Under the pieces are notes generated by a model. It saw only the letters and a program-made list of their open reading frames with translations, did no database searches and was not told the DNA's origin. A DNA stretch of 64,000 bases from Anaeromyxobacter paludicola. GTDB taxonomy: Bacteria > Myxococcota > Myxococcia > Myxococcales > Anaeromyxobacteraceae. Both the position numbers and the translations under genes were made by a program. The stretch spans positions 3,968,001 to 4,032,000 of the forward strand of contig NZ_AP025592.1 in the NCBI RefSeq assembly GCF_023169965.1, read 5' to 3'. Below are positions 1-64,000 of the stretch, piece by piece (the first letter of the stretch is position 1; every line of letters begins with the position of its first letter).

Positions 1-119
1 GCGGCGCGGAGGCGGCCCGAGAGCGCGAGCACCGGGATGGCCAGAATGCAGCCGGCGAAGAACGCCCAGACGGCGGTGTGGACGAGCTTCACGAGGCGCA
101 GGGCGCGGGCGGGGTGCAC
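1..119 (-). CDS. Membrane protein, N-terminal fragment (runs off the window)
   Basis: This is the N-terminal part of a minus-strand gene that continues beyond base 1. From GTG at 119 it reads VHPARALRLVKLVHTAVWAF and continues into a hydrophobic stretch, FFAGCILAIPVLAL, which looks like one membrane segment starting near residue 18. An in-frame ATG at 167 would add 16 residues with no hydrophobic character. A TACAAT hexamer lies 6 nt upstream of the GTG, so the message may begin at the GTG itself. I do not recognise the family from 39 residues. Confidence 0.5.
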   Translation of the reverse strand, partial: MHPARALRLVKLVHTAVWAFFAGCILAIPVLALSGRLRA

Positions 120-125
120 GGGGGG

Positions 126-131
126 ATTGTA
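126..131 (-). promoter_or_regulatory. Candidate -10 box 6 nt before a GTG start
   Basis: On the minus strand the hexamer is TACAAT, five of six matches to TATAAT, in a region that is otherwise nearly all G and C. It ends 6 nt before the GTG at 119, which would give a leaderless or almost leaderless transcript. I see no good -35 at 16-18 nt. Confidence 0.35.
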
Positions 132-265
132 GCCGCGCCCGACCGAGAGAACTGAACCGCGGATCATGGTCCGCGCGGCGGACGCCCGCTCTCGGCCTGA
201 GTCGGTCCAAGTCCGCGATCTCGCTCGAACCCAACTCCGGCACGCCTCCTGCCCTGTGGAATGGC

Positions 266-1153
266 ATGACCGCGCCGAGACAAATTCTTCCAGGGGCCGT
301 CTATCTCGTCACTCGTCGGTGTTCGGAGCGCCGCCTCTTCTTGCGGCCCTCGGCGCAGACGAACGGAATCTTCCTCTACGTGCTCGCCCTCGCGGCCCGG
401 ACTCACGGCGTCCGCGTGCACGCGTTCTGTGTACTTTCCAACCACTACCACCTCGTGGTCACGGATCCCGAGGCCCGCCTGCCGGCGTTCATGCAGTACC
501 TCGACGGCCTCGTCGCCAGGGCAGTGAACGCCTCGCTCGGTCGATGGGAGGGCTTCTGGTCGGCGGACGCTTCATACAGCGCCGTCTCACAGGCGGACTC
601 AGGCGATGTCGTTCGAAAGATCGCCTACACCCTCGCAAATCCCGCCTCGGCAGGCCTGGTTCGTCACGGGCGCGACTGGCCCGGGCTCTGGTCCGCTCCC
701 GAGCTGCTCGGCACCGCCACCCTGACGGCGGCCCGACCGGAGGTCTTCTTCAGCGCAACGATGCCTGGGACGGCCACGCTCGACCTGTCGCTTCCCGCAG
801 GATTCGCGTCTGTGGAGGAGTTCCAGCGGCTCGTCGGGTCCGCGCTCGAGGAGCTCGAGGTCAAGGCACGGGCAGAGGCGCCAGCGCGCGGTTTCCTGGG
901 CCGGAGGCGCGTGCTCGCGGAACAGCCGCTCAGCCGGCCAGCGGCAGGCGCGCCCAGGAGAACGCTCAACCCGCGGATCGCCGCCCAGGACAAGTGGAAG
1001 CGCATCGAGGCCATCGGGAGGCTACGGACTTTCCTCGAAGCCTACCGCAGCGCGCTCGTGGAGCTGCGATCCGGCGTGCGAGACGCGCTGTTCCCAGCGG
1101 GCACGTACCACCTGCGAGTCGAGCACGACGTCCGCTGCGCTGTGCCGGCCTGA
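266..1153 (+). CDS. REP-associated tyrosine transposase (RAYT, Y1 family)
   Basis: This 295-residue protein has an N-terminal Y1 transposase domain (residues about 1-145) with the HUH metal motif seen as NHYHLVV near residue 60 and the conserved Tyr in the RKIAYTLANP stretch near residue 120. RAYT proteins are domesticated IS200/IS605 relatives that nick single-stranded REP hairpins and usually sit as single copies without terminal repeats. The C-terminal half, rich in Arg and Ala, is less conserved and may contact DNA. The start ATG follows GTGGAATGGC, a weak ribosome site. The gene stands alone next to the actP operon. I saw no clear REP array beside it. Confidence 0.85.
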   Translation: MTAPRQILPGAVYLVTRRCSERRLFLRPSAQTNGIFLYVLALAARTHGVRVHAFCVLSNHYHLVVTDPEARLPAFMQYLDGLVARAVNASLGRWEGFWSADASYSAVSQADSGDVVRKIAYTLANPASAGLVRHGRDWPGLWSAPELLGTATLTAARPEVFFSATMPGTATLDLSLPAGFASVEEFQRLVGSALEELEVKARAEAPARGFLGRRRVLAEQPLSRPAAGAPRRTLNPRIAAQDKWKRIEAIGRLRTFLEAYRSALVELRSGVRDALFPAGTYHLRVEHDVRCAVPA

Positions 1154-1409
1154 TTCGCCCGCCAGGACGCGAGCATCTGTAGGAACAGGCTCGGCCCTCG
1201 CTCGGAGCGCGGGGGAGCGTTCGTCGATCGGTCGGGTCTTCCTCCTCGCGCGCCGCGCAAGCGTGCGCGCTGCTGCCCGGCGTGGTCTGCTCGCCCGGGT
1301 CACAGCGAGGCGAGAGCCCCGTTCAGGTGACTTCTGGAGCCACTCGGGGACCTGACACGGGCAATGAGTTACGGCTCTCCGGCAAGGACTCTCGGACGGG
1401 CGAAGAAAA
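1154..1409. other. Non-coding gap between transposase and actP terminator
   Basis: Together with the terminator, the stretch from 1154 to 1466 has no convincing gene. Open frames here are short and have no recognisable family content. The region holds several short GC palindromes that could be REP remnants, but nothing I can name. Confidence 0.5.
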
Positions 1410-1440
1410 GGCGGGCGCCCCTCGAGGAGGAGCGCCCGCC
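1410..1440 (-). terminator. Intrinsic terminator of the actP operon
   Basis: A 9-bp perfect stem (GGCGGGCGC with GCGCCCGCC) surrounds a 13-nt loop. Read on the minus strand the stem is followed by TTTTCTT at 1409-1403. It lies 26 nt after the actP stop codon, as expected of a rho-independent terminator. Confidence 0.85.
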
Positions 1441-1466
1441 TGGGCTCAGGAGGCTTCTCGCGAGAG

Positions 1467-3026
1467 CTACTCGGCGCCGACGCCGAGGTAGGTCCGGAGC
1501 TTCTCGTCCTCGAACATCTCCTGCGCGCGGGGCTCGGGTGTGAGCAGCGAGACGATGATCCCGATCGCGAAGGCACAGGACATCGAGACGATGCACGGGT
1601 TCTTGAGCCCGACGATCGGGGTGGCGTTGTGGAACACGTCCACCCAGACCGTCGGCGAGAGCACGATCATGCCGATGGAGAGGAACGCGCCGGTGAGGAT
1701 CGAGGCCACCGCGCCGGGGGTGGTGAAGCGCTTCCAGAGCACCGACATGAGCAGCGCGGGGAAGTTGGCGCTCGCCGCGATGGAGAAGGCGAGGCCCACC
1801 ATGAAGGCCACGTTCTGGCCCTTGAAGGAGATGCCGAGGATCACGGCGGCCAGGCCGAAGATGACGGTCGCCACCTTGGCGGTCTTCATCTGCTCCTCCT
1901 CGGTGGCCTTCCCCTTCTTGATGATCGACACGTAGATGTCGTGCGAGTACGCCGACGAGCCGGCGAGGGTCAGGCCGGCGACGACGGCGAGGATGGTGGC
2001 GAAGGCGACCGCGGCGATGAACCCGAGGAACGGCGTACCGCCGAGGAGCTCCGCCACGAGCGGGGCGGCCATGTTCCCGCCCTTGTCGATGCTGGTGATC
2101 ATCTTGCGCCCGACGAGCGCAGCGGCGCCGAAGCCGACGATGGGGATGATGATGTAGAAGTAGCCGATGAGGCCGGTGGCGTAGAGCACCGACTTGCGGG
2201 CGGCCTTGGCGTCGGGGACGGTGTAGAAGCGCATCAGGATGTGCGGCAGGCCGAGCAGGCCGAACATCAGCGCGAGGCCGAGGGAGATGGCGTCGAGGGG
2301 GCTGGTCACGAGCCCGCCCGGCTCGAGCGCGGCCTGCCCGTACTGGCCGGCCACGGCGGCGTAGAGGTTGCCCGGGCTGAAGTCGAACTTGCCGAGCACG
2401 AGCACGGTGAGGAGGCTCACGCCGAGGAGCAGCAGCACCGCCTTGATGATCTGCACCCAGGTGGTGGCGACCATGCCGCCGAAGAGCACGTAGGCGAGCA
2501 TGATGCAGCCCACCAGGATCTCGGCGTACTCGTACTTGATGCCGAACATCAGCTTGATGAGGGCGCCGGAGCCGACCATCTGGGCGATGGTGTAGAAGAG
2601 CACGGTCAGGATGCCGCCCACCGCCGAGGCGATGCGCACCGGCGTCTGCCGCAGCCGGAACGCCACCACGTCGGCGAAGGTGAACTTGCCGAGGTTCCGG
2701 AGCGGCTCGGCGATGAGGAACATCAGCGCCGGCCAGCCGACGAGCCAGCCGGTGGCGTAGATCATGCCGTCGTAGCCCTTGAGGGCCACCATGCCGGCGA
2801 TGCCGAGGAAGGACGCGGCGCTCATGTAGTCGCCGGCGAGCGCGAGGCCGTTCTGCACGGCGGAGACGCTGCGGCCGGCCGCGTAGAACTCCTTGGCCGA
2901 CTTGGTCCGCTTGGCGGCCCAGTAGGTGATGGCCAGGGTGACGAGGACGATGAGGAGGAAGAAGGCGATGGAGGACGCCTGGGGGCTGCCGAGGGTGGTC
3001 TGCATGGGCTGGGCGCTGGGGGGCAT
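1467..3026 (-). CDS. actP: Cation/acetate symporter ActP
   Basis: This 519-residue protein belongs to the sodium:solute symporter (SSS) family and should carry acetate (or a similar short monocarboxylate) with a cation across the inner membrane. It has the many hydrophobic segments of the family, the AGRS...NGLALAGDYMSAASFLG signature near residues 50-75, and the length usual for ActP. It lies 33 nt behind the DUF485 gene, the standard actP partner (yjcH in E. coli), so the two form an operon ending in a clear terminator. With gltA, acnA and pckG in the same window it fits growth on acetate. No acetyl-CoA synthetase gene is present here. Confidence 0.92.
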   Translation of the reverse strand: MPPSAQPMQTTLGSPQASSIAFFLLIVLVTLAITYWAAKRTKSAKEFYAAGRSVSAVQNGLALAGDYMSAASFLGIAGMVALKGYDGMIYATGWLVGWPALMFLIAEPLRNLGKFTFADVVAFRLRQTPVRIASAVGGILTVLFYTIAQMVGSGALIKLMFGIKYEYAEILVGCIMLAYVLFGGMVATTWVQIIKAVLLLLGVSLLTVLVLGKFDFSPGNLYAAVAGQYGQAALEPGGLVTSPLDAISLGLALMFGLLGLPHILMRFYTVPDAKAARKSVLYATGLIGYFYIIIPIVGFGAAALVGRKMITSIDKGGNMAAPLVAELLGGTPFLGFIAAVAFATILAVVAGLTLAGSSAYSHDIYVSIIKKGKATEEEQMKTAKVATVIFGLAAVILGISFKGQNVAFMVGLAFSIAASANFPALLMSVLWKRFTTPGAVASILTGAFLSIGMIVLSPTVWVDVFHNATPIVGLKNPCIVSMSCAFAIGIIVSLLTPEPRAQEMFEDEKLRTYLGVGAE

Positions 3027-3059
3027 GGGTCGGTTTCCTCGCGTGGGGGTCTGGTCGCC

Positions 3060-3404
3060 CTACTTCTTCAGCTGTCCCTTGAGCCGCTCGACCTCGGGGT
3101 CGTAGCTCGCGTTCGCCCAGGCCACGTAGATCGCGGTGAGCACGAAGGCGATGACGATGACCGCGATGCCCACCGGGATCGCGAGGGTGGTCACCTCGCC
3201 GATCTTCTGGGACATGGCCGGCTTGGCGTTGGCGATGAGGAGGATGAAGCCGTAGTAGGTGACGAACAGCGCCGCGAGCAGCGCCGTGCTCACGGTCCAG
3301 CGCTTCGCGACGAGCCGCTTGAACTCGTGCGAGTTGATGACCTCGTGCGCCGATTTCTCGGGGCCGGTGGAAGCCTGCTTCAGTTGGTGCGTCGCATTCG
3401 CCAT
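3060..3404 (-). CDS. DUF485 membrane protein, ActP partner
   Basis: This 114-residue protein has two hydrophobic segments, about residues 37-60 and 73-98, flanked by charged ends. It matches the DUF485 (YjcH-like) family, whose genes almost always precede an SSS-type acetate permease. The sequence shows HEFKRLVAKRWTVSTALLAA before the first segment and GIAVIVIAFVLTAIYVAWAN in the second, both typical. It is the first gene of the minus-strand operon with actP. Its biochemical role is not established; a helper or subunit function for ActP is inferred from linkage. Confidence 0.88.
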   Translation of the reverse strand: MANATHQLKQASTGPEKSAHEVINSHEFKRLVAKRWTVSTALLAALFVTYYGFILLIANAKPAMSQKIGEVTTLAIPVGIAVIVIAFVLTAIYVAWANASYDPEVERLKGQLKK

Positions 3405-3508
3405 CGATGACCTCTCATCAGGCTCGTATCGACCCGCGTCGGGTTCGGTCGAGCAGCGTGGGGGGTACGTCGCTCACTCCGCACTTCACGACATTCGTTC
3501 CGGCCGGT

Positions 3509-3525
3509 GCGCAGGGTGGGTGCCA
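3509..3525 (-). promoter_or_regulatory. Candidate sigma-54 promoter for DUF485-actP
   Basis: On the minus strand the sequence is TGGCACCCACCCTGCGC. It has GG and GC separated by exactly 10 nt and matches TGGCAC-N5-TTGC with one mismatch in the -12 element. Transcription would begin near 3497, leaving a leader of about 90 nt before the DUF485 start at 3404. Acetate-permease operons are sigma-54 dependent in some bacteria. No enhancer site was identified, so this rests on the motif alone. Confidence 0.35.
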
Positions 3526-3741
3526 GCGGAATTTCCTGCGCGCCTCCTCCAGACCTCCTCCGGACCAGAGAACTGTACCAGACGCCGCAATGGCTCAGAC
3601 GGGGCGGATCAATGCCCAATCGAGTCAACGCGCTGGTGTTTCAGGCGAAAATCGCAAATTTACTTTGACGCAGCCGTTGCGCACCCATTTGAGCTTGATC
3701 TGATGCAGCAGTAATCGTCCGTTTGCGCGAAGTTGAGATCG
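3526..3741. other. Intergenic region between divergent actP operon and phosphoesterase gene
   Basis: The gap from 3405 to 3741 (337 nt) separates divergent genes and is noticeably richer in A and T near 3590-3720 than its surroundings. It must hold promoters in both directions. Apart from the sigma-54-like site at 3509-3525 I find no convincing paired -35/-10 elements. Confidence 0.4.
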
Positions 3742-4485
3742 ATGCGGCTGGCCCTCCTCGCCGACGTCCACGCCAACCTCGAGGCCCTCCGCGCCTGCCT
3801 CGCGCACGCGCGCGCGGAGGGCGCGGAAGCCCACGCGTTCGCGGGCGATCTCGTCGGCTACGGGGCGGATCCGGTGGCGGTGCTGGAGATCGTCGCCGAG
3901 CACGCCGCGCGCGGCGCGATGGTGGTGCGGGGCAACCACGACCAGGCGGCGATCGACGGTCTCACCGGCAGCATGGACCCGGCCGCGGCGGAGGCCATCG
4001 CCTGGACCCGCGCCCGGCTCGGCCCGGCCGAGCGCGCCTTCCTCGAGGGGCTGCCCCTGGTGGCGCGCCAGGGCGAGCTCGCCCTGGTCCACGCGAGCGC
4101 CGACCGGCCGGCGGACTGGACCTACGTGACCGACCCCTGGCGCGCGGCGCAGAGCCTGGCGGCGGCGGGCGCGACCTGGGTCTACTGCGGCCACGTGCAC
4201 CAGCCGGCCCTCTACTACGCCGGCGCCGGCGGCCGGGTGCTCCCCTTCACGCCGGTGCCGGAGGTGGCCATCCCGGTGCCGGGGCACCGGCGCTGGCTCG
4301 CGGTGATCGGCTCGGCGGGCCAGCCGCGCGACGGCATCGCGGCCGCCTGCTACGCCCTCGCCGACCTCGCGCGCGGCACGCTCACCTTTCACCGGGTGCC
4401 GTACGACGTCGCCGGCGCGGCGGCGCGGATCCGGGCGGCGGGGCTGCCGGAGCGGCTCGCCGCGCGGCTGGAGCGCGGGCGGTGA
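3742..4485 (+). CDS. Calcineurin-like metallophosphoesterase
   Basis: This 247-residue protein shows the metal-binding motifs of calcineurin-like phosphoesterases in order: ADVHANLEAL (residues 8-17), GDLVGYG near 40, GNHDQ near 72 and GHVHQP near 154. The E following HANLEAL and the short length place it with small bacterial phosphodiesterase/phosphatase members rather than with UshA-type nucleotidases. The ATG at 3742 is preferred over an in-frame TTG at 3733. Its stop overlaps the GTG start of the kinase gene downstream (GTGA), so the two are translationally coupled. A phosphatase opposing the kinase is a reasonable guess but unproven; the substrate cannot be read from the sequence. Confidence 0.85.
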   Translation: MRLALLADVHANLEALRACLAHARAEGAEAHAFAGDLVGYGADPVAVLEIVAEHAARGAMVVRGNHDQAAIDGLTGSMDPAAAEAIAWTRARLGPAERAFLEGLPLVARQGELALVHASADRPADWTYVTDPWRAAQSLAAAGATWVYCGHVHQPALYYAGAGGRVLPFTPVPEVAIPVPGHRRWLAVIGSAGQPRDGIAAACYALADLARGTLTFHRVPYDVAGAAARIRAAGLPERLAARLERGR

Positions 4486-5879
4486 CGAGCGAGCTCCTCG
4501 CGCCCGGGACCGAGCTCGGCGGCTTCGTCGTCGGGGAGCCGCTCCACGCGGGCGGGATGGGGGTGGTCTACGCCGCGCGGCGGCCTGGGTCGGAGGCGCC
4601 GCTCGTCATGAAGGTGCCGCGCCTCGGCTTCGGCGAGCCGGGCGAGACGGTGGTCACCTTCGAGGTGGAGCAGACCGTGCACGCGGCGCTGCGCGGCCCG
4701 CACGTGCCGCGGTTCGTGGCGGCCGGCGGGCTCGAGGAGGGCCGGCCGTGGCTGGTGATGGAGCGGGTCGAGGGCCGCCCGCTGCGCGACGAGCTGGAGC
4801 GGGCGCCGCTCCCGCCCGAGGAGGTGGCGCGGCTCGGCGCGGCGGTGGCCCGCGCGCTGCACGACGTCCACGCGCAGGAGGCGATCCACCTCGACCTCAA
4901 GCCCTCGAACGTGATCCTGCGGCCGGACGGCGAGGCGGTGCTGCTCGACTTCGGCCTCGCGCACCACGCCCACTTCCCCGATCTCCTCGCCGAGGAGGTG
5001 CGCCACCCGGTCGGCTCGGCCCCCTACATCGCGCCGGAGCAGGTGCTCGGCCAGCGGGGGGACCTGCGGAGCGACCTCTTCGCGCTCGGCGCGGTGCTGT
5101 ACGAGCTCGCCACCGGCCGGCTCCCGTTCGGCGCGCCCACCTCGCCCGCCGGGCTGCGCAAGCGGCTCTTCCGCGACCCCCTCCCGCCGCGCGCCGTCGC
5201 GCCCGGGATCCCGGAGTGGCTGCAGGAGGTGGTGCTCCGCTGCCTCGAGCCCGACCCGGAGCGGCGCCACCCCTCGGCGGCGCAGCTGGCCCTGGACCTC
5301 GCCCACCCCGGCGAGATCGTGGTCACCGAGCGGGGCCGGCGGCTGCGGCGGCGCGCCGGGCTCCGCGAGCTCCTGCGCTGGCTGCAGACGCTCGGGTTCG
5401 AGCCGCCCCCGCCGTCGCACCCCTCGGTCCACCTGGCGCGGGCGCCCATCGTGCTCGCGGCGATCGCCACCGAGCACCGGAACCGGGCGGAGCTCGAGGC
5501 GGTCCGCGAGGCGGCGCGCCGGCTGCTCGCGGCCGACCCGGGCAACCGGCTCGCCTGCGTGACGGTGATCCCGCCCGCGCCGGAGCTGGGCGGCTCCGAC
5601 GCGGCCGACACCGCCACGCGCCGGCGGCTCCGGCACCTCGCGATCCTGCGCCACTGGGCCGAGCCGCTCGGGCTCGAGCCGGGCCGGGTCTCGTTCCACG
5701 CCATCGAGGGCTCCGATCCGGCCGCGGCGCTGCTCGCCTACGCCCGCGCGAACCGGGTCGATCACCTGGTCATCGGCGGCCCGCCGCCGGACTGGCCGCT
5801 CAAGCGGATCCTCGGCACGGTCGCGACCCGGGTCGCGGTCGAGGCGCCGTGCTCGGTGACGGTGGTGCGGGCGAGGTGA
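4482..5879 (+). CDS. Ser/Thr protein kinase fused to a universal stress protein domain
   Basis: This 465-residue protein starts with a Hanks-type kinase domain (residues about 10-280). Visible motifs are the glycine loop LHAGGMGVVY (21-30), the ATP lysine in VMKVP (Lys44), the catalytic loop HLDLKPSN (136-143), DFG (156-158) and IAPEQ. The catalytic loop has Leu instead of Arg in the usual HRD, which is common in kinases not controlled by activation-loop phosphorylation. After a basic linker, residues about 315-465 form a UspA-like domain ending in the ATP-binding type pattern DHLVIGG...ATRVAVEAPCSVTVVRAR. No membrane segment is seen, so it is cytoplasmic. The GTG start overlaps the phosphoesterase stop by four bases. 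Confidence 0.88.
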   Translation: MTSELLAPGTELGGFVVGEPLHAGGMGVVYAARRPGSEAPLVMKVPRLGFGEPGETVVTFEVEQTVHAALRGPHVPRFVAAGGLEEGRPWLVMERVEGRPLRDELERAPLPPEEVARLGAAVARALHDVHAQEAIHLDLKPSNVILRPDGEAVLLDFGLAHHAHFPDLLAEEVRHPVGSAPYIAPEQVLGQRGDLRSDLFALGAVLYELATGRLPFGAPTSPAGLRKRLFRDPLPPRAVAPGIPEWLQEVVLRCLEPDPERRHPSAAQLALDLAHPGEIVVTERGRRLRRRAGLRELLRWLQTLGFEPPPPSHPSVHLARAPIVLAAIATEHRNRAELEAVREAARRLLAADPGNRLACVTVIPPAPELGGSDAADTATRRRLRHLAILRHWAEPLGLEPGRVSFHAIEGSDPAAALLAYARANRVDHLVIGGPPPDWPLKRILGTVATRVAVEAPCSVTVVRAR

Positions 5880-5911
5880 GCGGAAGCCGTGGGCTGCGGC
5901 GCCCGGTCACT

Positions 5912-6075
5912 GGAGCGGGGAGGGGCCCCACCGAAGGTGGGGAGGGGCAGGCCCCTCCCCGCCGGAAGGCGCGCAAGCTCGCGAGCGAAGCGAGGAGCGC
6001 CGCGCGCCCGGCTCCGGCGCGGCAGGGGAGGGCCCCCGGCGAGCTCTGCTCGACGGGGAGGGGGCGCAGCCCCCT
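5912..6075. repeat. GC-rich interspersed intergenic repeat, copy 1
   Basis: The segment contains nested inverted repeats (GGGGAGGGGC with GCCCCTCCCC), an AGCGAAGCG core, a CGGCGAGCTCTGC block and a terminal GGGGGCGCAGCCCCC hairpin. The same blocks in the same order occur at 38372-38492 downstream of smpB. It lies between the kinase gene and the MFS transporter gene and has no coding signal. Confidence 0.5.
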
Positions 6076-6084
6076 TCTGATCTG

Positions 6085-6142
6085 GCCTGAGCGAGCACCG
6101 GTGCGCGCCCCCCAGGTCGCGCACCGGGCTGCTCGCTCAGGC
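6085..6142 (-). terminator. Long hairpin at the 3' end of the MFS gene
   Basis: The arms GCCTGAGCGAGCA...CCGGTGCGCG and CGCGCACCGG...TGCTCGCTCAGGC pair over about 23 bp with a one-base bulge and a loop of about 8 nt. The right arm overlaps the TGA stop of the minus-strand MFS gene. No T-run follows, so it may act as a transcript-end or mRNA-stability hairpin rather than a classical intrinsic terminator. The convergent kinase gene ends 205 nt away. Confidence 0.5.
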
Positions 6143-7828
6143 GTGCTGGATGTCCCGGTCCTTCGTCTCCGGCATGAAGAGCGCGCCGATGACGAAGGTG
6201 ATGACCGCGACGACGATCGGGTACCAGAGGCCGTAGTAGACGTCGCCCGTCGCCGCCACCATCGCGAACGAGATGGTCGGGAGGAAGCCGCCGAACCAGC
6301 CGTTGCCGATGTGGTACGGCAACGACATCGAGGTGTACCGGATCCGCGCCGGGAAGAGCTCCACCAGCCAGGCGGCGATCGGCGCGTACACCATGGTCAC
6401 GTAGATCACGAGCAGCGTGAGCAGCAGCAGCACCACGACGTAGTTGATCTTGTCCGGGTCGGCCTTGGCCGGGTAGCCGGCGGTCTTCACCGCGCCGCCC
6501 ATGGCCTTGTCGAAGGTGGCGCTCTGGGCCTTGAAGTCGGCCGGGGCGAGCTGCCGGCCCGCGAAGCTCGGGATGGTGGTCCCGCCGATCTTGACCGCGG
6601 CCACCGTGCCCGGAGGCGCCTCCTCGTTGCGGTAGGGGATCGCCTTCTTCGCGAGCCAGCTCTTGGCCACGTCGCAGGACGAGGTGAACTGCGTCTTGCC
6701 GACCGGGTCGAACTGGAAGCTGCAGTCCTTCGGGTCGGCCACCACCGTCACCGGGCTCGCGGCCTCGGCGGCGGCGATGTCCGGGTTCGCGAAGCGGGTG
6801 AGCCCCTTGAAGATCGGGAAGTAGGTGAGGGCGGCGACGAGGCAGCCGGCGAGGATGATCCACTTGCGGCCGATCCGGTCGGAGAGCGAGCCGAAGATGA
6901 TGAAGAACGGCGTGCCGAGGGCGAGCGCGCCGGCGATGAGCAGGTTCGCCGTCTGCGGGTCCACCTTCAGCGTCTGCTGCAGGAAGAAGAGCGCGTAGAA
7001 CTGGCCCGTGTACCAGACCACCGCCTGGCCGGCGACGCCGCCGAACAGGACCAGCAGCACGATCTTGAGGTTGCCCCAGCGCAGGAAGGACTCGGTGAGC
7101 GGCGCCTTCGAGGCCTTGCCCTCCTCCTTCATGCGCTTGAACACCGGCGACTCGGCGAGCTGGAGCCGGATGTAGACCGAGACCGCCAGCAGGAGCACCG
7201 AGATGAGGAAGGGCACGCGCCAGCCCCAGGTCTCGAACGAGGGGCCGAGGGCGGTGCGGCAGGCCAGGATGACGAGCAGCGACAGGAAGAGGCCCAGCGT
7301 GGCCGTGGTCTGGATCCAGCTCGTGAAGTTGCCCCGCCGCCCGGGCGGCGCGTGCTCGGCCACGTAGGTGGCGGCGCCGCCGTACTCGCCGCCGAGCGCG
7401 AGCCCCTGCAGGAGGCGCAGCCCGATGAGGATGATGGGGGCGGCCACGCCGATGGTCGCGTACGAGGGCAGGAGGCCGACGATGGCGGTCGAGAGCCCCA
7501 TGATGAGGATGGTGAGCAGGAAGGTGTGCTTGCGGCCGATCATGTCGCCGAGCCGGCCGAAGACCAGCGCGCCGAAGGGACGGACCGCGAAGCCGGCCGC
7601 GAACGCGAGCAGCGCGAAGATGAAGGCGCTGGTCTCGTTCACCCCGGAGAAGAACTGCTTCGAGATGATCGCCGCCAGCGAGCCGTACAGGTAGAAGTCG
7701 TACCACTCGAACACCGTCCCGAGCGACGAGGCGAAGATCACCATCTTCTCGTCGCGGGTGATCGCCGCGGCCGCGCTTCCGGACGGGCGGTGCAAGGGGG
7801 GCAAGGTGGTGGTTCCGGACGTCGCCAT
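6137..7828 (-). CDS. MFS transporter of the metabolite:H+ symporter (MHS) type
   Basis: This 563-residue inner-membrane protein has the MHS-type start (GTVFEWYDFYLYGSLAAIIS), the loop motif GRLGDMIGRKHTF, and the GLALGGEYGGAATYVAEHAP block typical of ProP/KgtP/ShiA-like symporters. The start is the ATG at 7828, with GGAGG nine bases upstream; an in-frame ATG at 7900 lacks support. An unusual hydrophilic insert of about 130 residues sits in the second half, between the SDRIGRKW loop and the last helices. It contains the segments PKDCSFQFDP and FTSSCDVAKSW, with two cysteines that could pair if the loop is periplasmic. The substrate is not known; dicarboxylates or other organic acids are typical of the family. 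Confidence 0.88.
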   Translation of the reverse strand: MATSGTTTLPPLHRPSGSAAAAITRDEKMVIFASSLGTVFEWYDFYLYGSLAAIISKQFFSGVNETSAFIFALLAFAAGFAVRPFGALVFGRLGDMIGRKHTFLLTILIMGLSTAIVGLLPSYATIGVAAPIILIGLRLLQGLALGGEYGGAATYVAEHAPPGRRGNFTSWIQTTATLGLFLSLLVILACRTALGPSFETWGWRVPFLISVLLLAVSVYIRLQLAESPVFKRMKEEGKASKAPLTESFLRWGNLKIVLLVLFGGVAGQAVVWYTGQFYALFFLQQTLKVDPQTANLLIAGALALGTPFFIIFGSLSDRIGRKWIILAGCLVAALTYFPIFKGLTRFANPDIAAAEAASPVTVVADPKDCSFQFDPVGKTQFTSSCDVAKSWLAKKAIPYRNEEAPPGTVAAVKIGGTTIPSFAGRQLAPADFKAQSATFDKAMGGAVKTAGYPAKADPDKINYVVVLLLLTLLVIYVTMVYAPIAAWLVELFPARIRYTSMSLPYHIGNGWFGGFLPTISFAMVAATGDVYYGLWYPIVVAVITFVIGALFMPETKDRDIQHA

Positions 7829-7955
7829 CGGGTGCGCCTCCAGCGCCAAGAGGGGGAAAAGACGGATCTTCCCTTGACCGGACGGGGGTACCCGATTCAC
7901 CCGATGAATGGGGCGTGACCCAAGCGGACTGCGGAACTCTTCGCGCGACCGTGGG

Positions 7956-9107
7956 TCAACGCCGCCAGCGGCGGGCGAGCAGGCCCGCGAGGACGAGCGG
8001 CACGAGCTCCACCCGCGCCGCCCAGCCGAACAGCGGCCCGACGCCTCCGAGCCGGTCGTAGCCGATGCCGGCGAGCTGGTAGCCGAGGCCGTTCCCGGCG
8101 CCGAACACCACGGCCGAGAACAGCGCCTGCCCGGTGACCCGCAGCCGCGAGGGGACGAGCGCCGTCATCGCCGACATGGCCGCTCCCCAGAACAGGCCGA
8201 AGGTGAGCCCGTGCAGCGACTGCAGCGCCACCACCGCCGCCGCCGAGCGCGCCTGCGAGAGGAGCGTCCAGCGGAGCGCCGAGCCGGCGAAGGCGGCCAG
8301 GAAGAGCGCCCGCGGCGAGAGCCGGGCGGCGAGCCGCGGGTAGGCGAGGAGCACCAGCACCTCCGCGCCGACGCCCACGGTCATGGCGAGCCCGGTGACG
8401 CCCGAGGGCAGCCCGGCGTCGCGGACGAAGACCCCGAAGAGGAGGTGGAACGGCGCGCAGGCGGCCCAGTGCAGCGCGCAGGCGGCGATGAGGGCCAGGA
8501 GCGGCGGGCTCCGGAGCAGGGCGAGCGTCTCGCGCAGGGCCGGCCTCGGGCCGGCGGCCGCGGTCTCGGGCAGGCGGCGCGCCGCCCAGGCGTAGCCGGC
8601 CACGCAGGCGGCGATGGCGAGCGGGACCGCCGCGTCCCCGGCCCGGTCGCCGCGCGCGGTGAGGAGGAGCCCGAGCCCCTGCGCCAGCAGGATGTAGCCG
8701 AGCGAGCCGAAGAGCCGGATGCGGGTGTACGACGGCCCCGGCGGACGGGTCTGCTCGAGGGTGACGGCGTCGGCGAGCGGGATGACGGCCGGCTGCGCGA
8801 GCGCCTGGAGCCCCAGCACCAGCGCGACCGCGGCCGGGGCGTGGGCGAGCGGCAGGAAGGCGGTGGCGGCCGCCGCCCAGAGCGCGGCGAGCGAGAGGGC
8901 CCGGGCCGGCGCGCCGAGCCGGTCGGCCGCCGCCGCCCAGCCGAGGGCGACCGGGGCGGAGAGCAGCGGGCCGATGAGCTGCACCGTCCCGATCGCCGCG
9001 CCGGAGAACCCGAGGCCGCGCAGGTAGGGCGCGAGGAACGGGAGCGTGGCGCCGACGCTGCCGTAGTAGAGCGCGTAGAACAGGCGCAGGCGCGCGGGCG
9101 TCGTCAT
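7956..9107 (-). CDS. MFS transporter (HcaT/PPP-like)
   Basis: This 383-residue polytopic protein begins MTTPARLRLFYALYYGSVGA and continues with LPFLAPYLRGLGFSGAAIGT, typical of the MFS_1-like family that includes the phenylpropionate transporter HcaT and some sugar permeases. Twelve hydrophobic segments can be counted. Its start lies only 19 bp from the ATG of the divergent nucleotidyltransferase gene, so the two promoters must overlap the coding regions or the messages must have very short leaders. Substrate unknown. Confidence 0.8.
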   Translation of the reverse strand: MTTPARLRLFYALYYGSVGATLPFLAPYLRGLGFSGAAIGTVQLIGPLLSAPVALGWAAAADRLGAPARALSLAALWAAAATAFLPLAHAPAAVALVLGLQALAQPAVIPLADAVTLEQTRPPGPSYTRIRLFGSLGYILLAQGLGLLLTARGDRAGDAAVPLAIAACVAGYAWAARRLPETAAAGPRPALRETLALLRSPPLLALIAACALHWAACAPFHLLFGVFVRDAGLPSGVTGLAMTVGVGAEVLVLLAYPRLAARLSPRALFLAAFAGSALRWTLLSQARSAAAVVALQSLHGLTFGLFWGAAMSAMTALVPSRLRVTGQALFSAVVFGAGNGLGYQLAGIGYDRLGGVGPLFGWAARVELVPLVLAGLLARRWRR

Positions 9108-9111
9108 CGGT

Positions 9112-9117
9112 TATGGT
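9112..9117 (+). promoter_or_regulatory. Candidate -10 box 9 nt before the nucleotidyltransferase start
   Basis: TATGGT ends 9 nt before the ATG at 9127, inside the 19-bp gap between divergent genes. No Shine-Dalgarno sequence is visible in the nine intervening bases. It is one of several such hexamers close to start codons in this window. Confidence 0.3.
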
Positions 9118-9126
9118 GCTCCTACC

Positions 9127-10179
9127 ATGGAACGCCCCGGGGAGAGCGGCCCCGCGCCGCGCGCGCCGCTCGTCGGCATGGTGCTCGGCGCCGGCCTCGG
9201 GACGCGGCTGCGCCCGCTCACGAACCTCCTCCCCAAGCCGGCGGCGCCGGTCTGCGGCGCCCCGCTGCTGGGCCACGCCTTCCGCGCGCTCGCCCGCGCC
9301 GGTGCCGCCCGCCTGGTGGTCAACGCGCACCACCTCCCGGGGGCGCTCGCGCGCGCCGCCGAGGGCGCGGCGGCCGAGGTCGGCCTCCCGCTCGCGGTGT
9401 CCGAGGAGCCGGTGATCGCGGGGACCGGCGGTGCGCTGCGCGAGGCGCGGCGCCACCTCGACGGCGCCGGCGAGGTGGTGCTCTGGAACGGCGACATCCT
9501 CTTCGACCTCGACCTCGAGGCCGCCCTCGCCGCCCACCGCGCGAGCGGCGCGCTCGCCACGATGGTGCTCCTCCCCATGCCCGCCGGCGCGACCTACGCC
9601 TCGGTCGAGGTGGACGGCGAGGGCGCGGTGCGCCGGATCGCGAGCCGCTTCGGGCCGGGCGGGGAGGGGCTCACGCCCTGGCACTTCTCCGGCGTGCACG
9701 TGCTCTCGCCGGGGCTGCTGGCGCGGGTGCCGGAGGCGCCGTTCGAGGTGGACGTCAACCGGCACGTCTACCCGCCGCTCATGGCCTCGGGCGCGGTGCG
9801 CGGCTTCGTCGCGAGCGGCTACTGGAACGACCTCGGCACGCCGGCCCGCTACCTCGAGGCCTGTCTCGACGCGCTCGCGGGGAGGACCGGGGGCGCGGTG
9901 CGGCTCCCGGGCGGGGAGGCAGCGCCCGGCGTGCGCGTCGCGCCCGGCGCGCGGGTCCACCCGCAGGCGCGGCTCCACGGCCCCGCGCTTGTCTGCGAGG
10001 GGGCGGAGGTCGGCGCCTTCGCCGAGGTGGGGCCGGGGGCGGTGCTCGAGCCTGGCAGCCGGGTGGGGGAGGGCGCCCGGGTGCGCGAGGCGGTGCTCTG
10101 GGAGGGGACCCAGGTCGCGGCGGGCGAGCGGGTCGAGCGCGCGGTGGCGGCGGGGACGTTGCGGGTTCCCGCCGGCTAG
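9127..10179 (+). CDS. Sugar-1-phosphate nucleotidyltransferase with left-handed beta-helix tail
   Basis: This 350-residue protein has the nucleotidyltransferase signature GAGLGTRLRPLT (residues 21-32) with LPKPAAPVCGAPLL after it, and the metal-binding WNGDILFDLD segment near residue 120. Residues about 265-345 carry hexapeptide repeats (GVRVAPGARVHPQARLHGPA and onward) of a left-handed beta-helix, as in GlmU, GDP-mannose pyrophosphorylase-like and MurNAc-1-P uridylyltransferase proteins. It should activate a sugar 1-phosphate as an NDP-sugar in the cytoplasm. Which nucleotide and sugar cannot be told. A TATGGT hexamer lies 9 nt before the ATG, suggesting a very short leader. Confidence 0.85.
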   Translation: MERPGESGPAPRAPLVGMVLGAGLGTRLRPLTNLLPKPAAPVCGAPLLGHAFRALARAGAARLVVNAHHLPGALARAAEGAAAEVGLPLAVSEEPVIAGTGGALREARRHLDGAGEVVLWNGDILFDLDLEAALAAHRASGALATMVLLPMPAGATYASVEVDGEGAVRRIASRFGPGGEGLTPWHFSGVHVLSPGLLARVPEAPFEVDVNRHVYPPLMASGAVRGFVASGYWNDLGTPARYLEACLDALAGRTGGAVRLPGGEAAPGVRVAPGARVHPQARLHGPALVCEGAEVGAFAEVGPGAVLEPGSRVGEGARVREAVLWEGTQVAAGERVERAVAAGTLRVPAG

Positions 10180-10290
10180 AAGCGCGTCGCCGGCCCCTGC
10201 GACAGCAGGGAGAGCCTTCCCTCCGACCGGCGAGATTCCCTGTAGGAACGAGGTGTTGGACGCAGCAGCGGGCCCCGAGGCGCGCTTCGC
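10180..10290. other. Intergenic region upstream of padR
   Basis: No gene is apparent. The segment includes GACAGCAGGGAGAGCC and TTCCCTCCGACCGG, which resemble the CCCTCTCCCGC-type intergenic repeat elsewhere in the window, but no clear terminator for the nucleotidyltransferase gene. Confidence 0.35.
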
Positions 10291-10339
10291 TTGACGGCTT
10301 ATATCGTACGACATATCTAGTGACTGTATCGTTCGATAC
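10291..10339 (+). promoter_or_regulatory. padR promoter with two palindromic operators
   Basis: A TTGACG -35 (10291-10296) is followed after 17 nt by TATCTA (10314-10319). Two related palindromes cover the promoter: ATATCGTACGACAT at 10301-10314, between the -35 and -10, and GTATCGTTCGATAC at 10326-10339, over the probable start site. Both share a TATCGT(A/T)CGA core, and their centres are 25 bp apart. The arrangement fits a repressor, most simply the PadR protein itself, blocking RNA polymerase. Confidence 0.65.
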
Positions 10340-10388
10340 GTCGAGCGATCAGGGCGGCGCGGCGCCGTCCGCTTCGAGGAGAACGCAC

Positions 10389-11060
10389 ATGCACTTCGGA
10401 CATCGGTTTCACCACGCGATGGAGCAGGGCCTCGCGGAGGCCGGCTTCGGCCCGTGGGCCTGCGGGCCACGCGGCTTCGGCGGTCACCGCCACGGTCACC
10501 ACGGCCACGGGCGGCCGTTCGGCTTCGGCCGCGGCGGCGATCCGGGCGACTTCGGGTTCCGCGCGGGGCGGAAGCTCTCGTCGTCGGACCTGCAGCTGCT
10601 CCTGCTCGCCCTGATCGGCGAGGCGCCCCGCCACGGCTACGAGCTCATCAAGGCGGTCGAGGAGCGGTCGGGCGGCTTCTACACGCCGAGCCCCGGCGTC
10701 ATCTACCCGGCGCTCACCTACCTCGAGGAGGCGGGGCTCGCGGCCTCCGAGGCGGAGGGCGCGCGCAAGCGCTACCGGCTCACCGAGGAGGGCGCGAAGG
10801 ACCTCGCGGCGCGACGGACCGAGGCCGACGCGCTCCTCGCGCAGCTCGCCCGCATCGGGGAGAGGATGGCGCGCGTCCGCGACGCCTTCGCCGACGAGGT
10901 GGAGGGCGACGCGCGCGGGGCGCCGGAGCGGGCCGAGCTGCACGACGCCGTGCATGCGCTGCGCGAGGCGGTGCGGTCGCGCCGCGGGGCCGCGGTCGAG
11001 GAGCTCCGCCGGGTGATCGGGATCCTGCGCGAGGCCGCGCAGAAGATCGCGAAGGGGTGA
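10389..11060 (+). CDS. PadR-family transcriptional regulator with His-rich N-terminus
   Basis: This 223-residue regulator has a winged-helix PadR domain at about residues 60-135 (LSSSDLQLLLLALIGEAPRH, then GYELIKAVEERSGGFYTPSP and GVIYPALTYLEEAGL) followed by a helical C-terminal part. The first 45 residues hold nine histidines, including GGHRHGHHGHGR, plus one cysteine. This recalls E. coli YqjI, a nickel-responsive PadR protein with a metal-binding N-terminal extension. Two palindromes upstream suggest autorepression. No obvious target gene lies beside it: the next gene is convergent. Metal sensing is inferred from composition only. GAGGAGAACGCAC precedes the ATG, a good ribosome site. Confidence 0.85.
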   Translation: MHFGHRFHHAMEQGLAEAGFGPWACGPRGFGGHRHGHHGHGRPFGFGRGGDPGDFGFRAGRKLSSSDLQLLLLALIGEAPRHGYELIKAVEERSGGFYTPSPGVIYPALTYLEEAGLAASEAEGARKRYRLTEEGAKDLAARRTEADALLAQLARIGERMARVRDAFADEVEGDARGAPERAELHDAVHALREAVRSRRGAAVEELRRVIGILREAAQKIAKG

Positions 11061-11084
11061 GCCGGGCGGCGCGAGGTCCACGCG

Positions 11085-11115
11085 CCCGTCATGGTCACCG
11101 GGTGACCATGACGGG
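11085..11115. terminator. Perfect 14-bp hairpin between convergent genes
   Basis: CCCGTCATGGTCAC and GTGACCATGACGGG are exact complements around a 3-nt loop. It sits between the ends of padR (plus) and cerR (minus, stop at 11119), so it probably ends or protects transcripts from both sides. There is no T-run on either strand. Confidence 0.55.
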
Positions 11116-11118
11116 GCA

Positions 11119-12126
11119 TCACGGCGAGGGCGCCGGCCCGCCCGCGAGGTGCCCCTCGGCCACCAGCGTCTGCCGCATCCCCTCGCCGAGCAGGAACCGC
11201 GGCGCGTAGCCGAGCTCGCTGCGGGCGCGGGAGGCGTCGCAGGTCCAGGAGGGCTGGCGGATCTCGCGGACCTTGTCGAGCGAGAAGACCGCCGCCTTGC
11301 GGCGCAGCTGCGCGAAGGCGGTCGCGCCGGCGGCGGCGACCCAGCTCACCGCCTCGGGCAGGGCGAGGACGCGGCCCGAGACCCCGAGCGGACCGAGCGC
11401 GGCGCGGCCGATCTCCTCCCAGGTGTAGGTCGCGCCGTCGTCGAGGTAGTAGACGCCCTCGCCGCCGGCCGGCCCGAGCCGGCGCCCATGCTCCAGGGCG
11501 AGCGCGATCCCCTGCGCCAGGTCCTCGACGTGCACCACGCTGTAGCGCTTCTCGGCGAGGCCGGCCTTCACGATGAGCCCGGCGCGGGCCATGGCGAGGA
11601 GCGGCGGCAGCACCTCGCGGTCGCCCGGGCCGTAGACGATGGGCGGCCGGACCACGGTCGCCTCGAGCCGGAAGGCGAGGTCCCGCAGCACCGCCTCGGC
11701 GGCGAGCTTGCTCTCGCCGTAGGCCGAGACCGGGGCCGGCGGGTCGTCCGCCGTGCGCGGCCGCGCCGCAGTGGAGGGGCCCGCCGCCGCGAGCGAGGAG
11801 ACGAGGACGAAGCGGGTGGCCCCGGCGGCGATGGCGGCGTCGGCGAGGTGCCGCGTCCCGCCGGCGTTGACCGCGAAGAAGGCGGGCCGGCCGAGGGCCT
11901 TCACCACGCCGGCGAGGTGGAGCACCGCCTCGCAGCCCTCCACCGCCGCGGGCAGGGTGGCGGGCTCGCAGACGTCGCCCTTCACCACCTCGGCGCCGGC
12001 CGCCGAGAGCGGCGCGGCGGCGGCGGGGTTGCGCGCCAGCGCCCGCACCGCGTGGCCGCGCGCGAGCAGGACGCGGCAGACGTGCTGGCCGATGAAGCCG
12101 GTCGAGCCGGTGACGAGGACCTTCAC
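11119..12126 (-). CDS. cerR: Ceramide reductase CerR (extended SDR, NAD(P)-dependent)
   Basis: This 335-residue extended short-chain dehydrogenase has the Rossmann signature GSTGFIG (residues 7-13), a VSSLAAAGPS strand ending with the catalytic Ser region, and the YGESK catalytic motif (Tyr136, Lys140). In Caulobacter, CerR reduces the 3-keto group of the ceramide intermediate after N-acylation. The gene follows Spt and bCerS on the same strand with a 43-nt gap, the same trio as in ceramide-producing bacteria. By sequence alone it could also be an HpnA-like or nucleotide-sugar epimerase, so the name rests on family plus context. Confidence 0.75.
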   Translation of the reverse strand: MKVLVTGSTGFIGQHVCRVLLARGHAVRALARNPAAAAPLSAAGAEVVKGDVCEPATLPAAVEGCEAVLHLAGVVKALGRPAFFAVNAGGTRHLADAAIAAGATRFVLVSSLAAAGPSTAARPRTADDPPAPVSAYGESKLAAEAVLRDLAFRLEATVVRPPIVYGPGDREVLPPLLAMARAGLIVKAGLAEKRYSVVHVEDLAQGIALALEHGRRLGPAGGEGVYYLDDGATYTWEEIGRAALGPLGVSGRVLALPEAVSWVAAAGATAFAQLRRKAAVFSLDKVREIRQPSWTCDASRARSELGYAPRFLLGEGMRQTLVAEGHLAGGPAPSP

Positions 12127-12169
12127 CGCGGGGATCCCTCCGGCGCCCGCCGGACCGGGCGGACGCGTC

Positions 12170-13360
12170 CTACTCGACCGGCGTCTCGAAGATCCGGTAG
12201 GTCTTGTGCCGGACGCACCCGCAGGCCTCGATGGCGCGGTTGATGAGGTGGTTGTCCTCGAGCGTCCAGGAGATCTCGCCGCCCTTGTAGCCGAGCTGGC
12301 GGGCGCGCTGGATGGTCTCGACCACGAGGACGGCGTCGATGCCGCGCTTGCGGTAGCGCTCGATCACGCCGAGGGCCATGAGCCGCACCCGGTCGATCTG
12401 GCGCGAGTAGTACATGAGCTTGGCGAGCCCGATGGGCAGGCCGAAGCGGGTGAGCCGGCCGTCCACGTGGCTCAGCGCCTGGTTGAAGTCGGGCACCGTG
12501 AGCGAGAACGCCACCGGCTCGCCGTGGGCCTCGGCGACGAGGCACAGGCCCGGCGCCACGAGCTGCTTCAGGTCGCGGGCGAGCTTGTCGAACTCGGCGT
12601 CGGTCATGGGGACGAAGCCCCAGTTCTTCTCCCAGGCGGCGTTGTAGACCGCCTTGAGCCGGGCCACCTCGGCCTCGAAGTCCTTCAGGTTCACCGGCCG
12701 GACGAGGAGCCCCTCGCGCTTGCGCACCTTCTCCGCGATGCTCGCGAACTTCTCGGGCGGCGGCTCGGCGGCGGTGCGCTCGAAGGCGTAGAGGTCCTTC
12801 GACTTCTTGAGCCCGCACGCGCCGAAGAGGTCGGCGTAGTAGTACGGGTTGTGCGGCATGAGCAGGTACGGCGGCGTGTCGAAGCCGTCCACCAGGAGGC
12901 CGCAGTCGTAGTTGGTGGAGAGGTTGAGCGGCCCGATCATCGAGTCGAGGCCGCGCCACCGCGCCCAGGCCTTGGCGGCGCCGAAGAGCGCGGCGGAGAC
13001 GCCGGGGTCGTTCACCGACTCGTAGAGCCCGAAGTAGGCGGTCTTGGAGCCGTGGAAGGCGTTGAAGTTGCGGTCGTTGACGGCGGCGATGCGCCCCACC
13101 GTCTCCCCGCCGCGCCGCGCGAGGTAGAGCCCCACCTCGGAGTGCTTGAAGAACGGGTTCTTGGCCGGATCGAGGAACTCGTGCCGCTCCATGAGCAGCG
13201 GCGGGACCCAGTTCGGATCGCCCTTGTTGATCTGCCACTGCAGCCGGATGAAGGCGTCCTTCTCCAGCCCGGACTGGACGGAGACGACCTCCACCTCCGG
13301 GTCGGGGCGGGCGGGCTGGCCTTGGGTGGCCGGGTGCTCGGTGACGGCGGGCTGGACCAT
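12170..13360 (-). CDS. bcerS: Bacterial ceramide synthase bCerS (GNAT-fold acyltransferase)
   Basis: This 396-residue protein belongs to the large GNAT-like family that includes the Caulobacter ceramide synthase. That enzyme transfers an acyl group to the amino group of 3-ketosphinganine. Segments seen are WQINKGDPNWVPPLLMERHE near the N-terminus, the MIGPLNLSTNYDCGLLVDGF block in the middle, and GGEISWTLEDNHLINRAIEA near the end. It is unrelated to eukaryotic ceramide synthases. The ATG at 13360 has GAGG six bases upstream and is preferred over an in-frame TTG at 13381. It lies between spt and cerR, 31 nt after spt. Acyl-chain choice and donor (acyl-CoA or acyl-ACP) cannot be read. Confidence 0.82.
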   Translation of the reverse strand: MVQPAVTEHPATQGQPARPDPEVEVVSVQSGLEKDAFIRLQWQINKGDPNWVPPLLMERHEFLDPAKNPFFKHSEVGLYLARRGGETVGRIAAVNDRNFNAFHGSKTAYFGLYESVNDPGVSAALFGAAKAWARWRGLDSMIGPLNLSTNYDCGLLVDGFDTPPYLLMPHNPYYYADLFGACGLKKSKDLYAFERTAAEPPPEKFASIAEKVRKREGLLVRPVNLKDFEAEVARLKAVYNAAWEKNWGFVPMTDAEFDKLARDLKQLVAPGLCLVAEAHGEPVAFSLTVPDFNQALSHVDGRLTRFGLPIGLAKLMYYSRQIDRVRLMALGVIERYRKRGIDAVLVVETIQRARQLGYKGGEISWTLEDNHLINRAIEACGCVRHKTYRIFETPVE

Positions 13361-13391
13361 GTCGTGCCTCGGATCCTGCAAGTTCGCTCCG

Positions 13392-14933
13392 CTACTCGCG
13401 GTCGGCGGTGCGGCCGCCGGACTGGCGCCGCTGGAGCAGCTTCACGCCGGCGCCCATGAGCTTGGTGCGCAGGCGGCGGCGCTGCTGCCAGAGGGTGGTC
13501 GGCAGCTCCGCCAGCTTCTTCACGTCCTCGGGGCCGGCGTTGAGGGCGCGCCAGGTCATGATCTCGACCACGTCGCCGAGCCGCTCCGACAGCGGGCGGT
13601 CCGACTGCTGGAGCACCTCGCCCACGCCGAGGCTGCCCTTCACCGGGCTGCGCTCCACCGAGATGGCGGTGATGCCGTCCTCGGCCGACGAGTAGAACCC
13701 GTTGCAGCCGGGGCGGGCCATCTTCACCTCCACCCGCGTGGAGGGCTTCTTGTAGGGGATGACCCCCATCTCGCGGCCGCAGCGCTGGAAGATGTCGAGC
13801 GAGCGGTCCACCTGCTCGTCGGTGTGGGTCGCGGTGAAGACGGTCCGGACCAGCTCCTTCTCGACCGCCGGCCTCACCACCGGCGAGGCGAACATGCCGG
13901 CGTCGGTGAGCCTCCGCCAGAAGGAGAGGCAGAGGGTCTGGTCGCCGATCACGATCGGGAGCACCGGGGTGACCGACGGCGCGGTGTCGAAGCCCATCCC
14001 GCGCAGCTCGCGGTGGAGCCGCTCGGAGATGTCCCAGAGCCGCGCGCGGCGCTCCGGCTCCTGCTCGATGATCTCGAGGCTCTTGAGCGCGGCGGCGGCG
14101 GCGCCCGGCGTCATCGAGGCCGAGAAGACGAGCGGCCGCGACTTGTGCTTGAGCCAGTTGATGACCTCCTTCGGGCCGGCGATGCAGCCGCCGATGGAGG
14201 CGAGCGACTTCGAGAAGGTGAGCATCTGGAGGTCCACCTCGTCGTGCAGCCCGAAGTGCTCCCCCGTGCCGCGTCCGCCCTCGCCGAGGACGCCGAAGCC
14301 GTGGGCGTCGTCCACGAAGAGCCGCGCGTTGTACTTCTTCTTCAGCTCGACGATCTTCGGCAGGTTCGCGAGGTCGCCCTCCATCGAGTACATGCCGTCG
14401 ACGACGATGAGCTTGCCGGAGTCCGGATCGGCGCTGGCGAGCAGCCGCTCCAGGTCGTCCATGTTGTTGTGGCGGAAGCGCTTGCAGTCGCCGAGCGCCG
14501 CCTGGATGCCCTCGACGAGCGAGGCGTGCACCATGCGGTCGGCGAAGATGGTGTCCTTGCGCAGGATGAGCGACGAGAGGACGCCGACGTTGGTGCCGAA
14601 GCCGGTCGAGTAGGTGACCGCGGCCTCGCGGCCGAGGTACTTCGCGAGCCGGTGGTCGAGCTCGTCGTGCAGCTCGGTGGTGCCGTTGAGCACGCGCGAG
14701 CCGCAGGTGGAGGCGCCCCACCGGCGCGAGGCCTCGGCGGCGGCCTCCTTGACCCGGGGGTCGTTGGCGAGCCCGAGGTAGTTGTTGGAGCAGGCCATGA
14801 TGACCCGCTTGCCGTCGATCACCACCTCGGTGCCGTCGGTCTCCTGGATGACCCGGTAGTACGCGTAGTGGCCCGCGAGCTTGGCGAGGTCGGCGTCCTT
14901 CCAGTTGACGCACTTCTCGAAGATGTCTGCCAT
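13392..14933 (-). CDS. spt: Serine palmitoyltransferase (alpha-oxoamine synthase family)
   Basis: This 513-residue PLP enzyme should condense L-serine with a fatty acyl thioester to give 3-ketosphinganine, the first step of sphingolipid synthesis. Visible catalytic positions are the stacking His in ADRMVHASLV (His136), DDAH (Asp208, His211) and the Schiff-base lysine in TFSKSLASIGG (Lys242). The motif YSTGFGTNVG near 108-117 is typical of the family. It is about 110 residues longer than usual alpha-oxoamine synthases because of a basic C-terminal tail. KBL and BioF share the fold, but the neighbouring bCerS and CerR genes favour Spt. No dedicated acyl carrier protein gene is present nearby, unlike in Caulobacter. 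Confidence 0.85.
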   Translation of the reverse strand: MADIFEKCVNWKDADLAKLAGHYAYYRVIQETDGTEVVIDGKRVIMACSNNYLGLANDPRVKEAAAEASRRWGASTCGSRVLNGTTELHDELDHRLAKYLGREAAVTYSTGFGTNVGVLSSLILRKDTIFADRMVHASLVEGIQAALGDCKRFRHNNMDDLERLLASADPDSGKLIVVDGMYSMEGDLANLPKIVELKKKYNARLFVDDAHGFGVLGEGGRGTGEHFGLHDEVDLQMLTFSKSLASIGGCIAGPKEVINWLKHKSRPLVFSASMTPGAAAAALKSLEIIEQEPERRARLWDISERLHRELRGMGFDTAPSVTPVLPIVIGDQTLCLSFWRRLTDAGMFASPVVRPAVEKELVRTVFTATHTDEQVDRSLDIFQRCGREMGVIPYKKPSTRVEVKMARPGCNGFYSSAEDGITAISVERSPVKGSLGVGEVLQQSDRPLSERLGDVVEIMTWRALNAGPEDVKKLAELPTTLWQQRRRLRTKLMGAGVKLLQRRQSGGRTADRE

Positions 14934-14982
14934 GTTCCTGACTCTCCGCCCTTTCCGGGGCCCTTCGGCGCCGCGCTGCGTG

Positions 14983-15009
14983 AGTATCGAACGGGAGGCG
15001 TCGCGTCAA
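14983..15009 (-). promoter_or_regulatory. Candidate promoter upstream of spt
   Basis: In the 97-nt gap between the MMPL gene and spt, the minus strand reads TTGACG (15009-15004), 15 nt, then GATACT (14988-14983). The start of transcription would lie about 40 nt before the spt ATG. The spacing is shorter than ideal. If real, spt-bcerS-cerR can be expressed apart from the upstream genes. Confidence 0.35.
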
Positions 15010-15030
15010 GCGACCGCCCGGACGGAACGC

Positions 15031-17553
15031 CTACTCCGTCCTACATCGATCGCCGCGCTCGATCCAGGCGGGGAGGACGAGGAGGGCGGCGGTGAGGCAG
15101 GCCACCTCGCCGAGCGAGGCGAGGAGCCCGAACCCGCGCAGGGCGCGGTTGTCGGCCACGAGCAGCGAGGCGTACCCGATGATGGTGGTGGCCGAGCAGA
15201 GCGCCACCGCGCCCCCGGTCTCGCGCACGGTGCGGCACATCGAGCCCTCGCCCTCGAGCTGCCAGCGCTGGACGATGTTCACCGCGTAGTCGATGCCGAT
15301 GCCGAAGGTGATCGGCAGCACCACGAAGTTGAGGAAGTTGAGCCGGACCCGGGCCGCCGCGGCCGCGCCGAGGAGCCAGGCCACGCCCACGAGCAGGCTC
15401 CCGACGGTCCAGAGGCTCGGGCGGAGCCGGCCGAAGACCAGCGTCGCGAGCAGGCAGACCAGGGCGAGCGCGGCGAAGGTGGCGCGCGGCCCGTCGCTCC
15501 AGATGGCGCCGGCGATGTCGTTGAAGAGCAGGGACTCGCCCACCGCCTGGGCCCGCACCCCGGAGCGCTCGATCGAGCCGCGCACGAGGCCGGTGATCTC
15601 CGAGAGCTGCTTCGGCCCGAGCGTGCCCACCACGCGCGGGAACACCAGCGCCACGCGGCCGGCCGTCCCGTCGCGCTCGGTGAGCGGGACGGAGATGGAG
15701 GAGGGGAGCTCGGCGACCGTCACCGGGTGGAGGTCGGGGCGGGGGCGCAGCTCGAGCGCCAGCTTGCGCTGGTCGGGCGGGAGCTTCGAGAGCCGCTGGT
15801 CGCTGAGCGAGCGGCGCAGCTTGTCGAGCAGCGGCAGCTTCTCGTCCTGGTGCTCCGGGATGACGTTCTGCAGCGTCCGGATCTCGCGGATGGGGTCGCC
15901 GGCGCCGAGCGCCTTGCGGCTCTGCTCGATGGTGGAGACCACCCGCTCGAGCTCCTCGGGCGTCTCCGCCCGCACCACGATGGGCGTGAGGTAGGCCTTG
16001 AAGACCTGGTCCACCTTGCGGCCCCAGAACATGGAGCCGCTCCGGGCGCTCTTGGCGGCCCGCAGCTTGGAGAGGTCGTACTCGATGAGGTCGCCGCGGT
16101 AGGAGAGGATCCCGCCCGCCGCCGCGACCAGCAGGAGCACCGTGCCCCAGCGGATCGCCTTGCCGTGCCGCTGCACCAGCGTGGAGGCGAAGAGGCCCAC
16201 GTACCCGGGCGCCTGCCGCGGCAGCTCGTCCGGGTGGCGGCCGTCGATGGTGGCGACGAGCGGCGGGATGAGGAGGTAGGCGGTCACCCAGCAGAGCGCC
16301 ATGCCCACGCCGCCGATGAGCCCGAACTGGCTGAAGCCGCGGAAGCTCGTGACCGAGAGCGAGAGGTAGGCGAGCCCGGCGCCGAAGGAGGCCACGAAGG
16401 TGGCGGCGAGCGTGCCGCGCCAGGCGACCTGGAGCGACGGGAGGATGGGCACCCCGAGCCGCCGCTCCTCCAGGTAGCGCGCCACCAGGATGATCGAGAC
16501 GTTGATCCCGTTGCCGAGGACGATGGAGCCGAGGAAGGCGGTGTTGGCGTTGAGGTGGCCGACCAGGAACCAGGCGGCCCCGAAGGTGAGCGAGCAGCCC
16601 ACGAGCAGCGCGGCGCAGATGGCGTAGATGGCGCGCCAGCGCCGGTAGAAGAGCCAGAGCGCCCCGAGCACGAAGACGACGACCACCGCGGTGGAGGAGG
16701 CGAGGTCGGCGACGAGCGCGTCCTGCTCCTCGAGCAGCGACTCGACCTCGCCGTCGTAGCCGACCTTGACGCTCGGGTCGTACCGGGCCGGCTGCATCGA
16801 CGCGACCGTCTCCTTGACGGCCTTCACGAGCTTCTTGTTGGCCTCGTAGCCGCCCATGAGCTCGGGGGGGCGGACCAGGATCACGAGGATCCGGCCGTCC
16901 GGCGTCTGGTAGTAGCCGTTGCGGAAGCTCGAGAGCAGGCCGGTGGCCCCCTCGTACTTCTTCTCGATGTCGGAGAAGTCGAGCGGCGGGGCCGGGCCCG
17001 GGTCGTTCTCCCCGAGCAGGTCCATGAGCGGGTTGGCCTTCTGCTTCTCCCAGGCCACCCGGGCGTCGATGCGCCGCTGGATCTCCCGCAGGTCGTCGAG
17101 GTGCAGGTAGAGCGGGCCGAACCGGTGCATGAACTCCGACTGGGCGTCGGTCCGGTACTCGACCGAGTCCACCATGCCCTTCGGCAGCTGCCGCAGCCTC
17201 GCCACCACGTCGTCGGCGAGCCGCTCGAGGGCGTCGCCGTCCTTCCCCTCGAAGACGATCGAGAGGTGCGTCACCGTGTGGAGCTTGGGCCCGAGCGTGC
17301 GCGCGGCCACCACGGACGGCGCGCTCTCCGGGAGGAGCTCCTCCACGCTCGAGCGCAGGTCGCCGTAGAGCTGGCGGGTGTACCAGCCGCCCGCGACCGT
17401 GAGCGCGGCCGCGAGGACCAGGATCGGCTTGCGCCAGCGGACCAGGAAGGCGACCAGGCGATCGCTCCAGGTCTCCGTCGCCGGCCCCCCGCCCTCCGGG
17501 GCCTCCCCCGGGGCGGTGCCCGCCTCGCCGGCGGCCCGATCGCCTCGGCTCAC
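15031..17553 (-). CDS. MMPL/RND-family lipid exporter (HpnN-like)
   Basis: This 840-residue protein has the two-repeat RND/MMPL layout. A first membrane helix near residues 40-60 (LVLAAALTVAGGWYTRQLYG) is followed by a periplasmic domain, a helix bundle containing GSIVLGNGINVSIILVARYL, a second periplasmic domain, and a final bundle with LPITFGIGIDYAVNIVQRWQ. The last motif is diagnostic of the MMPL family. The GTG start at 17553 overlaps the stop of the Gfo/Idh gene (GTGA). A longer open frame reaching 18147 would run through that gene and is not used. Relatives such as HpnN and MmpL proteins export lipids. Its position directly before spt suggests sphingolipid transport, which is inference. 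Confidence 0.85.
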   Translation of the reverse strand: MSRGDRAAGEAGTAPGEAPEGGGPATETWSDRLVAFLVRWRKPILVLAAALTVAGGWYTRQLYGDLRSSVEELLPESAPSVVAARTLGPKLHTVTHLSIVFEGKDGDALERLADDVVARLRQLPKGMVDSVEYRTDAQSEFMHRFGPLYLHLDDLREIQRRIDARVAWEKQKANPLMDLLGENDPGPAPPLDFSDIEKKYEGATGLLSSFRNGYYQTPDGRILVILVRPPELMGGYEANKKLVKAVKETVASMQPARYDPSVKVGYDGEVESLLEEQDALVADLASSTAVVVVFVLGALWLFYRRWRAIYAICAALLVGCSLTFGAAWFLVGHLNANTAFLGSIVLGNGINVSIILVARYLEERRLGVPILPSLQVAWRGTLAATFVASFGAGLAYLSLSVTSFRGFSQFGLIGGVGMALCWVTAYLLIPPLVATIDGRHPDELPRQAPGYVGLFASTLVQRHGKAIRWGTVLLLVAAAGGILSYRGDLIEYDLSKLRAAKSARSGSMFWGRKVDQVFKAYLTPIVVRAETPEELERVVSTIEQSRKALGAGDPIREIRTLQNVIPEHQDEKLPLLDKLRRSLSDQRLSKLPPDQRKLALELRPRPDLHPVTVAELPSSISVPLTERDGTAGRVALVFPRVVGTLGPKQLSEITGLVRGSIERSGVRAQAVGESLLFNDIAGAIWSDGPRATFAALALVCLLATLVFGRLRPSLWTVGSLLVGVAWLLGAAAAARVRLNFLNFVVLPITFGIGIDYAVNIVQRWQLEGEGSMCRTVRETGGAVALCSATTIIGYASLLVADNRALRGFGLLASLGEVACLTAALLVLPAWIERGDRCRTE

Positions 17554-18665
17554 CTGCCGCTCCGGACCGCCTCGTCCGGCGGGACGCCGAGCGGGAGCTC
17601 GCGGCAGCCCTGCGCGGCGGACTGGTACGCGGTGGTGATGATCTCGATGCACCGGTAGGCGTCCTGCGCCTCCTTGCCGGCGTAGTCGCCGCGGTCGATG
17701 GCGGCCCGGAACTGGTCGAACATGGCGTTGAACCAGCGGGTGTGGCTCGCGTCCATCCAGTCGGAGGCGATGGTCCGCTTCTCGAACTCCCAGGTGACGT
17801 TGCCCTGCGCCACGTCCTCGCCGCCGGTCCGCTTCATCACCGCGATCTCGAGGTCGTCGTCGGACACGGTGATCGCGCCCTGGTCGCCCTGCACCGAGTA
17901 CTGGACCTTGCGGACGCCCGCCGTCCAGGTGAGGTGGGCGTGCGCGAGGCCGTTCGGGAAGGTGAGCACGACCGAGAAGTTGTCCTCGGTGTCGTACTTC
18001 TGCGGCTCGAGGTTCGACATCTTGGCGGTGACCGCGGTCGGCCAGGCCCCCATCCAGTCGAACGTCAGGTAGAAGCTGTGGCTGCCGTGGTCCATGGCGA
18101 TGCCGCCGCCGGAGTAGCGGACCTGGCGGCGCCAGTGGGTGTTCCACTCGGTGACGCCCTTGGCGTGGGTGTTGCGGTAGGTGCCGAGGGTCACCGAGCG
18201 CACCTTGCCGATCTTCCCGCTGGCGATGATCTCGCGGATGGCCTGCACCACCGGCGCGTGCTTGTAGTTGTGGGCCGGGAAGAGCACGCGGCGGGCGCGC
18301 TTCGCGGTCTCGAGCAGCGAGGCGGCGTCGGCGAGCGTGGTGGTGAGCGGCTTCTCGCAGAGCACGTGGAGCCCGAGCTCGAGCCCGGCGCGCGCGATGG
18401 CGGCGTGGTCGCAGGGCGGGGTGGCGACGTCCAGGAAGTCGAGCTCCCGCTCGGCCGCGAGGAGCGCCTCGTGGCTCTCGTAGACCCGGGCGCGCGGCAG
18501 CTGCTCGGCCACCTTCTCGCGGCGAGCCGGGCAGACGTCGGCCACGGCCACGATCTCGACGTCCTCCCGCTTCGCGTAGGCGGGCACGTGCCCCTTGGCC
18601 CCGATGAAGCCGAAGCCGACCAGGGCGCCGCGGAGGCGCCGACCCGAGCTCGTCCTTCCCGTCAT
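17550..18665 (-). CDS. Gfo/Idh/MocA-family oxidoreductase
   Basis: This 371-residue protein has the NAD(P)-binding GFGFIG loop (residues 17-22), the conserved CEKPLTT segment (Glu104-Lys105-Pro106) and an alpha/beta C-terminal domain with GGGIAMDHGSHSFYL, as in glucose-fructose oxidoreductase and inositol 2-dehydrogenase. It should oxidise or reduce a sugar, cyclitol or related polyol. A strong AAGGAG site lies eight bases before the ATG. It sits between a class III aminotransferase and the MMPL exporter in the lipid operon. A dehydrogenase plus aminotransferase pair could make an amino-sugar or amino-cyclitol head group, but this is a guess from adjacency. Confidence 0.82.
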   Translation of the reverse strand: MTGRTSSGRRLRGALVGFGFIGAKGHVPAYAKREDVEIVAVADVCPARREKVAEQLPRARVYESHEALLAAERELDFLDVATPPCDHAAIARAGLELGLHVLCEKPLTTTLADAASLLETAKRARRVLFPAHNYKHAPVVQAIREIIASGKIGKVRSVTLGTYRNTHAKGVTEWNTHWRRQVRYSGGGIAMDHGSHSFYLTFDWMGAWPTAVTAKMSNLEPQKYDTEDNFSVVLTFPNGLAHAHLTWTAGVRKVQYSVQGDQGAITVSDDDLEIAVMKRTGGEDVAQGNVTWEFEKRTIASDWMDASHTRWFNAMFDQFRAAIDRGDYAGKEAQDAYRCIEIITTAYQSAAQGCRELPLGVPPDEAVRSGR

Positions 18666-18712
18666 CTCACTTGCTCCTTATTCCGTCGGCGCGCCCGCGG
18701 CACGCGCGGAGG

Positions 18713-20053
18713 CTAGCGCCAGGCGCCGCTCCGGTTCAGTTCGGCGAAGACCTCGTCGAGGACCGCCAGCCCCTCGAGCGCCGTCTCGGCGTCGATGGTG
18801 AGCGCCGGCTGCAGCCGCAGGTGGGGGGAGTAGCTCATCGCGAGCAGCCCCTTCTTCACGCAGTCCCGGTAGACCTGCTGCATCACCTTGCCGTCCACCG
18901 GCTCGCGGGTCTTCCGGTCCTTCACCAGCTCCACGCCGAGGAAGAGCCCGGCGCCGTCCACCTTGCCGATGAACGGGTGGCGCTCCTGCATGCGCCGGAG
19001 CTCGGCGAGGATCGCCGCGCCCACGCGCTCGGCGTTCTCCCAGAGCTTCTCCTCGCGGATCACCGAGACCGAGGCGAGCGCGGCCGCGGCGGCCAGCGCG
19101 TTCCCGCCGTAGCTCGAGGAGGCGCCGGAGGGGTTCGACCAGGGCTTCGCCCTGGAGATGGCGTCGGTGGTGAGCACGCCCGCCACCGGGAAGCCGGAGC
19201 CGAAGCCCTTGCCGAGGGTGACGATGTCCGGGCGGGCGCCGCTGTGCGACACGCCCCACGGCTTCCCGGTGCGGCCGAAGCCGCAGATCATCTCGTCGGC
19301 GATGAAGAGCGCGCCCACCTCGTGCGCCGCGTCCGCCACCGCGGCCACGAACTCCGGCGGCGGGACGACGTTGCCGGCGGTGCCCTGCATCGGCTCCATG
19401 ATCACCGCGGCGACCGGGCCGGCCGGCTGGGCCTTGATCGCCTTGCGGGCGAAGTCGGCGCAGGCGAGGTCGCAGCTCGCCCGCTCCAGGCGGAACGGGC
19501 AGCGGTAGCAGTCGGCGTAGGGGATCTGGGTGGCGTGCGCCGGGAGGGGGCCGAGCCCGTCGCGGGCCGGGGTGCCGAGCAGCGCCGCCGCGCCGGCGGT
19601 CTTGCCGTGGAAGCCGCCCCAGAACGAGACCACCTCGGAGCGGCCGGTGTGATGCCGCGCCAGCCGGAGGGCCGACTCGACCGCCTCGGCGCCGCCCGAG
19701 TAGAGCTGCAGCCGGTCGAGGCCGGCCGGGGCCATGGCGCAGACCTCGTTCACGAGCTTCGCCCGCGGCTCGGAGGTGAAGCTGCCGACCGTGAGCGTCT
19801 CGGCCTGGCGCTGCAGGGCCGCCACGTAACGCGGGTGGCAGTGGCCGAGCGCGTTCACGCCGATGCCGCCGATGAGGTCCACGTAGACGTTCCCGTCCAC
19901 GTCGGTGAGGGTCGAGCCCTGGCCCTTCGCCATGGCGACCCCGGCCCAGAGCGCGAAGCCCTGGAGCCCCGGGGAGAGGTGCTGCTGCTCGAGGGCGACG
20001 ACCTCCTTCGAGCGGGGGCCGGGGATCTCGGTGCGGAGCTGGATCTTCTTCAT
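18713..20053 (-). CDS. Class III (GABA/ornithine-type) aminotransferase
   Basis: This 446-residue PLP enzyme has LYSGGAEAVESALRLARHHT in the phosphate-binding region, IADEMICGFGRTG with the cofactor Asp (Asp253), and the Schiff-base lysine in TLGKGFGSGFP (Lys282). A cluster of four cysteines (182, 185, 194, 198; DCYRCPF...SCDLAC) occurs in a subset of the family and could bind a metal. The class normally moves an omega-amino group of an amino acid or amine. The ATG at 20053 overlaps the stop of the GtrA-like gene (ATGA), so it belongs to the same operon as the lipid genes. Its substrate is unknown. Confidence 0.82.
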   Translation of the reverse strand: MKKIQLRTEIPGPRSKEVVALEQQHLSPGLQGFALWAGVAMAKGQGSTLTDVDGNVYVDLIGGIGVNALGHCHPRYVAALQRQAETLTVGSFTSEPRAKLVNEVCAMAPAGLDRLQLYSGGAEAVESALRLARHHTGRSEVVSFWGGFHGKTAGAAALLGTPARDGLGPLPAHATQIPYADCYRCPFRLERASCDLACADFARKAIKAQPAGPVAAVIMEPMQGTAGNVVPPPEFVAAVADAAHEVGALFIADEMICGFGRTGKPWGVSHSGARPDIVTLGKGFGSGFPVAGVLTTDAISRAKPWSNPSGASSSYGGNALAAAAALASVSVIREEKLWENAERVGAAILAELRRMQERHPFIGKVDGAGLFLGVELVKDRKTREPVDGKVMQQVYRDCVKKGLLAMSYSPHLRLQPALTIDAETALEGLAVLDEVFAELNRSGAWR

Positions 20054-20496
20054 GTCGAGGCGTGCCCTGTGGAGCGGGAGAAGACGAAGTGGCGGTGCAG
20101 CGGGTAGTTCCAGACGAAGCCGACGATCAGCGAGGCCAGGATCACGCCCGGCACGGGCGAGCCGGCCGGGCGGACGCCGGCGAGGTCCACGATGGCCCAG
20201 GCGAGCAGCACGTTCCAGCCCGCCGAGGCGGCCGACACCGCCGCGTAGCGGAGCGCCTGGGCGTGGATGAGGCCGTGGCCGGCGCCGAACACCCACCACT
20301 TCTTCACGGAGAAGTCGGTGACGGCCCCGGCGAGGGCGCCCACGCAGGCGGCCACGAGGTAGTGCACGTGGAGGGCGACGAGGGAGGTCATGAGCGCCCA
20401 GTCCACGAAGGTGGCGAGGGCGGACGAAGCCTGCGCCCGGGCGATCCGGCCGGCCTCCGCCGCCCAGCCCTCCGCCTGCGGCGTGAGGGAGCTCAT
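20050..20496 (-). CDS. GtrA-like membrane protein
   Basis: This 148-residue protein has four hydrophobic segments with the GtrA family pattern: ASSALATFVDWALMTSLVAL in the first helix and TDFSVKKWWVFG before the third, ending with FVWNYPLHRHFVFSR. GtrA proteins are thought to flip or help translocate polyprenyl-phosphate sugars. The gene overlaps its upstream neighbour (the CDP-alcohol phosphotransferase) and its downstream neighbour (the aminotransferase) by ATGA at both ends. With the GT2 and GT39 enzymes of this region it suggests sugar transfer outside the cytoplasm. Confidence 0.78.
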   Translation of the reverse strand: MSSLTPQAEGWAAEAGRIARAQASSALATFVDWALMTSLVALHVHYLVAACVGALAGAVTDFSVKKWWVFGAGHGLIHAQALRYAAVSAASAGWNVLLAWAIVDLAGVRPAGSPVPGVILASLIVGFVWNYPLHRHFVFSRSTGHAST

Positions 20497-21281
20497 CGCT
20501 TGCGCAGCTCCGCGCGGATGTAGGCGGTGCGGCGGGCGCCGGTCCAGTTCGCGAAGATGGCGATGAGCGCGAGGGCGCCCAGCACGAGCAGGTGCCGCGG
20601 GCGGCCGGCGGACGGCCAGACCACCTCGGCGATGGAGGAGAGGATGGTGGCGGTGATGAGGTAGGCGGCGCGCTCGTGGCGCTGCATCGTCCCCATCTTG
20701 GCGTCGATCCCGAAGCCCTCGCCCTTGGCGCGGGTGTAGCTCACGAGCACCGCGCCGGCGCAGGCCGCGCAGGCGATGGAGAAGGCCATCGGGTCGTCGC
20801 GGTAGTAGTAGGCGTAGCCGAAGAAGGTGGCGATCTCGGCCCAGCGGTCGATCACGGCGTCGAGCGTCTCGCCCGCGTCGGAGGCGAGGCCGCGGGCGCG
20901 CGCCACCGAGCCGTCGAGCGAGTCGCACGCGGAGCCGACGAGCAGCAGCCAGCCGCCCAGCCCGAACGCGCCCTGCCCGATCAGGGCCGCGGCGGCGATG
21001 GTCAGGACGAGCGAGGTCCAGGAGAGCGTGTCGGGGTGCAGCCCCAGGCGGACCGCGAATCGGGCGAAGGGGGCAAATACCCAGAGCCCCCACTCCATGA
21101 AGAACTCGCCGAGCAGGAACGTCCCACCGGTCTGGGCGACCCGCGCCGAGTGGGGCCGCCCGTGGATGGCGCTCTTCAGGCCGAAGGCGAGGAGCGTCGC
21201 GAACAGCGCGCCGGTCAAGCCGACCAGCGGCAGCCAGGTGGTGGCGGGGGAATTGACCCAGACCAGGAGCTCGTCCTTCAC
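20493..21281 (-). CDS. CDP-alcohol phosphatidyltransferase family protein
   Basis: This 262-residue membrane protein carries the full CDP-alcohol phosphotransferase signature D-x2-DG-x2-AR-x8-G-x3-D-x3-D at residues 120-145 (DSLDGSVARARG, then G137, D141 and D145). It moves a phosphoalcohol from or to a CDP-activated lipid or alcohol, as in phosphatidylinositol-phosphate, phosphatidylglycerol-phosphate or archaetidylinositol synthases. About 80 residues precede the catalytic segment, more than in PgsA. GTG at 21281 follows TTTAAGGGCGCGC, a usable ribosome site, and is taken as the start. It is the first gene of the minus-strand lipid operon. In this setting it may make the donor phospholipid for the head group; the substrate is not determined. 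Confidence 0.82.
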   Translation of the reverse strand: MKDELLVWVNSPATTWLPLVGLTGALFATLLAFGLKSAIHGRPHSARVAQTGGTFLLGEFFMEWGLWVFAPFARFAVRLGLHPDTLSWTSLVLTIAAAALIGQGAFGLGGWLLLVGSACDSLDGSVARARGLASDAGETLDAVIDRWAEIATFFGYAYYYRDDPMAFSIACAACAGAVLVSYTRAKGEGFGIDAKMGTMQRHERAAYLITATILSSIAEVVWPSAGRPRHLLVLGALALIAIFANWTGARRTAYIRAELRKR

Positions 21282-21350
21282 GCGCGCCCTTAAATACTTG
21301 AACTTCGCCAGTCTTGCCAAGTAGGTTGCCCGTCCATCGAACTCGCCGGA
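21282..21350. promoter_or_regulatory. Shared divergent promoter region of the lipid operon and TolC operon
   Basis: Only 69 bp separate the GTG of the CDP-alcohol phosphotransferase gene (minus) and the GTG of the TolC-like gene (plus). The minus strand has TTGGCA, 18 nt, then TATTTA ending 9 nt before the GTG. The plus strand has TTGAAC near 21298 without a good -10. The arrangement lets both arms of the locus be controlled from one point. Confidence 0.4.
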
Positions 21351-22706
21351 GTGCGCGTGCTCCTCACCCTGTCCCTCTCCCTCCTGCTCGGCGCCGCGCC
21401 GGTCTGCGGGCCCGTCGATCTCGACGGCGCGCTCGCCCTCGCCGCGCGCAACGGGGACGAGGTCGCCATCCGGCGGGCGGAGCTGCGCGCCGCGGAGGCC
21501 GACCAGTCGATCGCCCGGGCCGCCCGCATCCTCCCGAGCGCCTCCCTCACCTTCCTCGGCGGGCCGGTGCCCGAGGCCAAGGGGACCATCCTCCACCCCG
21601 AGACCTCCACCAACCGCACGCTCGATGGGCTGGGACCGTTCGTCCGGTTCGAGCTGCAGGTCGTCCAGCCGCTCTACACCTGGGGGCGGCTCGACGCGGC
21701 GCGCGACGCCGCCGACGCCGGGGTCCGGGCGCGCGAGCTGCTCGTCACCGACAAGGTGGCCGAGCTGCAGCAGCGGGTGGTGCAGCTCTACTGGGGTGAG
21801 GCGGCCGCGAGGAAGCTCCTCGCCATCGGCGACGACGTGGAGAAGAACCTCTCCCAGGTGGAGAAGCAGCTCGCCGACGCGCTCGAGGCCGGGGACGCCT
21901 CGGTGAAGCAGGCCGACCGGTACCGGCTCGACCTCTACAAGGCGCAGCTCCGCAAGCGGCGCGCCGAGGCCTCCCGGGGCCTGGCCCTCGCGCACGACGG
22001 CCTCGCCGCCACGGCCGCCATGCTGCCGGAGGAGCTGGTCCTCAAGGACGCGCCCCTCCCGCTCGACCCCGGCCCCGCGCCGACGATGGAGGAGGCGCGC
22101 GCGGCGGCGGTGCAGCACCGGCCCGACCTCCTCGCGCTCGAGCAGGGGCTCCTCGCCAAGGACGCCGAGCTCGACGCCGCCTACGGCGCCATGAAGCCGC
22201 AGCTCTTCCTCGGGGGGAGCTTCACCTTCGCCTACGCGCCGAACCGCTCGCCGCAGTTCAACCCCTGGGCCTACGACCCCTTCAACACCGTCGGCGGCGG
22301 CGTCGCCCTCGGCGTCAAGCAGGACCTCGCCTTCCCGCTCCTCACCGCGCAGGCGCGCAAGGTCCGCGCCGAGCGCGAGACGCTGCGCCGCCAGCGCGAG
22401 GGGCTCATGCGCCTCGTCACCGTGCAGGTGGAGTCGGCGGTGGCCGACGTCGTCCAGGCGAGGGAGCGGCTCTCCGCCGCCCGCGCCGCGCTCAGCTCGG
22501 GCAAGAGCTGGTTCCGCTCGGCCGGCCTCGACTTCGAGGCCGGGGTGGCGGAGCCGAAGGAGCTGCTCGACGCCTACGCCGGCTATGTCGAGACGCAGGT
22601 GGAGCAGGTCCAGGCGGCTTACGATCTCCTCGTGGCCCGGGCCAAGCTCGACCAGGTCGCCGGCGTCTCACCCAGGAAAGGAACCGATCCATGTCCCTCG
22701 CGCTAG
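21351..22706 (+). CDS. TolC-like outer-membrane efflux channel
   Basis: This 451-residue protein begins with a signal peptide (RVLLTLSLSLLLGAAPVCG) and then shows the paired OEP repeats of TolC-like channels. These are long alpha-helical hairpins with VDLDGALALAARNGDEVAIR and AAAVQHRPDLLALEQGLLAK, separated by beta segments (FVRFELQVVQPLYTWGRLDA; GVALGVKQDLAFPL). It should form a trimeric outer-membrane channel. It is divergent from the lipid operon and overlaps the MlaC-like gene by 16 nt. No adaptor (HlyD-type) gene is present here. A role with the MMPL exporter in lipid or glycolipid export is inferred. Confidence 0.85.
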   Translation: MRVLLTLSLSLLLGAAPVCGPVDLDGALALAARNGDEVAIRRAELRAAEADQSIARAARILPSASLTFLGGPVPEAKGTILHPETSTNRTLDGLGPFVRFELQVVQPLYTWGRLDAARDAADAGVRARELLVTDKVAELQQRVVQLYWGEAAARKLLAIGDDVEKNLSQVEKQLADALEAGDASVKQADRYRLDLYKAQLRKRRAEASRGLALAHDGLAATAAMLPEELVLKDAPLPLDPGPAPTMEEARAAAVQHRPDLLALEQGLLAKDAELDAAYGAMKPQLFLGGSFTFAYAPNRSPQFNPWAYDPFNTVGGGVALGVKQDLAFPLLTAQARKVRAERETLRRQREGLMRLVTVQVESAVADVVQARERLSAARAALSSGKSWFRSAGLDFEAGVAEPKELLDAYAGYVETQVEQVQAAYDLLVARAKLDQVAGVSPRKGTDPCPSR

Positions 22707-23290
22707 CGCTCCTCCTCGCCGTCGCCGCCGCGCCGGGCTCCGCCACCGAGGCGCTCCAGGCCCGCGCGGCCGAGGTGCGCGCCGAGCTCCCGCCCAAGGG
22801 CGAGGCGATCACGCCGGCCGTGCGCGCGAAGCTGGAGAAGCTCCTGACCCGCACCGTGGACCTGCGCGCCATGGCGAAGGCGGCGCTCGGGCACAACTGG
22901 GACAAGATGACGGAGAGCCAGCGCAAGCGGCTCATCGGCGCCTTCGAGAAGCGCTTCCGCAGCGCCACCACCGGCGACGTGGAGGGCTACCGCTCCACCG
23001 AGATCGCCTACAAGCCGGAGGAGAAGGCGGGCGAGGACGTGGTGAAGGTGCCCACCGAGATGACCATCCAGGGCGAGCCGACCGAGATCAGCTACGCCAT
23101 GCGCAAGGGGTCCGAGGGCTGGCGCATCGAGGACATCGTGGTGGACGGCGTCTCCACGGTCGCGAACTACCGCTCGTCCTTCGCGCGCATCATCAACAAG
23201 GACGGCGTCGAGGCGCTCATCTCCAAGCTGGAGAAGGGGCCGCAGAAGGGCGGCAGCGGCGGCGCCGGCGGCGCCAAGGCGAGCCGGTAG
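22691..23290 (+). CDS. MlaC/Ttg2D-family periplasmic lipid carrier
   Basis: This 199-residue protein has a signal peptide (MSLALALLLAVAAAPGSATE) and the MlaC/Ttg2 fold sequence: VDLRAMAKAALGHNWDKMTE, KRLIGAFEKRFRS, then the beta-rich part ending GWRIEDIVVDGVSTVANYRS. MlaC proteins carry phospholipids across the periplasm, and HpnM of hopanoid clusters belongs to the same family. No other mla genes (mlaABDEF) are nearby, so this one probably serves a different lipid. AGGAAAGGAACCGATCC precedes the ATG, giving a strong ribosome site. It overlaps the TolC-like gene. Confidence 0.88.
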   Translation: MSLALALLLAVAAAPGSATEALQARAAEVRAELPPKGEAITPAVRAKLEKLLTRTVDLRAMAKAALGHNWDKMTESQRKRLIGAFEKRFRSATTGDVEGYRSTEIAYKPEEKAGEDVVKVPTEMTIQGEPTEISYAMRKGSEGWRIEDIVVDGVSTVANYRSSFARIINKDGVEALISKLEKGPQKGGSGGAGGAKASR

Positions 23291-23345
23291 CGCCGGAGGG
23301 CCGCGCGCGCTTGGCCCCGGCCCGGCCCCGGTCTAGTCTGCGCCG

Positions 23346-25058
23346 GTGAACGAAGCCGGCCTCCCCGTCCCCGCGCCGAGCCCGCGCGCCGAGAAGCTCG
23401 TCGTCGCGCTCGCCTGCGTCCTCTTCCTCGCGCTCGCGGGCGCCGAGGCGTGGCGCAACAGCTACCCGTACTTCGACGACGTCGGGTACCTCGAGATGGG
23501 CCACCAGATCCGGGCCCTCGGCGGCCCGCTGGGGCTCCTGCGCGAGCTCTACGCCGGGCACCGCTACACCGAGTCGAACCGCCACCCGCTCTTCCTCGCC
23601 CTCCTGTCGCTCGTCGCGCGCCCCGACCTCGGCTACCACCGCGACGCGCAGCTGCTGACGCTCGCCCTCGGCGTCGTCGCGCTCCTCTCCTGCTGGCAGG
23701 TGATCCGCCGCCACTTCGGGAAGGGGCCGGCGCTGGTCGCCGTCCTGCTGCTGGCCTGCGGCCGCACCTTCGTGAACGTGGCGTCGCGCGAGTGGTGCGA
23801 GCCCCTGCTCGTCGCGCTCTGGGCCCAGGCCGTCGGCGCCGTGCTCGACGGCCTGCGGCGGCCCGGGCGGCCCTGGCCCTGGCTCGCGGGCGGCGTCTTC
23901 TCCGGGCTCGCGTTCCTCACCAAGGGCACGGCGATCTTCCTGCCGGTCTGCGTGGCCCTGGCGCTCCTCGTGGAGCAGCGGTGGCGCGCCCTCGTCCACC
24001 GCGGCGCCTGGCTCTTCGGCGGCGCCTTCCTCGTCACCGCCTCGCCGCTCCTCTGCCGGAACGTGCGGCTCTTCCACACGCCGCTCTACCAGTTCAACTC
24101 GCGGCTCGTCTGGATCGACAAGCTCCCCGACTTCGCCGAGGTCTTCGCCCCGCACGCCTACGACAAGCTGCCGGACGGCTTCCTCGCCTGGGTGGCCCAG
24201 GTGACGCCCAGGGCGCTCGCCTGGCGCGTCGTGGGCGGGGTGGGGGAGGTGAGCTTCAACCTCCTCGACGCCTTCGCCCTGGTGGCGCCCACGCCCGGCG
24301 GCCCGGTCCACGTCGCGCTCATCGTGGCCGCCCTGGCGGCGCTCGTGATCTCGCTGCGCTGGCTCTGGCGCATGCCCCGCGGCCCGGCGCGGACGTTCCT
24401 CCTCGTCCACTGCGCCTGGAGCTACGCCTTCTTCGTCGCCTTCAGCGCCAGCGGCGCCAACTCGCGCTACTTCCTCCCGCTCGTCGCGACCACGCTCGTC
24501 CCCGCCTTCGCCTCGCGCCTCTGGGAGGCGCTGCAGGCCCCCGCGCCCCGCCCGCTGGTCCGCCGCACCGCCCTCTGCGCCGCCGGGGCCGTCGCCGCCA
24601 CCGCGCTGCTCCACGCCCCCGCCATGACGCCGCCCCCGGGCATGGCCGCCGTCGAGGACTGGCTCGTGGCCCACGTCCGCCCCGGCGAGACCTACGCCGT
24701 GGACGCCCGCACCCACCTGCAGGCGAGCTGGCTCCTCCCCGGCGCCGAGCAGCTCATCGTCTCCGCGAGCTGGGACGAGAAGCCGGTGCCCGCGCAGGAG
24801 CTCCTCGACTGGCTCCGCGATCACCGCGTCCGCTACGTGGTGCTCGACGGCTCCGCGCTCGCCCACATGGGCTCGCCGGCCGACCCCGCCGCGCGCCGCT
24901 ACCTGTTCTACGACCTGCTCCCGCTCGGGCCCGACGGCTCGCTCCCGCTGGAGGGGTTCCCCGGCGACCTCGCGCTCGCCTACGCCGCCCCCGATAGCCC
25001 GCGCCAGTGGCTCATCCTCGAGACCCCCTGGGCCGAGGCGCGGGTGGCGAGGCGGTAG
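23346..25058 (+). CDS. GT39/ArnT-like integral membrane glycosyltransferase
   Basis: This 570-residue protein has an N-terminal helix followed by a periplasmic loop with the acidic pair YFDDVGYLEMG (Asp44-Asp45), as in PMT/ArnT-type (GT-C fold) enzymes. A NRHPLFLALLSL segment follows and then about ten more membrane helices. A soluble C-terminal domain starts near residue 430. Such enzymes use polyprenyl-phosphate sugars and act on the outer face of the inner membrane. It follows the MlaC-like gene by 55 nt on the same strand. The acceptor is unknown; a glycolipid is plausible given the neighbours. TAGTCT lies 6 nt before the GTG start, so a short leader is possible. Confidence 0.75.
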   Translation: MNEAGLPVPAPSPRAEKLVVALACVLFLALAGAEAWRNSYPYFDDVGYLEMGHQIRALGGPLGLLRELYAGHRYTESNRHPLFLALLSLVARPDLGYHRDAQLLTLALGVVALLSCWQVIRRHFGKGPALVAVLLLACGRTFVNVASREWCEPLLVALWAQAVGAVLDGLRRPGRPWPWLAGGVFSGLAFLTKGTAIFLPVCVALALLVEQRWRALVHRGAWLFGGAFLVTASPLLCRNVRLFHTPLYQFNSRLVWIDKLPDFAEVFAPHAYDKLPDGFLAWVAQVTPRALAWRVVGGVGEVSFNLLDAFALVAPTPGGPVHVALIVAALAALVISLRWLWRMPRGPARTFLLVHCAWSYAFFVAFSASGANSRYFLPLVATTLVPAFASRLWEALQAPAPRPLVRRTALCAAGAVAATALLHAPAMTPPPGMAAVEDWLVAHVRPGETYAVDARTHLQASWLLPGAEQLIVSASWDEKPVPAQELLDWLRDHRVRYVVLDGSALAHMGSPADPAARRYLFYDLLPLGPDGSLPLEGFPGDLALAYAAPDSPRQWLILETPWAEARVARR

Positions 25059-25073
25059 GGCCGGGGAGGCAGG

Positions 25074-25273
25074 CGCAATGCCAGTCACTGACGAGCCTCC
25101 CTCGGTTTGAGCGGGCGCTCGCGCGTCGCACCCCGGCGTCCTTCGGGCCATGACGCGAGCGGAGGGGCACGCGCGATCGATCTCGTTGAGCTCGGCGGCG
25201 GCGCCGCCGCCTCGCCGGACGGAGTCTGTGCGCCCGAGCGCGGGGGCCCGTGCAACGAGGCCGCGCCCGCGAG
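25074..25273 (+). repeat. Left inverted repeat (about 200 bp) of the HNH element
   Basis: This segment is an imperfect inverted copy of 26868-27067, with long identical runs read by eye, for example CGGACGGAGTCTGTGCGC and GGCGGCGGCGCCGCCGCC. The outer ends match as CGCAATG(C/T)CAGTCA followed by ACGAGC(C/T)TCCCTCGG. It begins 15 nt after the stop of the GT39-like gene. The two repeats enclose the frameshifted HNH nuclease gene. Confidence 0.75.
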
Positions 25274-25363
25274 ATGAGGAACACTCACGGAAGCTCGTCC
25301 CGCCGCGCGCGGTGGGAGGAACCGGCGGATGGAGCACGGAGCTGCACGCGCCCCGCGCATCGG

Positions 25364-26577
25364 TCAGGTCGGGCCGAACGCGAAAGATGAGGTGGTGAAC
25401 GCCGTCCCCGGGGACGGCGCCTTGGCAACGCGGCGGCGCTCGCGCGCTTGCCGGGCCTCGGCGACGCGTCGGGCGACGTGCTCGCGGCCGAACTCGTGCT
25501 CGGTCGCGAGCCCATGGTGGGCGGCACAGCGCAGGCAGATGTTGTCGGCCGTCGCCTCCCCGCCCTTCGCGAAGGCGACCCGCTGGTGGTGGAACTCGAG
25601 CCTGCGGCGAGCCGGGCAGCGCCGTCCGTCCTCAGCGACGAAGGTGCACTGGTTGCCGTCGCGAAGGGCCACCTCGCGCCGCACGTGGTTGGGGATGTGC
25701 CGCGAGCCCTCGGTCGCCGGGGCGGACCTGGGTGCGCGCGGCGTTCGGGTCTCGGCGAACTTTCGCTTGCGAAGCTCGCGGACCAGGAGCTCGAGCGCCC
25801 GGTCGACGACCTCGGCGAGGTCTCCGGTCGGCAACTGATGGCCGAGCAGGTCGCTGGCCTCCTCCAGCCGGTCGCGGGTCTGGCGAGAGATGGTGAGCTG
25901 GAGCTTGTAGCGCTCGGGCGCGAGCGGGGCGAGCACGGGTCGCGGCGGCGGGGGAGGAGGCGCCACTATCGCCGTGGGGGCGAGCGCAGCGCGCGGCGGT
26001 GGCGGCACCGCGACCGGCGTGGGAGCGGGCGCGAGCGCGCGGGGGCAGCGAGGAGCGAAGGCGCTTCCGGCGGAGCGACCAGCGACGACGCTTCGGGCTG
26101 CGCCGACGGCGCGAAGCGCGGCGGTGGGCTCGGGAGCTTGCGCAGGGCCTCGGGGACGTCCGGCCTGGGGAATCGCTCGGCGAGGAGCTGCTCGACGTCG
26201 CGCTTGCTGCGATGGACCGCGGCGTCCAGGAGCGCGCCGTGGTTCTCCTCGGTGAGGTGCTGCGCGAGGAGGCATACGGCGGAGAGGTGGAGCCTGCCAT
26301 CGGCGAGCATCTCCAGGATGACGGGGAAGCGGCGCGCCGCGCGGGCGGCGTTGATGCGCTTGTAGGCGGCCTCGTCGGAGAGGTGGAGCACGTTCACGCA
26401 GTAGGCGTGCATCGAGGGGCAGGCGTGGTCGCGGTAGAGCCTGCGGGCATCGACCTCCGCGAGGTGCGCCACGAAGTCGGCGGTGGCCTCGCGCTCGCGG
26501 CGGACGAGGAAAGTGAGGGCATCGAGCAGCGCGCGGTCGGACAGCGCGGCCGGGTCGGAGGAGAGCGGAGCGTTCAT
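25364..26577 (-). pseudogene. HNH endonuclease (DUF222-like), frameshifted
   Basis: Two overlapping frames together give a complete protein of about 400 residues. The first (ATG at 26577 to a stop at 25966) holds a conserved helical domain, with DALTFLVRREREATADFVAH, DARRLYRDHACPSMHAYCVN and GRLHLSAVCLLAQHLTEENH. The second frame resumes in the Pro/Ala linker with RALAPAPTPVAVPPPP. It then holds ERYKLQLTISRQTRDRLEEA and the HNH nuclease end with GRRCPARRRLEFHHQRVAFA, ADNICLRCAAHH. The frames switch at a C5 run near 26041-26045 (minus strand GCTGCCCCCGCG), consistent with loss of one C, a -1 slip during translation, or a base-calling error. The nuclease domain itself looks intact. Confidence 0.75.
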
Positions 26578-26867
26578 ACGCTCCGTTTTATCAGCGGTTT
26601 TCGAGCCCTCCGGGAAGGGGTCTGGTCGGCCCGTGGCCGGGATTTCCCGGAGCAGCCTCCGCGCTCCCTCGGAGACGGCGAGCGCACCGCGCAGGGCGCG
26701 CCGGACGCGTCGGGAGGGGCAGGCCCAGCGCGCGGGACCGTCGCGAGGCGCGAAGGCCCAGGGTCGTGTCAAGCGAAGACGCGGTCCGGATTGGGTGCAT
26801 GGGTAACGAAACGGACCGGCAGCAATGGTGGCACGCTGCGCGGAGCTGCTGGCACGAGCCGTCCCTC
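26578..26867. other. Upstream region of the HNH gene inside the element
   Basis: This stretch before the HNH start has no convincing gene. A TGATAAAACGGAGCG sequence on the minus strand just before the ATG could serve as a -10 region and ribosome site. Nothing else is recognised. Confidence 0.35.
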
Positions 26868-27067
26868 CTCGCGGGCGCGGCCTCGTTGCACCGGCCCCCG
26901 CGTTCGCGCGCACAGACTCCGTCCGGCGAGGCGGCGGCGCCGCCGCCGAGATCGACGGGATCGCTCGCGCGTGCCCCCTCCGCTCGCGTCAGGGCCCGAA
27001 GAAGGTCCGGGGTGGACGCGCGAGCGCCGTTCTGCCGAGGGAAGCTCGTTGACTGACTGACATTGCG
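26868..27067 (-). repeat. Right inverted repeat (about 200 bp) of the HNH element
   Basis: This is the partner of 25074-25273 in opposite orientation. It ends 2 nt before the stop codon of the GT2 gene at 27069. Small differences and short indels between the two copies show they have diverged. Confidence 0.75.
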
Positions 27068-27068
27068 G

Positions 27069-28040
27069 CTACGCCGCCGCGCCGCCCCGCCGCGCCCCGT
27101 GCCCCGCCGCCCGCTCCGGCGCCCGCCACCGGAGGTACTGGAGCCGCTTCAGCTCCCGCCGCCCCCGCGTGACCGTGTCGAGGACGAGCCCGCACGCGAG
27201 CGAGAGCGAGGCCAGGATCACGAGCCCCGTGGAGAGGAGCGCGGTCGGCATCCGCGGCACGAGGCCGGTCTCCAGGTACGTCGGCACGAGCGGCGCCGCG
27301 AGCGCCAGCGCGAGGGTGGTCAGGAGCGCGCTCGCGACCGAGAAGAAGAGGAGCGGCCGCTCCTCCCGCGCCAGCGCCAGGATGGTGCGGAGGATCCGGA
27401 CCCCGTCGCGCCAGGTGTTGAGCTTGCTCGCCGAGCCGGCCGGCCGCTCCCGGTAGGCCGTGTCCACCTCGGCCACCGGCATGCGCAGCTCGAGGGCGTG
27501 GACCGTGAGCTCGGTCTCGATCTCGAACCCCGCCGAGAGGGCCGGGAAGGACTTCACGAACCGGCGCGAGAAGACCCGGTAGCCGGAGAGGATGTCGCGG
27601 AAGCGGTTCCCGAAGATGCGGGCCACGAGCCCGGTGAGCAGCGCGTTGCCGAAGCGGTGCCCCGGCCGGTAGGCGGCGACCGCGTCGGTCACCCGCGCCG
27701 CGCAGACCATGTCGAGCTGCTCGTCCTCGAGCTTCGCGACCAGTCTCGGCGCCGCCGCGGCGTCGTAGGTGTCGTCGCCGTCCACGAGGACGTACACCTC
27801 CGCCTCCACGTCGGCGAACATCCGCCGGACCACGTTGCCCTTGCCGCGCAGCGGCTCGGTGCGGACCACCGCGCCCGCCGCCCGGGCTCGCTCCACCGTC
27901 CGGTCCGTCGAGCCGTTGTCGTAGACGTAGACCGGCGCGCCCGGCAGGGCGGCGCGGAAGCCGCGCACCACCGCCTCGATGGCCGCCTCCTCGTTGAGGC
28001 ACGGCACGAGGATCGCGACCGGGTGGAGTGTCTCGGACAT
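27069..28040 (-). CDS. GT2 glycosyltransferase (DPMS/GtrB-like)
   Basis: This 323-residue protein has a GT-A domain with ILVPCLNEEAAIEAVVRGFR at the start, DNGSTD and the metal-binding DGDDTYD motif near residue 95. Two hydrophobic segments follow near the C-terminus (about 225-250 and 262-285), then a basic tail. This layout is typical of enzymes that load a sugar onto a polyprenyl phosphate at the inner face of the membrane. It is the third gene of a minus-strand set with the lipid kinase and the Aur1-like gene, 43 nt after the latter. It could make the donor for the GT39-like enzyme, with the GtrA-like protein as flippase; this is inference. Confidence 0.85.
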   Translation of the reverse strand: MSETLHPVAILVPCLNEEAAIEAVVRGFRAALPGAPVYVYDNGSTDRTVERARAAGAVVRTEPLRGKGNVVRRMFADVEAEVYVLVDGDDTYDAAAAPRLVAKLEDEQLDMVCAARVTDAVAAYRPGHRFGNALLTGLVARIFGNRFRDILSGYRVFSRRFVKSFPALSAGFEIETELTVHALELRMPVAEVDTAYRERPAGSASKLNTWRDGVRILRTILALAREERPLLFFSVASALLTTLALALAAPLVPTYLETGLVPRMPTALLSTGLVILASLSLACGLVLDTVTRGRRELKRLQYLRWRAPERAAGHGARRGGAAA

Positions 28041-28083
28041 GGCGCGCGCAGCCTAGCAGAGGCCGAGCGGGAAAGGGCCCGGG

Positions 28084-29079
28084 CTACTCGGCGTCGGCCG
28101 GCTCCATCGCGGCCGGAGCGGCCGCCGCGGCGGGCTGGCGGGCGAGCGCCCGCTCGATCCCCACCCCCACGAGCGTGTAGGTGACGCCCAGGAGCACGTC
28201 GAGCATGTAGTGGTGCTGCAGGTAGACGGCCGAGAAGCAGACGAGGAGGAAGAAGCCGAAGCTGACCACGTCGAGCCAGCGCTTGCCGAGCTGGCGGCCG
28301 TAGAGGAACACGAAGAGCGGATAGGAGACGTGGAGCGAGGGGATGGCCCCGAACACGTCGGCGCTCCGGCCGTAGAAGGCGGCGAAGTAGTGGAGGCCGG
28401 TCATCGCGTCCCAGCGGGCCGCCGCCGCCGCCGAGGCCTGCGCCGCCATGTTGGCGGGGCCGAGGCCGTACTGCGTCACGTACCAGGGCGGGGCCGACGG
28501 GTAGATGTAGTAGGTCGCGAACCCGGCCACGTTCACCGCGAGGAAGGTCCAGCCGAAGCGGCGCGCCAGCCGCTGGATCCGGTCGTCCTTCCGCTTCGCG
28601 AGCAGCAGCCAGGCCGCGAAGCCGAGCGACCAGTAAAGGTAGAGGATGTAGGCGGACCCGGTCACGAGGTCGACCGCCGGCCAGTGGAACCGGGCGAAGA
28701 GCTCGTTGGGCGTGAGCCGGACGCCGTCCACCGGGACGCCGAAGAAGAGCTTGTCGAAGTGGTACGGCTCCGCCACGTGCACGTGCAGGTAGCGCACCAG
28801 CGGCTCGGTGAGGTGGGTGAGGTCGTAGATGATCCCGAACAGCAGGAACGGCAGCATCCCCGCGAAGAAGCGGCGCGTGCCGGCGCTCCAGACCGCGAGC
28901 AGGAACATCAGGGCGCAGAGCAGGAACTGCTCCGGCCGGTTGCCCAGCGTGAGCCCCATCACCAGGAGGTAGGCCCCCATCCCGGCGAGCGAGCCGTAGA
29001 GGTAGGAGCGCGGGGTGGCGGCGATCCGTCCGGCGAGGCCGGGGCGGGGGGCGGGGGCGGGCGAGGAGGTCGTTTCCAT
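28084..29079 (-). CDS. Aur1-like PAP2-family phosphotransferase (candidate inositol-phosphoceramide synthase)
   Basis: This 331-residue polytopic membrane protein of the PAP2_3 (inositolphosphotransferase Aur1/Ipt1) family has six to eight hydrophobic segments and the two hallmark motifs. One is AIPSLHVSYP with His250, and the other is QHHYMLDVLLG with His290 and Asp294. The spacing agrees with the His...His-x3-Asp triad of fungal Aur1. Aur1 transfers phosphoinositol from phosphatidylinositol to ceramide and releases diacylglycerol. The gene lies 59 nt downstream of a lipid-kinase gene and about 7 kb from the ceramide operon, which makes a sphingolipid head-group role attractive. Other bacterial PAP2_3 proteins have no known function, so the substrate is not proven. 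Confidence 0.75.
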   Translation of the reverse strand: METTSSPAPAPRPGLAGRIAATPRSYLYGSLAGMGAYLLVMGLTLGNRPEQFLLCALMFLLAVWSAGTRRFFAGMLPFLLFGIIYDLTHLTEPLVRYLHVHVAEPYHFDKLFFGVPVDGVRLTPNELFARFHWPAVDLVTGSAYILYLYWSLGFAAWLLLAKRKDDRIQRLARRFGWTFLAVNVAGFATYYIYPSAPPWYVTQYGLGPANMAAQASAAAAARWDAMTGLHYFAAFYGRSADVFGAIPSLHVSYPLFVFLYGRQLGKRWLDVVSFGFFLLVCFSAVYLQHHYMLDVLLGVTYTLVGVGIERALARQPAAAAAPAAMEPADAE

Positions 29080-29138
29080 GGCGCGGCGAGCGCTCGTACC
29101 GGCTCGCGGCGCCCCCGTCAAGGGTGGGCCGGCGGGCG

Positions 29139-30083
29139 CTACGGTAGGAGGATGCGCACCGGCGGCCCGGTGGTGATCCGCACCGACCCGTCGGAGTCGT
29201 AGAGATCGCCGTCGAGCGTGAAGCGGAACGGCTCCGGCGCCTCGATGGCGAGGTCGCGCGTGACCGCGTCCATCGCCACCCGCCGCCGCCAGGGCCGGCC
29301 CAGCCGGATCGCCGGGAGCGCCGCCGCGAGGGTGAGGGCGCTCGAGGTGACCCCCACCGCGTGGAAGAAGCCGGGCTGCTCGTCGCAGCGGGCGAACGGC
29401 TTGAACCCGAGCCCGATGTCCGGCTCCGACCCGGCGAGCACCGCGAGGTAGCGCAGGGAGGGCCAGTCGTCGCCGTCGGCGACGACGCGCGCCGGCTCGC
29501 GGCGGGTGAGGTCGGCGGCGAAGCGGCCCCGCACGAGGGCCGAGCCGACCGCCCGGGCCGCGAGCGCCGCCGCGCGAAGCGGCGTCGTCCGGCCGCGCGC
29601 GTAGTAGGTCTCCAGGAAGCGGACCACCGCGCCGGTCCCGAAGAGGAAGCCGTACTGCGGCGGGCGGCCGCCCCACTCGACCTGAAGCAGGTCGCGCTCG
29701 ACCTGCCGCAGCGGGCGCCGCTCGCGCCGCCCCTCGACCCAGCGCCGCAGGATCGACTCCGGCGTGCCCTTGAGCCCGTGGCCGTGCGCGACCGTGTTCA
29801 TCGAGCCGCCGCGCAGGATGAGCAGCGCCGGGAGCGGCGCGCCGGCCCAGGCCGTCACCGCCGCGGTGAGCACCACGTGGGCGGTGCCGTCCCCGCCGTT
29901 CACGCCCAGGACCTCGACCCCCGCGCCGCGGAACTCCCCGAGCGCGCGCGCGAGCTCCTCGAGGTTGCTGGCGTCGGCCACGAGCCCCTCGCCGTCCACG
30001 AGGCTCGCGAGGCGGCGCGGCGTGTCGGGGTGGCGGCGGTTGTGCCGGGAGCCCGGGTTGTTGACGATGCCGATGACCGCCAT
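29139..30083 (-). CDS. Diacylglycerol/sphingoid/ceramide kinase-like protein
   Basis: This 314-residue cytoplasmic protein has the DAGK catalytic motifs NPGSRHNRRHP (nucleotide region), GGDGT (63-67) and the RGGSMNTVAHG segment (91-101), with a C-terminal beta domain including FTLDGDLYDS. Members phosphorylate diacylglycerol, sphingosine or ceramide. It is the first gene of the set with the Aur1-like and GT2 genes. If the Aur1-like enzyme makes diacylglycerol as by-product, this kinase could return it to phosphatidate. Alternatively it may phosphorylate ceramide, as CpgB does in Caulobacter. It is divergent from the DUF4388/J-domain gene, 77 nt away. Confidence 0.82.
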   Translation of the reverse strand: MAVIGIVNNPGSRHNRRHPDTPRRLASLVDGEGLVADASNLEELARALGEFRGAGVEVLGVNGGDGTAHVVLTAAVTAWAGAPLPALLILRGGSMNTVAHGHGLKGTPESILRRWVEGRRERRPLRQVERDLLQVEWGGRPPQYGFLFGTGAVVRFLETYYARGRTTPLRAAALAARAVGSALVRGRFAADLTRREPARVVADGDDWPSLRYLAVLAGSEPDIGLGFKPFARCDEQPGFFHAVGVTSSALTLAAALPAIRLGRPWRRRVAMDAVTRDLAIEAPEPFRFTLDGDLYDSDGSVRITTGPPVRILLP

Positions 30084-30145
30084 GCTCCCCCTCGCCGGCC
30101 GGCCCCTCGGCCGCCCGGGAAGATCTACCGCACCCGGAGTTGCGG

Positions 30146-30151
30146 TACACT
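30146..30151 (+). promoter_or_regulatory. Candidate -10 box 9 nt before the DUF4388/J-domain gene
   Basis: TACACT ends 9 nt before the GTG at 30161 with no Shine-Dalgarno sequence in between. A short or absent leader is suggested, as at several other starts in the window. Confidence 0.3.
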
Positions 30152-30160
30152 CGCCGTCGC

Positions 30161-31981
30161 GTGGGGCTCCTGGAAAAGACGGGTGATCTGTCGGCGGTGC
30201 CGCTGGCGGCGGTGCTGCTCGACGCCTTCAACGCCCGCGCCACCGGCACGCTGCTGTTCGACGCGGGCGGGGGCGCCTCGCGCCTCTACCTCCGCGCCGG
30301 GGTCCCGGTCGGCGCCCAGAGCTACGCCGGGTTCCGGCCGCTCGGGCAGGAGCTGCTCGCGGCGCGGCTCATCGACCTGCCGGCCTTCGAGAAGAGCCTC
30401 GTGGAGATGTCGCGCACCGGCCGCAAGCAGGGCGACCTCCTCGTGGAGATGGGGGCGGTGAGCCGCGAGGCGGTGGACGCCGCCCTCTCGCGGCAGCAGT
30501 CGGGCTACCTCGCGCAGGTGGCGCGGCTCGCCGAGGGGACCTTCCGCTTCGAGCCCGGCGAGCCGCCCGAGTGGACCCGCGGGGTGCGCACCAGCCCGCT
30601 CCGGGCGGTGGTGGACGCGTTGACCGCGCCCCAGGCGGCGTCCCTCGTCGAGGCGGCCTTCGCCCAGGCGGGGCCCCAGGTCGCCTTCCGGGCCGGCTAC
30701 GCCGCCGTGGCCCGCGCCTTCGGCTGGACCGCCGAGGAGACCACCCTCGTGGCCCGGCTCGCCTCGCCGGTGGAGCCCTCCCGCTTCGTGGCGGGCGGCG
30801 ACCTCCCGCCGGAGCGGGCGAGGGCGGTGCTCGCCGCGCTCGTGCTGCTGGGGCTGGCCGGCGGCGACGAGGCCCGGGCCGCGCCTCCCATCGAGCTGCC
30901 CGAGGTCATCGAGATCACGGGTGAGGTGGAGATCCCGGACGCCACCGAGGAGGCCTTCGCGCCCGAGGCGGCGCCGGCCGCGCCGCCGCGTCCCGCGCCG
31001 GTGGCCGCCCCGGCCCGCCCGCGCCCGCCGGACGAGGCGGCCGAGGAGTCACGTCGGCGCCGCGCCCGGCTGCTCGCGCGCGCCCTCGAGAACATGGGCG
31101 CGCGCCCGCCGCCCGGAGCCCCGGCGCCCGCGCGCCACGGCCCGCCCCCGCCGCCCGGGGCCCCGGCGCCCGCGCCCCACGGCCCGCCCGCGCCGCCGCG
31201 GCGGGAGGCCCGGGTCTCCCCGCCCGCGTTCCCTGCCGGCCGGGACGCCGGCGCGAGCGACCAGTTCCGCGCCGCCGACCCGGCCAGCCGGGCCAGCTTC
31301 GCCGCCACCGGCGAGGAGCGGCAGCTCCGGCTCGACTTCGAGCTCGCCGAGTCGCGCGCCGCGAGCGCCGATCTCTTCGTCCGGCTCGGGCTCGAGCCGG
31401 CCGCGACCGTGGACGGCGCCCGCCGCGCCTTCCTCGACCTGGCGCGCCGGTTCCACCCCGACCTCTTCGCCACCCCCGGCGTCCGCCAGCTCGCGCCGCG
31501 CGTCTCCGCCTTCTTCGGCGCCGTGAACGAGGCCTACCAGGTGCTGGCCGATCCCGGCCGGCGCGCCGAGTACCTGGCCCGCACCTCGGCCGGGCGGCCG
31601 CCGGACCCGTACGCGCTCGTGGACTTCAAGAAGGGCGACGCCTGCGTGAAGACGCGGGACTGGGTGCGCGCCCGCGGCTTCCTCGAGTCGGCGGTGGCCG
31701 CCGACCCTCGCCCGGAGTACCAGGCGCTGCTCGCCTTCGCCTGCCTCATGGACCCGGCGCGGCCGGACCGCGCGCGCGCCGCGGAGCTCTCCGCCGCCGC
31801 CATGCACGACCCCTCCTGCGACCGGGCCTTCTACGTGGCGGCCCTGCTCGCGCGCGACGACGGCGACGAGCACGGGGCGGAGCGGCTCTTTCGCGGGGCC
31901 GTGGCGGCCAACCCCCGGCACCTCGAGGCCGCGCGGGAGCTGCGGCTCATCGCGCTGCGCCGGGGCCAGCGGCCGTCCTGA
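30161..31981 (+). CDS. DUF4388 (PATAN) protein with J-domain and TPR-like tail
   Basis: This 606-residue protein begins with a DUF4388 domain (LLEKTGDLSAVPLAAVLLDA and onward), found mainly in myxobacterial and related signalling proteins. A Pro/Ala-rich linker with a repeated PPGAPAPA(R/P)HGPP unit occupies about 270-370. A J-domain follows with the HPD motif in RFHPDLF near residue 430, so it may recruit an Hsp70. The end (about 490-600) is helical and TPR-like (KKGDACVKTRDWVRARGFLE; AAVAANPRHLEAARELR). The start is GTG at 30161. The combination suggests a chaperone-linked regulatory scaffold; no partner DnaK is in the window. The next gene also has a DUF4388 domain. Confidence 0.75.
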   Translation: MGLLEKTGDLSAVPLAAVLLDAFNARATGTLLFDAGGGASRLYLRAGVPVGAQSYAGFRPLGQELLAARLIDLPAFEKSLVEMSRTGRKQGDLLVEMGAVSREAVDAALSRQQSGYLAQVARLAEGTFRFEPGEPPEWTRGVRTSPLRAVVDALTAPQAASLVEAAFAQAGPQVAFRAGYAAVARAFGWTAEETTLVARLASPVEPSRFVAGGDLPPERARAVLAALVLLGLAGGDEARAAPPIELPEVIEITGEVEIPDATEEAFAPEAAPAAPPRPAPVAAPARPRPPDEAAEESRRRRARLLARALENMGARPPPGAPAPARHGPPPPPGAPAPAPHGPPAPPRREARVSPPAFPAGRDAGASDQFRAADPASRASFAATGEERQLRLDFELAESRAASADLFVRLGLEPAATVDGARRAFLDLARRFHPDLFATPGVRQLAPRVSAFFGAVNEAYQVLADPGRRAEYLARTSAGRPPDPYALVDFKKGDACVKTRDWVRARGFLESAVAADPRPEYQALLAFACLMDPARPDRARAAELSAAAMHDPSCDRAFYVAALLARDDGDEHGAERLFRGAVAANPRHLEAARELRLIALRRGQRPS

Positions 31982-32082
31982 TCCAGCGCAGGCGGGGCAG
32001 CCCAGAGGCTTGACGCCAGCGCGCCCCCGGCAGACGATTGCCCCCCGCTGGGCACCCACGTTCGACAGACCCGAAGGCACCC

Positions 32083-33444
32083 TTGGCCAAGCAGCACCTG
32101 CTCCTCGTAGACGCGGACCCCGAGTCGCTGAGGCTGATGGAGGTGAGCCTGCGAAACGCGGGCTTCTCGGTCACCTCCGCGGCCCAGGGCGCCGACGCGC
32201 TCGAGAAGTGCCAGATGTCGCAGCCGGACCTGGTCCTCTCCGACACCCAGATGCCGGTGATGGACGGGTACGAGCTCTGCCGGCGCCTCAAGGCCGACGC
32301 GCGGCTCGCCGACATCCCGTTCATCTTCCTCACCGGCCAGGGGTCGGTGGAGCACAAGGTCCGCGGGCTCGAGCTCGGGGTGGACGACTACCTCACGAAG
32401 CCCATCTACACGAAGGAGATCGTCACCCGGGTCAAGATCCTGCTCCAGCGCCGGGAGAAGGACCGGCTGGAGAAGCGGGAGCGGGCGCGCTTCGCCGGGA
32501 ACCTCGCGGACCTCGGCATCGTGGACCTCGTGCAGACCCTGATGCTGGGGCGCAAGAGCGGGGCCCTGCGCATCACCTCCGGCGGGCGGCAGGCCACGGT
32601 CTGGTTCCGCGAGGGCGCGGTGGTGGACTGCGAGCTCGGCGGGGCCGGCGGGGCCCGCGCCTTCTACCGCCTGCTCGAGATCCAGGAGGGCGAGTTCGGG
32701 ATCGACTTCGGGCCGGTGGAGCGCGAGCGGCGCATCGCCGGCAGCACGCAGGCGCTCCTCATGGAGGGCATGCGCCGGCTCGACGAGAAGGCGCGGCTCC
32801 TCGAGGCGCTGCCGCCGCTGGGCGAGGTGCTGGAGGTGGACGCGGCGCTCCTGGCGGAGCGGCTGCAGGAGATCCCCGACGACGTGAACGGGCTGCTCCG
32901 GCTCTTCGACGGCCGGCGCTCGCTCGACGCGGTGGTGGCCGACGCGGAGGGGGACGACCTCGCCAACCTGACCGTGCTCTCGAAGCTCTGGTTCGAGGGG
33001 CTGTTGCGGACGCCCGAGGTGAGGGCCCAGGCCGAGCAGCTCGAGTGGTTCGCGAGCCCGGACCCGGGCGCGCCCGAGCCGCCGGCCCCGGCGCCCCCTC
33101 CCGCGCCGGAGGGACCGCCGATCCCAGCGGAGGAGTTCGAGTTCGGCGCGCCCCGGCCGTCCGGCCCGGCGCCCGCCGTGCTGCGCTTCCCGCCGGCCGG
33201 TCCCCCGCCCCGCCCCGAGCCGCTCCGGCCGAGCGCGGGCCCGGTGCCGCTCGGAGGCGAGCGGGTGCCGCCCCCGAGCGCCGCCGCCCCGGCTGCGTCC
33301 CCGCCGCGTCCGGTGCGCCCGGTGCGCGCGCGGCCGGCGCCGCCCCCGCGCCCCGCGCCCGAGCCGCCGGGGCGGCAGCTGACCCTCGCCGCCGTCCTCG
33401 CCGCGCTGGCGGCCGCGGCCGGTCTCGTCTATTTCTTCCGCTGA
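32083..33444 (+). CDS. Response regulator receiver with DUF4388 domain and C-terminal membrane anchor
   Basis: This 453-residue protein has a receiver domain (residues 1-125) with the acidic pair VDAD (10-12), phospho-acceptor Asp54 in [18 protein letters not shown] and Lys106 in YLTKPI. A DUF4388 domain follows (about 140-230, [20 protein letters not shown]), then a helical part and a long Pro-rich stretch. A single hydrophobic segment ([20 protein letters not shown]) ends the chain. The TTG start at 32083 has AAGG six bases upstream. No histidine kinase is adjacent. A DNA-binding domain is absent, so output is probably through protein contacts at the membrane. Confidence 0.82.
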
Positions 33445-33454
33445 CGAGGCACGC

Positions 33455-34456
33455 GTGAGGATCCTGGGAATCGAGACGAGCTGCGACGAGACCGCGGCGG
33501 CGGTGGTGGAGGACGGGCGCCGCGCGCTGTCCGACGTCGTGGCCACGCAGATCGAGATCCACCGCCGCTGGGGCGGCGTGGTGCCGGAGCTCGCCTCGCG
33601 CAACCACGTGGTGCAGGTGATGCCGGTGGTGGACGAGGCGCTCGCGCGCGCCGGGGTCGAGCCGGCCGGGATCGACGGGATCGCCGTCACCTCGGGGCCC
33701 GGCCTGGTGGGCGCGCTCCTCGTCGGCGTGCAGGCGGCCAAGGCGCTGGCGCTCGCGTGGGAGAAGCCGCTCGCCCGGGTGAACCACCTCGAGGGGCACC
33801 TCCTCGCGAGCTTCCTCGCCGACCCGCCGCCGAGCTTCCCGTACCTCGGGCTGGTGGTCTCGGGCGGCCACACCTCGCTCTACCTCGCCGAGGACTTCGG
33901 CCGGTACCGCTGCCTCGGCCAGACGCGCGACGACGCCGCCGGCGAGGCCTTCGACAAGGGCGCCAAGCTGCTCGGCCTGCCGTACCCCGGCGGCGTCGCC
34001 ATCGACCGGCTGGCGAAGGACGGCGACCGCGCCGCGGTGCGCTTCCCCAAGGCGGTGGTGAAGGGGGCCGACCTCGACTTCAGCTTCTCGGGCTTGAAGA
34101 CCGCGCTGCTCCACCACGTGAAGAAGCTCGGGGTCCCGGAGGGGCAGGCGCTGGCCGACCTCTGCGCCTCCTACCAGGAGGCCATCGTGGGTGCCCTGGT
34201 GCAGAAGCTCTTCCGCGCCGCGCGCCGGCTCCAGCTCGACCGGGTGGTCCTCTCCGGCGGCGTGGCCGCGAACGGGCGGCTCCGCCAGGCGGTGCAGGAG
34301 AAGGCCGCCGAGTTCGAGGGGATCGAGGTCTTCCTGCCCGCGATCCGCCACTGCACCGACAACGCCGCCATGATCGCCGTCGCCGGCACCCACGCGCTCC
34401 GGCGCGGCGAGGCGCAGGGACCGGAGCTCAACGCCGACCCGGCCTGGCGGCTCTAG
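33455..34456 (+). CDS. tsaD: tRNA N6-threonylcarbamoyladenosine synthase component TsaD
   Basis: This 333-residue Kae1/TsaD protein has the start ILGIETSCDETAAAVVEDGR, the metal-binding HLEGHLLAS segment and the nucleotide-binding VVSGGHTSLYL and VVLSGGVAANGRLR motifs. It completes the t6A modification at A37 of ANN-decoding tRNAs with TsaB, TsaC and TsaE. It lies 10 nt after the response-regulator gene and 19 nt before rsmA, with GTG as start. It is a housekeeping gene of full length. Confidence 0.96.
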   Translation: MRILGIETSCDETAAAVVEDGRRALSDVVATQIEIHRRWGGVVPELASRNHVVQVMPVVDEALARAGVEPAGIDGIAVTSGPGLVGALLVGVQAAKALALAWEKPLARVNHLEGHLLASFLADPPPSFPYLGLVVSGGHTSLYLAEDFGRYRCLGQTRDDAAGEAFDKGAKLLGLPYPGGVAIDRLAKDGDRAAVRFPKAVVKGADLDFSFSGLKTALLHHVKKLGVPEGQALADLCASYQEAIVGALVQKLFRAARRLQLDRVVLSGGVAANGRLRQAVQEKAAEFEGIEVFLPAIRHCTDNAAMIAVAGTHALRRGEAQGPELNADPAWRL

Positions 34457-34475
34457 CACACACGGAAGACCACCC

Positions 34476-35330
34476 TTGCCCGAACAGACCGTCCGCTCGC
34501 ACCCGAGCCCCCGCGCCCTCCTCGACAAGTACGGCCTGCGCGCCAAGAAGAGCTGGGGCCAGAACTTCCTGGGCGACGAGCAGATCCTCGACGGCATCGC
34601 CCGGCTCGCGGTCGAGTCCCCCGGCGAGCGCGTGGTGGAGCTCGGCGCCGGACTCGGCCACCTCACCGCGCGGCTGGCGGCCCACGGCGGCGTGGTGGTG
34701 GCCGTCGAGCGGGACCGCGACATGGCGCGTGTGCTCCGGGGCGAGCTCGGCGAGCGGGTGACGCTCCTCGAGGCCGACGCGGCCCGGCTCGACTACGGCG
34801 CCCTCGCCGCGGGGGGGCGGATCGCGGTCGTGGGGAACCTGCCGTACCACCTCACGAGCCCCATCCTCTTCTCGCTCCTCGACCAGGCCGACCACGTCTC
34901 GCGGGCGGTGTTCCTGGTGCAGGCGGAGGTGGCGGAGCGGCTGGCCGCGTCGCCGGGCACGAAGGACTGGGGGCTGCTCTCGGTGCTCCTGCAGCAGCGC
35001 GCCACCGTGTCGCTCGAGCGCCGGGTGCCGCGCGGCGCCTTCCTGCCGCCGCCCAGGGTGGAGAGCGCGGTGGTGCGGGTCGGCTTCGGGGAGGCGCTCG
35101 TGCCGGTGGACGACCCGGCCTGGTTCCGCCGGGTGGTGAAGGCCGGGTTCGCGCAGCGGCGGAAGGTGCTCTCGAACGCCCTCGCCGGCGCCGGGCTCGG
35201 CGCGCCCGAGGTGATCCTGGGCGCGCTCGCGGAGGCCGGCGTGGAGCCGCGCCGCCGCGGCGAGACGCTCAGCGTGGAGGAGTGGGCGAGGCTGGCGCGG
35301 GCGCTGCCGAAGATCGCGGCCGAGAGGTGA
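34476..35330 (+). CDS. rsmA: 16S rRNA dimethyladenosine transferase RsmA (KsgA)
   Basis: This 284-residue protein has KKSWGQNFLGDEQILDGIAR, the SAM-binding VVELGAGLGHLT motif and the catalytic NLPYHLTSPILF (N-L-P-Y). It dimethylates two adjacent adenines in the 3' helix of 16S rRNA during 30S assembly. The TTG start follows GGAAG by seven bases. It is co-directional with tsaD. Confidence 0.95.
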   Translation: MPEQTVRSHPSPRALLDKYGLRAKKSWGQNFLGDEQILDGIARLAVESPGERVVELGAGLGHLTARLAAHGGVVVAVERDRDMARVLRGELGERVTLLEADAARLDYGALAAGGRIAVVGNLPYHLTSPILFSLLDQADHVSRAVFLVQAEVAERLAASPGTKDWGLLSVLLQQRATVSLERRVPRGAFLPPPRVESAVVRVGFGEALVPVDDPAWFRRVVKAGFAQRRKVLSNALAGAGLGAPEVILGALAEAGVEPRRRGETLSVEEWARLARALPKIAAER

Positions 35331-35339
35331 GCCCGGCTC

Positions 35340-35402
35340 CCCCTCTCCCGCGGAGCGGGGGAGGGCCGGGGAGGGGGTGCGCTCGAAGGAGCGCGCGCCG
35401 CT
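35340..35402. repeat. CCCTCTCCCGC-type intergenic repeat
   Basis: CCCTCTCCCGC and GCGGGGGAGGG form an inverted pair, followed by CCGGGGAGGGGG. Related pieces occur near 50650-50680, 52470-52490 and 59757-59795. Such units are common dispersed intergenic repeats in GC-rich proteobacteria. Confidence 0.5.
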
Positions 35403-35413
35403 CAGCGGAAAAA

Positions 35414-35478
35414 CAATGGGCGCCTGGCCGCAAACTCGCCCGCCGCCCGTCCACCTTCAGTCGGACAGGCGCCCATTG
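35414..35478 (-). terminator. Intrinsic terminator with 13-bp stem and a 39-nt loop
   Basis: CAATGGGCGCCTG (35414-35426) and CAGGCGCCCATTG (35466-35478) are exact complements. Read on the minus strand the stem is followed at once by TTTTTCC. It lies 23 nt after the stop of the small gene at 35502-35783. The 39-nt loop is unusually long for a rho-independent terminator and can form its own GC-rich structure. Confidence 0.65.
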
Positions 35479-35501
35479 ACCCTTGCCGGCACGCCCCGGG
35501 C

Positions 35502-35783
35502 TCAGACCCCCAGCGCGCGCGCCGTGGCGAGCAGGAGGCTCATGTTCCGAGCCCCGTTCTCGCCGAGATACCGCCGAAACCCCACCGGATCGAGCTTCAT
35601 GGCGCGGATGGTCCGCTCCACGATCTCGTCGTAGCTCGTCGCCTCGGGCTTCTTGAGCTCGAGCGCGATCTTCAAGATGGCCCGATGGAAGGCCGGGTCG
35701 ACCTCCATCGATTCCCCCCGCCTCGCCGCGACCGGGGCGGCGACCGCGACCGCCTGACCCGCCGACCTCCGCGCTGCACCCAT
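35502..35783 (-). CDS. Small protein of unknown function with its own promoter and terminator
   Basis: This 93-residue protein was not recognised. The ATG at 35783 has GGGAGG seven bases upstream and is preferred over in-frame ATG at 35855. The first 25 residues are rich in Ala and Arg. From MEVDPAFHRAILKIALELKK onward it looks helical, with EATSYDEIVERTIRAMKL and a C-terminal NMSLLLATARALGV. No cysteine, signal peptide or membrane segment is seen. It is flanked by rsmA and panB but is transcribed opposite to both. A consensus promoter lies upstream and a strong terminator downstream, so it is a real single-gene unit. Confidence 0.7.
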   Translation of the reverse strand: MGAARRSAGQAVAVAAPVAARRGESMEVDPAFHRAILKIALELKKPEATSYDEIVERTIRAMKLDPVGFRRYLGENGARNMSLLLATARALGV

Positions 35784-35836
35784 CCTGACGCCTCCCGTTC
35801 CGATTCCCGTTCCAGCCGGGGCCGGAAACGAGTGTG

Positions 35837-35865
35837 ACGATACGTTGCCATGCATGGCCTGTCAA
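35837..35865 (-). promoter_or_regulatory. Sigma-70-type promoter with palindrome in the spacer
   Basis: On the minus strand a perfect TTGACA (35865-35860) is followed after 17 nt by TATCGT (35842-35837), giving a start near 35830 and a leader of about 47 nt. The spacer holds the perfect 12-bp palindrome GCCATGCATGGC (35847-35858), well placed for a repressor. A second palindrome, TGATCC-CC-GGATCA, lies just upstream at 35875-35888. Confidence 0.7.
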
Positions 35866-36086
35866 GGCGCACCATGATCCCCGGATCAGGGTGTCCGCGA
35901 TCCGAAGATCACGGTTGGCGCGATCTACATGACATGCGCCGATCGGGGGAGCAAGCGGTCTCGATGGGCCCCGGATTTCAAGGCCGGCGCGCTTTCATCC
36001 GGGCGGCCGAGCGGCTACAAAAGGGCGAACTCGTTCTCACCCAGGGCGGGACCCGGCGACGGGCCTGCACCAGAGGTCCACAGAGA

Positions 36087-36992
36087 ATGTCCAAGCAGAA
36101 CGCTCCCCCCAAGCGCTTGTCCGTCAACGACCTGCTCCGGATGAAGCAGGCTGGCGAGAAGATCGCCATGGTCACGGCCTACGACGCCACCATGGCGCGC
36201 CTGGTCGACGCCGCCGGGATCGACGTGGTCCTGGTCGGCGACTCGGTCGGGATGACCCAGCTCGGTCACGGCTCCACGCTCCCCGTCACCCTCGACCAGA
36301 TGATCCACCACTGCGCCGCGGTCCGGCGCGGCCTCGACCGGGGCTCCGGCCGCGCCCACCTGGTGTGCGACATGCCGTTCGGCAGCTACCAGGCGAGCGT
36401 GGACGAGGCGGTGAAGAACGCCATGCGGCTCGTGGCCGAGGGCGGCGCCGAGGCGGTGAAGGTGGAGGGCGGGCACGACTACGCCGAGGTGGTCCGCCGC
36501 ATCGTCCGCGCCGGCGTGCCGGTGATGGGCCACGTCGGCCTCACCCCGCAGTCGGTCCACAAGCTCGGCGGCTACGTGGTGCAGGGGAAGGACCAGGAGA
36601 AGGCGCAGCAGCTCCTGGCCGACGCCCGCGCCATGGCCGCCGCCGGCGCGTACGCCGTGGTGCTCGAGTGCATCCCGGCCGAGCTGGCCCGCTTCATCAC
36701 CCGCCAGCTCCCCATCCCGACCATCGGCATCGGCGCCGGCGTCCACTGCGACGGGCAGGTGCTGGTCGTGAACGACCTCCTCGGCCTCGACGACGGCTTC
36801 AAGCCCAAGTTCGTGCGGCGCTACGGCGAGGTGGGCAAGGCGATCGGCGAGGCGGTGAAGGCGTACGTCTCCGACGTCCGCGAGGCCCAGTTCCCGGCGG
36901 AGGAGCAGAGCTTCCACGGGCAGAGCCTGCGGCTGCTCCAGCTCGTGGAGGGGGACGGCGGCGAGCCCTCCGTGATAGGAGCGCCGGTTTAG
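36087..36992 (+). CDS. panB: 3-methyl-2-oxobutanoate hydroxymethyltransferase PanB
   Basis: This 301-residue enzyme makes ketopantoate from 2-oxoisovalerate and methylene-tetrahydrofolate, the first step of pantothenate synthesis. Motifs seen are [41 protein letters not shown] and IPTIGIGAG. Start ATG at 36087 gives a normal length; the upstream open frame is not used. panC follows after 15 nt, so the two are one operon, continued by smpB. Confidence 0.95.
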
Positions 36993-37007
36993 GAGAGCCT
37001 TTCCGAG

Positions 37008-37865
37008 ATGACCACCCCAGAGCTCGTCCGCGACCCCGCGGCCTGGCAGGCGCGCGCGCTCCAGGACCGCGCCCAGGGCCGCACCCTCGCCCTCGTCCCC
37101 ACCATGGGCTTCCTGCACGACGGCCACCTCTCGCTCATGCGCGAGGCGCGCCGGCGCGTCGGCCCGCAGGGGGTGGTGCTCGCGAGCGTCTTCGTGAACC
37201 CCACCCAGTTCGGGCCCAACGAGGACCTCGCCGCCTATCCGCGCGACCTCGAGGGCGACCTCCGGCGGTGCGGCGAGGCGGGCGTCACCCGCGTCCTCGC
37301 GCCCGCGCCGGAGGCGATGTTCCCGGCCGGCCACCAGACCTGGATCGAGGTGGCCGGCGTCTCGCAGGGGCTCTGCGGCGCGCGCCGGCCGGGCCACTTC
37401 CGGGGCGTCGCCACGGTGGTGGCGAAGCTCCTCCTGCTCTCGCAGCCGCACCTCGCCTTCTTCGGCGAGAAGGACTTCCAGCAACTTCAAGTCCTGCGGG
37501 CCATGGTCCGCGACCTCGGGTTCCCGGTGGAGGTCGTCGGGATGCCCATCGTGCGCGAGCCGGACGGGCTCGCCCGCAGCTCCCGCAACAGCTACCTCTC
37601 GCCGGCCGAGCGGACCCAGGCGCTCTCGCTCTCCCGCGCCCTCTTCCAGGCCCGCGACGCGGCGGCCGCCGGCGAGCGCGACGCGGCGCGGCTCGTGGCC
37701 GGCGCGCGGGCGGCGCTCGAGGCCGGCGGGGTGCGCGTGGACTACGTGGAGCTGATGGACCCGGAGACCCTCCGGCCGGTGGAGCGGGCCGTGCCGGGCA
37801 CGGTGATGCTCGTCGCCGCCTTCGCCGGGAAGACCCGCCTCATCGACAACCTGCGGCTGCCATGA
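37008..37865 (+). CDS. panC: Pantothenate synthetase PanC
   Basis: This 285-residue enzyme joins pantoate and beta-alanine using ATP. It shows the HIGH-like PTMGFLHDGHLSLM motif, FVNPTQFGPNEDL, FFGEKDFQQL and the KMSKS-like SSRNSYLS segment. GGAGAGCC lies upstream of the ATG. Its stop overlaps the start of smpB by ATGA. Confidence 0.95.
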   Translation: MTTPELVRDPAAWQARALQDRAQGRTLALVPTMGFLHDGHLSLMREARRRVGPQGVVLASVFVNPTQFGPNEDLAAYPRDLEGDLRRCGEAGVTRVLAPAPEAMFPAGHQTWIEVAGVSQGLCGARRPGHFRGVATVVAKLLLLSQPHLAFFGEKDFQQLQVLRAMVRDLGFPVEVVGMPIVREPDGLARSSRNSYLSPAERTQALSLSRALFQARDAAAAGERDAARLVAGARAALEAGGVRVDYVELMDPETLRPVERAVPGTVMLVAAFAGKTRLIDNLRLP

Positions 37866-38350
37866 ACAAGAAGGGCGGCGCGGCCAGGCCCGCGGACGGC
37901 GTTCGCATGATCGCCCAGAACAAGAAGGCGCGCTTCGCCTTCGAGGTGGAGGACCGCTTCGAGGCGGGGCTGGCGCTCTCCGGCAGCGAGGTGAAGAGCC
38001 TGCGCGCCGGCAACGTGAGCCTGTCCGACGCCTACGCCCAGCCCAAGGGCGCCGACCTCGTGCTCGTGAACTGCCGCATCGGCGAGTACCAGCCGGCCGC
38101 CTTCTTCGGCCACCCGCCGCTGCGCGAGCGCAAGCTCCTGCTGCACCGGGCCGAGATCGAGAAGATCCGCGGCAAGGTGGAGCAGCGGGGCTACACCCTC
38201 GTGCCGCTCGCCCTCTACTTCAAGGACGGCTGGGCCAAGGTGGAGCTCGCGCTCGCCAAGGGGCGCACGCACGAGGACCGGCGCGACGCCATCGCGGAGC
38301 GCGAGACGAAGCGCGAGATGGACCGGGCCATGTCCCGGAAGCGGCGGTGA
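37862..38350 (+). CDS. smpB: SsrA-binding protein SmpB
   Basis: This 162-residue protein delivers tmRNA to stalled ribosomes in trans-translation. It has the conserved IAQNKKARFAFEVEDRFEAG start, LSGSEVKSLRAGNVSLSDAY, and a basic C-terminal tail (REMDRAMSRKRR type) that enters the decoding site. The gene overlaps panC by four bases. The last 73 nt encoding the tail, plus six bases after the stop codon, are repeated exactly 215 nt downstream. Confidence 0.95.
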   Translation: MNKKGGAARPADGVRMIAQNKKARFAFEVEDRFEAGLALSGSEVKSLRAGNVSLSDAYAQPKGADLVLVNCRIGEYQPAAFFGHPPLRERKLLLHRAEIEKIRGKVEQRGYTLVPLALYFKDGWAKVELALAKGRTHEDRRDAIAERETKREMDRAMSRKRR

Positions 38351-38356
38351 GCGGCC
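38278..38356 (+). repeat. smpB 3'-end repeat, copy A (inside the gene)
   Basis: These 79 bp, covering the last 24 codons of smpB, its stop and six more bases, are identical to 38493-38571 (offset 215). Confidence 0.9.
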
Positions 38357-38371
38357 TCGGCGACGGCCGGG

Positions 38372-38492
38372 GAGGGGCGGCGCCCCTCCCGGCGGGAGAG
38401 CTTCGCGGAGCGAAGCGCAAGGGACCCGCCGAGCAGGGGTGGGGCCCCGGCGGCTCTGCCGGCGGGGCGGGGGCGCAGCCCCCGTGCGATGC
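38372..38492. repeat. GC-rich interspersed intergenic repeat, copy 2
   Basis: The block order GGGGAGGGGC, GCCCCTCCC, AGCGAAGCG, CCGCCGAGCAGGGG, CGGCTCTGCCGGCGGGG and GGGGGCGCAGCCCCC matches 5912-6075. Part of it (38443-38492) is repeated again from 38568. Confidence 0.5.
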
Positions 38493-38632
38493 CCGGCGCG
38501 ACGCCATCGCGGAGCGCGAGACGAAGCGCGAGATGGACCGGGCCATGTCCCGGAAGCGGCGGTGAGCGGCCCCGGCGGCTCTGCCGACGGGGCGGGGGCG
38601 CAGCCCCCGTGCGATGCCCCGGGCGCGACGCC
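38443..38632 (+). repeat. 125-bp tandem duplication including the smpB tail
   Basis: A unit starting GGCCCCGGCGGCTCTGCCG at 38443 restarts at 38568, 125 bp later, and continues to about 38632 with few changes. The first unit contains copy B of the smpB tail (38493-38571). The whole 38351-38672 interval holds no complete gene; an open frame ending in the repeated tail lacks SmpB's core. Confidence 0.8.
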
Positions 38633-38657
38633 GGTCGCGCGCCGGCCGCCCCCGCGC

Positions 38658-38663
38658 TACGCT
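38658..38663 (+). promoter_or_regulatory. Candidate -10 box 9 nt before the HD-GYP-like gene
   Basis: TACGCT ends 9 nt before the ATG at 38673. A GGTGAGG ribosome site lies in the same nine bases, so the -10 reading is uncertain. Confidence 0.2.
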
Positions 38664-38672
38664 GGGTGAGGC

Positions 38673-39572
38673 ATGCTCGACAGCGCCACCCTCCAGCACG
38701 ACATCGTGGACGGCCGCGGGGTGCTCGTCGCCCGGCGCGGGGCGGTCGTCTCGCCGGCCGCGATCCGCGAGGCGGCGCGGCGCGCGCCCCGGGGGCCGCG
38801 GCGCCTGCTCGCCGACAGCTTCGTCGCCCAGGATCTCCGGCTGCCGCTCCTCGGCGCCTCCCAGGAGTGGCTGCTCCGCGGCCCGGCGGCGGAGGCCGGC
38901 ACGCTCCGGGCGCTCCGGGCGGTGAGCCTGCCCGGCCCGCTGTTCGACGAGCTCTCGGCGGTCAAGCTGGCCGACCCGCTCCGCTACGCCCACGCGCTCT
39001 CGACGGCGGCGCTGACCGCCCGGATGCTGCTCGCGGCCGAGGGCGCCGAGCCCCCGGGCCTCCCGGAGGCGGTCGCGGCCGGGCTGCTGCACGACATCGG
39101 CCTCCGGCAGGTGCCGGTCCGGATCCGGCAGGCCACGGGACCGCTCGACGCCGCCGAGGCGCGGGAGGTGGCGGCCCACACGCTCCTCGGGGCGCTGTAC
39201 GTGGCGAGCCTGCTCGGGGAGCACCCGGCGGTGGAGGTCGCGCTGGGCCACCACGGCTGGGCGGGGGAGGGGTACCCGCGGCTCGAGGCGGCCGCGTCGC
39301 CGCTCGTCGCCGCCGTGGGCGTGGCGAGCGCGTTCAGCGCCCTCACCGCCCCCCGGCCGTTCCGCTCAGGCCCCTACGAGCCGCGCGCCGCGCTGGACGT
39401 CCTCGTGCGCGAGGCGCGGGAGTCGGGGGCCGACCTGGCGCCCCTGCGGATGCTCCTGCACGCCCTGCGCGGCGGGGAGGGGTCGCTCGGCGCGGTGTCG
39501 TTCTCGGAGGCGCGCAAGGGGGGCGAGCCCGAGGTGAACCGCTACCGCGGCGTGGCCGCGGCGCTGCGGTGA
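38673..39572 (+). CDS. HD-GYP-like phosphohydrolase, degenerate
   Basis: This 299-residue protein resembles the HD-GYP family that degrades cyclic di-GMP. It keeps GLLHDIGLRQVP (HD pair), a following AHTLLGALYV histidine and GHHGWAGEGYPR, the counterpart of HHExxxGxGYP. The last metal position is changed: VASAFSALTAPRPFR replaces the usual D-x-F/Y-D-A-L-T. The Lys of HDIGK is Leu. It may be a weak or inactive relative acting as a binding protein. It is convergent with the phosphoesterase gene, ending 13 nt from it. Confidence 0.7.
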   Translation: MLDSATLQHDIVDGRGVLVARRGAVVSPAAIREAARRAPRGPRRLLADSFVAQDLRLPLLGASQEWLLRGPAAEAGTLRALRAVSLPGPLFDELSAVKLADPLRYAHALSTAALTARMLLAAEGAEPPGLPEAVAAGLLHDIGLRQVPVRIRQATGPLDAAEAREVAAHTLLGALYVASLLGEHPAVEVALGHHGWAGEGYPRLEAAASPLVAAVGVASAFSALTAPRPFRSGPYEPRAALDVLVREARESGADLAPLRMLLHALRGGEGSLGAVSFSEARKGGEPEVNRYRGVAAALR

Positions 39573-39585
39573 CGCGCGCCGCCCG

Positions 39586-40764
39586 TCACCCGCCTGCTCC
39601 CTGCCACCACTCGAACCGCCGGCCGAGCGGGTCGCCCGGGCCGAAGAAGACGAGGTAGGCGGCCGCGTCGTAGGCGAGGAACGACGGCCGGCCGCGCGCC
39701 ACGTTGCCGAGCTGGTGCAGGGTGCGCCAGGTGCCGGTGTTGAAGTAGCAGGCGCTCTCGCCCTGGACGACGCCGAGCGGCTTCATGCCGGCGAAGTGGG
39801 TGTGGCCGTTCACCACGTAGGAGAGGCCCCGGTGCTCGCGCTTCTCGAGCTCCTTCACCGCCGCCTTCGCGAGCCGCACGTCGATGAGCCGGAAGAGCAG
39901 GTAGTAGAGCTGCGTCAGGCGCGGCTCGTCGCGCTGCTTCGCCCGGGCCGAGAGCGCGAGCAGGAGCTTCACCCGCTGCGCCAGGTCGAGCTTGAGCGGG
40001 CGGTGGTGCGCCTTCATCCAGTCCTTCACGAAGGGGTTCTCGAGGAACTCCTCGATGAGGTCGCGCCAGACCCGCGCCACCACGCGCGCCACCTGGCGCG
40101 GCTCCCCCTCGGCGAGGGTGCGCACCCAGGCCGGCACCGCCAGCACCGGGCGGACGTCGTCGATGTCGTCGAGGCTCGCCTGCTCCACCTGCAGCGCCCG
40201 CCGGATCTCGACCGGGAAGCGGACGATGAGCTCGGAGGCGAGCAGATCGCCGAGCGGCGCGGAGCCGTCGGGCTCGTGGCAGACGGCGTCCACGGTGTGG
40301 CCGTGGTACGCGAGCACCCGCTCCTCCGGGAAGATCATGCGCGTGGGGAGCGCCGCCTCCCCCCCGGGGAGCCCGAGGGCGCGCCGCACCGCCGCGCGCG
40401 CGGCCGGAGCGTGGGCCAGGAGCCGGTCGTGGTTGCCGAGGAGGTAGTGGACCTCGAGCGTGCCGTCCTCGACCTTGCCGCGCAGCGCGTCGAAGAAGCG
40501 GCGCTCGGCGGCGATGGTGGCCTCGACCGCCTCGAGCACCACCGCGGCCTGCTCCGGCGAGGGCGGGTGGTACGGCTTCACCCCGCGGTCGAGCCAGTCG
40601 GGCGCGCGGACGAGGTCGAAGATGTCGCCGACGAGGCAGAGCCGGACCGGCGCCCCGGGGCGGCCCCCCTCGATCCGCTGCCAGAGCCGGGTGAGCTGGG
40701 CGGCGCGCGAGATGCGGCTCGCCGCGCCCGGCCGGAGGTGGAGGTCTGAGATGAAGACCAGCAG
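39586..40764 (-). CDS. Metallophosphoesterase, probably starting at CTG
   Basis: This 392-residue calcineurin-like phosphoesterase has the motifs FISDLHLRPG, GDIFDLVRAPDW, LLGNHDRLL, YHGHTVD and VNGHTHFAGM. The first two, which carry metal ligands, lie upstream of the first GTG (40581), so translation must start earlier. The frame is closed by TAG at 40779, the stop of the DUF971 gene. Between them there is no ATG, GTG or TTG upstream of the first motif, only CTG codons at 40764 and 40761 with GGAG eight bases before the first. It follows the DUF971 gene directly. Substrate unknown; UDP-diacylglucosamine hydrolase-type enzymes share part of the motif set. Confidence 0.75.
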   Translation of the reverse strand: MLVFISDLHLRPGAASRISRAAQLTRLWQRIEGGRPGAPVRLCLVGDIFDLVRAPDWLDRGVKPYHPPSPEQAAVVLEAVEATIAAERRFFDALRGKVEDGTLEVHYLLGNHDRLLAHAPAARAAVRRALGLPGGEAALPTRMIFPEERVLAYHGHTVDAVCHEPDGSAPLGDLLASELIVRFPVEIRRALQVEQASLDDIDDVRPVLAVPAWVRTLAEGEPRQVARVVARVWRDLIEEFLENPFVKDWMKAHHRPLKLDLAQRVKLLLALSARAKQRDEPRLTQLYYLLFRLIDVRLAKAAVKELEKREHRGLSYVVNGHTHFAGMKPLGVVQGESACYFNTGTWRTLHQLGNVARGRPSFLAYDAAAYLVFFGPGDPLGRRFEWWQGAGG

Positions 40765-40776
40765 CGGGGAGGCTCC

Positions 40777-41115
40777 CTAGGGCTCGAGCCCCGAGGCCCG
40801 CCGCAGGGTCTCCCAGGTGTAGAGGCCGGTGCTGTGGCCGTCCGACCAGCGGATCTGCACCGCGTAGCTGCCCACCGGGTCGATCCCGAGCGGCCGGATG
40901 TCGGCGGGGATGGAGGCGGTGTCGAGGAGCTTGCGGCCCGTGCCCTCCTCGATGCAGCCGGCGCACGGACAGGCGTCGCGGAGCTGGACCGGGGGGATGA
41001 TCACGCGCGGCCCGCCCGGCCAGGCGATCTCGAGCTCGCCCCGGTCGTTCACGTCGATCGACTCGGGGGGCGCGGCCGGCTTCGGGCGCGAGGGGATGCG
41101 GTCGAGGAGTCCCAT
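40777..41115 (-). CDS. DUF971 domain protein
   Basis: This 112-residue protein has the DUF971 (gamma-butyrobetaine hydroxylase N-terminal-like) fold with LRDACPCAGCIEEGTGRKLL, then IDPVGSYAVQIRWSDGHSTG and LYTWETLRR. The cysteines could bind zinc or an iron-sulfur cluster; the family is linked with Fe-S proteins such as Mrp. It lies 35 nt after the NRDE gene and its stop TAG directly precedes the phosphoesterase gene's first codons. Confidence 0.85.
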   Translation of the reverse strand: MGLLDRIPSRPKPAAPPESIDVNDRGELEIAWPGGPRVIIPPVQLRDACPCAGCIEEGTGRKLLDTASIPADIRPLGIDPVGSYAVQIRWSDGHSTGLYTWETLRRASGLEP

Positions 41116-41150
41116 GAGGGCTTGAAGATGTTGGTCCGGAGGGGGGCCTG

Positions 41151-41906
41151 TCAAGACGATCGGGCGAGCGCCCGCAGGAGCCGGCCCCTGTCCTCGAACG
41201 GCGCCAGGCAGGGCGGGCCGTCGGCGGTCTGGAGCTCGGACTCGCCGAGCCGCGGCGCGAGCCGGAGGAGGGTGGCGGACCGCGTGCCGTAGAGCTCCGA
41301 GTGGTGGATGCAGACCGCCGGCTCGCCGGGGCCGCCCTCGTGGAGCGCCAGCAGCGCCGCCAGCGCGGGCGGGCTCGCGTCGAGGGGCCAGCGGGCGCGC
41401 ACCCGGACGGCGCGCGGGTCGGAGCCGTCGGCGCTCCGCTCCGTCACCACGTGCAGCCCCGGCTCGAGCGGCCCGAGCGCGGCGCGGCGCCCGTCGTGGC
41501 GCCAGAGGAAGGCGCGCTCCCGGTCGGCCACGACGAGGTGGAAGGGGTTGTGGCGGTCGGTCGCGACGGCCTGGGCGGCGGCCGCCGCCTGGGCCGCGTC
41601 CGGCTCGGCGAGCGCGCGCAGGACCAGCTCGCCCCTGGAGAGCCGCCGCCGGTCGGGCCAGTCGCCGTCCTCGGGGTGGAAGTTGGTGAGCGCGGCGAAG
41701 AGGCCCGTCTCGGAGAGGCCGATCCAGGTGCCCCCGCCCGAGAGGTCGAGCGGGCAGAGGATCCGGGAGGGCCCGCCGGGCCTGGCGCGCGGGTTCTCGC
41801 GGACGGCCCAGCCCTCCGCGGGCCGGGCGAGGAGCTCGTCGCGGTTCGCGGCCACGACGAGCGGGAAGCGGCGGTCGCTTCCAAAGGCGACGGCGAGGGT
41901 GCACAC
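41151..41906 (-). CDS. NRDE (TANGO2-like) family protein
   Basis: This 251-residue protein starts MCTLAVAFG and has VVAANRDELLARPAEGW, the NRDE signature, and later SGGGTWIGLSETGLFAALTN. Family members (TANGO2/Ser-rich) are cytoplasmic and have an N-terminal nucleophile-like fold with Cys2; a role in haem or acyl-CoA handling has been proposed for eukaryotic forms. It is the first gene of a short minus-strand set with DUF971 and a phosphoesterase. Confidence 0.85.
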   Translation of the reverse strand: MCTLAVAFGSDRRFPLVVAANRDELLARPAEGWAVRENPRARPGGPSRILCPLDLSGGGTWIGLSETGLFAALTNFHPEDGDWPDRRRLSRGELVLRALAEPDAAQAAAAAQAVATDRHNPFHLVVADRERAFLWRHDGRRAALGPLEPGLHVVTERSADGSDPRAVRVRARWPLDASPPALAALLALHEGGPGEPAVCIHHSELYGTRSATLLRLAPRLGESELQTADGPPCLAPFEDRGRLLRALARSS

Positions 41907-41962
41907 CCGGTCTTTCTACCCGGGATGCGCCCTCGCCGCCTGTCCTGCGCGCTCCGGCTCGG

Positions 41963-43741
41963 CTAGCTGCCCTGCACCTTGCGGGCGGTCTTCACCGCCT
42001 CGAGGAGCTGCTCGCGCTGCAGCGCGATGGCGCGCGGGAGCGTCTTCCCGAGCTTCTGGAACCACTCGGTCTGCGAGCCGAGCTCCTGCTCCCACTCGCC
42101 GAGGTCGATGCGGGTGGCCTGGGCCACCTCCGCCGGCGTGGCCTTGACGCCGTTGAGGTCGAGGTCGCCCTGCTTCGGCACGTTGCCGATGGGGGTCTCC
42201 TGGACGCCGACGCGGCCGTGGGCGCGGTCGATCATCCACTTGAGGACGCGCATGTTGTCCCCGTAGCCCGGCCAGAGGAACTTGCCGTCCTGGCCCTTGC
42301 GGAACCAGTTCACGAGGTACATGTGCGGCGGGTTCGGGATGCGGGACTGCATCTCGAGCCAGTGGCCGAGGTAGCTGCCGCAGTCGTAGCCGCAGAAGGG
42401 CAGCATGGCCATCGGGTCACGCCGCACCACGCCGACCGCGCCGGTGGCGGCGGCGGTGGTCTCGGAGCCCATGGTGGAGCCCATGTACACGCCGTGGGTC
42501 CAGTTGAAGGCCTCGAGGACCAGCGGCACGGTGGTGGAGCGGCGGCCGCCGAAGATGATGGCGGAGATGGGCACGCCCTTCGGATCGTCCACCTTGTCGG
42601 AGAGGGCCGGGTTGTTTCGGGCCGGCGCCGTGAACCGGCTGTTCGGGTGGGCCGCCTTCTCGGTCGAGCCCTTCTTCCAGGGGTTGCCCTTCCAGTCGGT
42701 GAGGGTCTCGGGGACCTCGCCGTCCTTCCCCTCCCACCAGACGTCGCCGTCGGGCGTGAGGGCCACGTTGGTGTAGAGCGTGTCCTTCTCGATCGACTTC
42801 ATGGCGTTGGGGTTGGTCTTGTAGTTCGTCCCCGGCGCCACGCCGAAGTAGCCGTTCTCCGGGTTCACCGCCCAGAGCCGGCCGTCCTCGCCCACGCGCA
42901 TCCAGGCGATGTCGTCGCCGACGGTGCGGATCTTCCAGCCCTCGAACGCCGGGGGCGGGATCATCATGGCGAAGTTGGTCTTGCCGCAGGCCGACGGGAA
43001 CGCCGCCGCGACGTAGGTCTTCTCGCCCTGCGGGCTCTCGGCCTCGAGGATGAGCATGTGCTCGGCGAGCCAGCCCTCCTTGCGGGCGAGGTAGCTGCCG
43101 ATGCGCAGCGCGAGGCACTTCTTGCCGAGGAGCGCGTTGCCGCCGTAGCCGGAGCCGACCGACCAGATGGTGTTGTCCTGCGGGAAGTGGCAGATGAACC
43201 GGTTGTCCGGGTTGCAGTCGCGGACCGAGTGCAGGCCCTTGTTGAAGTCGGCGCCCTCGCCCAGGCGGTCGAGCGCGACCTTCCCCATGCGCGTCATGAT
43301 CGCCATGTTGAGCGCGACGTAGACGGAGTCGGTGAGCTCGATGCCCACCTTCGAGAACGGGGAGGCGGCCGGGCCCATGATGTACGGCACCACGTAGAGG
43401 GTGCGGCCCTTCATCGCGCCGTCGTAGAGCTTCGACAGCTTGGCGTAGGCCTCGCTGGGGTCCATCCAGTTGTTGGTGGGGCCCGCCTCCTCCTGCGTCG
43501 GCGTGCAGATGAAGGTGAGGTGCTCGACGCGCGCCACGTCGTTGGGGTTCGAGCGGCCGTAGTAGCAGCCGGGGAGCTTCTGCTGGTTCAGCGGCTGGAG
43601 GACGCCGGCCTTGACCGCCTCGGCGGTGAGGCGCTGGCGCTCCTCGTCGGACCCATCACACCAGTAGACCTGGTCCGGCTTGCAGAGCTTCGCCATCTCG
43701 TCCACCCACGAGCGCAGGTGGTGGTTCATCGGCGCAGGCAT
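41963..43741 (-). CDS. pckG: Phosphoenolpyruvate carboxykinase (GTP)
   Basis: This 592-residue enzyme interconverts oxaloacetate and phosphoenolpyruvate with GTP. It shows FPSACGKTNFAMM (P-loop with the reactive-Cys motif), GDDIAWMRVGEDG and IFGGRRSTTVPLV, all of the GTP-dependent class. ATG at 43741 has GGGGAG five to six bases upstream. A much longer upstream frame is an artefact. It supports gluconeogenesis from acetate together with actP, gltA and acnA. Confidence 0.95.
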   Translation of the reverse strand: MPAPMNHHLRSWVDEMAKLCKPDQVYWCDGSDEERQRLTAEAVKAGVLQPLNQQKLPGCYYGRSNPNDVARVEHLTFICTPTQEEAGPTNNWMDPSEAYAKLSKLYDGAMKGRTLYVVPYIMGPAASPFSKVGIELTDSVYVALNMAIMTRMGKVALDRLGEGADFNKGLHSVRDCNPDNRFICHFPQDNTIWSVGSGYGGNALLGKKCLALRIGSYLARKEGWLAEHMLILEAESPQGEKTYVAAAFPSACGKTNFAMMIPPPAFEGWKIRTVGDDIAWMRVGEDGRLWAVNPENGYFGVAPGTNYKTNPNAMKSIEKDTLYTNVALTPDGDVWWEGKDGEVPETLTDWKGNPWKKGSTEKAAHPNSRFTAPARNNPALSDKVDDPKGVPISAIIFGGRRSTTVPLVLEAFNWTHGVYMGSTMGSETTAAATGAVGVVRRDPMAMLPFCGYDCGSYLGHWLEMQSRIPNPPHMYLVNWFRKGQDGKFLWPGYGDNMRVLKWMIDRAHGRVGVQETPIGNVPKQGDLDLNGVKATPAEVAQATRIDLGEWEQELGSQTEWFQKLGKTLPRAIALQREQLLEAVKTARKVQGS

Positions 43742-43829
43742 CAATGCTCCCCTTCTGTCGGTTGGAATGGAGGTACTGGGGGCGGCGAGGTTACCCCGCT
43801 GGCGGCCGGTGCGCCAGTACAGGTAGCCG

Positions 43830-43835
43830 TACATT
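43830..43835 (+). promoter_or_regulatory. Candidate -10 box 7 nt before treZ
   Basis: TACATT ends 7 nt before the ATG at 43843 and there is no Shine-Dalgarno sequence between. It lies in the 101-bp gap to the divergent pckG. Confidence 0.35.
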
Positions 43836-43842
43836 TGGTGCG

Positions 43843-45513
43843 ATGCGACCGCCCCTTCACGGTACCGAAACCCTCCCGGGAAGCACCCGATTCCAGGTCT
43901 GGGCCCCCCGCCTGGACAGGCTCTCCATCCGCCTGGAACGGCGAGAGGTTCCGCTGGCCCGCTCGCCCGACGGCTGGTTCGGCGCCGAGGTGCCGGGCGT
44001 CGCGCCCGGCGCCCGCTACGTGCTCGTGCTGCCCGACGGACGGACGCGCCCCGACCCGGCGTCCCTGCGCCAGCCCGACGGCGTGCACGGACCGTCACAG
44101 GTCTTCGATCCCGGCGCGTTCCGCTGGACCGCCGGCGGCTGGCGCGGGCTGCCCCTGGAGGCGCTCACGTTCTACGAGCTCCACCTCGGCACCTTCACCT
44201 CCGAGGGCACGCTCGACGCGGCGGCGGCGCGCCTGCCGGAGCTGGTGGACCTCGGCGTGTCCTGCGTCGAGCTCATGCCGGTGCAGCCGTTCCCGGGGGA
44301 TCGGAACTGGGGCTACGACGGCGTGGAGCTGCACGCGGTGCACGAGGGCTACGGCGGCCCGGAGGCGCTGCAGCGCTTCGTGGACCGGGCCCACGGGCTC
44401 GGCCTCGCCGTCTGCCTCGACGTCGTCTACAACCACCTCGGCCCGGAGGGGAACTACCTCGCGGAGCTCGGTCCCTACTTCACCTCTCGCCACCGCTCGC
44501 CGTGGGGCGACGGCCTCAACTACGACGGCGAGGACGCGCGGCCGGTGCGCGACTTCATGCTCGAGGCGGCGGTCCGCTGGGCGCGGGACTACCGGGTGGA
44601 CGCGCTCCGGCTCGACGCCGTGCAGGCCATCCAGGACGACAGCCCCCGGCACCTCGTGGGCGAGCTCTGCGACCGGGTGGCGGAGGTCTCGCGCGAGACC
44701 GGGCGGCAGATCCACGTCATCGCGGAGAGCGACCTCAACGACCGGAAGGTGGTCGAGCCCGGCCCCGGCGGCTGGGGCGCGTGCGCGGCGTGGGCCGACG
44801 ACCTGCACCACGCGCTCCACGCGCTCCTCACCGGCGAGCGGGGCCACTACTACGCCGACTACGGGCGGCCGGAGGACGTGCAGCGGGCGCTGCTGCAGGG
44901 GTTCGTGTACCAGGGGCAGCGCTCGGAGTTCCGCAAGCGGCCGTTCGGGACCAGCACCGAGGGGCTCCTCCCGCTGCGGTTCGTGGCCTGCCTGCAGAAC
45001 CACGATCAGGTGGGGAACCGGCCCTTCGGCGAGCGGCTCACCGCGCTCGTGCCCTGGGAGGCGCTCGCGCCCGCCGCCGCGATCCTGATCCTGGGCCCGG
45101 CGCTGCCGCTCCTCTTCATGGGCGAGGAGTACGGCGAGTCGCGGCCGTTCCTCTACTTCACCAGCCACGGCGACCCGGCGCTGGCGCGGGCGGTGTCGGA
45201 GGGGCGCAAGAAGGAGCTCATCGCCGTCGCCGCCGGGCGGCCCATCCCCGATCCGCAGGACCCGCAGACCTTCGAGCAGAGCCGGCTGACCCACCGCAGG
45301 TCGGGCCGGCACGGCGCGCTCCGGGAGGTCTACCGGCAGCTCCTCGCCGTCCGCCGCCGCCACGCCGCCGCGATCGGCGCCCACTGGCCGGAGGTGGCGC
45401 GCGACGGGCGGGCCTTCACGGTGCGGAGGCCCGGGCTCACCCTGCGCGCGAACCTCGGGCCCGAGCCGGCGGGAGGGATGCCGGGGTGGGGCTGGGGGGT
45501 GGAGGAGGGGTAG
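43843..45513 (+). CDS. treZ: Malto-oligosyltrehalose trehalohydrolase TreZ
   Basis: This 556-residue GH13 enzyme releases trehalose from maltooligosyl-trehalose. An N-terminal carbohydrate-binding domain (TRFQVWAPRLDRLSIRLERR) leads into the barrel with VCLDVVYNHLGPEGNYL, the nucleophile in YRVDALRLDAV, the acid/base in HVIAESDLND and LQNHDQVGNRPFGER. TreY and TreX genes are not in the window. The last domain ends early: after LTLRANLGPEP comes a low-complexity tail (GWGWGVEEG) and the stop lies 12 bp from the end of convergent rmuC. The C-terminal beta domain seems short, perhaps from an old frameshift. Confidence 0.88.
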   Translation: MRPPLHGTETLPGSTRFQVWAPRLDRLSIRLERREVPLARSPDGWFGAEVPGVAPGARYVLVLPDGRTRPDPASLRQPDGVHGPSQVFDPGAFRWTAGGWRGLPLEALTFYELHLGTFTSEGTLDAAAARLPELVDLGVSCVELMPVQPFPGDRNWGYDGVELHAVHEGYGGPEALQRFVDRAHGLGLAVCLDVVYNHLGPEGNYLAELGPYFTSRHRSPWGDGLNYDGEDARPVRDFMLEAAVRWARDYRVDALRLDAVQAIQDDSPRHLVGELCDRVAEVSRETGRQIHVIAESDLNDRKVVEPGPGGWGACAAWADDLHHALHALLTGERGHYYADYGRPEDVQRALLQGFVYQGQRSEFRKRPFGTSTEGLLPLRFVACLQNHDQVGNRPFGERLTALVPWEALAPAAAILILGPALPLLFMGEEYGESRPFLYFTSHGDPALARAVSEGRKKELIAVAAGRPIPDPQDPQTFEQSRLTHRRSGRHGALREVYRQLLAVRRRHAAAIGAHWPEVARDGRAFTVRRPGLTLRANLGPEPAGGMPGWGWGVEEG

Positions 45514-45525
45514 GGCGGGCTCGGC

Positions 45526-46944
45526 TCACGCCGTCGGCGCCTTCCCCGCCCCGCCCTCCGCCACCGCCTCGAGCGCCAGGACCTCCTCGGCCCCGTCCTC
45601 GCCGGTGACCTCCAGCAAGAGCGCGTCCACCCGGTCGGTCCTGGCGCGCGCCCCGAGCTCCACCATGGCGGCGGCGCGCCGCAGGACGTTGCCCTTCCCC
45701 GAGACGAGCTTCCCGCGGGCGTCGGCGAAGCTCTTCTGCGCCTGGTCGAGCCTGGCGCCCACGCCGTCGAGGTCCTTCACGAAGGCGGTGAGCTTCTCGA
45801 GGAGCTTGCCGGCCTCGTCGGCGATCTTCTGGGCGTTGGCGTTCTGCTTCTCGGAGCGCCACACGTGGCTCACGAGCTGGAGCGCGGCGAGCAGGGTGGT
45901 GGGGCTGCAGAGGACCACCCGCTGCCGGAAGGCCTCCTCGTACAGCCCGAGCCGCCGCGAGATGGCGGCGTGGAAGGCGGCCTCGTTCGGCACGAAGAGG
46001 AGCACGATGTCCACCGTGCGCTCCTTCACCACGTCCTGGTAGCTCTTCCCGGCGAGCTCCTTCACGTGCTTCTTCACCGAGGCGACGTGCGCGTCGAGCG
46101 CCGCCTCGCGCTCCGCCTCGGTGGGCGCCCGCATCGCCTCCACGAAGGCGGTGAGCGAGCACTTCGCGTCCACGATGACGACGCGGTTGCCGGGGAGGTA
46201 GACGAGGGCGTCGGGCCGCTTCTGCCCGCCCTCCTCGTCGGCGTGGCTCACCTGCAGGTCGTACTCGCGCCCCTCGGTGAGCCCGGCCGTCTCGAGGACC
46301 CGCTCGAGCACCAGCTCGCCCCAGTCGCCCTGGGCCTTGGAGTCGCCGGTGAGGGCGCGGGCGAGGCTCTCGGCGTCCTCGTGGAGCCTCGACTGCGTCT
46401 CCTGGAGCCGCTGGAGCGAGGAGAGGAGCGAGGCGCGATCGCGGCTCTCCTGGTCGTAGGTCCGGTCCACCTTGGCCTCGAAGGCGCGGAGCTTCTCGGC
46501 GACCGGCGCGAGGAGCGCGGCCAGCCCCTCGCGGCTCTGGTGCAGCATCGCCGCGCCCTTCTCGTCGAGGAGCCGCGCCGCGAGCAGCTCGATCTCGGCC
46601 CGGACCTGCGCGCGCGAGCGCTCCGCCTCGGCCTGCCGCTCGGCGGCCGCCCGGCGCTCGGCCTCGAGCTCCGAGGCGAGCCGGGCCTTCTCCTCGAGGA
46701 GCGCGGTGACCTCGCGCCGCAGCGCCTCGGCCCCCTCGCGCAGGCGGGCCACCTCGGCCGCGCCCTCCCCGGCCCGGCGCCGCTCCTGCTCGGCGACGGC
46801 GGAGGCGCGGGCGAGGTCGGCGGAGAGCGCGACGAGCCGCTCCTGGTCGCGCACGGCGCCTCCGCGCCGCCCGACCCAGAGCCCCAGCCCGACGCCCGCG
46901 GCGACGACCGCCGCCGCGATCACCACGATGAAGACCGGCTCCAT
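45526..46944 (-). CDS. rmuC: DNA recombination protein RmuC
   Basis: This 472-residue protein has an N-terminal membrane helix (VFIVVIAAAVVAAGVGLGLW), a coiled-coil of about 150 residues rich in Glu, Arg and Ala, and the RmuC nuclease-like domain with SKAQGDWGELVLERVLETAG, QKRPDALVYLPGNRVVIVDA and KCSLTAFVEA. RmuC limits inversions at short inverted repeats. It stands as a single gene between treZ (convergent) and the S1-repeat gene. Confidence 0.92.
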   Translation of the reverse strand: MEPVFIVVIAAAVVAAGVGLGLWVGRRGGAVRDQERLVALSADLARASAVAEQERRRAGEGAAEVARLREGAEALRREVTALLEEKARLASELEAERRAAAERQAEAERSRAQVRAEIELLAARLLDEKGAAMLHQSREGLAALLAPVAEKLRAFEAKVDRTYDQESRDRASLLSSLQRLQETQSRLHEDAESLARALTGDSKAQGDWGELVLERVLETAGLTEGREYDLQVSHADEEGGQKRPDALVYLPGNRVVIVDAKCSLTAFVEAMRAPTEAEREAALDAHVASVKKHVKELAGKSYQDVVKERTVDIVLLFVPNEAAFHAAISRRLGLYEEAFRQRVVLCSPTTLLAALQLVSHVWRSEKQNANAQKIADEAGKLLEKLTAFVKDLDGVGARLDQAQKSFADARGKLVSGKGNVLRRAAAMVELGARARTDRVDALLLEVTGEDGAEEVLALEAVAEGGAGKAPTA

Positions 46945-47059
46945 GTGCCCTCCGCCCGGCTCCGTCCACCGGAGCGCCCGATGTTAGCGGAGGGGGCGGA
47001 CACGCCGGGCAGGGGGACAGCGCGCTCGCCGCGCCCCCTCCCTGGGGCGCCCGCCGGCG

Positions 47060-48694
47060 CTACTTCCCCAGCTTCGCCTTGAGCAGGTCCCCGAGCGTGC
47101 CGAAGCCCTTGCCGCCGCCCTTGGGCGCCGACTTCTGGAGATACTCCTGCGCCTCGGCGCGCTCGGCGGCGGCCTCGGCCCCGGTCTTGGAGAGGCGGAT
47201 GCGCCCCTGCTCGTCGATGGCCGAGACGAGGCAGGTGACGTCGTCGCCGACCTTGAAGCTCTTGCGCAGGTCGGCGCCCCGCGGGGTGCCGGTCTCGCTC
47301 GCGGGCACGAGGCCGCGGCCGCCGGCGAAGCGCACGAAGACGCCGAAGGGCTCGATCTTGTCCACCTTCGCCACCACCACGTCGCCGACGCGCGGCGGGG
47401 GCGGCGGCGCGGCGCGGGCGGGGCGCGGGGGGGCGGCGCCCTCGGCCGGCTTCTCCGGCTCGGGGCGCGGCGTGAGCGACCGGACCGACAGGCCGATGCG
47501 CTCGCCCTTCTTCGCGTCCTGCTCGATCTTGAGCACCTGCACCTGGATGGCGTCGCCGGCCTTGAGGAGGTCCTGCGGCTTGGAGACCCGGTCCCAGGAG
47601 AGCTCGGAGACGTGCACCAGCCCCTCGATGCCGCCCAGGTCCACGAAGGCGCCGTAGTCCTGGACGCTCGTGACGGTGCCGTCGAACACGGCCCCCTCGG
47701 CGAGCTTCTCGCGGGTGGCGCGGGCCTTCTCGGCCCGCTCCTGCTCGAGCAGGGCCCGGCGCGACAGCACCGCGTCGCGGTCGTCGGCGCGCTGCACCTT
47801 GAACGCGAGCTTCTGGCCCACGAACGCGGCCGGGTCGGCCACGAAGTGCAGGTCGATCTGCGACATCGGGCAGAAGGCCCGCTGCCCCATCACCTCCACC
47901 TCGAGCCCGCCCTTGTTGGCCGCCTTCACGAGCCCCTCGACCGGCAGCCCGGTGCGGGCGGCCTCGACGAGCGCCTCGCGGTCGTGGCCCTTGTGCTGGC
48001 CGCGCCCCTTCGAGACGACCACGCCGCGCTCGCCGCCCTTCACCACCACGCCGTCCACGATGTCGCCGACCTGCGCGGTCACGACGCCGTTCTCGTCCTG
48101 GAGCTCGACCACGTCGATCATGCCCTCGGCGGTGCCGGAGCCGAGCTCGAGGAAGGCGACGTCGTGGCCGAGCTGGAGGATCTTGCCGGCCACCTTCTCG
48201 CCGATCTGGAAGCGGCGGCGGGGGGCCTTCTCGGCCTCGGCGAACATGTCGGCGAAGGAGCCCTCGTCGGGCGCCGGGGCCTCGGGCAGCGGCAGCGGGG
48301 CGACGTCGAGCAGCGCGGGCTCGGCCCGGCCGCCGCCTTCGGAGCGGCGCTCCTCGCGGGGGCGGTCGCCGCGGCCGCGCCCTTCGCCCTCGCGGCGCGG
48401 GCCGCGCGGTCCGGGGCCGCCGGGTCGGGGGCCGCGCTCCTGGCGCGGGCGGTCCTTGCCGCTCGCGGCCGGCGCGGGCGCCTCGGGGGCGGCCCCCTCG
48501 GCAGGGGGGGCGGCGGCGCCGCTCGACTTCTCCTCGGCGAGCCGCTTCCAGAGCGGCCGGTCGTCCCGCTTCGCCTCGCCCGCGCGGGCGGACTGGCCGG
48601 CGATCACCTCCGGCGGGAGGGGGCCGACCTGGCCCTTGCGGATGACGATGGGGGGTGGGCGTTCGCCGGCGCGCGTCTTCTTCTCGTCGCTCAT
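47060..48694 (-). CDS. S1-domain RNA-binding protein (RpsA-like)
   Basis: This 544-residue protein has a disordered N-terminal third, rich in Pro, Arg, Gly and Glu (PRQERGPRPGGPGPRGPRRE and similar), followed by about four S1 RNA-binding repeats. The clearest are GAVFDGTVTSVQDYGAFVDL...IEGLVHVSELSWDR and GDVVVAKVDKIEPFGVFVRF. It resembles ribosomal protein S1 in the repeat part but lacks the usual S1 N-terminal ribosome-binding repeats, so it is probably an additional S1-like regulator. ATG at 48694; TATAAG lies 10 nt upstream. Confidence 0.8.
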   Translation of the reverse strand: MSDEKKTRAGERPPPIVIRKGQVGPLPPEVIAGQSARAGEAKRDDRPLWKRLAEEKSSGAAAPPAEGAAPEAPAPAASGKDRPRQERGPRPGGPGPRGPRREGEGRGRGDRPREERRSEGGGRAEPALLDVAPLPLPEAPAPDEGSFADMFAEAEKAPRRRFQIGEKVAGKILQLGHDVAFLELGSGTAEGMIDVVELQDENGVVTAQVGDIVDGVVVKGGERGVVVSKGRGQHKGHDREALVEAARTGLPVEGLVKAANKGGLEVEVMGQRAFCPMSQIDLHFVADPAAFVGQKLAFKVQRADDRDAVLSRRALLEQERAEKARATREKLAEGAVFDGTVTSVQDYGAFVDLGGIEGLVHVSELSWDRVSKPQDLLKAGDAIQVQVLKIEQDAKKGERIGLSVRSLTPRPEPEKPAEGAAPPRPARAAPPPPPRVGDVVVAKVDKIEPFGVFVRFAGGRGLVPASETGTPRGADLRKSFKVGDDVTCLVSAIDEQGRIRLSKTGAEAAAERAEAQEYLQKSAPKGGGKGFGTLGDLLKAKLGK

Positions 48695-48704
48695 TGCGGC
48701 GTGG

Positions 48705-48710
48705 CTTATA
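48705..48710 (-). promoter_or_regulatory. Candidate -10 box 10 nt before the S1-domain gene
   Basis: The minus strand reads TATAAG, ending 10 nt before the ATG at 48694. The intervening bases CCACGCCGCA contain no Shine-Dalgarno sequence, so a very short leader is likely. Confidence 0.4.
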
Positions 48711-48843
48711 GCAGAGCCGCCGCGGGAGGTCACAGCGCGTCGCAGGGGCCCGCGGGCTCCCCGGGCGGCGCGGGTTCGAGGGCGGCGGCCGCGGCGCGGC
48801 GCCCGCCCGGCCGGACGCCTTGGAAGCACGCCGGGAAGTGGTG

Positions 48844-48849
48844 TACTAG
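48844..48849 (+). promoter_or_regulatory. Candidate -10 box 6 nt before the DsrE-like gene
   Basis: TACTAG ends 6 nt before the ATG at 48856, with GCGTCC between. No ribosome site is visible, which fits a leaderless message. Confidence 0.3.
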
Positions 48850-48855
48850 GCGTCC

Positions 48856-49212
48856 ATGCCCCAGGCGCGCGTCGCCATCTTCCTGTCCCACGACGACCCG
48901 GTCGCCCTGCGGCTCGCCGGCTCCTGCGCCGCGACGGCCGCGGCCCGCGGCGATCGCGTGGACGTCTTCGCCTTCGGTCCCGCCCTCCCCGCGCTGGTGG
49001 AGGCGGCGGCCCACGGCGAGCGGGAGGGGGGCGCGGCGCTCCTCGTCGAGACCCGCGCCTCCGCCGAGGGGTGCCGGCTGCTCGCGTGCAGCGCGAGCCT
49101 GGTGGAGCAGAAGGTCTCGCCCGACGCCGCCGAGACCACCTTCGACGCGGTGGTGGGATGGCCCACGGTGATGGAGTGGAGCCGCGGCGTCGTCGATCGC
49201 TTCTTCTTCTGA
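48856..49212 (+). CDS. DsrE-like small cytoplasmic protein
   Basis: This 118-residue protein has an alternating beta/alpha pattern of the DsrE/F fold: RVAIFLSHDDPVALRLAGSC, DRVDVFAFGPALPALVEAA and EGCRLLACSASLVEQ. The cysteine pair in GCRLLACSASL matches the position of the active Cys in DsrE/TusD-like proteins, which handle persulfide sulfur. No dsr or tus genes are nearby. It stands alone before the M23 peptidase gene. Confidence 0.65.
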   Translation: MPQARVAIFLSHDDPVALRLAGSCAATAAARGDRVDVFAFGPALPALVEAAAHGEREGGAALLVETRASAEGCRLLACSASLVEQKVSPDAAETTFDAVVGWPTVMEWSRGVVDRFFF

Positions 49213-49324
49213 CCCCGAGGGCACTCCCCCGATGGCGCGTCGCGTCGCCCGCGCCGTCTCTGGTCTAAAGGAACAGACGCCGACGTCCGGGCGTTGCTAG
49301 TTCGCACCGCAACACAGGTGGTCC

Positions 49325-50569
49325 ATGGTCCGTCTCTCGATCGATCCTCCCTCGTCGTTCCGCACCAGCATGGCCCCGAAGTCCGGGGGCGGCTGGGGCC
49401 GCTTCCTCATCTTCCTCCTCGTCGTCGCCGGCGTGGGCGGGGGCGGGTACTTCGCCGGCCGCCGCCACGGGCCGGCCGACGCCGCGCCGCCCCCGCACAA
49501 GGGGCTCCTGGCGCGGCTCAAGACCGCCGTCGTCGGCGAGGCGCCGGCGCCGGCCGCGCCGGCCACCGCCCCGGCCCCGACTCCCGGCGCGACGCAGGCC
49601 GCGGCCGCGGAGCCCGCGCCCGAGAAGCTCCCCGCGCCGCCCTCCCTCCCGGGCGCGGCGGGCGCCCCGGCGCTCGCCGGCGTCCGGCCGCAGCTCGCGC
49701 AGCAGCAGGCCGCCGCGCAGCAGCCCCAGGCGCCGCGCCGCATCGAGGCGACGCTGCAGGGCTCGCTCGAGGAGAGCATCGGGCGCGCGCTCCCGGAGAG
49801 CGACAAGGCCATCACGAGCGAGCTGACGCAGGTGGTGAACCGCCTGCTCGTCTGGTACCTGCAGGTGGCCCGCGACGGCCGCCGCGGCGACAAGATCGAG
49901 GTCGTCTACCGGATGCCGGACCCGAACGCGCCGGTGCCGCTCGGGCAGCTCCCCTCGCGCGAGCCGATCGTGGACGCGCTCCGCTACAGCGCCCAGAAGC
50001 TCGGCAAGGTGATCGCCGCGTACCGCTACAAGCCCGACGGCTCCGCCTTCGCCCGCTACTACCAGGCCGACGGCCAGGAGGTGGAGGAGCGGCTCGTGGA
50101 CAGCCCCATCGCGACCTACGAGCAGGTCACCTCGCTCCTGCGCGACGGCCGCCGCCACAAGGGCGTGGACTTCAAGACGCCGGTCGGCACGCCCGTGGTG
50201 GCCCCCTTCGACGGCACCATCGAGCGGCGCAACTGGCACTTCTCGGCCAACGGCAACTGCCTCGAGCTCGTGGACGCCCGGAGCGGGCGGCACGCCATCT
50301 TCCTCCACCTCGAGCAGGTGCCGAAGGAGATGGGGCAGGGGCGCAAGGTGAAGAAGGGGGAGCAGATCGCGCTCTCCGGCAACACCGGCCACTCCACCGC
50401 GCCGCACCTGCACTACCAGCTCGAGGCCGGCGACGGCCGCGTGCTCGACCCGTTCGCCATCCACGCCACGAAGCGGCTCGCCCTCGAGGGCGCCGCCAAG
50501 GACGGTTTCGAGAAGGAGAAGGCGCGGCTCGAGCCGGTGCTCTCCGGGGCCCAGGCGAGCGCGAAGTAG
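49325..50569 (+). CDS. M23 peptidase (LysM-free murein endopeptidase), membrane-anchored
   Basis: This 414-residue protein has one N-terminal membrane helix (RFLIFLLVVAGVGGGGYFAG near 26-45), a Pro/Ala linker, a domain with LTQVVNRLLVWYLQVARDGR, and an M23 zinc peptidase domain. Zinc ligands are visible in RRHKGVDF (His and Asp) and APHLHYQL (His). It should cleave or bind peptidoglycan cross-links in the periplasm. ATG 49325 follows AGGTGG; an in-frame ATG at 49370 is possible but has no ribosome site. A strong terminator follows. Confidence 0.88.
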   Translation: MVRLSIDPPSSFRTSMAPKSGGGWGRFLIFLLVVAGVGGGGYFAGRRHGPADAAPPPHKGLLARLKTAVVGEAPAPAAPATAPAPTPGATQAAAAEPAPEKLPAPPSLPGAAGAPALAGVRPQLAQQQAAAQQPQAPRRIEATLQGSLEESIGRALPESDKAITSELTQVVNRLLVWYLQVARDGRRGDKIEVVYRMPDPNAPVPLGQLPSREPIVDALRYSAQKLGKVIAAYRYKPDGSAFARYYQADGQEVEERLVDSPIATYEQVTSLLRDGRRHKGVDFKTPVGTPVVAPFDGTIERRNWHFSANGNCLELVDARSGRHAIFLHLEQVPKEMGQGRKVKKGEQIALSGNTGHSTAPHLHYQLEAGDGRVLDPFAIHATKRLALEGAAKDGFEKEKARLEPVLSGAQASAK

Positions 50570-50596
50570 GGCGGGCGAGAGAGCCTCGAAGCACCG

Positions 50597-50636
50597 GCGG
50601 CGCGGCCCTTCGGCGGGGCCGCGCCGCTCTTGTTTC
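50597..50636 (+). terminator. Intrinsic terminator of the M23 peptidase gene
   Basis: GCGGCGCGGCCC and GGGCCGCGCCGC form a perfect 12-bp stem with a 7-nt loop, followed by TCTTGTTT. It lies 28 nt after the stop codon. Confidence 0.85.
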
Positions 50637-50715
50637 CTGGTGGTATCCCGTCTCCCGCGACAGCGGGGGAGGGAAGAAGGCTCCCCGGGTGCCCTGGGCA
50701 GGCCCCCGCGGCCCG

Positions 50716-50753
50716 AAAAGAGCGCGGCGCGGCCCCTCGCGAGGCCGCGCCGC
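50716..50753 (-). terminator. Intrinsic terminator of gltA
   Basis: GCGGCGCGGCC and GGCCGCGCCGC form an 11-bp stem. On the minus strand it is followed by GCTCTTTT (50723-50716). It lies 27 nt beyond the gltA stop codon. The stem sequence is almost the same as in the M23 terminator 120 bp away. Confidence 0.8.
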
Positions 50754-50779
50754 AGCGCTTCAGGGAGTCGCGCCGGGAG

Positions 50780-52120
50780 CTACCCGGCGGCCGGCTTGCG
50801 GCCGCCCTCGAGCGCCCACTTCTCGAGCATCTCGGTGGTGACCGACTTCGGCCGCTCGATGGCGTAGCCGAGGCCGCGGTCCCAGGTGATGTTGGCGAGC
50901 ACGCCGAGCGCGCGGCCCACGCCGAAGAGCACGGTGTAGAAGTCGTACTCGGTGAGGCCGTAGTAGTACTGGATGACGCCCGACTGCGCGTCCACGTTCG
51001 GCCACGGGTTCTTGGTCTTGCCGTGCGCCGTGAGGACCTTCGGGGCCACCCGGTAGATCGCGTTCACGAGCTTGAACATCGGGTAGTCCGGCAGGTACTT
51101 CTGGCAGAACTCCATCTGCGAGGTGTAGCGCGGGTCGGTCTTGCGGAGCACCGCGTGGCCGTAGCCCGGGACCACCTGGCCGGAGTTGAGCGTGTCCCAG
51201 AGGAACTTCTCGAGCTCCTCGTCGGAGGGCAGCTTGCCGCCCATCTTCTTCATCACGCCCTGCACCCAGGACAGCACCTCCTGGTTGGCGAGGCCGTGGA
51301 GCGGGCCGGCGAGGCCGTTCAGGCCGGCGGAGAAGCTGTAGTAGGCGTCCGAGAGGGCCGAGGCCACGAGGTGCGTGGTGTGGGCCGACACGTTGCCCGA
51401 CTCGTGGTCCGAGTGGAGGATGAAGTACATGCGCGCGACGTCGTCGTACGGCCGCGCGATGCCCATCATGTGGGCGAAGTTGCCGCCCATGTCGAGCTCG
51501 GGGTTCGGGGCGATCTGGATGTCGCCCTTGTACTTCATCCGGTAGATGTAGGCCGCGATCACCGGGAGCCGGGCGACGAGGTCGGTCGAGTCCTCGTACA
51601 TCGGATCCCAGTAGTCGTTCTTCTTCATGCCCTCGGCGTACCGGTGCGCGAACTTCGACTCGCGCTGCATCGCCAGCACGGCGGTGGAGAGCATCGTCAT
51701 CGGGTGCGTGTCGCGCGGCATGGCGCGGAGCACGTCGAAGACGTACTGCGGGACCTGGGAGCGGGCCCGGAAGTCCTGCACCACCTCGAGCGTCTGCGCG
51801 AGGGTCGGGACCTCACCGGTGAGCAGGAAGTACCAGAAGCCCTCGACGAACGGGTAGTCCGAGCCCGGTACCTTGGGCAGGGCGGCGAAGGTCTCCGGGA
51901 TGGTCTTGCCGCGGAACCGGATGCCCTCCTGCGGGTCGAGGTAGGAGATGTCGGTCACCAGGCAGCGGACGTCTCGCGCCCCGCCGATCGCCTGCCCGAT
52001 GTTCACCGTGTCGATCTGGACGTTGCCGAACTCCTTGTTCAGCTTGGTGATTCTCGGGCGGAACGCCTCGATCTTCTCCTGAAGCTTCAGCTTGAGACTG
52101 GTCTTCTTCGGCTCGTTCAT
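50780..52120 (-). CDS. gltA: Citrate synthase, mitochondrial/Geobacter type
   Basis: This 446-residue enzyme condenses acetyl-CoA and oxaloacetate. The active-site segments are LHSDHESGNVSAHTTHLVAS, NGLAGPLHGLANQEVLSW, PGYGHAVLRKTDPRY and NVDAQSGV. These are much closer to mitochondrial citrate synthases than to the hexameric GltA of E. coli. Geobacteraceae citrate synthases are known for the same resemblance. It starts with a basic helical extension rather than a targeting peptide. A leader of about 70 nt is predicted if the candidate promoter at 52192-52220 is right. Confidence 0.93.
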   Translation of the reverse strand: MNEPKKTSLKLKLQEKIEAFRPRITKLNKEFGNVQIDTVNIGQAIGGARDVRCLVTDISYLDPQEGIRFRGKTIPETFAALPKVPGSDYPFVEGFWYFLLTGEVPTLAQTLEVVQDFRARSQVPQYVFDVLRAMPRDTHPMTMLSTAVLAMQRESKFAHRYAEGMKKNDYWDPMYEDSTDLVARLPVIAAYIYRMKYKGDIQIAPNPELDMGGNFAHMMGIARPYDDVARMYFILHSDHESGNVSAHTTHLVASALSDAYYSFSAGLNGLAGPLHGLANQEVLSWVQGVMKKMGGKLPSDEELEKFLWDTLNSGQVVPGYGHAVLRKTDPRYTSQMEFCQKYLPDYPMFKLVNAIYRVAPKVLTAHGKTKNPWPNVDAQSGVIQYYYGLTEYDFYTVLFGVGRALGVLANITWDRGLGYAIERPKSVTTEMLEKWALEGGRKPAAG

Positions 52121-52191
52121 GTGGAAACTCCGAAGGGAGTGGCTCCCCAGGCCGGTGGATGACGCGGGAGGGTCTGTTTTGAGGCGCGGTG

Positions 52192-52220
52192 ATGCTACCT
52201 ACGCTCATGGTGTAAAGCAA
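52192..52220 (-). promoter_or_regulatory. Candidate gltA promoter
   Basis: On the minus strand TTGCTT (52220-52215), 17 nt, then TAGCAT (52197-52192). Match to consensus is moderate. The surrounding region 52195-52350 is less GC-rich than its flanks, as expected of a regulatory region. Confidence 0.3.
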
Positions 52221-52290
52221 CCGCTCGGGCTCGCGTAAATGGTCGAGTTCACGGGTCTAATACGCCATGTGGCCGGACTTCCCGGCGATA

Positions 52291-52326
52291 CCGAGGGACT
52301 GCCCCAAAGGGGGCTACTTCGGTTTT
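52291..52326 (+). other. Nested hairpin followed by T-run, unassigned
   Basis: CCGAGG pairs with CTTCGG (one G-T pair) around an inner GCCCC-AAA-GGGGGC hairpin, followed by TTTTC on the plus strand. A second hairpin, CCGGACTTCCCGG, lies just upstream at 52273. No plus-strand gene precedes it. It could be the end of a small RNA or a folded part of the gltA leader region read from the other strand. The rest of the 422-nt gap (52121-52542) holds no gene I can support. Confidence 0.3.
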
Positions 52327-52542
52327 CACACTTACTCGTTAGCGGCCGCACCGTGACAGTTGGTGCGAGTGTGCGGCGTACTCCCCAGGAGGGGCGCATA
52401 GCTTGCGGGGCGGAGGCACGGCGCCCGGCCGGACGCCGGCTCAGGCGCCGGTCGCGGGGGCGAGACGCGGCCTTTCCCTCCGGCGCAGCGGGGAGGGTGA
52501 TGGAGGGAGCGCGGGCGGTCGCGGGGCCTGGCCGCGCCGCGG

Positions 52543-52995
52543 CTACCGCCGGCCGAGTCCCGCCGCGAGCGCGGCGGCGATCTGGGCGGAGGGGTTCGCC
52601 GGCCGGGCGGGCGCGGCCTGGGAGGCGGCAGGAACTGCAGGGGCCTCGGGCGCGGCGAGGACGGGAGGAGCGGCCACCGGCTCGAGCGAGGGGGCGGCAG
52701 AAACTGCCTCCTCCTTCTTCTTCCCGGCGCCGGCGCCCGCGCCGGAGCGGCAGCCCCGGCACCAGGGCTGGTTCCGGATCGCGCCGTCGGCCATCTTGCG
52801 CAGCCCGAACTGCGACAGCGGCCGCATCTTGTGACATTTCAGGCACATGAGGGTGATGAAGACCTCGTTGCCGTCGGCGTCGTACACCGAGGACCGGCGA
52901 CGCTTCGGCTTCTCCTCGCCCTGCGCGCGCGGCTTCTTCTCCGGCTTCTCCGGCTCCCGCGCGATCGCGGTCGCGACCATCACCTTGACTGCCAT
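52543..52995 (-). CDS. Small zinc-ribbon protein of unknown function
   Basis: This 150-residue protein has a basic N-terminus (EKPEKKPRAQGEEKPKRRRS), a central C-x2-C...C-x2-C ribbon (LMCLKCHKMRPLSQFG, then QPWCRGCRSG) and an Ala/Pro-rich tail. The ribbon probably binds one zinc and, with the basic arm, may contact nucleic acid. I do not recognise a named family. GGAGG lies nine bases before the ATG. It is upstream of gltA on the same strand but 422 nt away. Confidence 0.7.
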   Translation of the reverse strand: MAVKVMVATAIAREPEKPEKKPRAQGEEKPKRRRSSVYDADGNEVFITLMCLKCHKMRPLSQFGLRKMADGAIRNQPWCRGCRSGAGAGAGKKKEEAVSAAPSLEPVAAPPVLAAPEAPAVPAASQAAPARPANPSAQIAAALAAGLGRR

Positions 52996-53137
52996 CTCGA
53001 ACGACCTCCTGCTCGGGCCGGCCGGCCCGCCCGCGCCACCTGTCCGCGGGGCGCGGGCCCGATACGTTCATACCAGGGGTCCCTGACAGGCGGTAATGCT
53101 GGATCGCGCGCCGGGCCGCTGACACACTCCCGTGCCC

Positions 53138-54331
53138 ATGGGTCCCGTCCTCCTCGCGCTGGTGGTCCTCCTCGCCGCGGCGCGGGTGGGCGGCAGCGCC
53201 GCCGAGCGCTTCCGGCAGCCGGCGGTGCTGGGGGAGCTCGCCGCCGGGATCCTGCTCGGCGCCCTGCCGCTGGCCGGCCTCCACGGCCTCGAGTACGCCG
53301 CCAGGGACGAGGTGGTCGGGGCCATCGCCGAGCTCGGGGTCATCTTCCTGCTCTTCGAGGTCGGGCTCTCCACCCGGCTCGCCGACCTCCTGAAGGTGGG
53401 CCCGTCGGCGCTGCTGGTCGCGGTCGTCGGGATGGCGGTGCCGATGGCGCTCGGCTACGGGGCGGGCCAGCTCCTCCTGCCGGGCCGCCACCCCTTCGTC
53501 TCGCTCTTCCTCGGCGCGACGCTCTGCGCCACCAGCGTCGGCATCACCGCCCGCGTCCTCAAGGACATGGGGCGGGTCGGCTCGGTGGAGGGGCAGATCA
53601 TCCTCGGCGCGGCGGTGATCGACGACGTGCTCGGGCTGCTCGTCCTGGCGGTGATGGTGGGGCTCGTGGAGGGGCAGGGGGCGCCGCTGCCGACCCTCGG
53701 CCTCGTCGGCGGGAAGGCCGTCGCCTTCCTCGCCCTGGCGCTGGTCGTCGGCCGCTGGGCGGCCCCCCGGCTGTTCCGCGGCGCCTCCCGGATGCACGGC
53801 AAGGGGGTGCTCTTCACCGCCGCCCTCGTCGCCTGCCTCGGGCTCTCCTGGCTCGCCGAGGTGGCCGGGCTCGCGCCCATCGTCGGCGCCTTCGCCGCGG
53901 GCCTCGTGCTCGAGGGCGTCCCCTGGGACGAGCTCCTGCCCGAGGGCGACCGGATCGAGGATCTCTTCCTGCCGCTCTCCACCGCCACGGTGCCGCTCTT
54001 CTTCGTGCGGATGGGGCTGCAGGTGGACCTGCGCGCCCTGGCCGGCGGGCCGGTGCTCCTCGCGCTGGCGCTCATCCTCGCGGCCTTCCTGGGGAAACAG
54101 GCCTGCGGGCTCGCCGTGCTGCAGCGCGGGGTGGACCGGCTCGCCGTCGGCATCGGGATGGTGCCCCGGGGCGAGGTGGGGCTCATCTTCGCCGGCATCG
54201 GCATGAGCCTGAAGCTCGGCGGCGCGCCGCTCCTCGGTCCCGGCGAGCTGGCCGCGGTGGTGGCGATGGTGCTCGTGACGACGATGGTCACGCCGCCCCT
54301 GCTCCGGTGGCGGCTGGCGCGGCCGGGCTAG
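53138..54331 (+). CDS. Cation:proton antiporter (CPA2, KefB/NapA-like)
   Basis: This 397-residue polytopic protein has the CPA2 pattern: FRQPAVLGELAAGILLGALP, AELGVIFLLFEVGLSTRLAD and the ion-binding acidic pair in AAVIDDVLGLLVLAV. A further conserved block is PRGEVGLIFAGIGMSLKLGG. It ends without a TrkA-N or other regulatory domain. It exchanges Na+ or K+ for H+ across the inner membrane. An in-frame GTG six bases upstream is an alternative start. It is convergent with acnA. Confidence 0.9.
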   Translation: MGPVLLALVVLLAAARVGGSAAERFRQPAVLGELAAGILLGALPLAGLHGLEYAARDEVVGAIAELGVIFLLFEVGLSTRLADLLKVGPSALLVAVVGMAVPMALGYGAGQLLLPGRHPFVSLFLGATLCATSVGITARVLKDMGRVGSVEGQIILGAAVIDDVLGLLVLAVMVGLVEGQGAPLPTLGLVGGKAVAFLALALVVGRWAAPRLFRGASRMHGKGVLFTAALVACLGLSWLAEVAGLAPIVGAFAAGLVLEGVPWDELLPEGDRIEDLFLPLSTATVPLFFVRMGLQVDLRALAGGPVLLALALILAAFLGKQACGLAVLQRGVDRLAVGIGMVPRGEVGLIFAGIGMSLKLGGAPLLGPGELAAVVAMVLVTTMVTPPLLRWRLARPG

Positions 54332-54355
54332 GGGGCTACAGGAACTGCGGGGGCC

Positions 54356-57217
<2,862 letters not shown>

Positions 57218-57328
57218 CGTGTGACCCCCTGTTCGCCTGGTGCATGAATGACGCCGAAGCGGCCCGGGCGCAACCGGAGAAAGGGCCCCCGCCCGCCGCG
57301 AGGGCCCGGCGCGACCGGCGCGACCGGC

Positions 57329-58369
57329 TCAACCGGCGAGCAGCAGCACCTTCAGCGCCCGCTCGCGGGCGGCGTGGCCGAAGGTCTCGTAGGCCTCATC
57401 GATGCGGCCGAGCGGGAAGCGGTGGGTGACGAGCTGGAGCGGCGCGAGCTTCCCCGACAGGACCGTCTTCAGCAGCATCGGCGTCGAGACCGTGTCCACG
57501 AGCCGGGTGGTGAGGGTGACGTTGTGCGCCCAGAGTCGCTCGAGCTGCAGCGACACCGGCTTGCCGTGCACGCCCACGTTGGCGAGGTGCCCTCCCGCCG
57601 CCACCACCTGCTGGCAGAGGTCGAAGGTGGCCGGCACCCCGACCGCCTCGACCGCCACGTCCACGCCGCGCCCGCCGGTGAGCGCGAGCACCCGCTCGGC
57701 GGCCTTGCCGTCGGCGCTCGACACCACCTGGGTGGCGCCGAGCCGGCGCGCCACCTCCAGCCGGTTCGGGTCCACGTCCACCATCACGATCTCGGCCGGC
57801 GAGTAGAAGCGCGCCGTGAGCAGCACCGCGAGGCCGATGGGGCCGGCGCCCACGATCGCCACCGTGTCCCCCGGCTTCACGGCGCCGTTCAGCACGCCGC
57901 ACTCGAAGCCCGTCGGGAGGACGTCGGAGAGCATCACCAGGGCCTCCTCGTCGGCGCCCGGCGGCACGGCGTACAGGCTCGTGTCGGCGTGCGGGATGCG
58001 CACGTACTCCGCCTGCGTCCCGTCGATGGTGTGGCCGAGGATCCAGCCGCCGTGGGCGCAGTGCGAGTACATGCCCTTGCGGCAGGCCTCGCAGCGGCCG
58101 TCGGCGGTGATGCAGGAGATGAGCACCCGATCGCCCTTCTTGAACGCGCTCACCGCCGGGCCCACCTCCTCGACCACGCCCACCCCCTCGTGGCCGAGGA
58201 TCCGCCCCTCCGCGACGGTGGCGACGTCGCCCTTGAGGATGTGCAGGTCGGTGCCGCAGATGGTGGTCTTCGCGATCCGCACCACCGCGTCGCCGGGCTC
58301 CTTCAACGCCGGCCGGGGCCGCTCCTCCCACGCGCGCTTCCCGGGGCCGTGATACACGAGCGCCTTCAT
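57329..58369 (-). CDS. Zinc-dependent alcohol dehydrogenase
   Basis: This 346-residue MDR enzyme has the catalytic zinc motif ICGTDLHILKGD and GHEGVGVVEEVG, the structural zinc cysteines in GRCEACRKGMYSHC, and the Rossmann loop GAGPIGLAVLL. The closest named group by appearance is the Adh/formaldehyde-dehydrogenase-like set of class-III-related ADHs that oxidise simple alcohols with NAD(H). It lies 111 nt upstream of acnA on the same strand and may be a single-gene unit. Confidence 0.9.
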   Translation of the reverse strand: MKALVYHGPGKRAWEERPRPALKEPGDAVVRIAKTTICGTDLHILKGDVATVAEGRILGHEGVGVVEEVGPAVSAFKKGDRVLISCITADGRCEACRKGMYSHCAHGGWILGHTIDGTQAEYVRIPHADTSLYAVPPGADEEALVMLSDVLPTGFECGVLNGAVKPGDTVAIVGAGPIGLAVLLTARFYSPAEIVMVDVDPNRLEVARRLGATQVVSSADGKAAERVLALTGGRGVDVAVEAVGVPATFDLCQQVVAAGGHLANVGVHGKPVSLQLERLWAHNVTLTTRLVDTVSTPMLLKTVLSGKLAPLQLVTHRFPLGRIDEAYETFGHAARERALKVLLLAG

Positions 58370-58471
58370 ACGCCCTCCTTCCCGCGCGGCTTCCGCGGTG
58401 GACGAGCGTACGCCCCCGGCGCCGCGGCGGAGCCTGGCCCTTCGGGCTCTCCCGCGGAGGGGATCGGCCGA

Positions 58472-59683
58472 TCAGGCGACCCAGTAGAAGCGGGTCCAGG
58501 CGACGAAGAGCGCCGCCTGGCCCATCGCGAACAGCGTCAGCACCGAGCGGTCGGCCGCCTCGCCCTCGGCGACCTCCGCCAGGGCGACGAAGGCCGGGAA
58601 GAGCACCGCCAGGAAGCGGACGCTCGACATGAGCGTGCCCGAGGTGAGGATGGGCACGAGCGAGAGCAGGGTGAACGCGCCCCCGGCGAAGTGGCGCTCG
58701 CGGAGGAGCCACAGGCCGAGCGCCAGGAAGAGCCCCAGCGCGGCCTGCTCCACCGGGCCCATGTGCGGGTCGTAGCCCGAGGGGAAGAAGAAGGTGCGCC
58801 AGGGCGAGGTGAGGTGGCGGCCCCAGGCCGCCTGGGCGTGGAACAGGGCCAGCGGCTCGCCGGTGACGCGCCAGAGGTTCGCGGCGTGCCCGGCGAGGGC
58901 GAGCGGCGGGAGGAGCAGGGCGAGCGCCTGGGGGAAGGTGCGGCGCGGATCCCAGCCGCGCGCCTCGAGGAGGTGGAAGGCGAGCGGGAGCGCGAGGAGC
59001 ACGCCCGCCGGGCGCGCCAGGCTCGCCGCCGCCGCCGCGAGCCCGGCCAGCCAGAAGCGGTGGCGCGCGCTCGCGAGGAAGGCGGCGGCGCAGCAGAAGA
59101 GGAAGAGGGCCTCCGAGTAGGCGCAGGAGAGGAAGAAGCCGGCCGGGAAGGCGAGCAGGTAGAGCACGGTCCGGCGCGCCAGCGCCGGGTCGGCGAAGCG
59201 CGCGCGGACGTAGGCGTGCACGAGCGCCAGCCCCGCGACGGCGAGGACGTTCGAGAGCGCGACGGCGACCGCGAAGCGGCCGAGCTCGCCCTGCCAGGCG
59301 CGGGGGAGGAGCGCGTGCGCGGCGCGGACGAGGAGCGGGTAGGCGGGGAAGAAGGCGATGTTGCTCTGGGCGTGGGCGATGGGGCCGGTCGCCTTGTAGC
59401 CCCAGGCGGCGAGGTCGAGGTACCAGATCGTGTCCCAGCGCCCCCACACGTCGAGCCAGAGCTGGCGGGTGTAGGAGAAGCCGCGGAGCGCCACCGCCGG
59501 GCGCGGGTAGGTCCAGCTCTGCCCGAACTGGAGCGCGAACCAGGCCACGCCGAGGAGCGCCGCCCGCGTCCACGCGAACGGGAGCAGCACGTCGCGCAGG
59601 AGCCAGCCGGGCGCGGGGCGGGCGGCGGGGCCCGGAGCGGGGCGGCGGCGTGGCCCGGCGAGCGCCGGTCCGGCGGAGGGCAT
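58472..59683 (-). CDS. PIG-V-like mannosyltransferase (GT-C fold)
   Basis: This 403-residue polytopic protein has the PIG-V/GT76 arrangement: the acidic WGRWDTIWYLDLAAWGY segment near residue 80, NIAFFPAYPLLVR and CAYSEALFLFCCAAAFLASA. Eukaryotic PIG-V adds the second mannose to GPI anchors; bacterial relatives are found in several phyla with unknown acceptors. It should use a polyprenyl-phosphate sugar on the outer face of the inner membrane. It stands alone, divergent from the TPR gene. Confidence 0.75.
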   Translation of the reverse strand: MPSAGPALAGPRRRPAPGPAARPAPGWLLRDVLLPFAWTRAALLGVAWFALQFGQSWTYPRPAVALRGFSYTRQLWLDVWGRWDTIWYLDLAAWGYKATGPIAHAQSNIAFFPAYPLLVRAAHALLPRAWQGELGRFAVAVALSNVLAVAGLALVHAYVRARFADPALARRTVLYLLAFPAGFFLSCAYSEALFLFCCAAAFLASARHRFWLAGLAAAAASLARPAGVLLALPLAFHLLEARGWDPRRTFPQALALLLPPLALAGHAANLWRVTGEPLALFHAQAAWGRHLTSPWRTFFFPSGYDPHMGPVEQAALGLFLALGLWLLRERHFAGGAFTLLSLVPILTSGTLMSSVRFLAVLFPAFVALAEVAEGEAADRSVLTLFAMGQAALFVAWTRFYWVA

Positions 59684-59756
59684 GCGCGGGTTCTACCGCA
59701 ACGGCGGGGAGGGCGGAACGAGCTGCAGCCGCGGGCGTCCGATGGCCCCGAGGTCC

Positions 59757-59795
59757 ACCCTCCCCACCGCGCGGGGAGGGCCGGGGAGGGGCCGC
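59757..59795. repeat. CCCTCCCC-type intergenic repeat
   Basis: CCCTCCCCACCGCGCGGGGAGGG is an inverted pair followed by CCGGGGAGGGGCC, as in the unit at 35340-35402. It sits in the 166-bp divergent gap before the TPR gene, which otherwise shows nothing recognisable. Confidence 0.45.
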
Positions 59796-59849
59796 CGTAC
59801 GGCGCCGCCGCTCGACCCGGCGCCGCCTCCGTGCTTTAAGGGCGCCGCC

Positions 59850-60584
59850 GTGTCCTACCTCCTCGGCTTCTGGCTCCTGAGCTTCGTCACCGGCAACCCG
59901 CTCCTGGCCGCGCTGCTGGTCATCGTCATCTGGTGGTCGGCGGACCGCGTCACCTTCGGGCTGCTGCCCGACCCGCTCCGTCACCTGGCGCGCTTCCGCC
60001 GCCGCGCCGAGCTGCGCCGCGCGCTGGAGGCCAACCCGCACGACCGCCGCGCCCGCTTCGAGCTCGCCGAGCTGCTGCTCGATCAGGGGCGCCCGCGCGC
60101 CGCGGTGGAGGTGCTGCGCCCCAACGTGGAGGCCGGCGACGAGGACGTCTACACCGCGTACACGATGGGCGCCGCCATGGCCCGCGCCGGCTTCTTCCCC
60201 CAGGCCGAGCAGGTGCTCGGCGCCGCGCGCGAGCTCGAGCCCGGCTTCCGCGACGGCGAGATCGACCTCGAGCTCGGCCGGCTGCGGCTCGCGAGCGGCG
60301 ACCTCGCCGGCGCGCGGGCGGCGCTGGAGCGGCTCCTCTCGGTGCGGCCCGGCAGCGTCGAGGGTCGCTACTGGCTCGCGCAGGTCGCCGCGGGCGAGGG
60401 AGACCCGGCGGGCGCGCGCCGGCTCCGGGCCGAGGCCTGGCGGGAGTACGCGCAGCTCCCCCGCTTCCGGCGTCGCGCCGAGCGCTGGTTCGCGTGGCGC
60501 TGCGAGCCGTGGCGGCCGGCCGGGGTGGCGGCGGGGATCGTGCTCCTCCTCCTGGTGGTCGGGTCGGCGGTCTGCGGGGGGTGA
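59850..60584 (+). CDS. TPR-repeat membrane protein
   Basis: This 244-residue protein has an N-terminal hydrophobic segment (LLAALLVIVIWWSADRVTFG), three to four TPR units (RRALEANPHDRRARFELAEL; AARELEPGFRDGEIDLELGR; ERLLSVRPGSVEGRYWLAQV) and a C-terminal hydrophobic segment (AAGIVLLLLVVGSAVCGG). GTG at 59850 follows AAGGG by seven bases. The layout suggests a bitopic or hairpin membrane scaffold similar to LapB/PilF-like proteins, but no specific role can be assigned. Confidence 0.75.
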   Translation: MSYLLGFWLLSFVTGNPLLAALLVIVIWWSADRVTFGLLPDPLRHLARFRRRAELRRALEANPHDRRARFELAELLLDQGRPRAAVEVLRPNVEAGDEDVYTAYTMGAAMARAGFFPQAEQVLGAARELEPGFRDGEIDLELGRLRLASGDLAGARAALERLLSVRPGSVEGRYWLAQVAAGEGDPAGARRLRAEAWREYAQLPRFRRRAERWFAWRCEPWRPAGVAAGIVLLLLVVGSAVCGG

Positions 60585-60616
60585 GGGCGGGGCATGCGCG
60601 CCGGCGCCGCCTCGGC

Positions 60617-60622
60617 CACAAT
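60617..60622 (+). promoter_or_regulatory. Candidate -10 box before the EcsC gene
   Basis: CACAAT ends 8 nt before the ATG at 60631, directly followed by GGAGG. The ribosome site is clear, so the -10 reading is only a suggestion. Confidence 0.2.
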
Positions 60623-60630
60623 GGAGGCGC

Positions 60631-61434
60631 ATGCCCTCGCCGCCCCTCACCCCCGCCGACGAGACCGAGCTGACGGCCGCGAAGCGGATCCTCGAGCACC
60701 CCGGCCTCGCCATCCGCCTCGCCGACTACCTCGGCCGGCCCGTCGAGGCGCTCGTGAAGGCGCTCCCGGCGGCGAGCCAGCAGCTCATCTCCCGCGGCAC
60801 CGGCAAGGCGCTCGACGCCTCCCTGGCGCTCGCGCTCCGGACGCTCGACGCGGGCCCGGCCCGCGCGCCGAACCGCTGGCTGCACCGCGGGCTCGCCGTC
60901 GCCAGCGGCGCCCTCGGCGGCGCGATCGGCCTGCCGGGCCTCATGGTCGAGCTGCCGGTCTCGACCACGCTCATGTTCCGCGCCATCGCCGATCACGCGC
61001 GGGCGCAGGGCGAGGACCTCTCGCGCATCGAGGGCCGGCTCGAGTGCCTCACCGTCTTCGCCTACGGCACCGAGACCGCGGAGGACGAGGCCTCCGAGAC
61101 CGCCTACTTCGCCGTCCGGGCGGCGCTCGCGAAGGCGGTCTCCGGGGCCGCCGAGTACGTGGCGCAGCGCGGGATCGCCGAGGCGGTGGGCGACCGCGCC
61201 GCGCCCGCCCTGGTGCAGCTCCTCGCCCGGGTCGCCCAGCGCTTCGGCCTCGCCGTCTCGGAGAAGGCGGCGGCGCAGCTCGTGCCGGTGCTCGGGGCGG
61301 CCGGCGGCGCCGCGGTCAACTCGCTCTTCATGGAGCACTACCAGGGCACCGCGCGCGCCCACTTCACCGTGCGGCGCCTCGAGCGCAGGTACGGCGCGGG
61401 CCCGGTGAAGAGCGCGTACGAGCGGCTCGGGTAG
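60631..61434 (+). CDS. EcsC-family protein
   Basis: This 267-residue protein matches the EcsC family: a helical N-terminus, a Gly/Ala-rich amphipathic middle (ASGALGGAIGLPGLMVELPV, STTLMFRAIADHARAQGE) and the C-terminal GAAGGAAVNSLFMEHYQ...GTARAHFTVRRLE block. Members are small, partly membrane-associated proteins of uncertain function, sometimes linked to ABC transport or stress. GGAGG lies three bases before the ATG. Confidence 0.8.
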   Translation: MPSPPLTPADETELTAAKRILEHPGLAIRLADYLGRPVEALVKALPAASQQLISRGTGKALDASLALALRTLDAGPARAPNRWLHRGLAVASGALGGAIGLPGLMVELPVSTTLMFRAIADHARAQGEDLSRIEGRLECLTVFAYGTETAEDEASETAYFAVRAALAKAVSGAAEYVAQRGIAEAVGDRAAPALVQLLARVAQRFGLAVSEKAAAQLVPVLGAAGGAAVNSLFMEHYQGTARAHFTVRRLERRYGAGPVKSAYERLG

Positions 61435-61503
61435 CGGCGGCGCGCCCGGCTCCGCCCGTCGAAGGCGTGGACGCGCCGGGGCGGCGGGCGTACGCATGGG
61501 GGG

Positions 61504-62973
61504 ATGCCGCTCCCCTCCGCCCTGTACCGCCCCTCGCTCGCGCTCCTCACCGACTTCTACCAGCTCACCATGGCCTACGCGGCCTGGAAGGAGGGGCTGG
61601 CCGACACCGAGGCGGTGTTCACGATCTCCTTCCGGCGCCACCCGTACGGCGGCGGCTTCACCATCGCCGCCGGGCTCGAGCTGGCGGTGGACTACCTCGA
61701 GCACTTCCGCTTCGACGAGGAGGACCTCGCCTTCGTCGCCGCGCAGCGGGGGGCCGACGGCGCGCCGCTGTTCGAGGCCGGCTTCATCGACCACCTGCGC
61801 GGGCTGCGGCTCGAGGTGGACGTGGACGCGGTGCCGGAGGGGACGGCCGTCTTCCCGTACGAGCCGGTCGTGCGCGTGAAGGGGCCCATCATCCCCTGCA
61901 TGCTGCTCGAGACGCCGCTCCTCGACCTCGTGAACTTCCAGACCCTCATCGCCACCAAGGCGGCCCGGGTCTGCCTCGCGGCGCGGGGCGAGCCGGTGGT
62001 GGAGTTCGGGCTGCGCCGCGCGCAGGGCGTGGACGGCGCGCTGGCGGCGAGCCGCGCCGCCTACCTGGGCGGCTGCGCCGGGACCTCCAACGTTCTCGCA
62101 GGCCGGCTCTTCGGGATCCCGGTGAAGGGCACCCACGCGCACAGCTGGGTGATGCTCTTCGACGACGAGCGGGAGGCCTTCGAGTCCTACGCGCGCGCCC
62201 TGCCGGCGAACTGCCTCTTCCTCGTGGACACCTACGACTCGCTCGAGGGCGTGCGCCACGCCGTCGAGGTGGGGAAGTGGCTCCGCGCGCAGGGGAAGGA
62301 GCTGCTCGGGATCCGGCTCGACTCGGGCGACCTCGCCTGGCTCTCCATCCAGGCCCGGCGGCTGCTCGACGAGGCGGGCTTCCAGAAGGCGACCGTCTTC
62401 GCCTCCAACGAGCTCGACGAGCTCATCATCGACAGCTTGAAGGAGCAGGGGGCGCGCATCGCGGCGTGGGGCGTCGGCACCCGGCTCGTCACCGGCCAGC
62501 CCGACGGCGCGCTCGGCGGCGTCTACAAGCTCACCGCGGTCCGCCGGCCGGGCGAGCCCTGGAAGTACCGCGTCAAGCTCTCCGAGCGCGTGCAGAAGAC
62601 CACCATCCCGGGGCTCCTCCAGGTGAGGCGCTTCGTGCAGGACGGGGTGCTCGTGGCCGACGCCATCTACGACGAGTGGAGCGGGCTGCCGTCGCCGGCC
62701 ACCATCGTGGACCCGCTCGACCTCACCCGCCGCAAGACGCTCGACGGAGCGCTCGAGGGGGAGGACCTCCTCCGGCCGGTCTTCCGCGGCGGCGCGCTGG
62801 TCGGCCCGCGCCCCACGCTCGAGGAGGCCCGCGCGCGGGTGCGCCAGCAGCTCGCGCTGCTCCATCCGGGCGTGAAGCGGTTCGTGAACCCTCACCAGCT
62901 CCCGGTGGGGCTCGAGAAGGGGCTCTTCGAGCGGCGCACCGCGCTCGTCCTCGCCGCGCGCGGCGAGTCGTGA
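61504..62973 (+). CDS. pncB: Nicotinate phosphoribosyltransferase
   Basis: This 489-residue enzyme makes nicotinate mononucleotide from nicotinate and PRPP (Preiss-Handler NAD salvage). It shows LLTDFYQLTMAYAAWKEG, FGLRRAQGVDGALAASRAAY, GTHAHSWVMLF with the catalytic His, and LGIRLDSGDLAWLS. Length and motifs fit the bacterial long type. GGGGGG precedes the ATG. The next gene starts 13 nt later, so the two may be co-transcribed. Confidence 0.93.
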   Translation: MPLPSALYRPSLALLTDFYQLTMAYAAWKEGLADTEAVFTISFRRHPYGGGFTIAAGLELAVDYLEHFRFDEEDLAFVAAQRGADGAPLFEAGFIDHLRGLRLEVDVDAVPEGTAVFPYEPVVRVKGPIIPCMLLETPLLDLVNFQTLIATKAARVCLAARGEPVVEFGLRRAQGVDGALAASRAAYLGGCAGTSNVLAGRLFGIPVKGTHAHSWVMLFDDEREAFESYARALPANCLFLVDTYDSLEGVRHAVEVGKWLRAQGKELLGIRLDSGDLAWLSIQARRLLDEAGFQKATVFASNELDELIIDSLKEQGARIAAWGVGTRLVTGQPDGALGGVYKLTAVRRPGEPWKYRVKLSERVQKTTIPGLLQVRRFVQDGVLVADAIYDEWSGLPSPATIVDPLDLTRRKTLDGALEGEDLLRPVFRGGALVGPRPTLEEARARVRQQLALLHPGVKRFVNPHQLPVGLEKGLFERRTALVLAARGES

Positions 62974-62986
62974 CAGACTTTGACGC

Positions 62987-64000
62987 ATGCGAAAGGAAGC
63001 CTTCTTCGGGATGAGCCGCGAGGACTCCCTCGACCTCCTCGCCGACGCCCGCGTGGTCCACCTCGCCACCACCACCCCGGTGCGCCAGCCGGTGCTGCGC
63101 GCCTCGAACGCGGTGGTGATGGAGGGCGCGGTCTTCTTCCACGGCTCGGGCGCCGGCGAGAAGGGGACCACGGTGGGCATGCCGGCGGTGGTCTCGGCCG
63201 AGGAGGTGGTGGCGGAGATCCCGAGCTTCATGATCGACGCCCGGCGGGCCTGCGTCGCCACCACGCTCTACCGGAGCGTGCAGGCCCACGGCCACCTCGA
63301 GCAGGTGAAGGACCGGGCGGAGAAGGCGCGCATCCTCCGCGCCTTCATGGCCAAGTACCAGCCCGAGGGAGGCTTCGAGCCGCTCGAGGCCGAGAGCCCG
63401 CTCTACGGGGCGGCGCTCGACGAGATGCTCGTGCTGCGGATGCCGATCGAGCACCTCGACGGCAAGGCCAAGCTCGGCCAGAACCGCGAGCCGGAGGAGC
63501 TGGCGCGGATGATGGAGAAGCTCTGGGAGCGGGGGCTGCCGGGCGATCCACGCGCCATCGAGGTGATCCGGTCCGCCAACCCCGGCGCGCCGGTGCCGGC
63601 GTTCCTCGACTGGGCGGGAGGCCTGCCGCTCACCTGCGCGCTCGGCACCGCTCCGGCCGACCTCGCCCAGGCCGTGAAGCTCCTCGAGGGCGAGTACTGG
63701 CTCGCCGGGCTGCGGCCGGAGAGCATCGCGCGGGCCCACGAGCTCTCGCAGGCCTGGGTCGGCGCCCGCGACGACGGGCTCGTCATCGCGAGCGCGCGCG
63801 CGGTGAGCGACGGCAAGACCGCCTGGATCTACGACGTGGTGGTGGACCGGCCCTGGCGCGGCCGCGGCCTGGGAACGGCGCTCATGCGTCTCCTGCTCGA
63901 CCACCCCGCCGTGCGCAGCGCCGCGGCGGTGCGGCTCGCCACCAAGGACGCGCAGCCGCTCTACGCCCGGCTCGGCTTCAAGGACGTGAGCGCCTGGAAG
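62987..64000 (+). CDS. PPOX-like (FMN-binding split barrel) and GNAT fusion, 3' end missing
   Basis: The reading frame is open from ATG 62987 to the window end (338 residues). Residues 1-150 resemble the pyridoxamine-5'-phosphate-oxidase-like FMN-binding fold: SLDLLADARVVHLATTTPVR, NAVVMEGAVFFHGSGAGEKG, RRACVATTLYRSVQAHGHLE. A linker of helical sequence follows. From about residue 225 a GNAT domain runs with WIYDVVVDRPWRGRGLGTAL (acetyl-CoA loop RGRGLG) and LYARLGFKDVSAW. The domain order and coupling are unusual. The substrate cannot be inferred; flavin or haem handling by one half and acetylation by the other are family possibilities. Confidence 0.75.
   Translation, partial: MRKEAFFGMSREDSLDLLADARVVHLATTTPVRQPVLRASNAVVMEGAVFFHGSGAGEKGTTVGMPAVVSAEEVVAEIPSFMIDARRACVATTLYRSVQAHGHLEQVKDRAEKARILRAFMAKYQPEGGFEPLEAESPLYGAALDEMLVLRMPIEHLDGKAKLGQNREPEELARMMEKLWERGLPGDPRAIEVIRSANPGAPVPAFLDWAGGLPLTCALGTAPADLAQAVKLLEGEYWLAGLRPESIARAHELSQAWVGARDDGLVIASARAVSDGKTAWIYDVVVDRPWRGRGLGTALMRLLLDHPAVRSAAAVRLATKDAQPLYARLGFKDVSAWK

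Follow-up and report, generated by a model that had tools for sequence, protein, structure and literature searches.

A gene in the 64,000-nucleotide stretch of the Anaeromyxobacter paludicola genome analysed here (hereafter the window) encodes a bacterial relative of Aur1, the inositol-phosphoceramide (IPC) synthase of fungi. This raises the question of what such an enzyme does in a myxobacterium. It could transfer phosphoinositol to ceramide, as proposed by an initial annotation of this DNA, it could move a different head group, or it could act as a lipid phosphatase of the wider PAP2 superfamily.

The Aur1-type protein and its predicted fold

An ATG at position 29079 opens a single frame of 331 residues on the minus strand (28084–29079), which encodes a PAP2_3-type membrane enzyme, predicted to be a phosphatidylinositol (PI):ceramide phosphoinositol transferase. 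The protein passes the family cut-off of PF14378 PAP2_3 with 62.7 bits (E = 5e-17; gathering score 27). A single-sequence phmmer search of the PDB recovered yeast Aur1 at E = 5e-11. With a profile of 76 relatives, the Aur1 match reached E = 7e-39, while the next family, of the PgpB type, followed at E = 3e-4. A promoter and terminator scan of positions 26900–30400 found nothing and is uninformative at such a GC content.

PAP2 chemistry relies on a His/Asp nucleophile, here His290/Asp294, and on a second histidine, here His250, for acid-base catalysis. In the HMMER alignment, His250, His290 and Asp294 of the window protein pair with His255, His294 and Asp298 of yeast Aur1, in agreement with the earlier observation that both Aur1 motifs are kept. 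The fungal spacing, which had also been claimed, is identical for the H-x3-D motif, but the distance between the two histidines agrees only to within one residue (40 residues in the window protein, 39 in yeast Aur1). All three catalytic residues are unchanged across the 76 relatives from several phyla, and the APPWY stretch is likewise invariant among them.

The AlphaFold (AF2) model of the window protein is confident across the membrane domain, with a mean pLDDT of 93.7. Structure prediction against Aur1, which had been suggested as a check, gave a near full-length match with a Z-score of about 24, far above those of the phosphatases. The model aligns with Aur1-Kei1 (9ivc) at Z 23.9 over 290 of its 331 residues and with Aur1-ceramide (9vj4) at Z 23.6 over 268 residues, and Foldseek agrees on Aur1 as the nearest fold. 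The predicted structure thus has the Aur1 fold beyond the PAP2 core. The likeness to fungal Aur1 (PDB 9ivc, 9vj3, 9vj4) comprises the full-length fold, the equivalents of the three catalytic residues and the APPWY region. However, the fungal protein is a eukaryotic Golgi enzyme that shares only about 20% identity with the window protein and has a His-His distance one residue shorter. Aureobasidin A sensitivity and a Kei1 partner are traits of the fungal enzymes, and a counterpart of Kei1 is not to be expected in bacteria.

The PAP2 core is common to several kinds of enzyme. LpxE was the next fold (Z 14.9 over 164 residues, catalytic core only) and PgpB gave Z 14.1; PAP2 phosphatases scored Z 15 or less, with the core alone aligning. 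A PgpB/LpxE-like phosphatase that acts on PI-phosphate (PIP) or another lipid phosphate, for instance as a missing PI-phosphate phosphatase, would account for this shared core. LpxE, PgpB and YodM also have the histidine pair, but they lack the N-terminal helices of the window protein, and only 164–184 residues align. The closest fold, the profile and the curated family model are all of Aur1/IPC synthase, and on fold and profile we rejected a plain PAP2 phosphatase as the best reading. Alternatively, the enzyme could move another phospho-head group to ceramide, taken from PE, PG or another phospholipid in the manner of sphingomyelin/CPE synthases. In keeping with this, the SMS-related structure 8ijq also aligns with the model (Z 13.1 over 209 residues), the N-terminal helices vary among relatives, and donor and acceptor are unreadable from the fold. 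The Aur1 match, however, lies far above the SMS-type match.

The sole NCBIfam model to match the window protein is 'phosphoinositol dihydroceramide synthase' (NF052609), which covers residues 34–314 and is also the sole NCBIfam match of all 76 relatives. The score of 195 bits for the full-length protein falls well short of the curated cut-off of 480 bits, which counts against the IPC reading. Judged by its sequence and predicted fold, the window protein belongs to the Aur1/IPC-synthase family and would work like BT_1522 of Bacteroides thetaiotaomicron, but by the cut-off rule it does not qualify as an NF052609 equivalog. In the tree it falls among those copies of its family that are linked to MIPS/PIPS (support 100/99).

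The same genome encodes a second Aur1-type paralogue of 45% identity at another location (C1:2322440-2323285, equivalent to 9941–10786 of locus L048). It retains the catalytic residues, adjoins an RND/MMPL-type exporter and a polyprenyl-synthase-like gene, and falls into a separate clade. Its presence speaks against a simple IPC reading of the window gene in so far as the two copies may share or split the work.

Inositol and ceramide genes around the Aur1-type gene

Ceramide genes had been reported nearby, and three candidates are indeed found on the minus strand at 11119–14933, about 13 kb from the Aur1-type gene. The first is a serine palmitoyltransferase-like alpha-oxoamine synthase (SPT, 13392–14933), named by synteny with inositol genes and by its best NCBIfam model, SerpalmtaseCFB (466 bits against a cut-off of 640). 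It is followed by a GNAT-type acyltransferase (12170–13381), a candidate bacterial ceramide synthase (bCerS) by weak PF00583/PF13480 matches and by synteny with SPT in three relatives (G022, G023 and G030) and in Bacteroidota loci. The third gene encodes an NAD-dependent SDR of the epimerase fold (11119–12126; PF01370, 140 bits), which is by synteny a candidate ceramide reductase (CerR).

The initial annotation had overlooked the inositol genes, yet it is these that make the case. On the minus strand at 20493–21230 lies a CDP-alcohol phosphatidyltransferase resembling PI-phosphate synthase (PIPS, BT_1523-like), whose start is inferred within a longer open frame. Its best NCBIfam matches are archaetidylinositol-P synthase (103 bits), PI-phosphate synthase (PIPSynth, 96 bits) and BT1523 (94 bits), and the PDB search returned CDP-DAG--inositol 3-phosphatidyltransferase at E = 4e-14, with other solved PI(P) synthases weaker. 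It is adjoined by a gene for a GtrA-like membrane protein (BT_1524-like; 20050–20493, minus strand; PF04138, 65 bits). The genome, a single contig of 4.59 Mb, also holds two MIPS genes outside the window. The Aur1-type gene is 6.9 kb from PIPS, and MIPS is not in the cluster, two points that weigh against an IPC synthase. The Aur1 match, the gene neighbours and the nearby ceramide-type genes are not due to chance.

Between the PIPS/GtrA pair and SPT, the minus strand encodes a class-III aminotransferase (18713–19990; PF00202, 311 bits), a Gfo/Idh/MocA oxidoreductase (17550–18665; PF01408, 90 bits) and, placed by synteny, an MMPL/RND lipid exporter-like protein (15031–17553; PF03176, 99 bits). 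On the plus strand, TolC-like and MlaC-like genes (21351–23290) accompany the PIPS/GtrA block in relatives as well; the MlaC-like protein matches PF05494 with 132 bits, and the TolC-like name comes only from its own sequence and this recurrence. The frames at 25364–26913, flanked by glycosyltransferase genes and separating the PIPS block from the Aur1-type gene, look HNH-endonuclease-like by eye and may represent an insertion that split an ancestral cluster.

In the nearest relatives (L040-L045), the Aur1-type gene lies with MIPS and/or PIPS, GtrA, SPT, bCerS and CerR within about 16–30 kb, and in G030 all seven genes fall inside 16 kb. Myxococcaceae-type genomes have a MIPS-Aur1-PIPS-GtrA tandem (L051), with gaps of about 110–146 bp between Aur1 and PIPS. 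A wider set of 80 loci from Myxococcota, Bdellovibrionota, Bacteroidota, Nitrospinota, Verrucomicrobiota and Spirochaetota has PIPS near the Aur1-type gene in 54, GtrA in 46 and MIPS in 35. This clustering with MIPS and PIPS across phyla argues against the transfer of a head group from PE or PG.

Two loci deserve separate mention. In L045, a fatty-acid-hydroxylase-family gene (14014–14628) lies between MIPS and SPT and is possibly a sphingolipid hydroxylase. The Actinomycetota-labelled contig of a Williamsia sp. MAG (L134) carries SPT, bCerS and PIPS together with an Aur1-type protein that groups within Bacteroidota, and has probably been mis-binned.

No PIP phosphatase could be pinned down in the window and no PgpA-type gene was seen in the cluster, a gap that a phosphatase role of the Aur1-type protein would fill. 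In two relatives, however, a HAD-family phosphatase gene adjoins PIPS/GtrA (G022 and G030; L040 8938–9612 and L045 10914–11588). From its sequence and position, this gene is a candidate for the PI-phosphate phosphatase, in place of the PgpA-type BT_1525, and it suits that role better than the Aur1-type gene does.

Co-occurrence among genomes and the proposed reaction

The strongest support for the IPC synthase reading is genomic. We scored 145 genomes of the order for the Aur1-type gene, MIPS, the neighbouring kinase, and homologues of the ceramide synthase and PIPS. All 75 genomes with both ceramide-synthase and PIPS homologues carry the Aur1-type gene, compared with one of 45 with ceramide only, one of 15 with PIPS only and none of 10 with neither. 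Across the same genomes the two homologues are independent of one another (p = 0.82). Among genomes at least 90% complete the corresponding figures are 70/70, 1/36, 0/9 and 0/5, and at the genus level 18 of 18 genera with both inputs have the gene, as does one of the remaining 28. The two exceptions are G090, a weak partial match, and G138, which has no ceramide-synthase match. These counts include related and hence non-independent genomes, were obtained with hand-set thresholds, and depend on a 'bCerS' assignment made from synteny and a weak match to GNAT models.

A gene confined to genomes with both ceramide and PIPS homologues is what is expected of an enzyme that uses PI and ceramide, and the pattern counts against both PE/PG use and a phosphatase role. 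The Aur1-type gene is missing in 44 of the 45 ceramide-only genomes, which presumably have PE and PG, and taken together with the synteny this makes the transfer of another phospho-head group quite improbable. Likewise, 14 of the 15 PIPS-only genomes lack the gene although they would need a PIP phosphatase, and we regard a phosphatase function as extremely improbable. Fold, catalytic residues, MIPS/PIPS synteny and the joint occurrence with both ceramide and inositol-lipid genes point the same way, and the inositol-phosphoceramide synthase put forward by the initial annotation is the best-supported reading: the gene very probably codes for the enzyme that transfers the head group in an inositol-phosphoceramide pathway, a predicted IPC synthase.

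Eight genomes of genus g2 from the family of the window genome (G013, G014, G016-G021) keep MIPS and a PIPS homologue but have neither the ceramide-synthase gene nor the Aur1-type gene, so that PI would be made there but inositol sphingolipids would not.

In the proposed pathway, MIPS, present in two copies in the genome, would convert glucose-6-phosphate into inositol phosphate, which the PIPS-like enzyme would join to CDP-diacylglycerol, and some phosphatase would then yield PI. Ceramide would be built by SPT, the GNAT acyltransferase and the SDR. The Aur1-type protein would transfer phosphoinositol from PI to the C1 hydroxyl of ceramide and release diacylglycerol (DAG). If the enzyme works as other members of the PAP2 superfamily do, Asp294 would polarise His290 for an attack on the phosphorus of PI, which would form a phosphoinositol-histidine intermediate, and His250 would protonate the departing diacylglycerol and then activate ceramide. 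The analysis itself shows the predicted fold, the catalytic residues, the gene neighbours and the phyletic distribution; from these we infer PI as the donor, ceramide as the acceptor, the release of DAG and the order of steps, along with a presumably periplasmic orientation of the active site.

The release of DAG draws attention to the gene directly upstream. As noted earlier, this is a DAGK-family lipid kinase on the same strand (29139–30083, minus strand; GGDGT motif; PF00781, 31 bits), separated by a 59-bp gap. The accompanying idea that transfer and DAG recycling are encoded together did not hold up as a conserved arrangement. Across the 145 genomes, the kinase orthologue occurs in 15 of 77 Aur1-positive and 11 of 68 Aur1-negative genomes (p = 0.67); among the latter are members of the same family that lack an Aur1-type gene altogether. 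The kinase lies beside the Aur1-type gene in its own genus only, and the one instance among the 80 wider loci is from that genus. We therefore rejected a conserved kinase-synthase unit for DAG recycling; the adjacency is a local arrangement and thus no evidence for a built-in recycling system. Even outside a conserved unit, the kinase may still use or recycle the DAG from the transfer.

Its assignment to a known kinase type, ceramide kinase or YegS, was rejected as well: the YegS matches in NCBIfam and PDB searches were weak (19–20 bits), and we give the kinase no specific name. The ceramide kinase CpgB (CC_1160) of Caulobacter is a lipid kinase related to DAGK and encoded in a sphingolipid locus, and for this reason we considered it as a possible counterpart of the window kinase, which itself shows no co-occurrence with the Aur1-type gene.

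Downstream of the Aur1-type gene, across a 43-bp gap, lies a GT2 glycosyltransferase gene (27069–28040, minus strand; AglJ model, 193 bits against a cut-off of 325), which we rejected as a member of the unit because it is next to the Aur1-type gene in its own genus only. The same restriction applies to a PMT_2-type glycosyltransferase gene at 23346–25058, and the two, which flank the region, might serve lipid glycosylation.

A possible aminated head group and comparison with known pathways

The aminotransferase and the oxidoreductase are a further point that may qualify the IPC synthase reading, as the transferred head group may be other than plain inositol. The aminotransferase is co-conserved with the inositol-sphingolipid module. 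Its orthologue occurs in 19 of the 145 genomes, all positive for both Aur1 and PIPS, and in each of them only a few kb separate it from PIPS and/or Aur1; in A. paludicola it adjoins GtrA/PIPS. Anaeromyxobacter oryzae, a cultivable relative that shares the cluster, has PIPS, the aminotransferase and the oxidoreductase together with an Aur1 copy of the paralogue type. None of the 68 Aur1-negative genomes of the order has it, and no further carriers were found among 195 genomes of the phylum (19/195), a set that consists mostly of the same 145. The oxidoreductase is found in 20 of the 145 genomes, namely the same 19 and one that is 61% complete. In Myxococcota the pair therefore occurs essentially only alongside the inositol-lipid module, and Bdellovibrionota loci have the same gene combination.

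The simplest chemistry, deduced from co-occurrence only, would be oxidation of an inositol hydroxyl by the Gfo/Idh protein and amination by the aminotransferase, so that the Aur1-type enzyme would build, or feed, an amino-inositol (inosamine) phosphoceramide. The joint presence of both genes in the same 19 Aur1- and PIPS-positive genomes, the closeness of the aminotransferase to PIPS and/or Aur1, its lack in Aur1-negative genomes and the recurrence of the set in Bdellovibrionota all point this way. On the other hand, the pair could make a lipid-decorating amino sugar or act on another substrate, and two families account for most of the 19 genomes, which are hence non-independent. We consider the amino-inositol head group possible but doubtful. 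It would extend the IPC reading and is not its opposite, and our confidence in the one overlaps with that in the other. A search of the open-access literature found no description of amino-inositol or inosamine sphingolipids.

The initial annotation stated that Aur1-type enzymes are not generally known to add the head groups of bacterial sphingolipids. This statement is out of date. BT_1522 of B. thetaiotaomicron was found by AUR1 homology, and its deletion abolishes phosphoinositol dihydroceramide (Heaver et al. 2022, PMC9246714). The BT1522-1526 operon is needed for IPC, which complementation restores (Sartorio et al. 2022, PMC8791184). With bacterial Aur1-type IPC synthesis published in 2022, the kind of enzyme in the window is already known. 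The paper of Heaver et al. (PMC9246714) further includes a citation for ceramide phosphoinositol in Myxococcus xanthus.

The window protein resembles BT_1522 in its family, with NF052609 as the only match, in the types of its neighbours (PIPS, GtrA and MIPS) and in its ceramide context, and the Myxococcaceae tandem reproduces the gene content of BT_1526/1522/1523/1524. Apart from the lower NF052609 score, the differences lie in the arrangement. Whereas the B. thetaiotaomicron genes form an operon, the window genome has PIPS and GtrA in the window and MIPS elsewhere; its cluster adds the aminotransferase, the oxidoreductase and the MMPL protein, has no visible PgpA-type gene, and has the kinase and GT2 as neighbours.

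Taken together, these results correct two expectations, namely that a bacterial Aur1 is new and that it is coupled to a DAG kinase. They widen the range of the IPC pathway, genetically proven in gut Bacteroidetes, to a large number of environmental bacteria and yield a genomic rule, by which an Aur1-type enzyme is present where both ceramide and PI are made. The aminotransferase/oxidoreductase pair, in turn, leads to a testable prediction, that of a so far undescribed sphingolipid head group. We tentatively suggest that Anaeromyxobacteraceae, related Myxococcota and Bdellovibrionota might use this dedicated pair to make a phosphosphingolipid that carries amino-inositol or is aminated in some other way; this lipid would be zwitterionic rather than anionic and perhaps exported by the MMPL protein.
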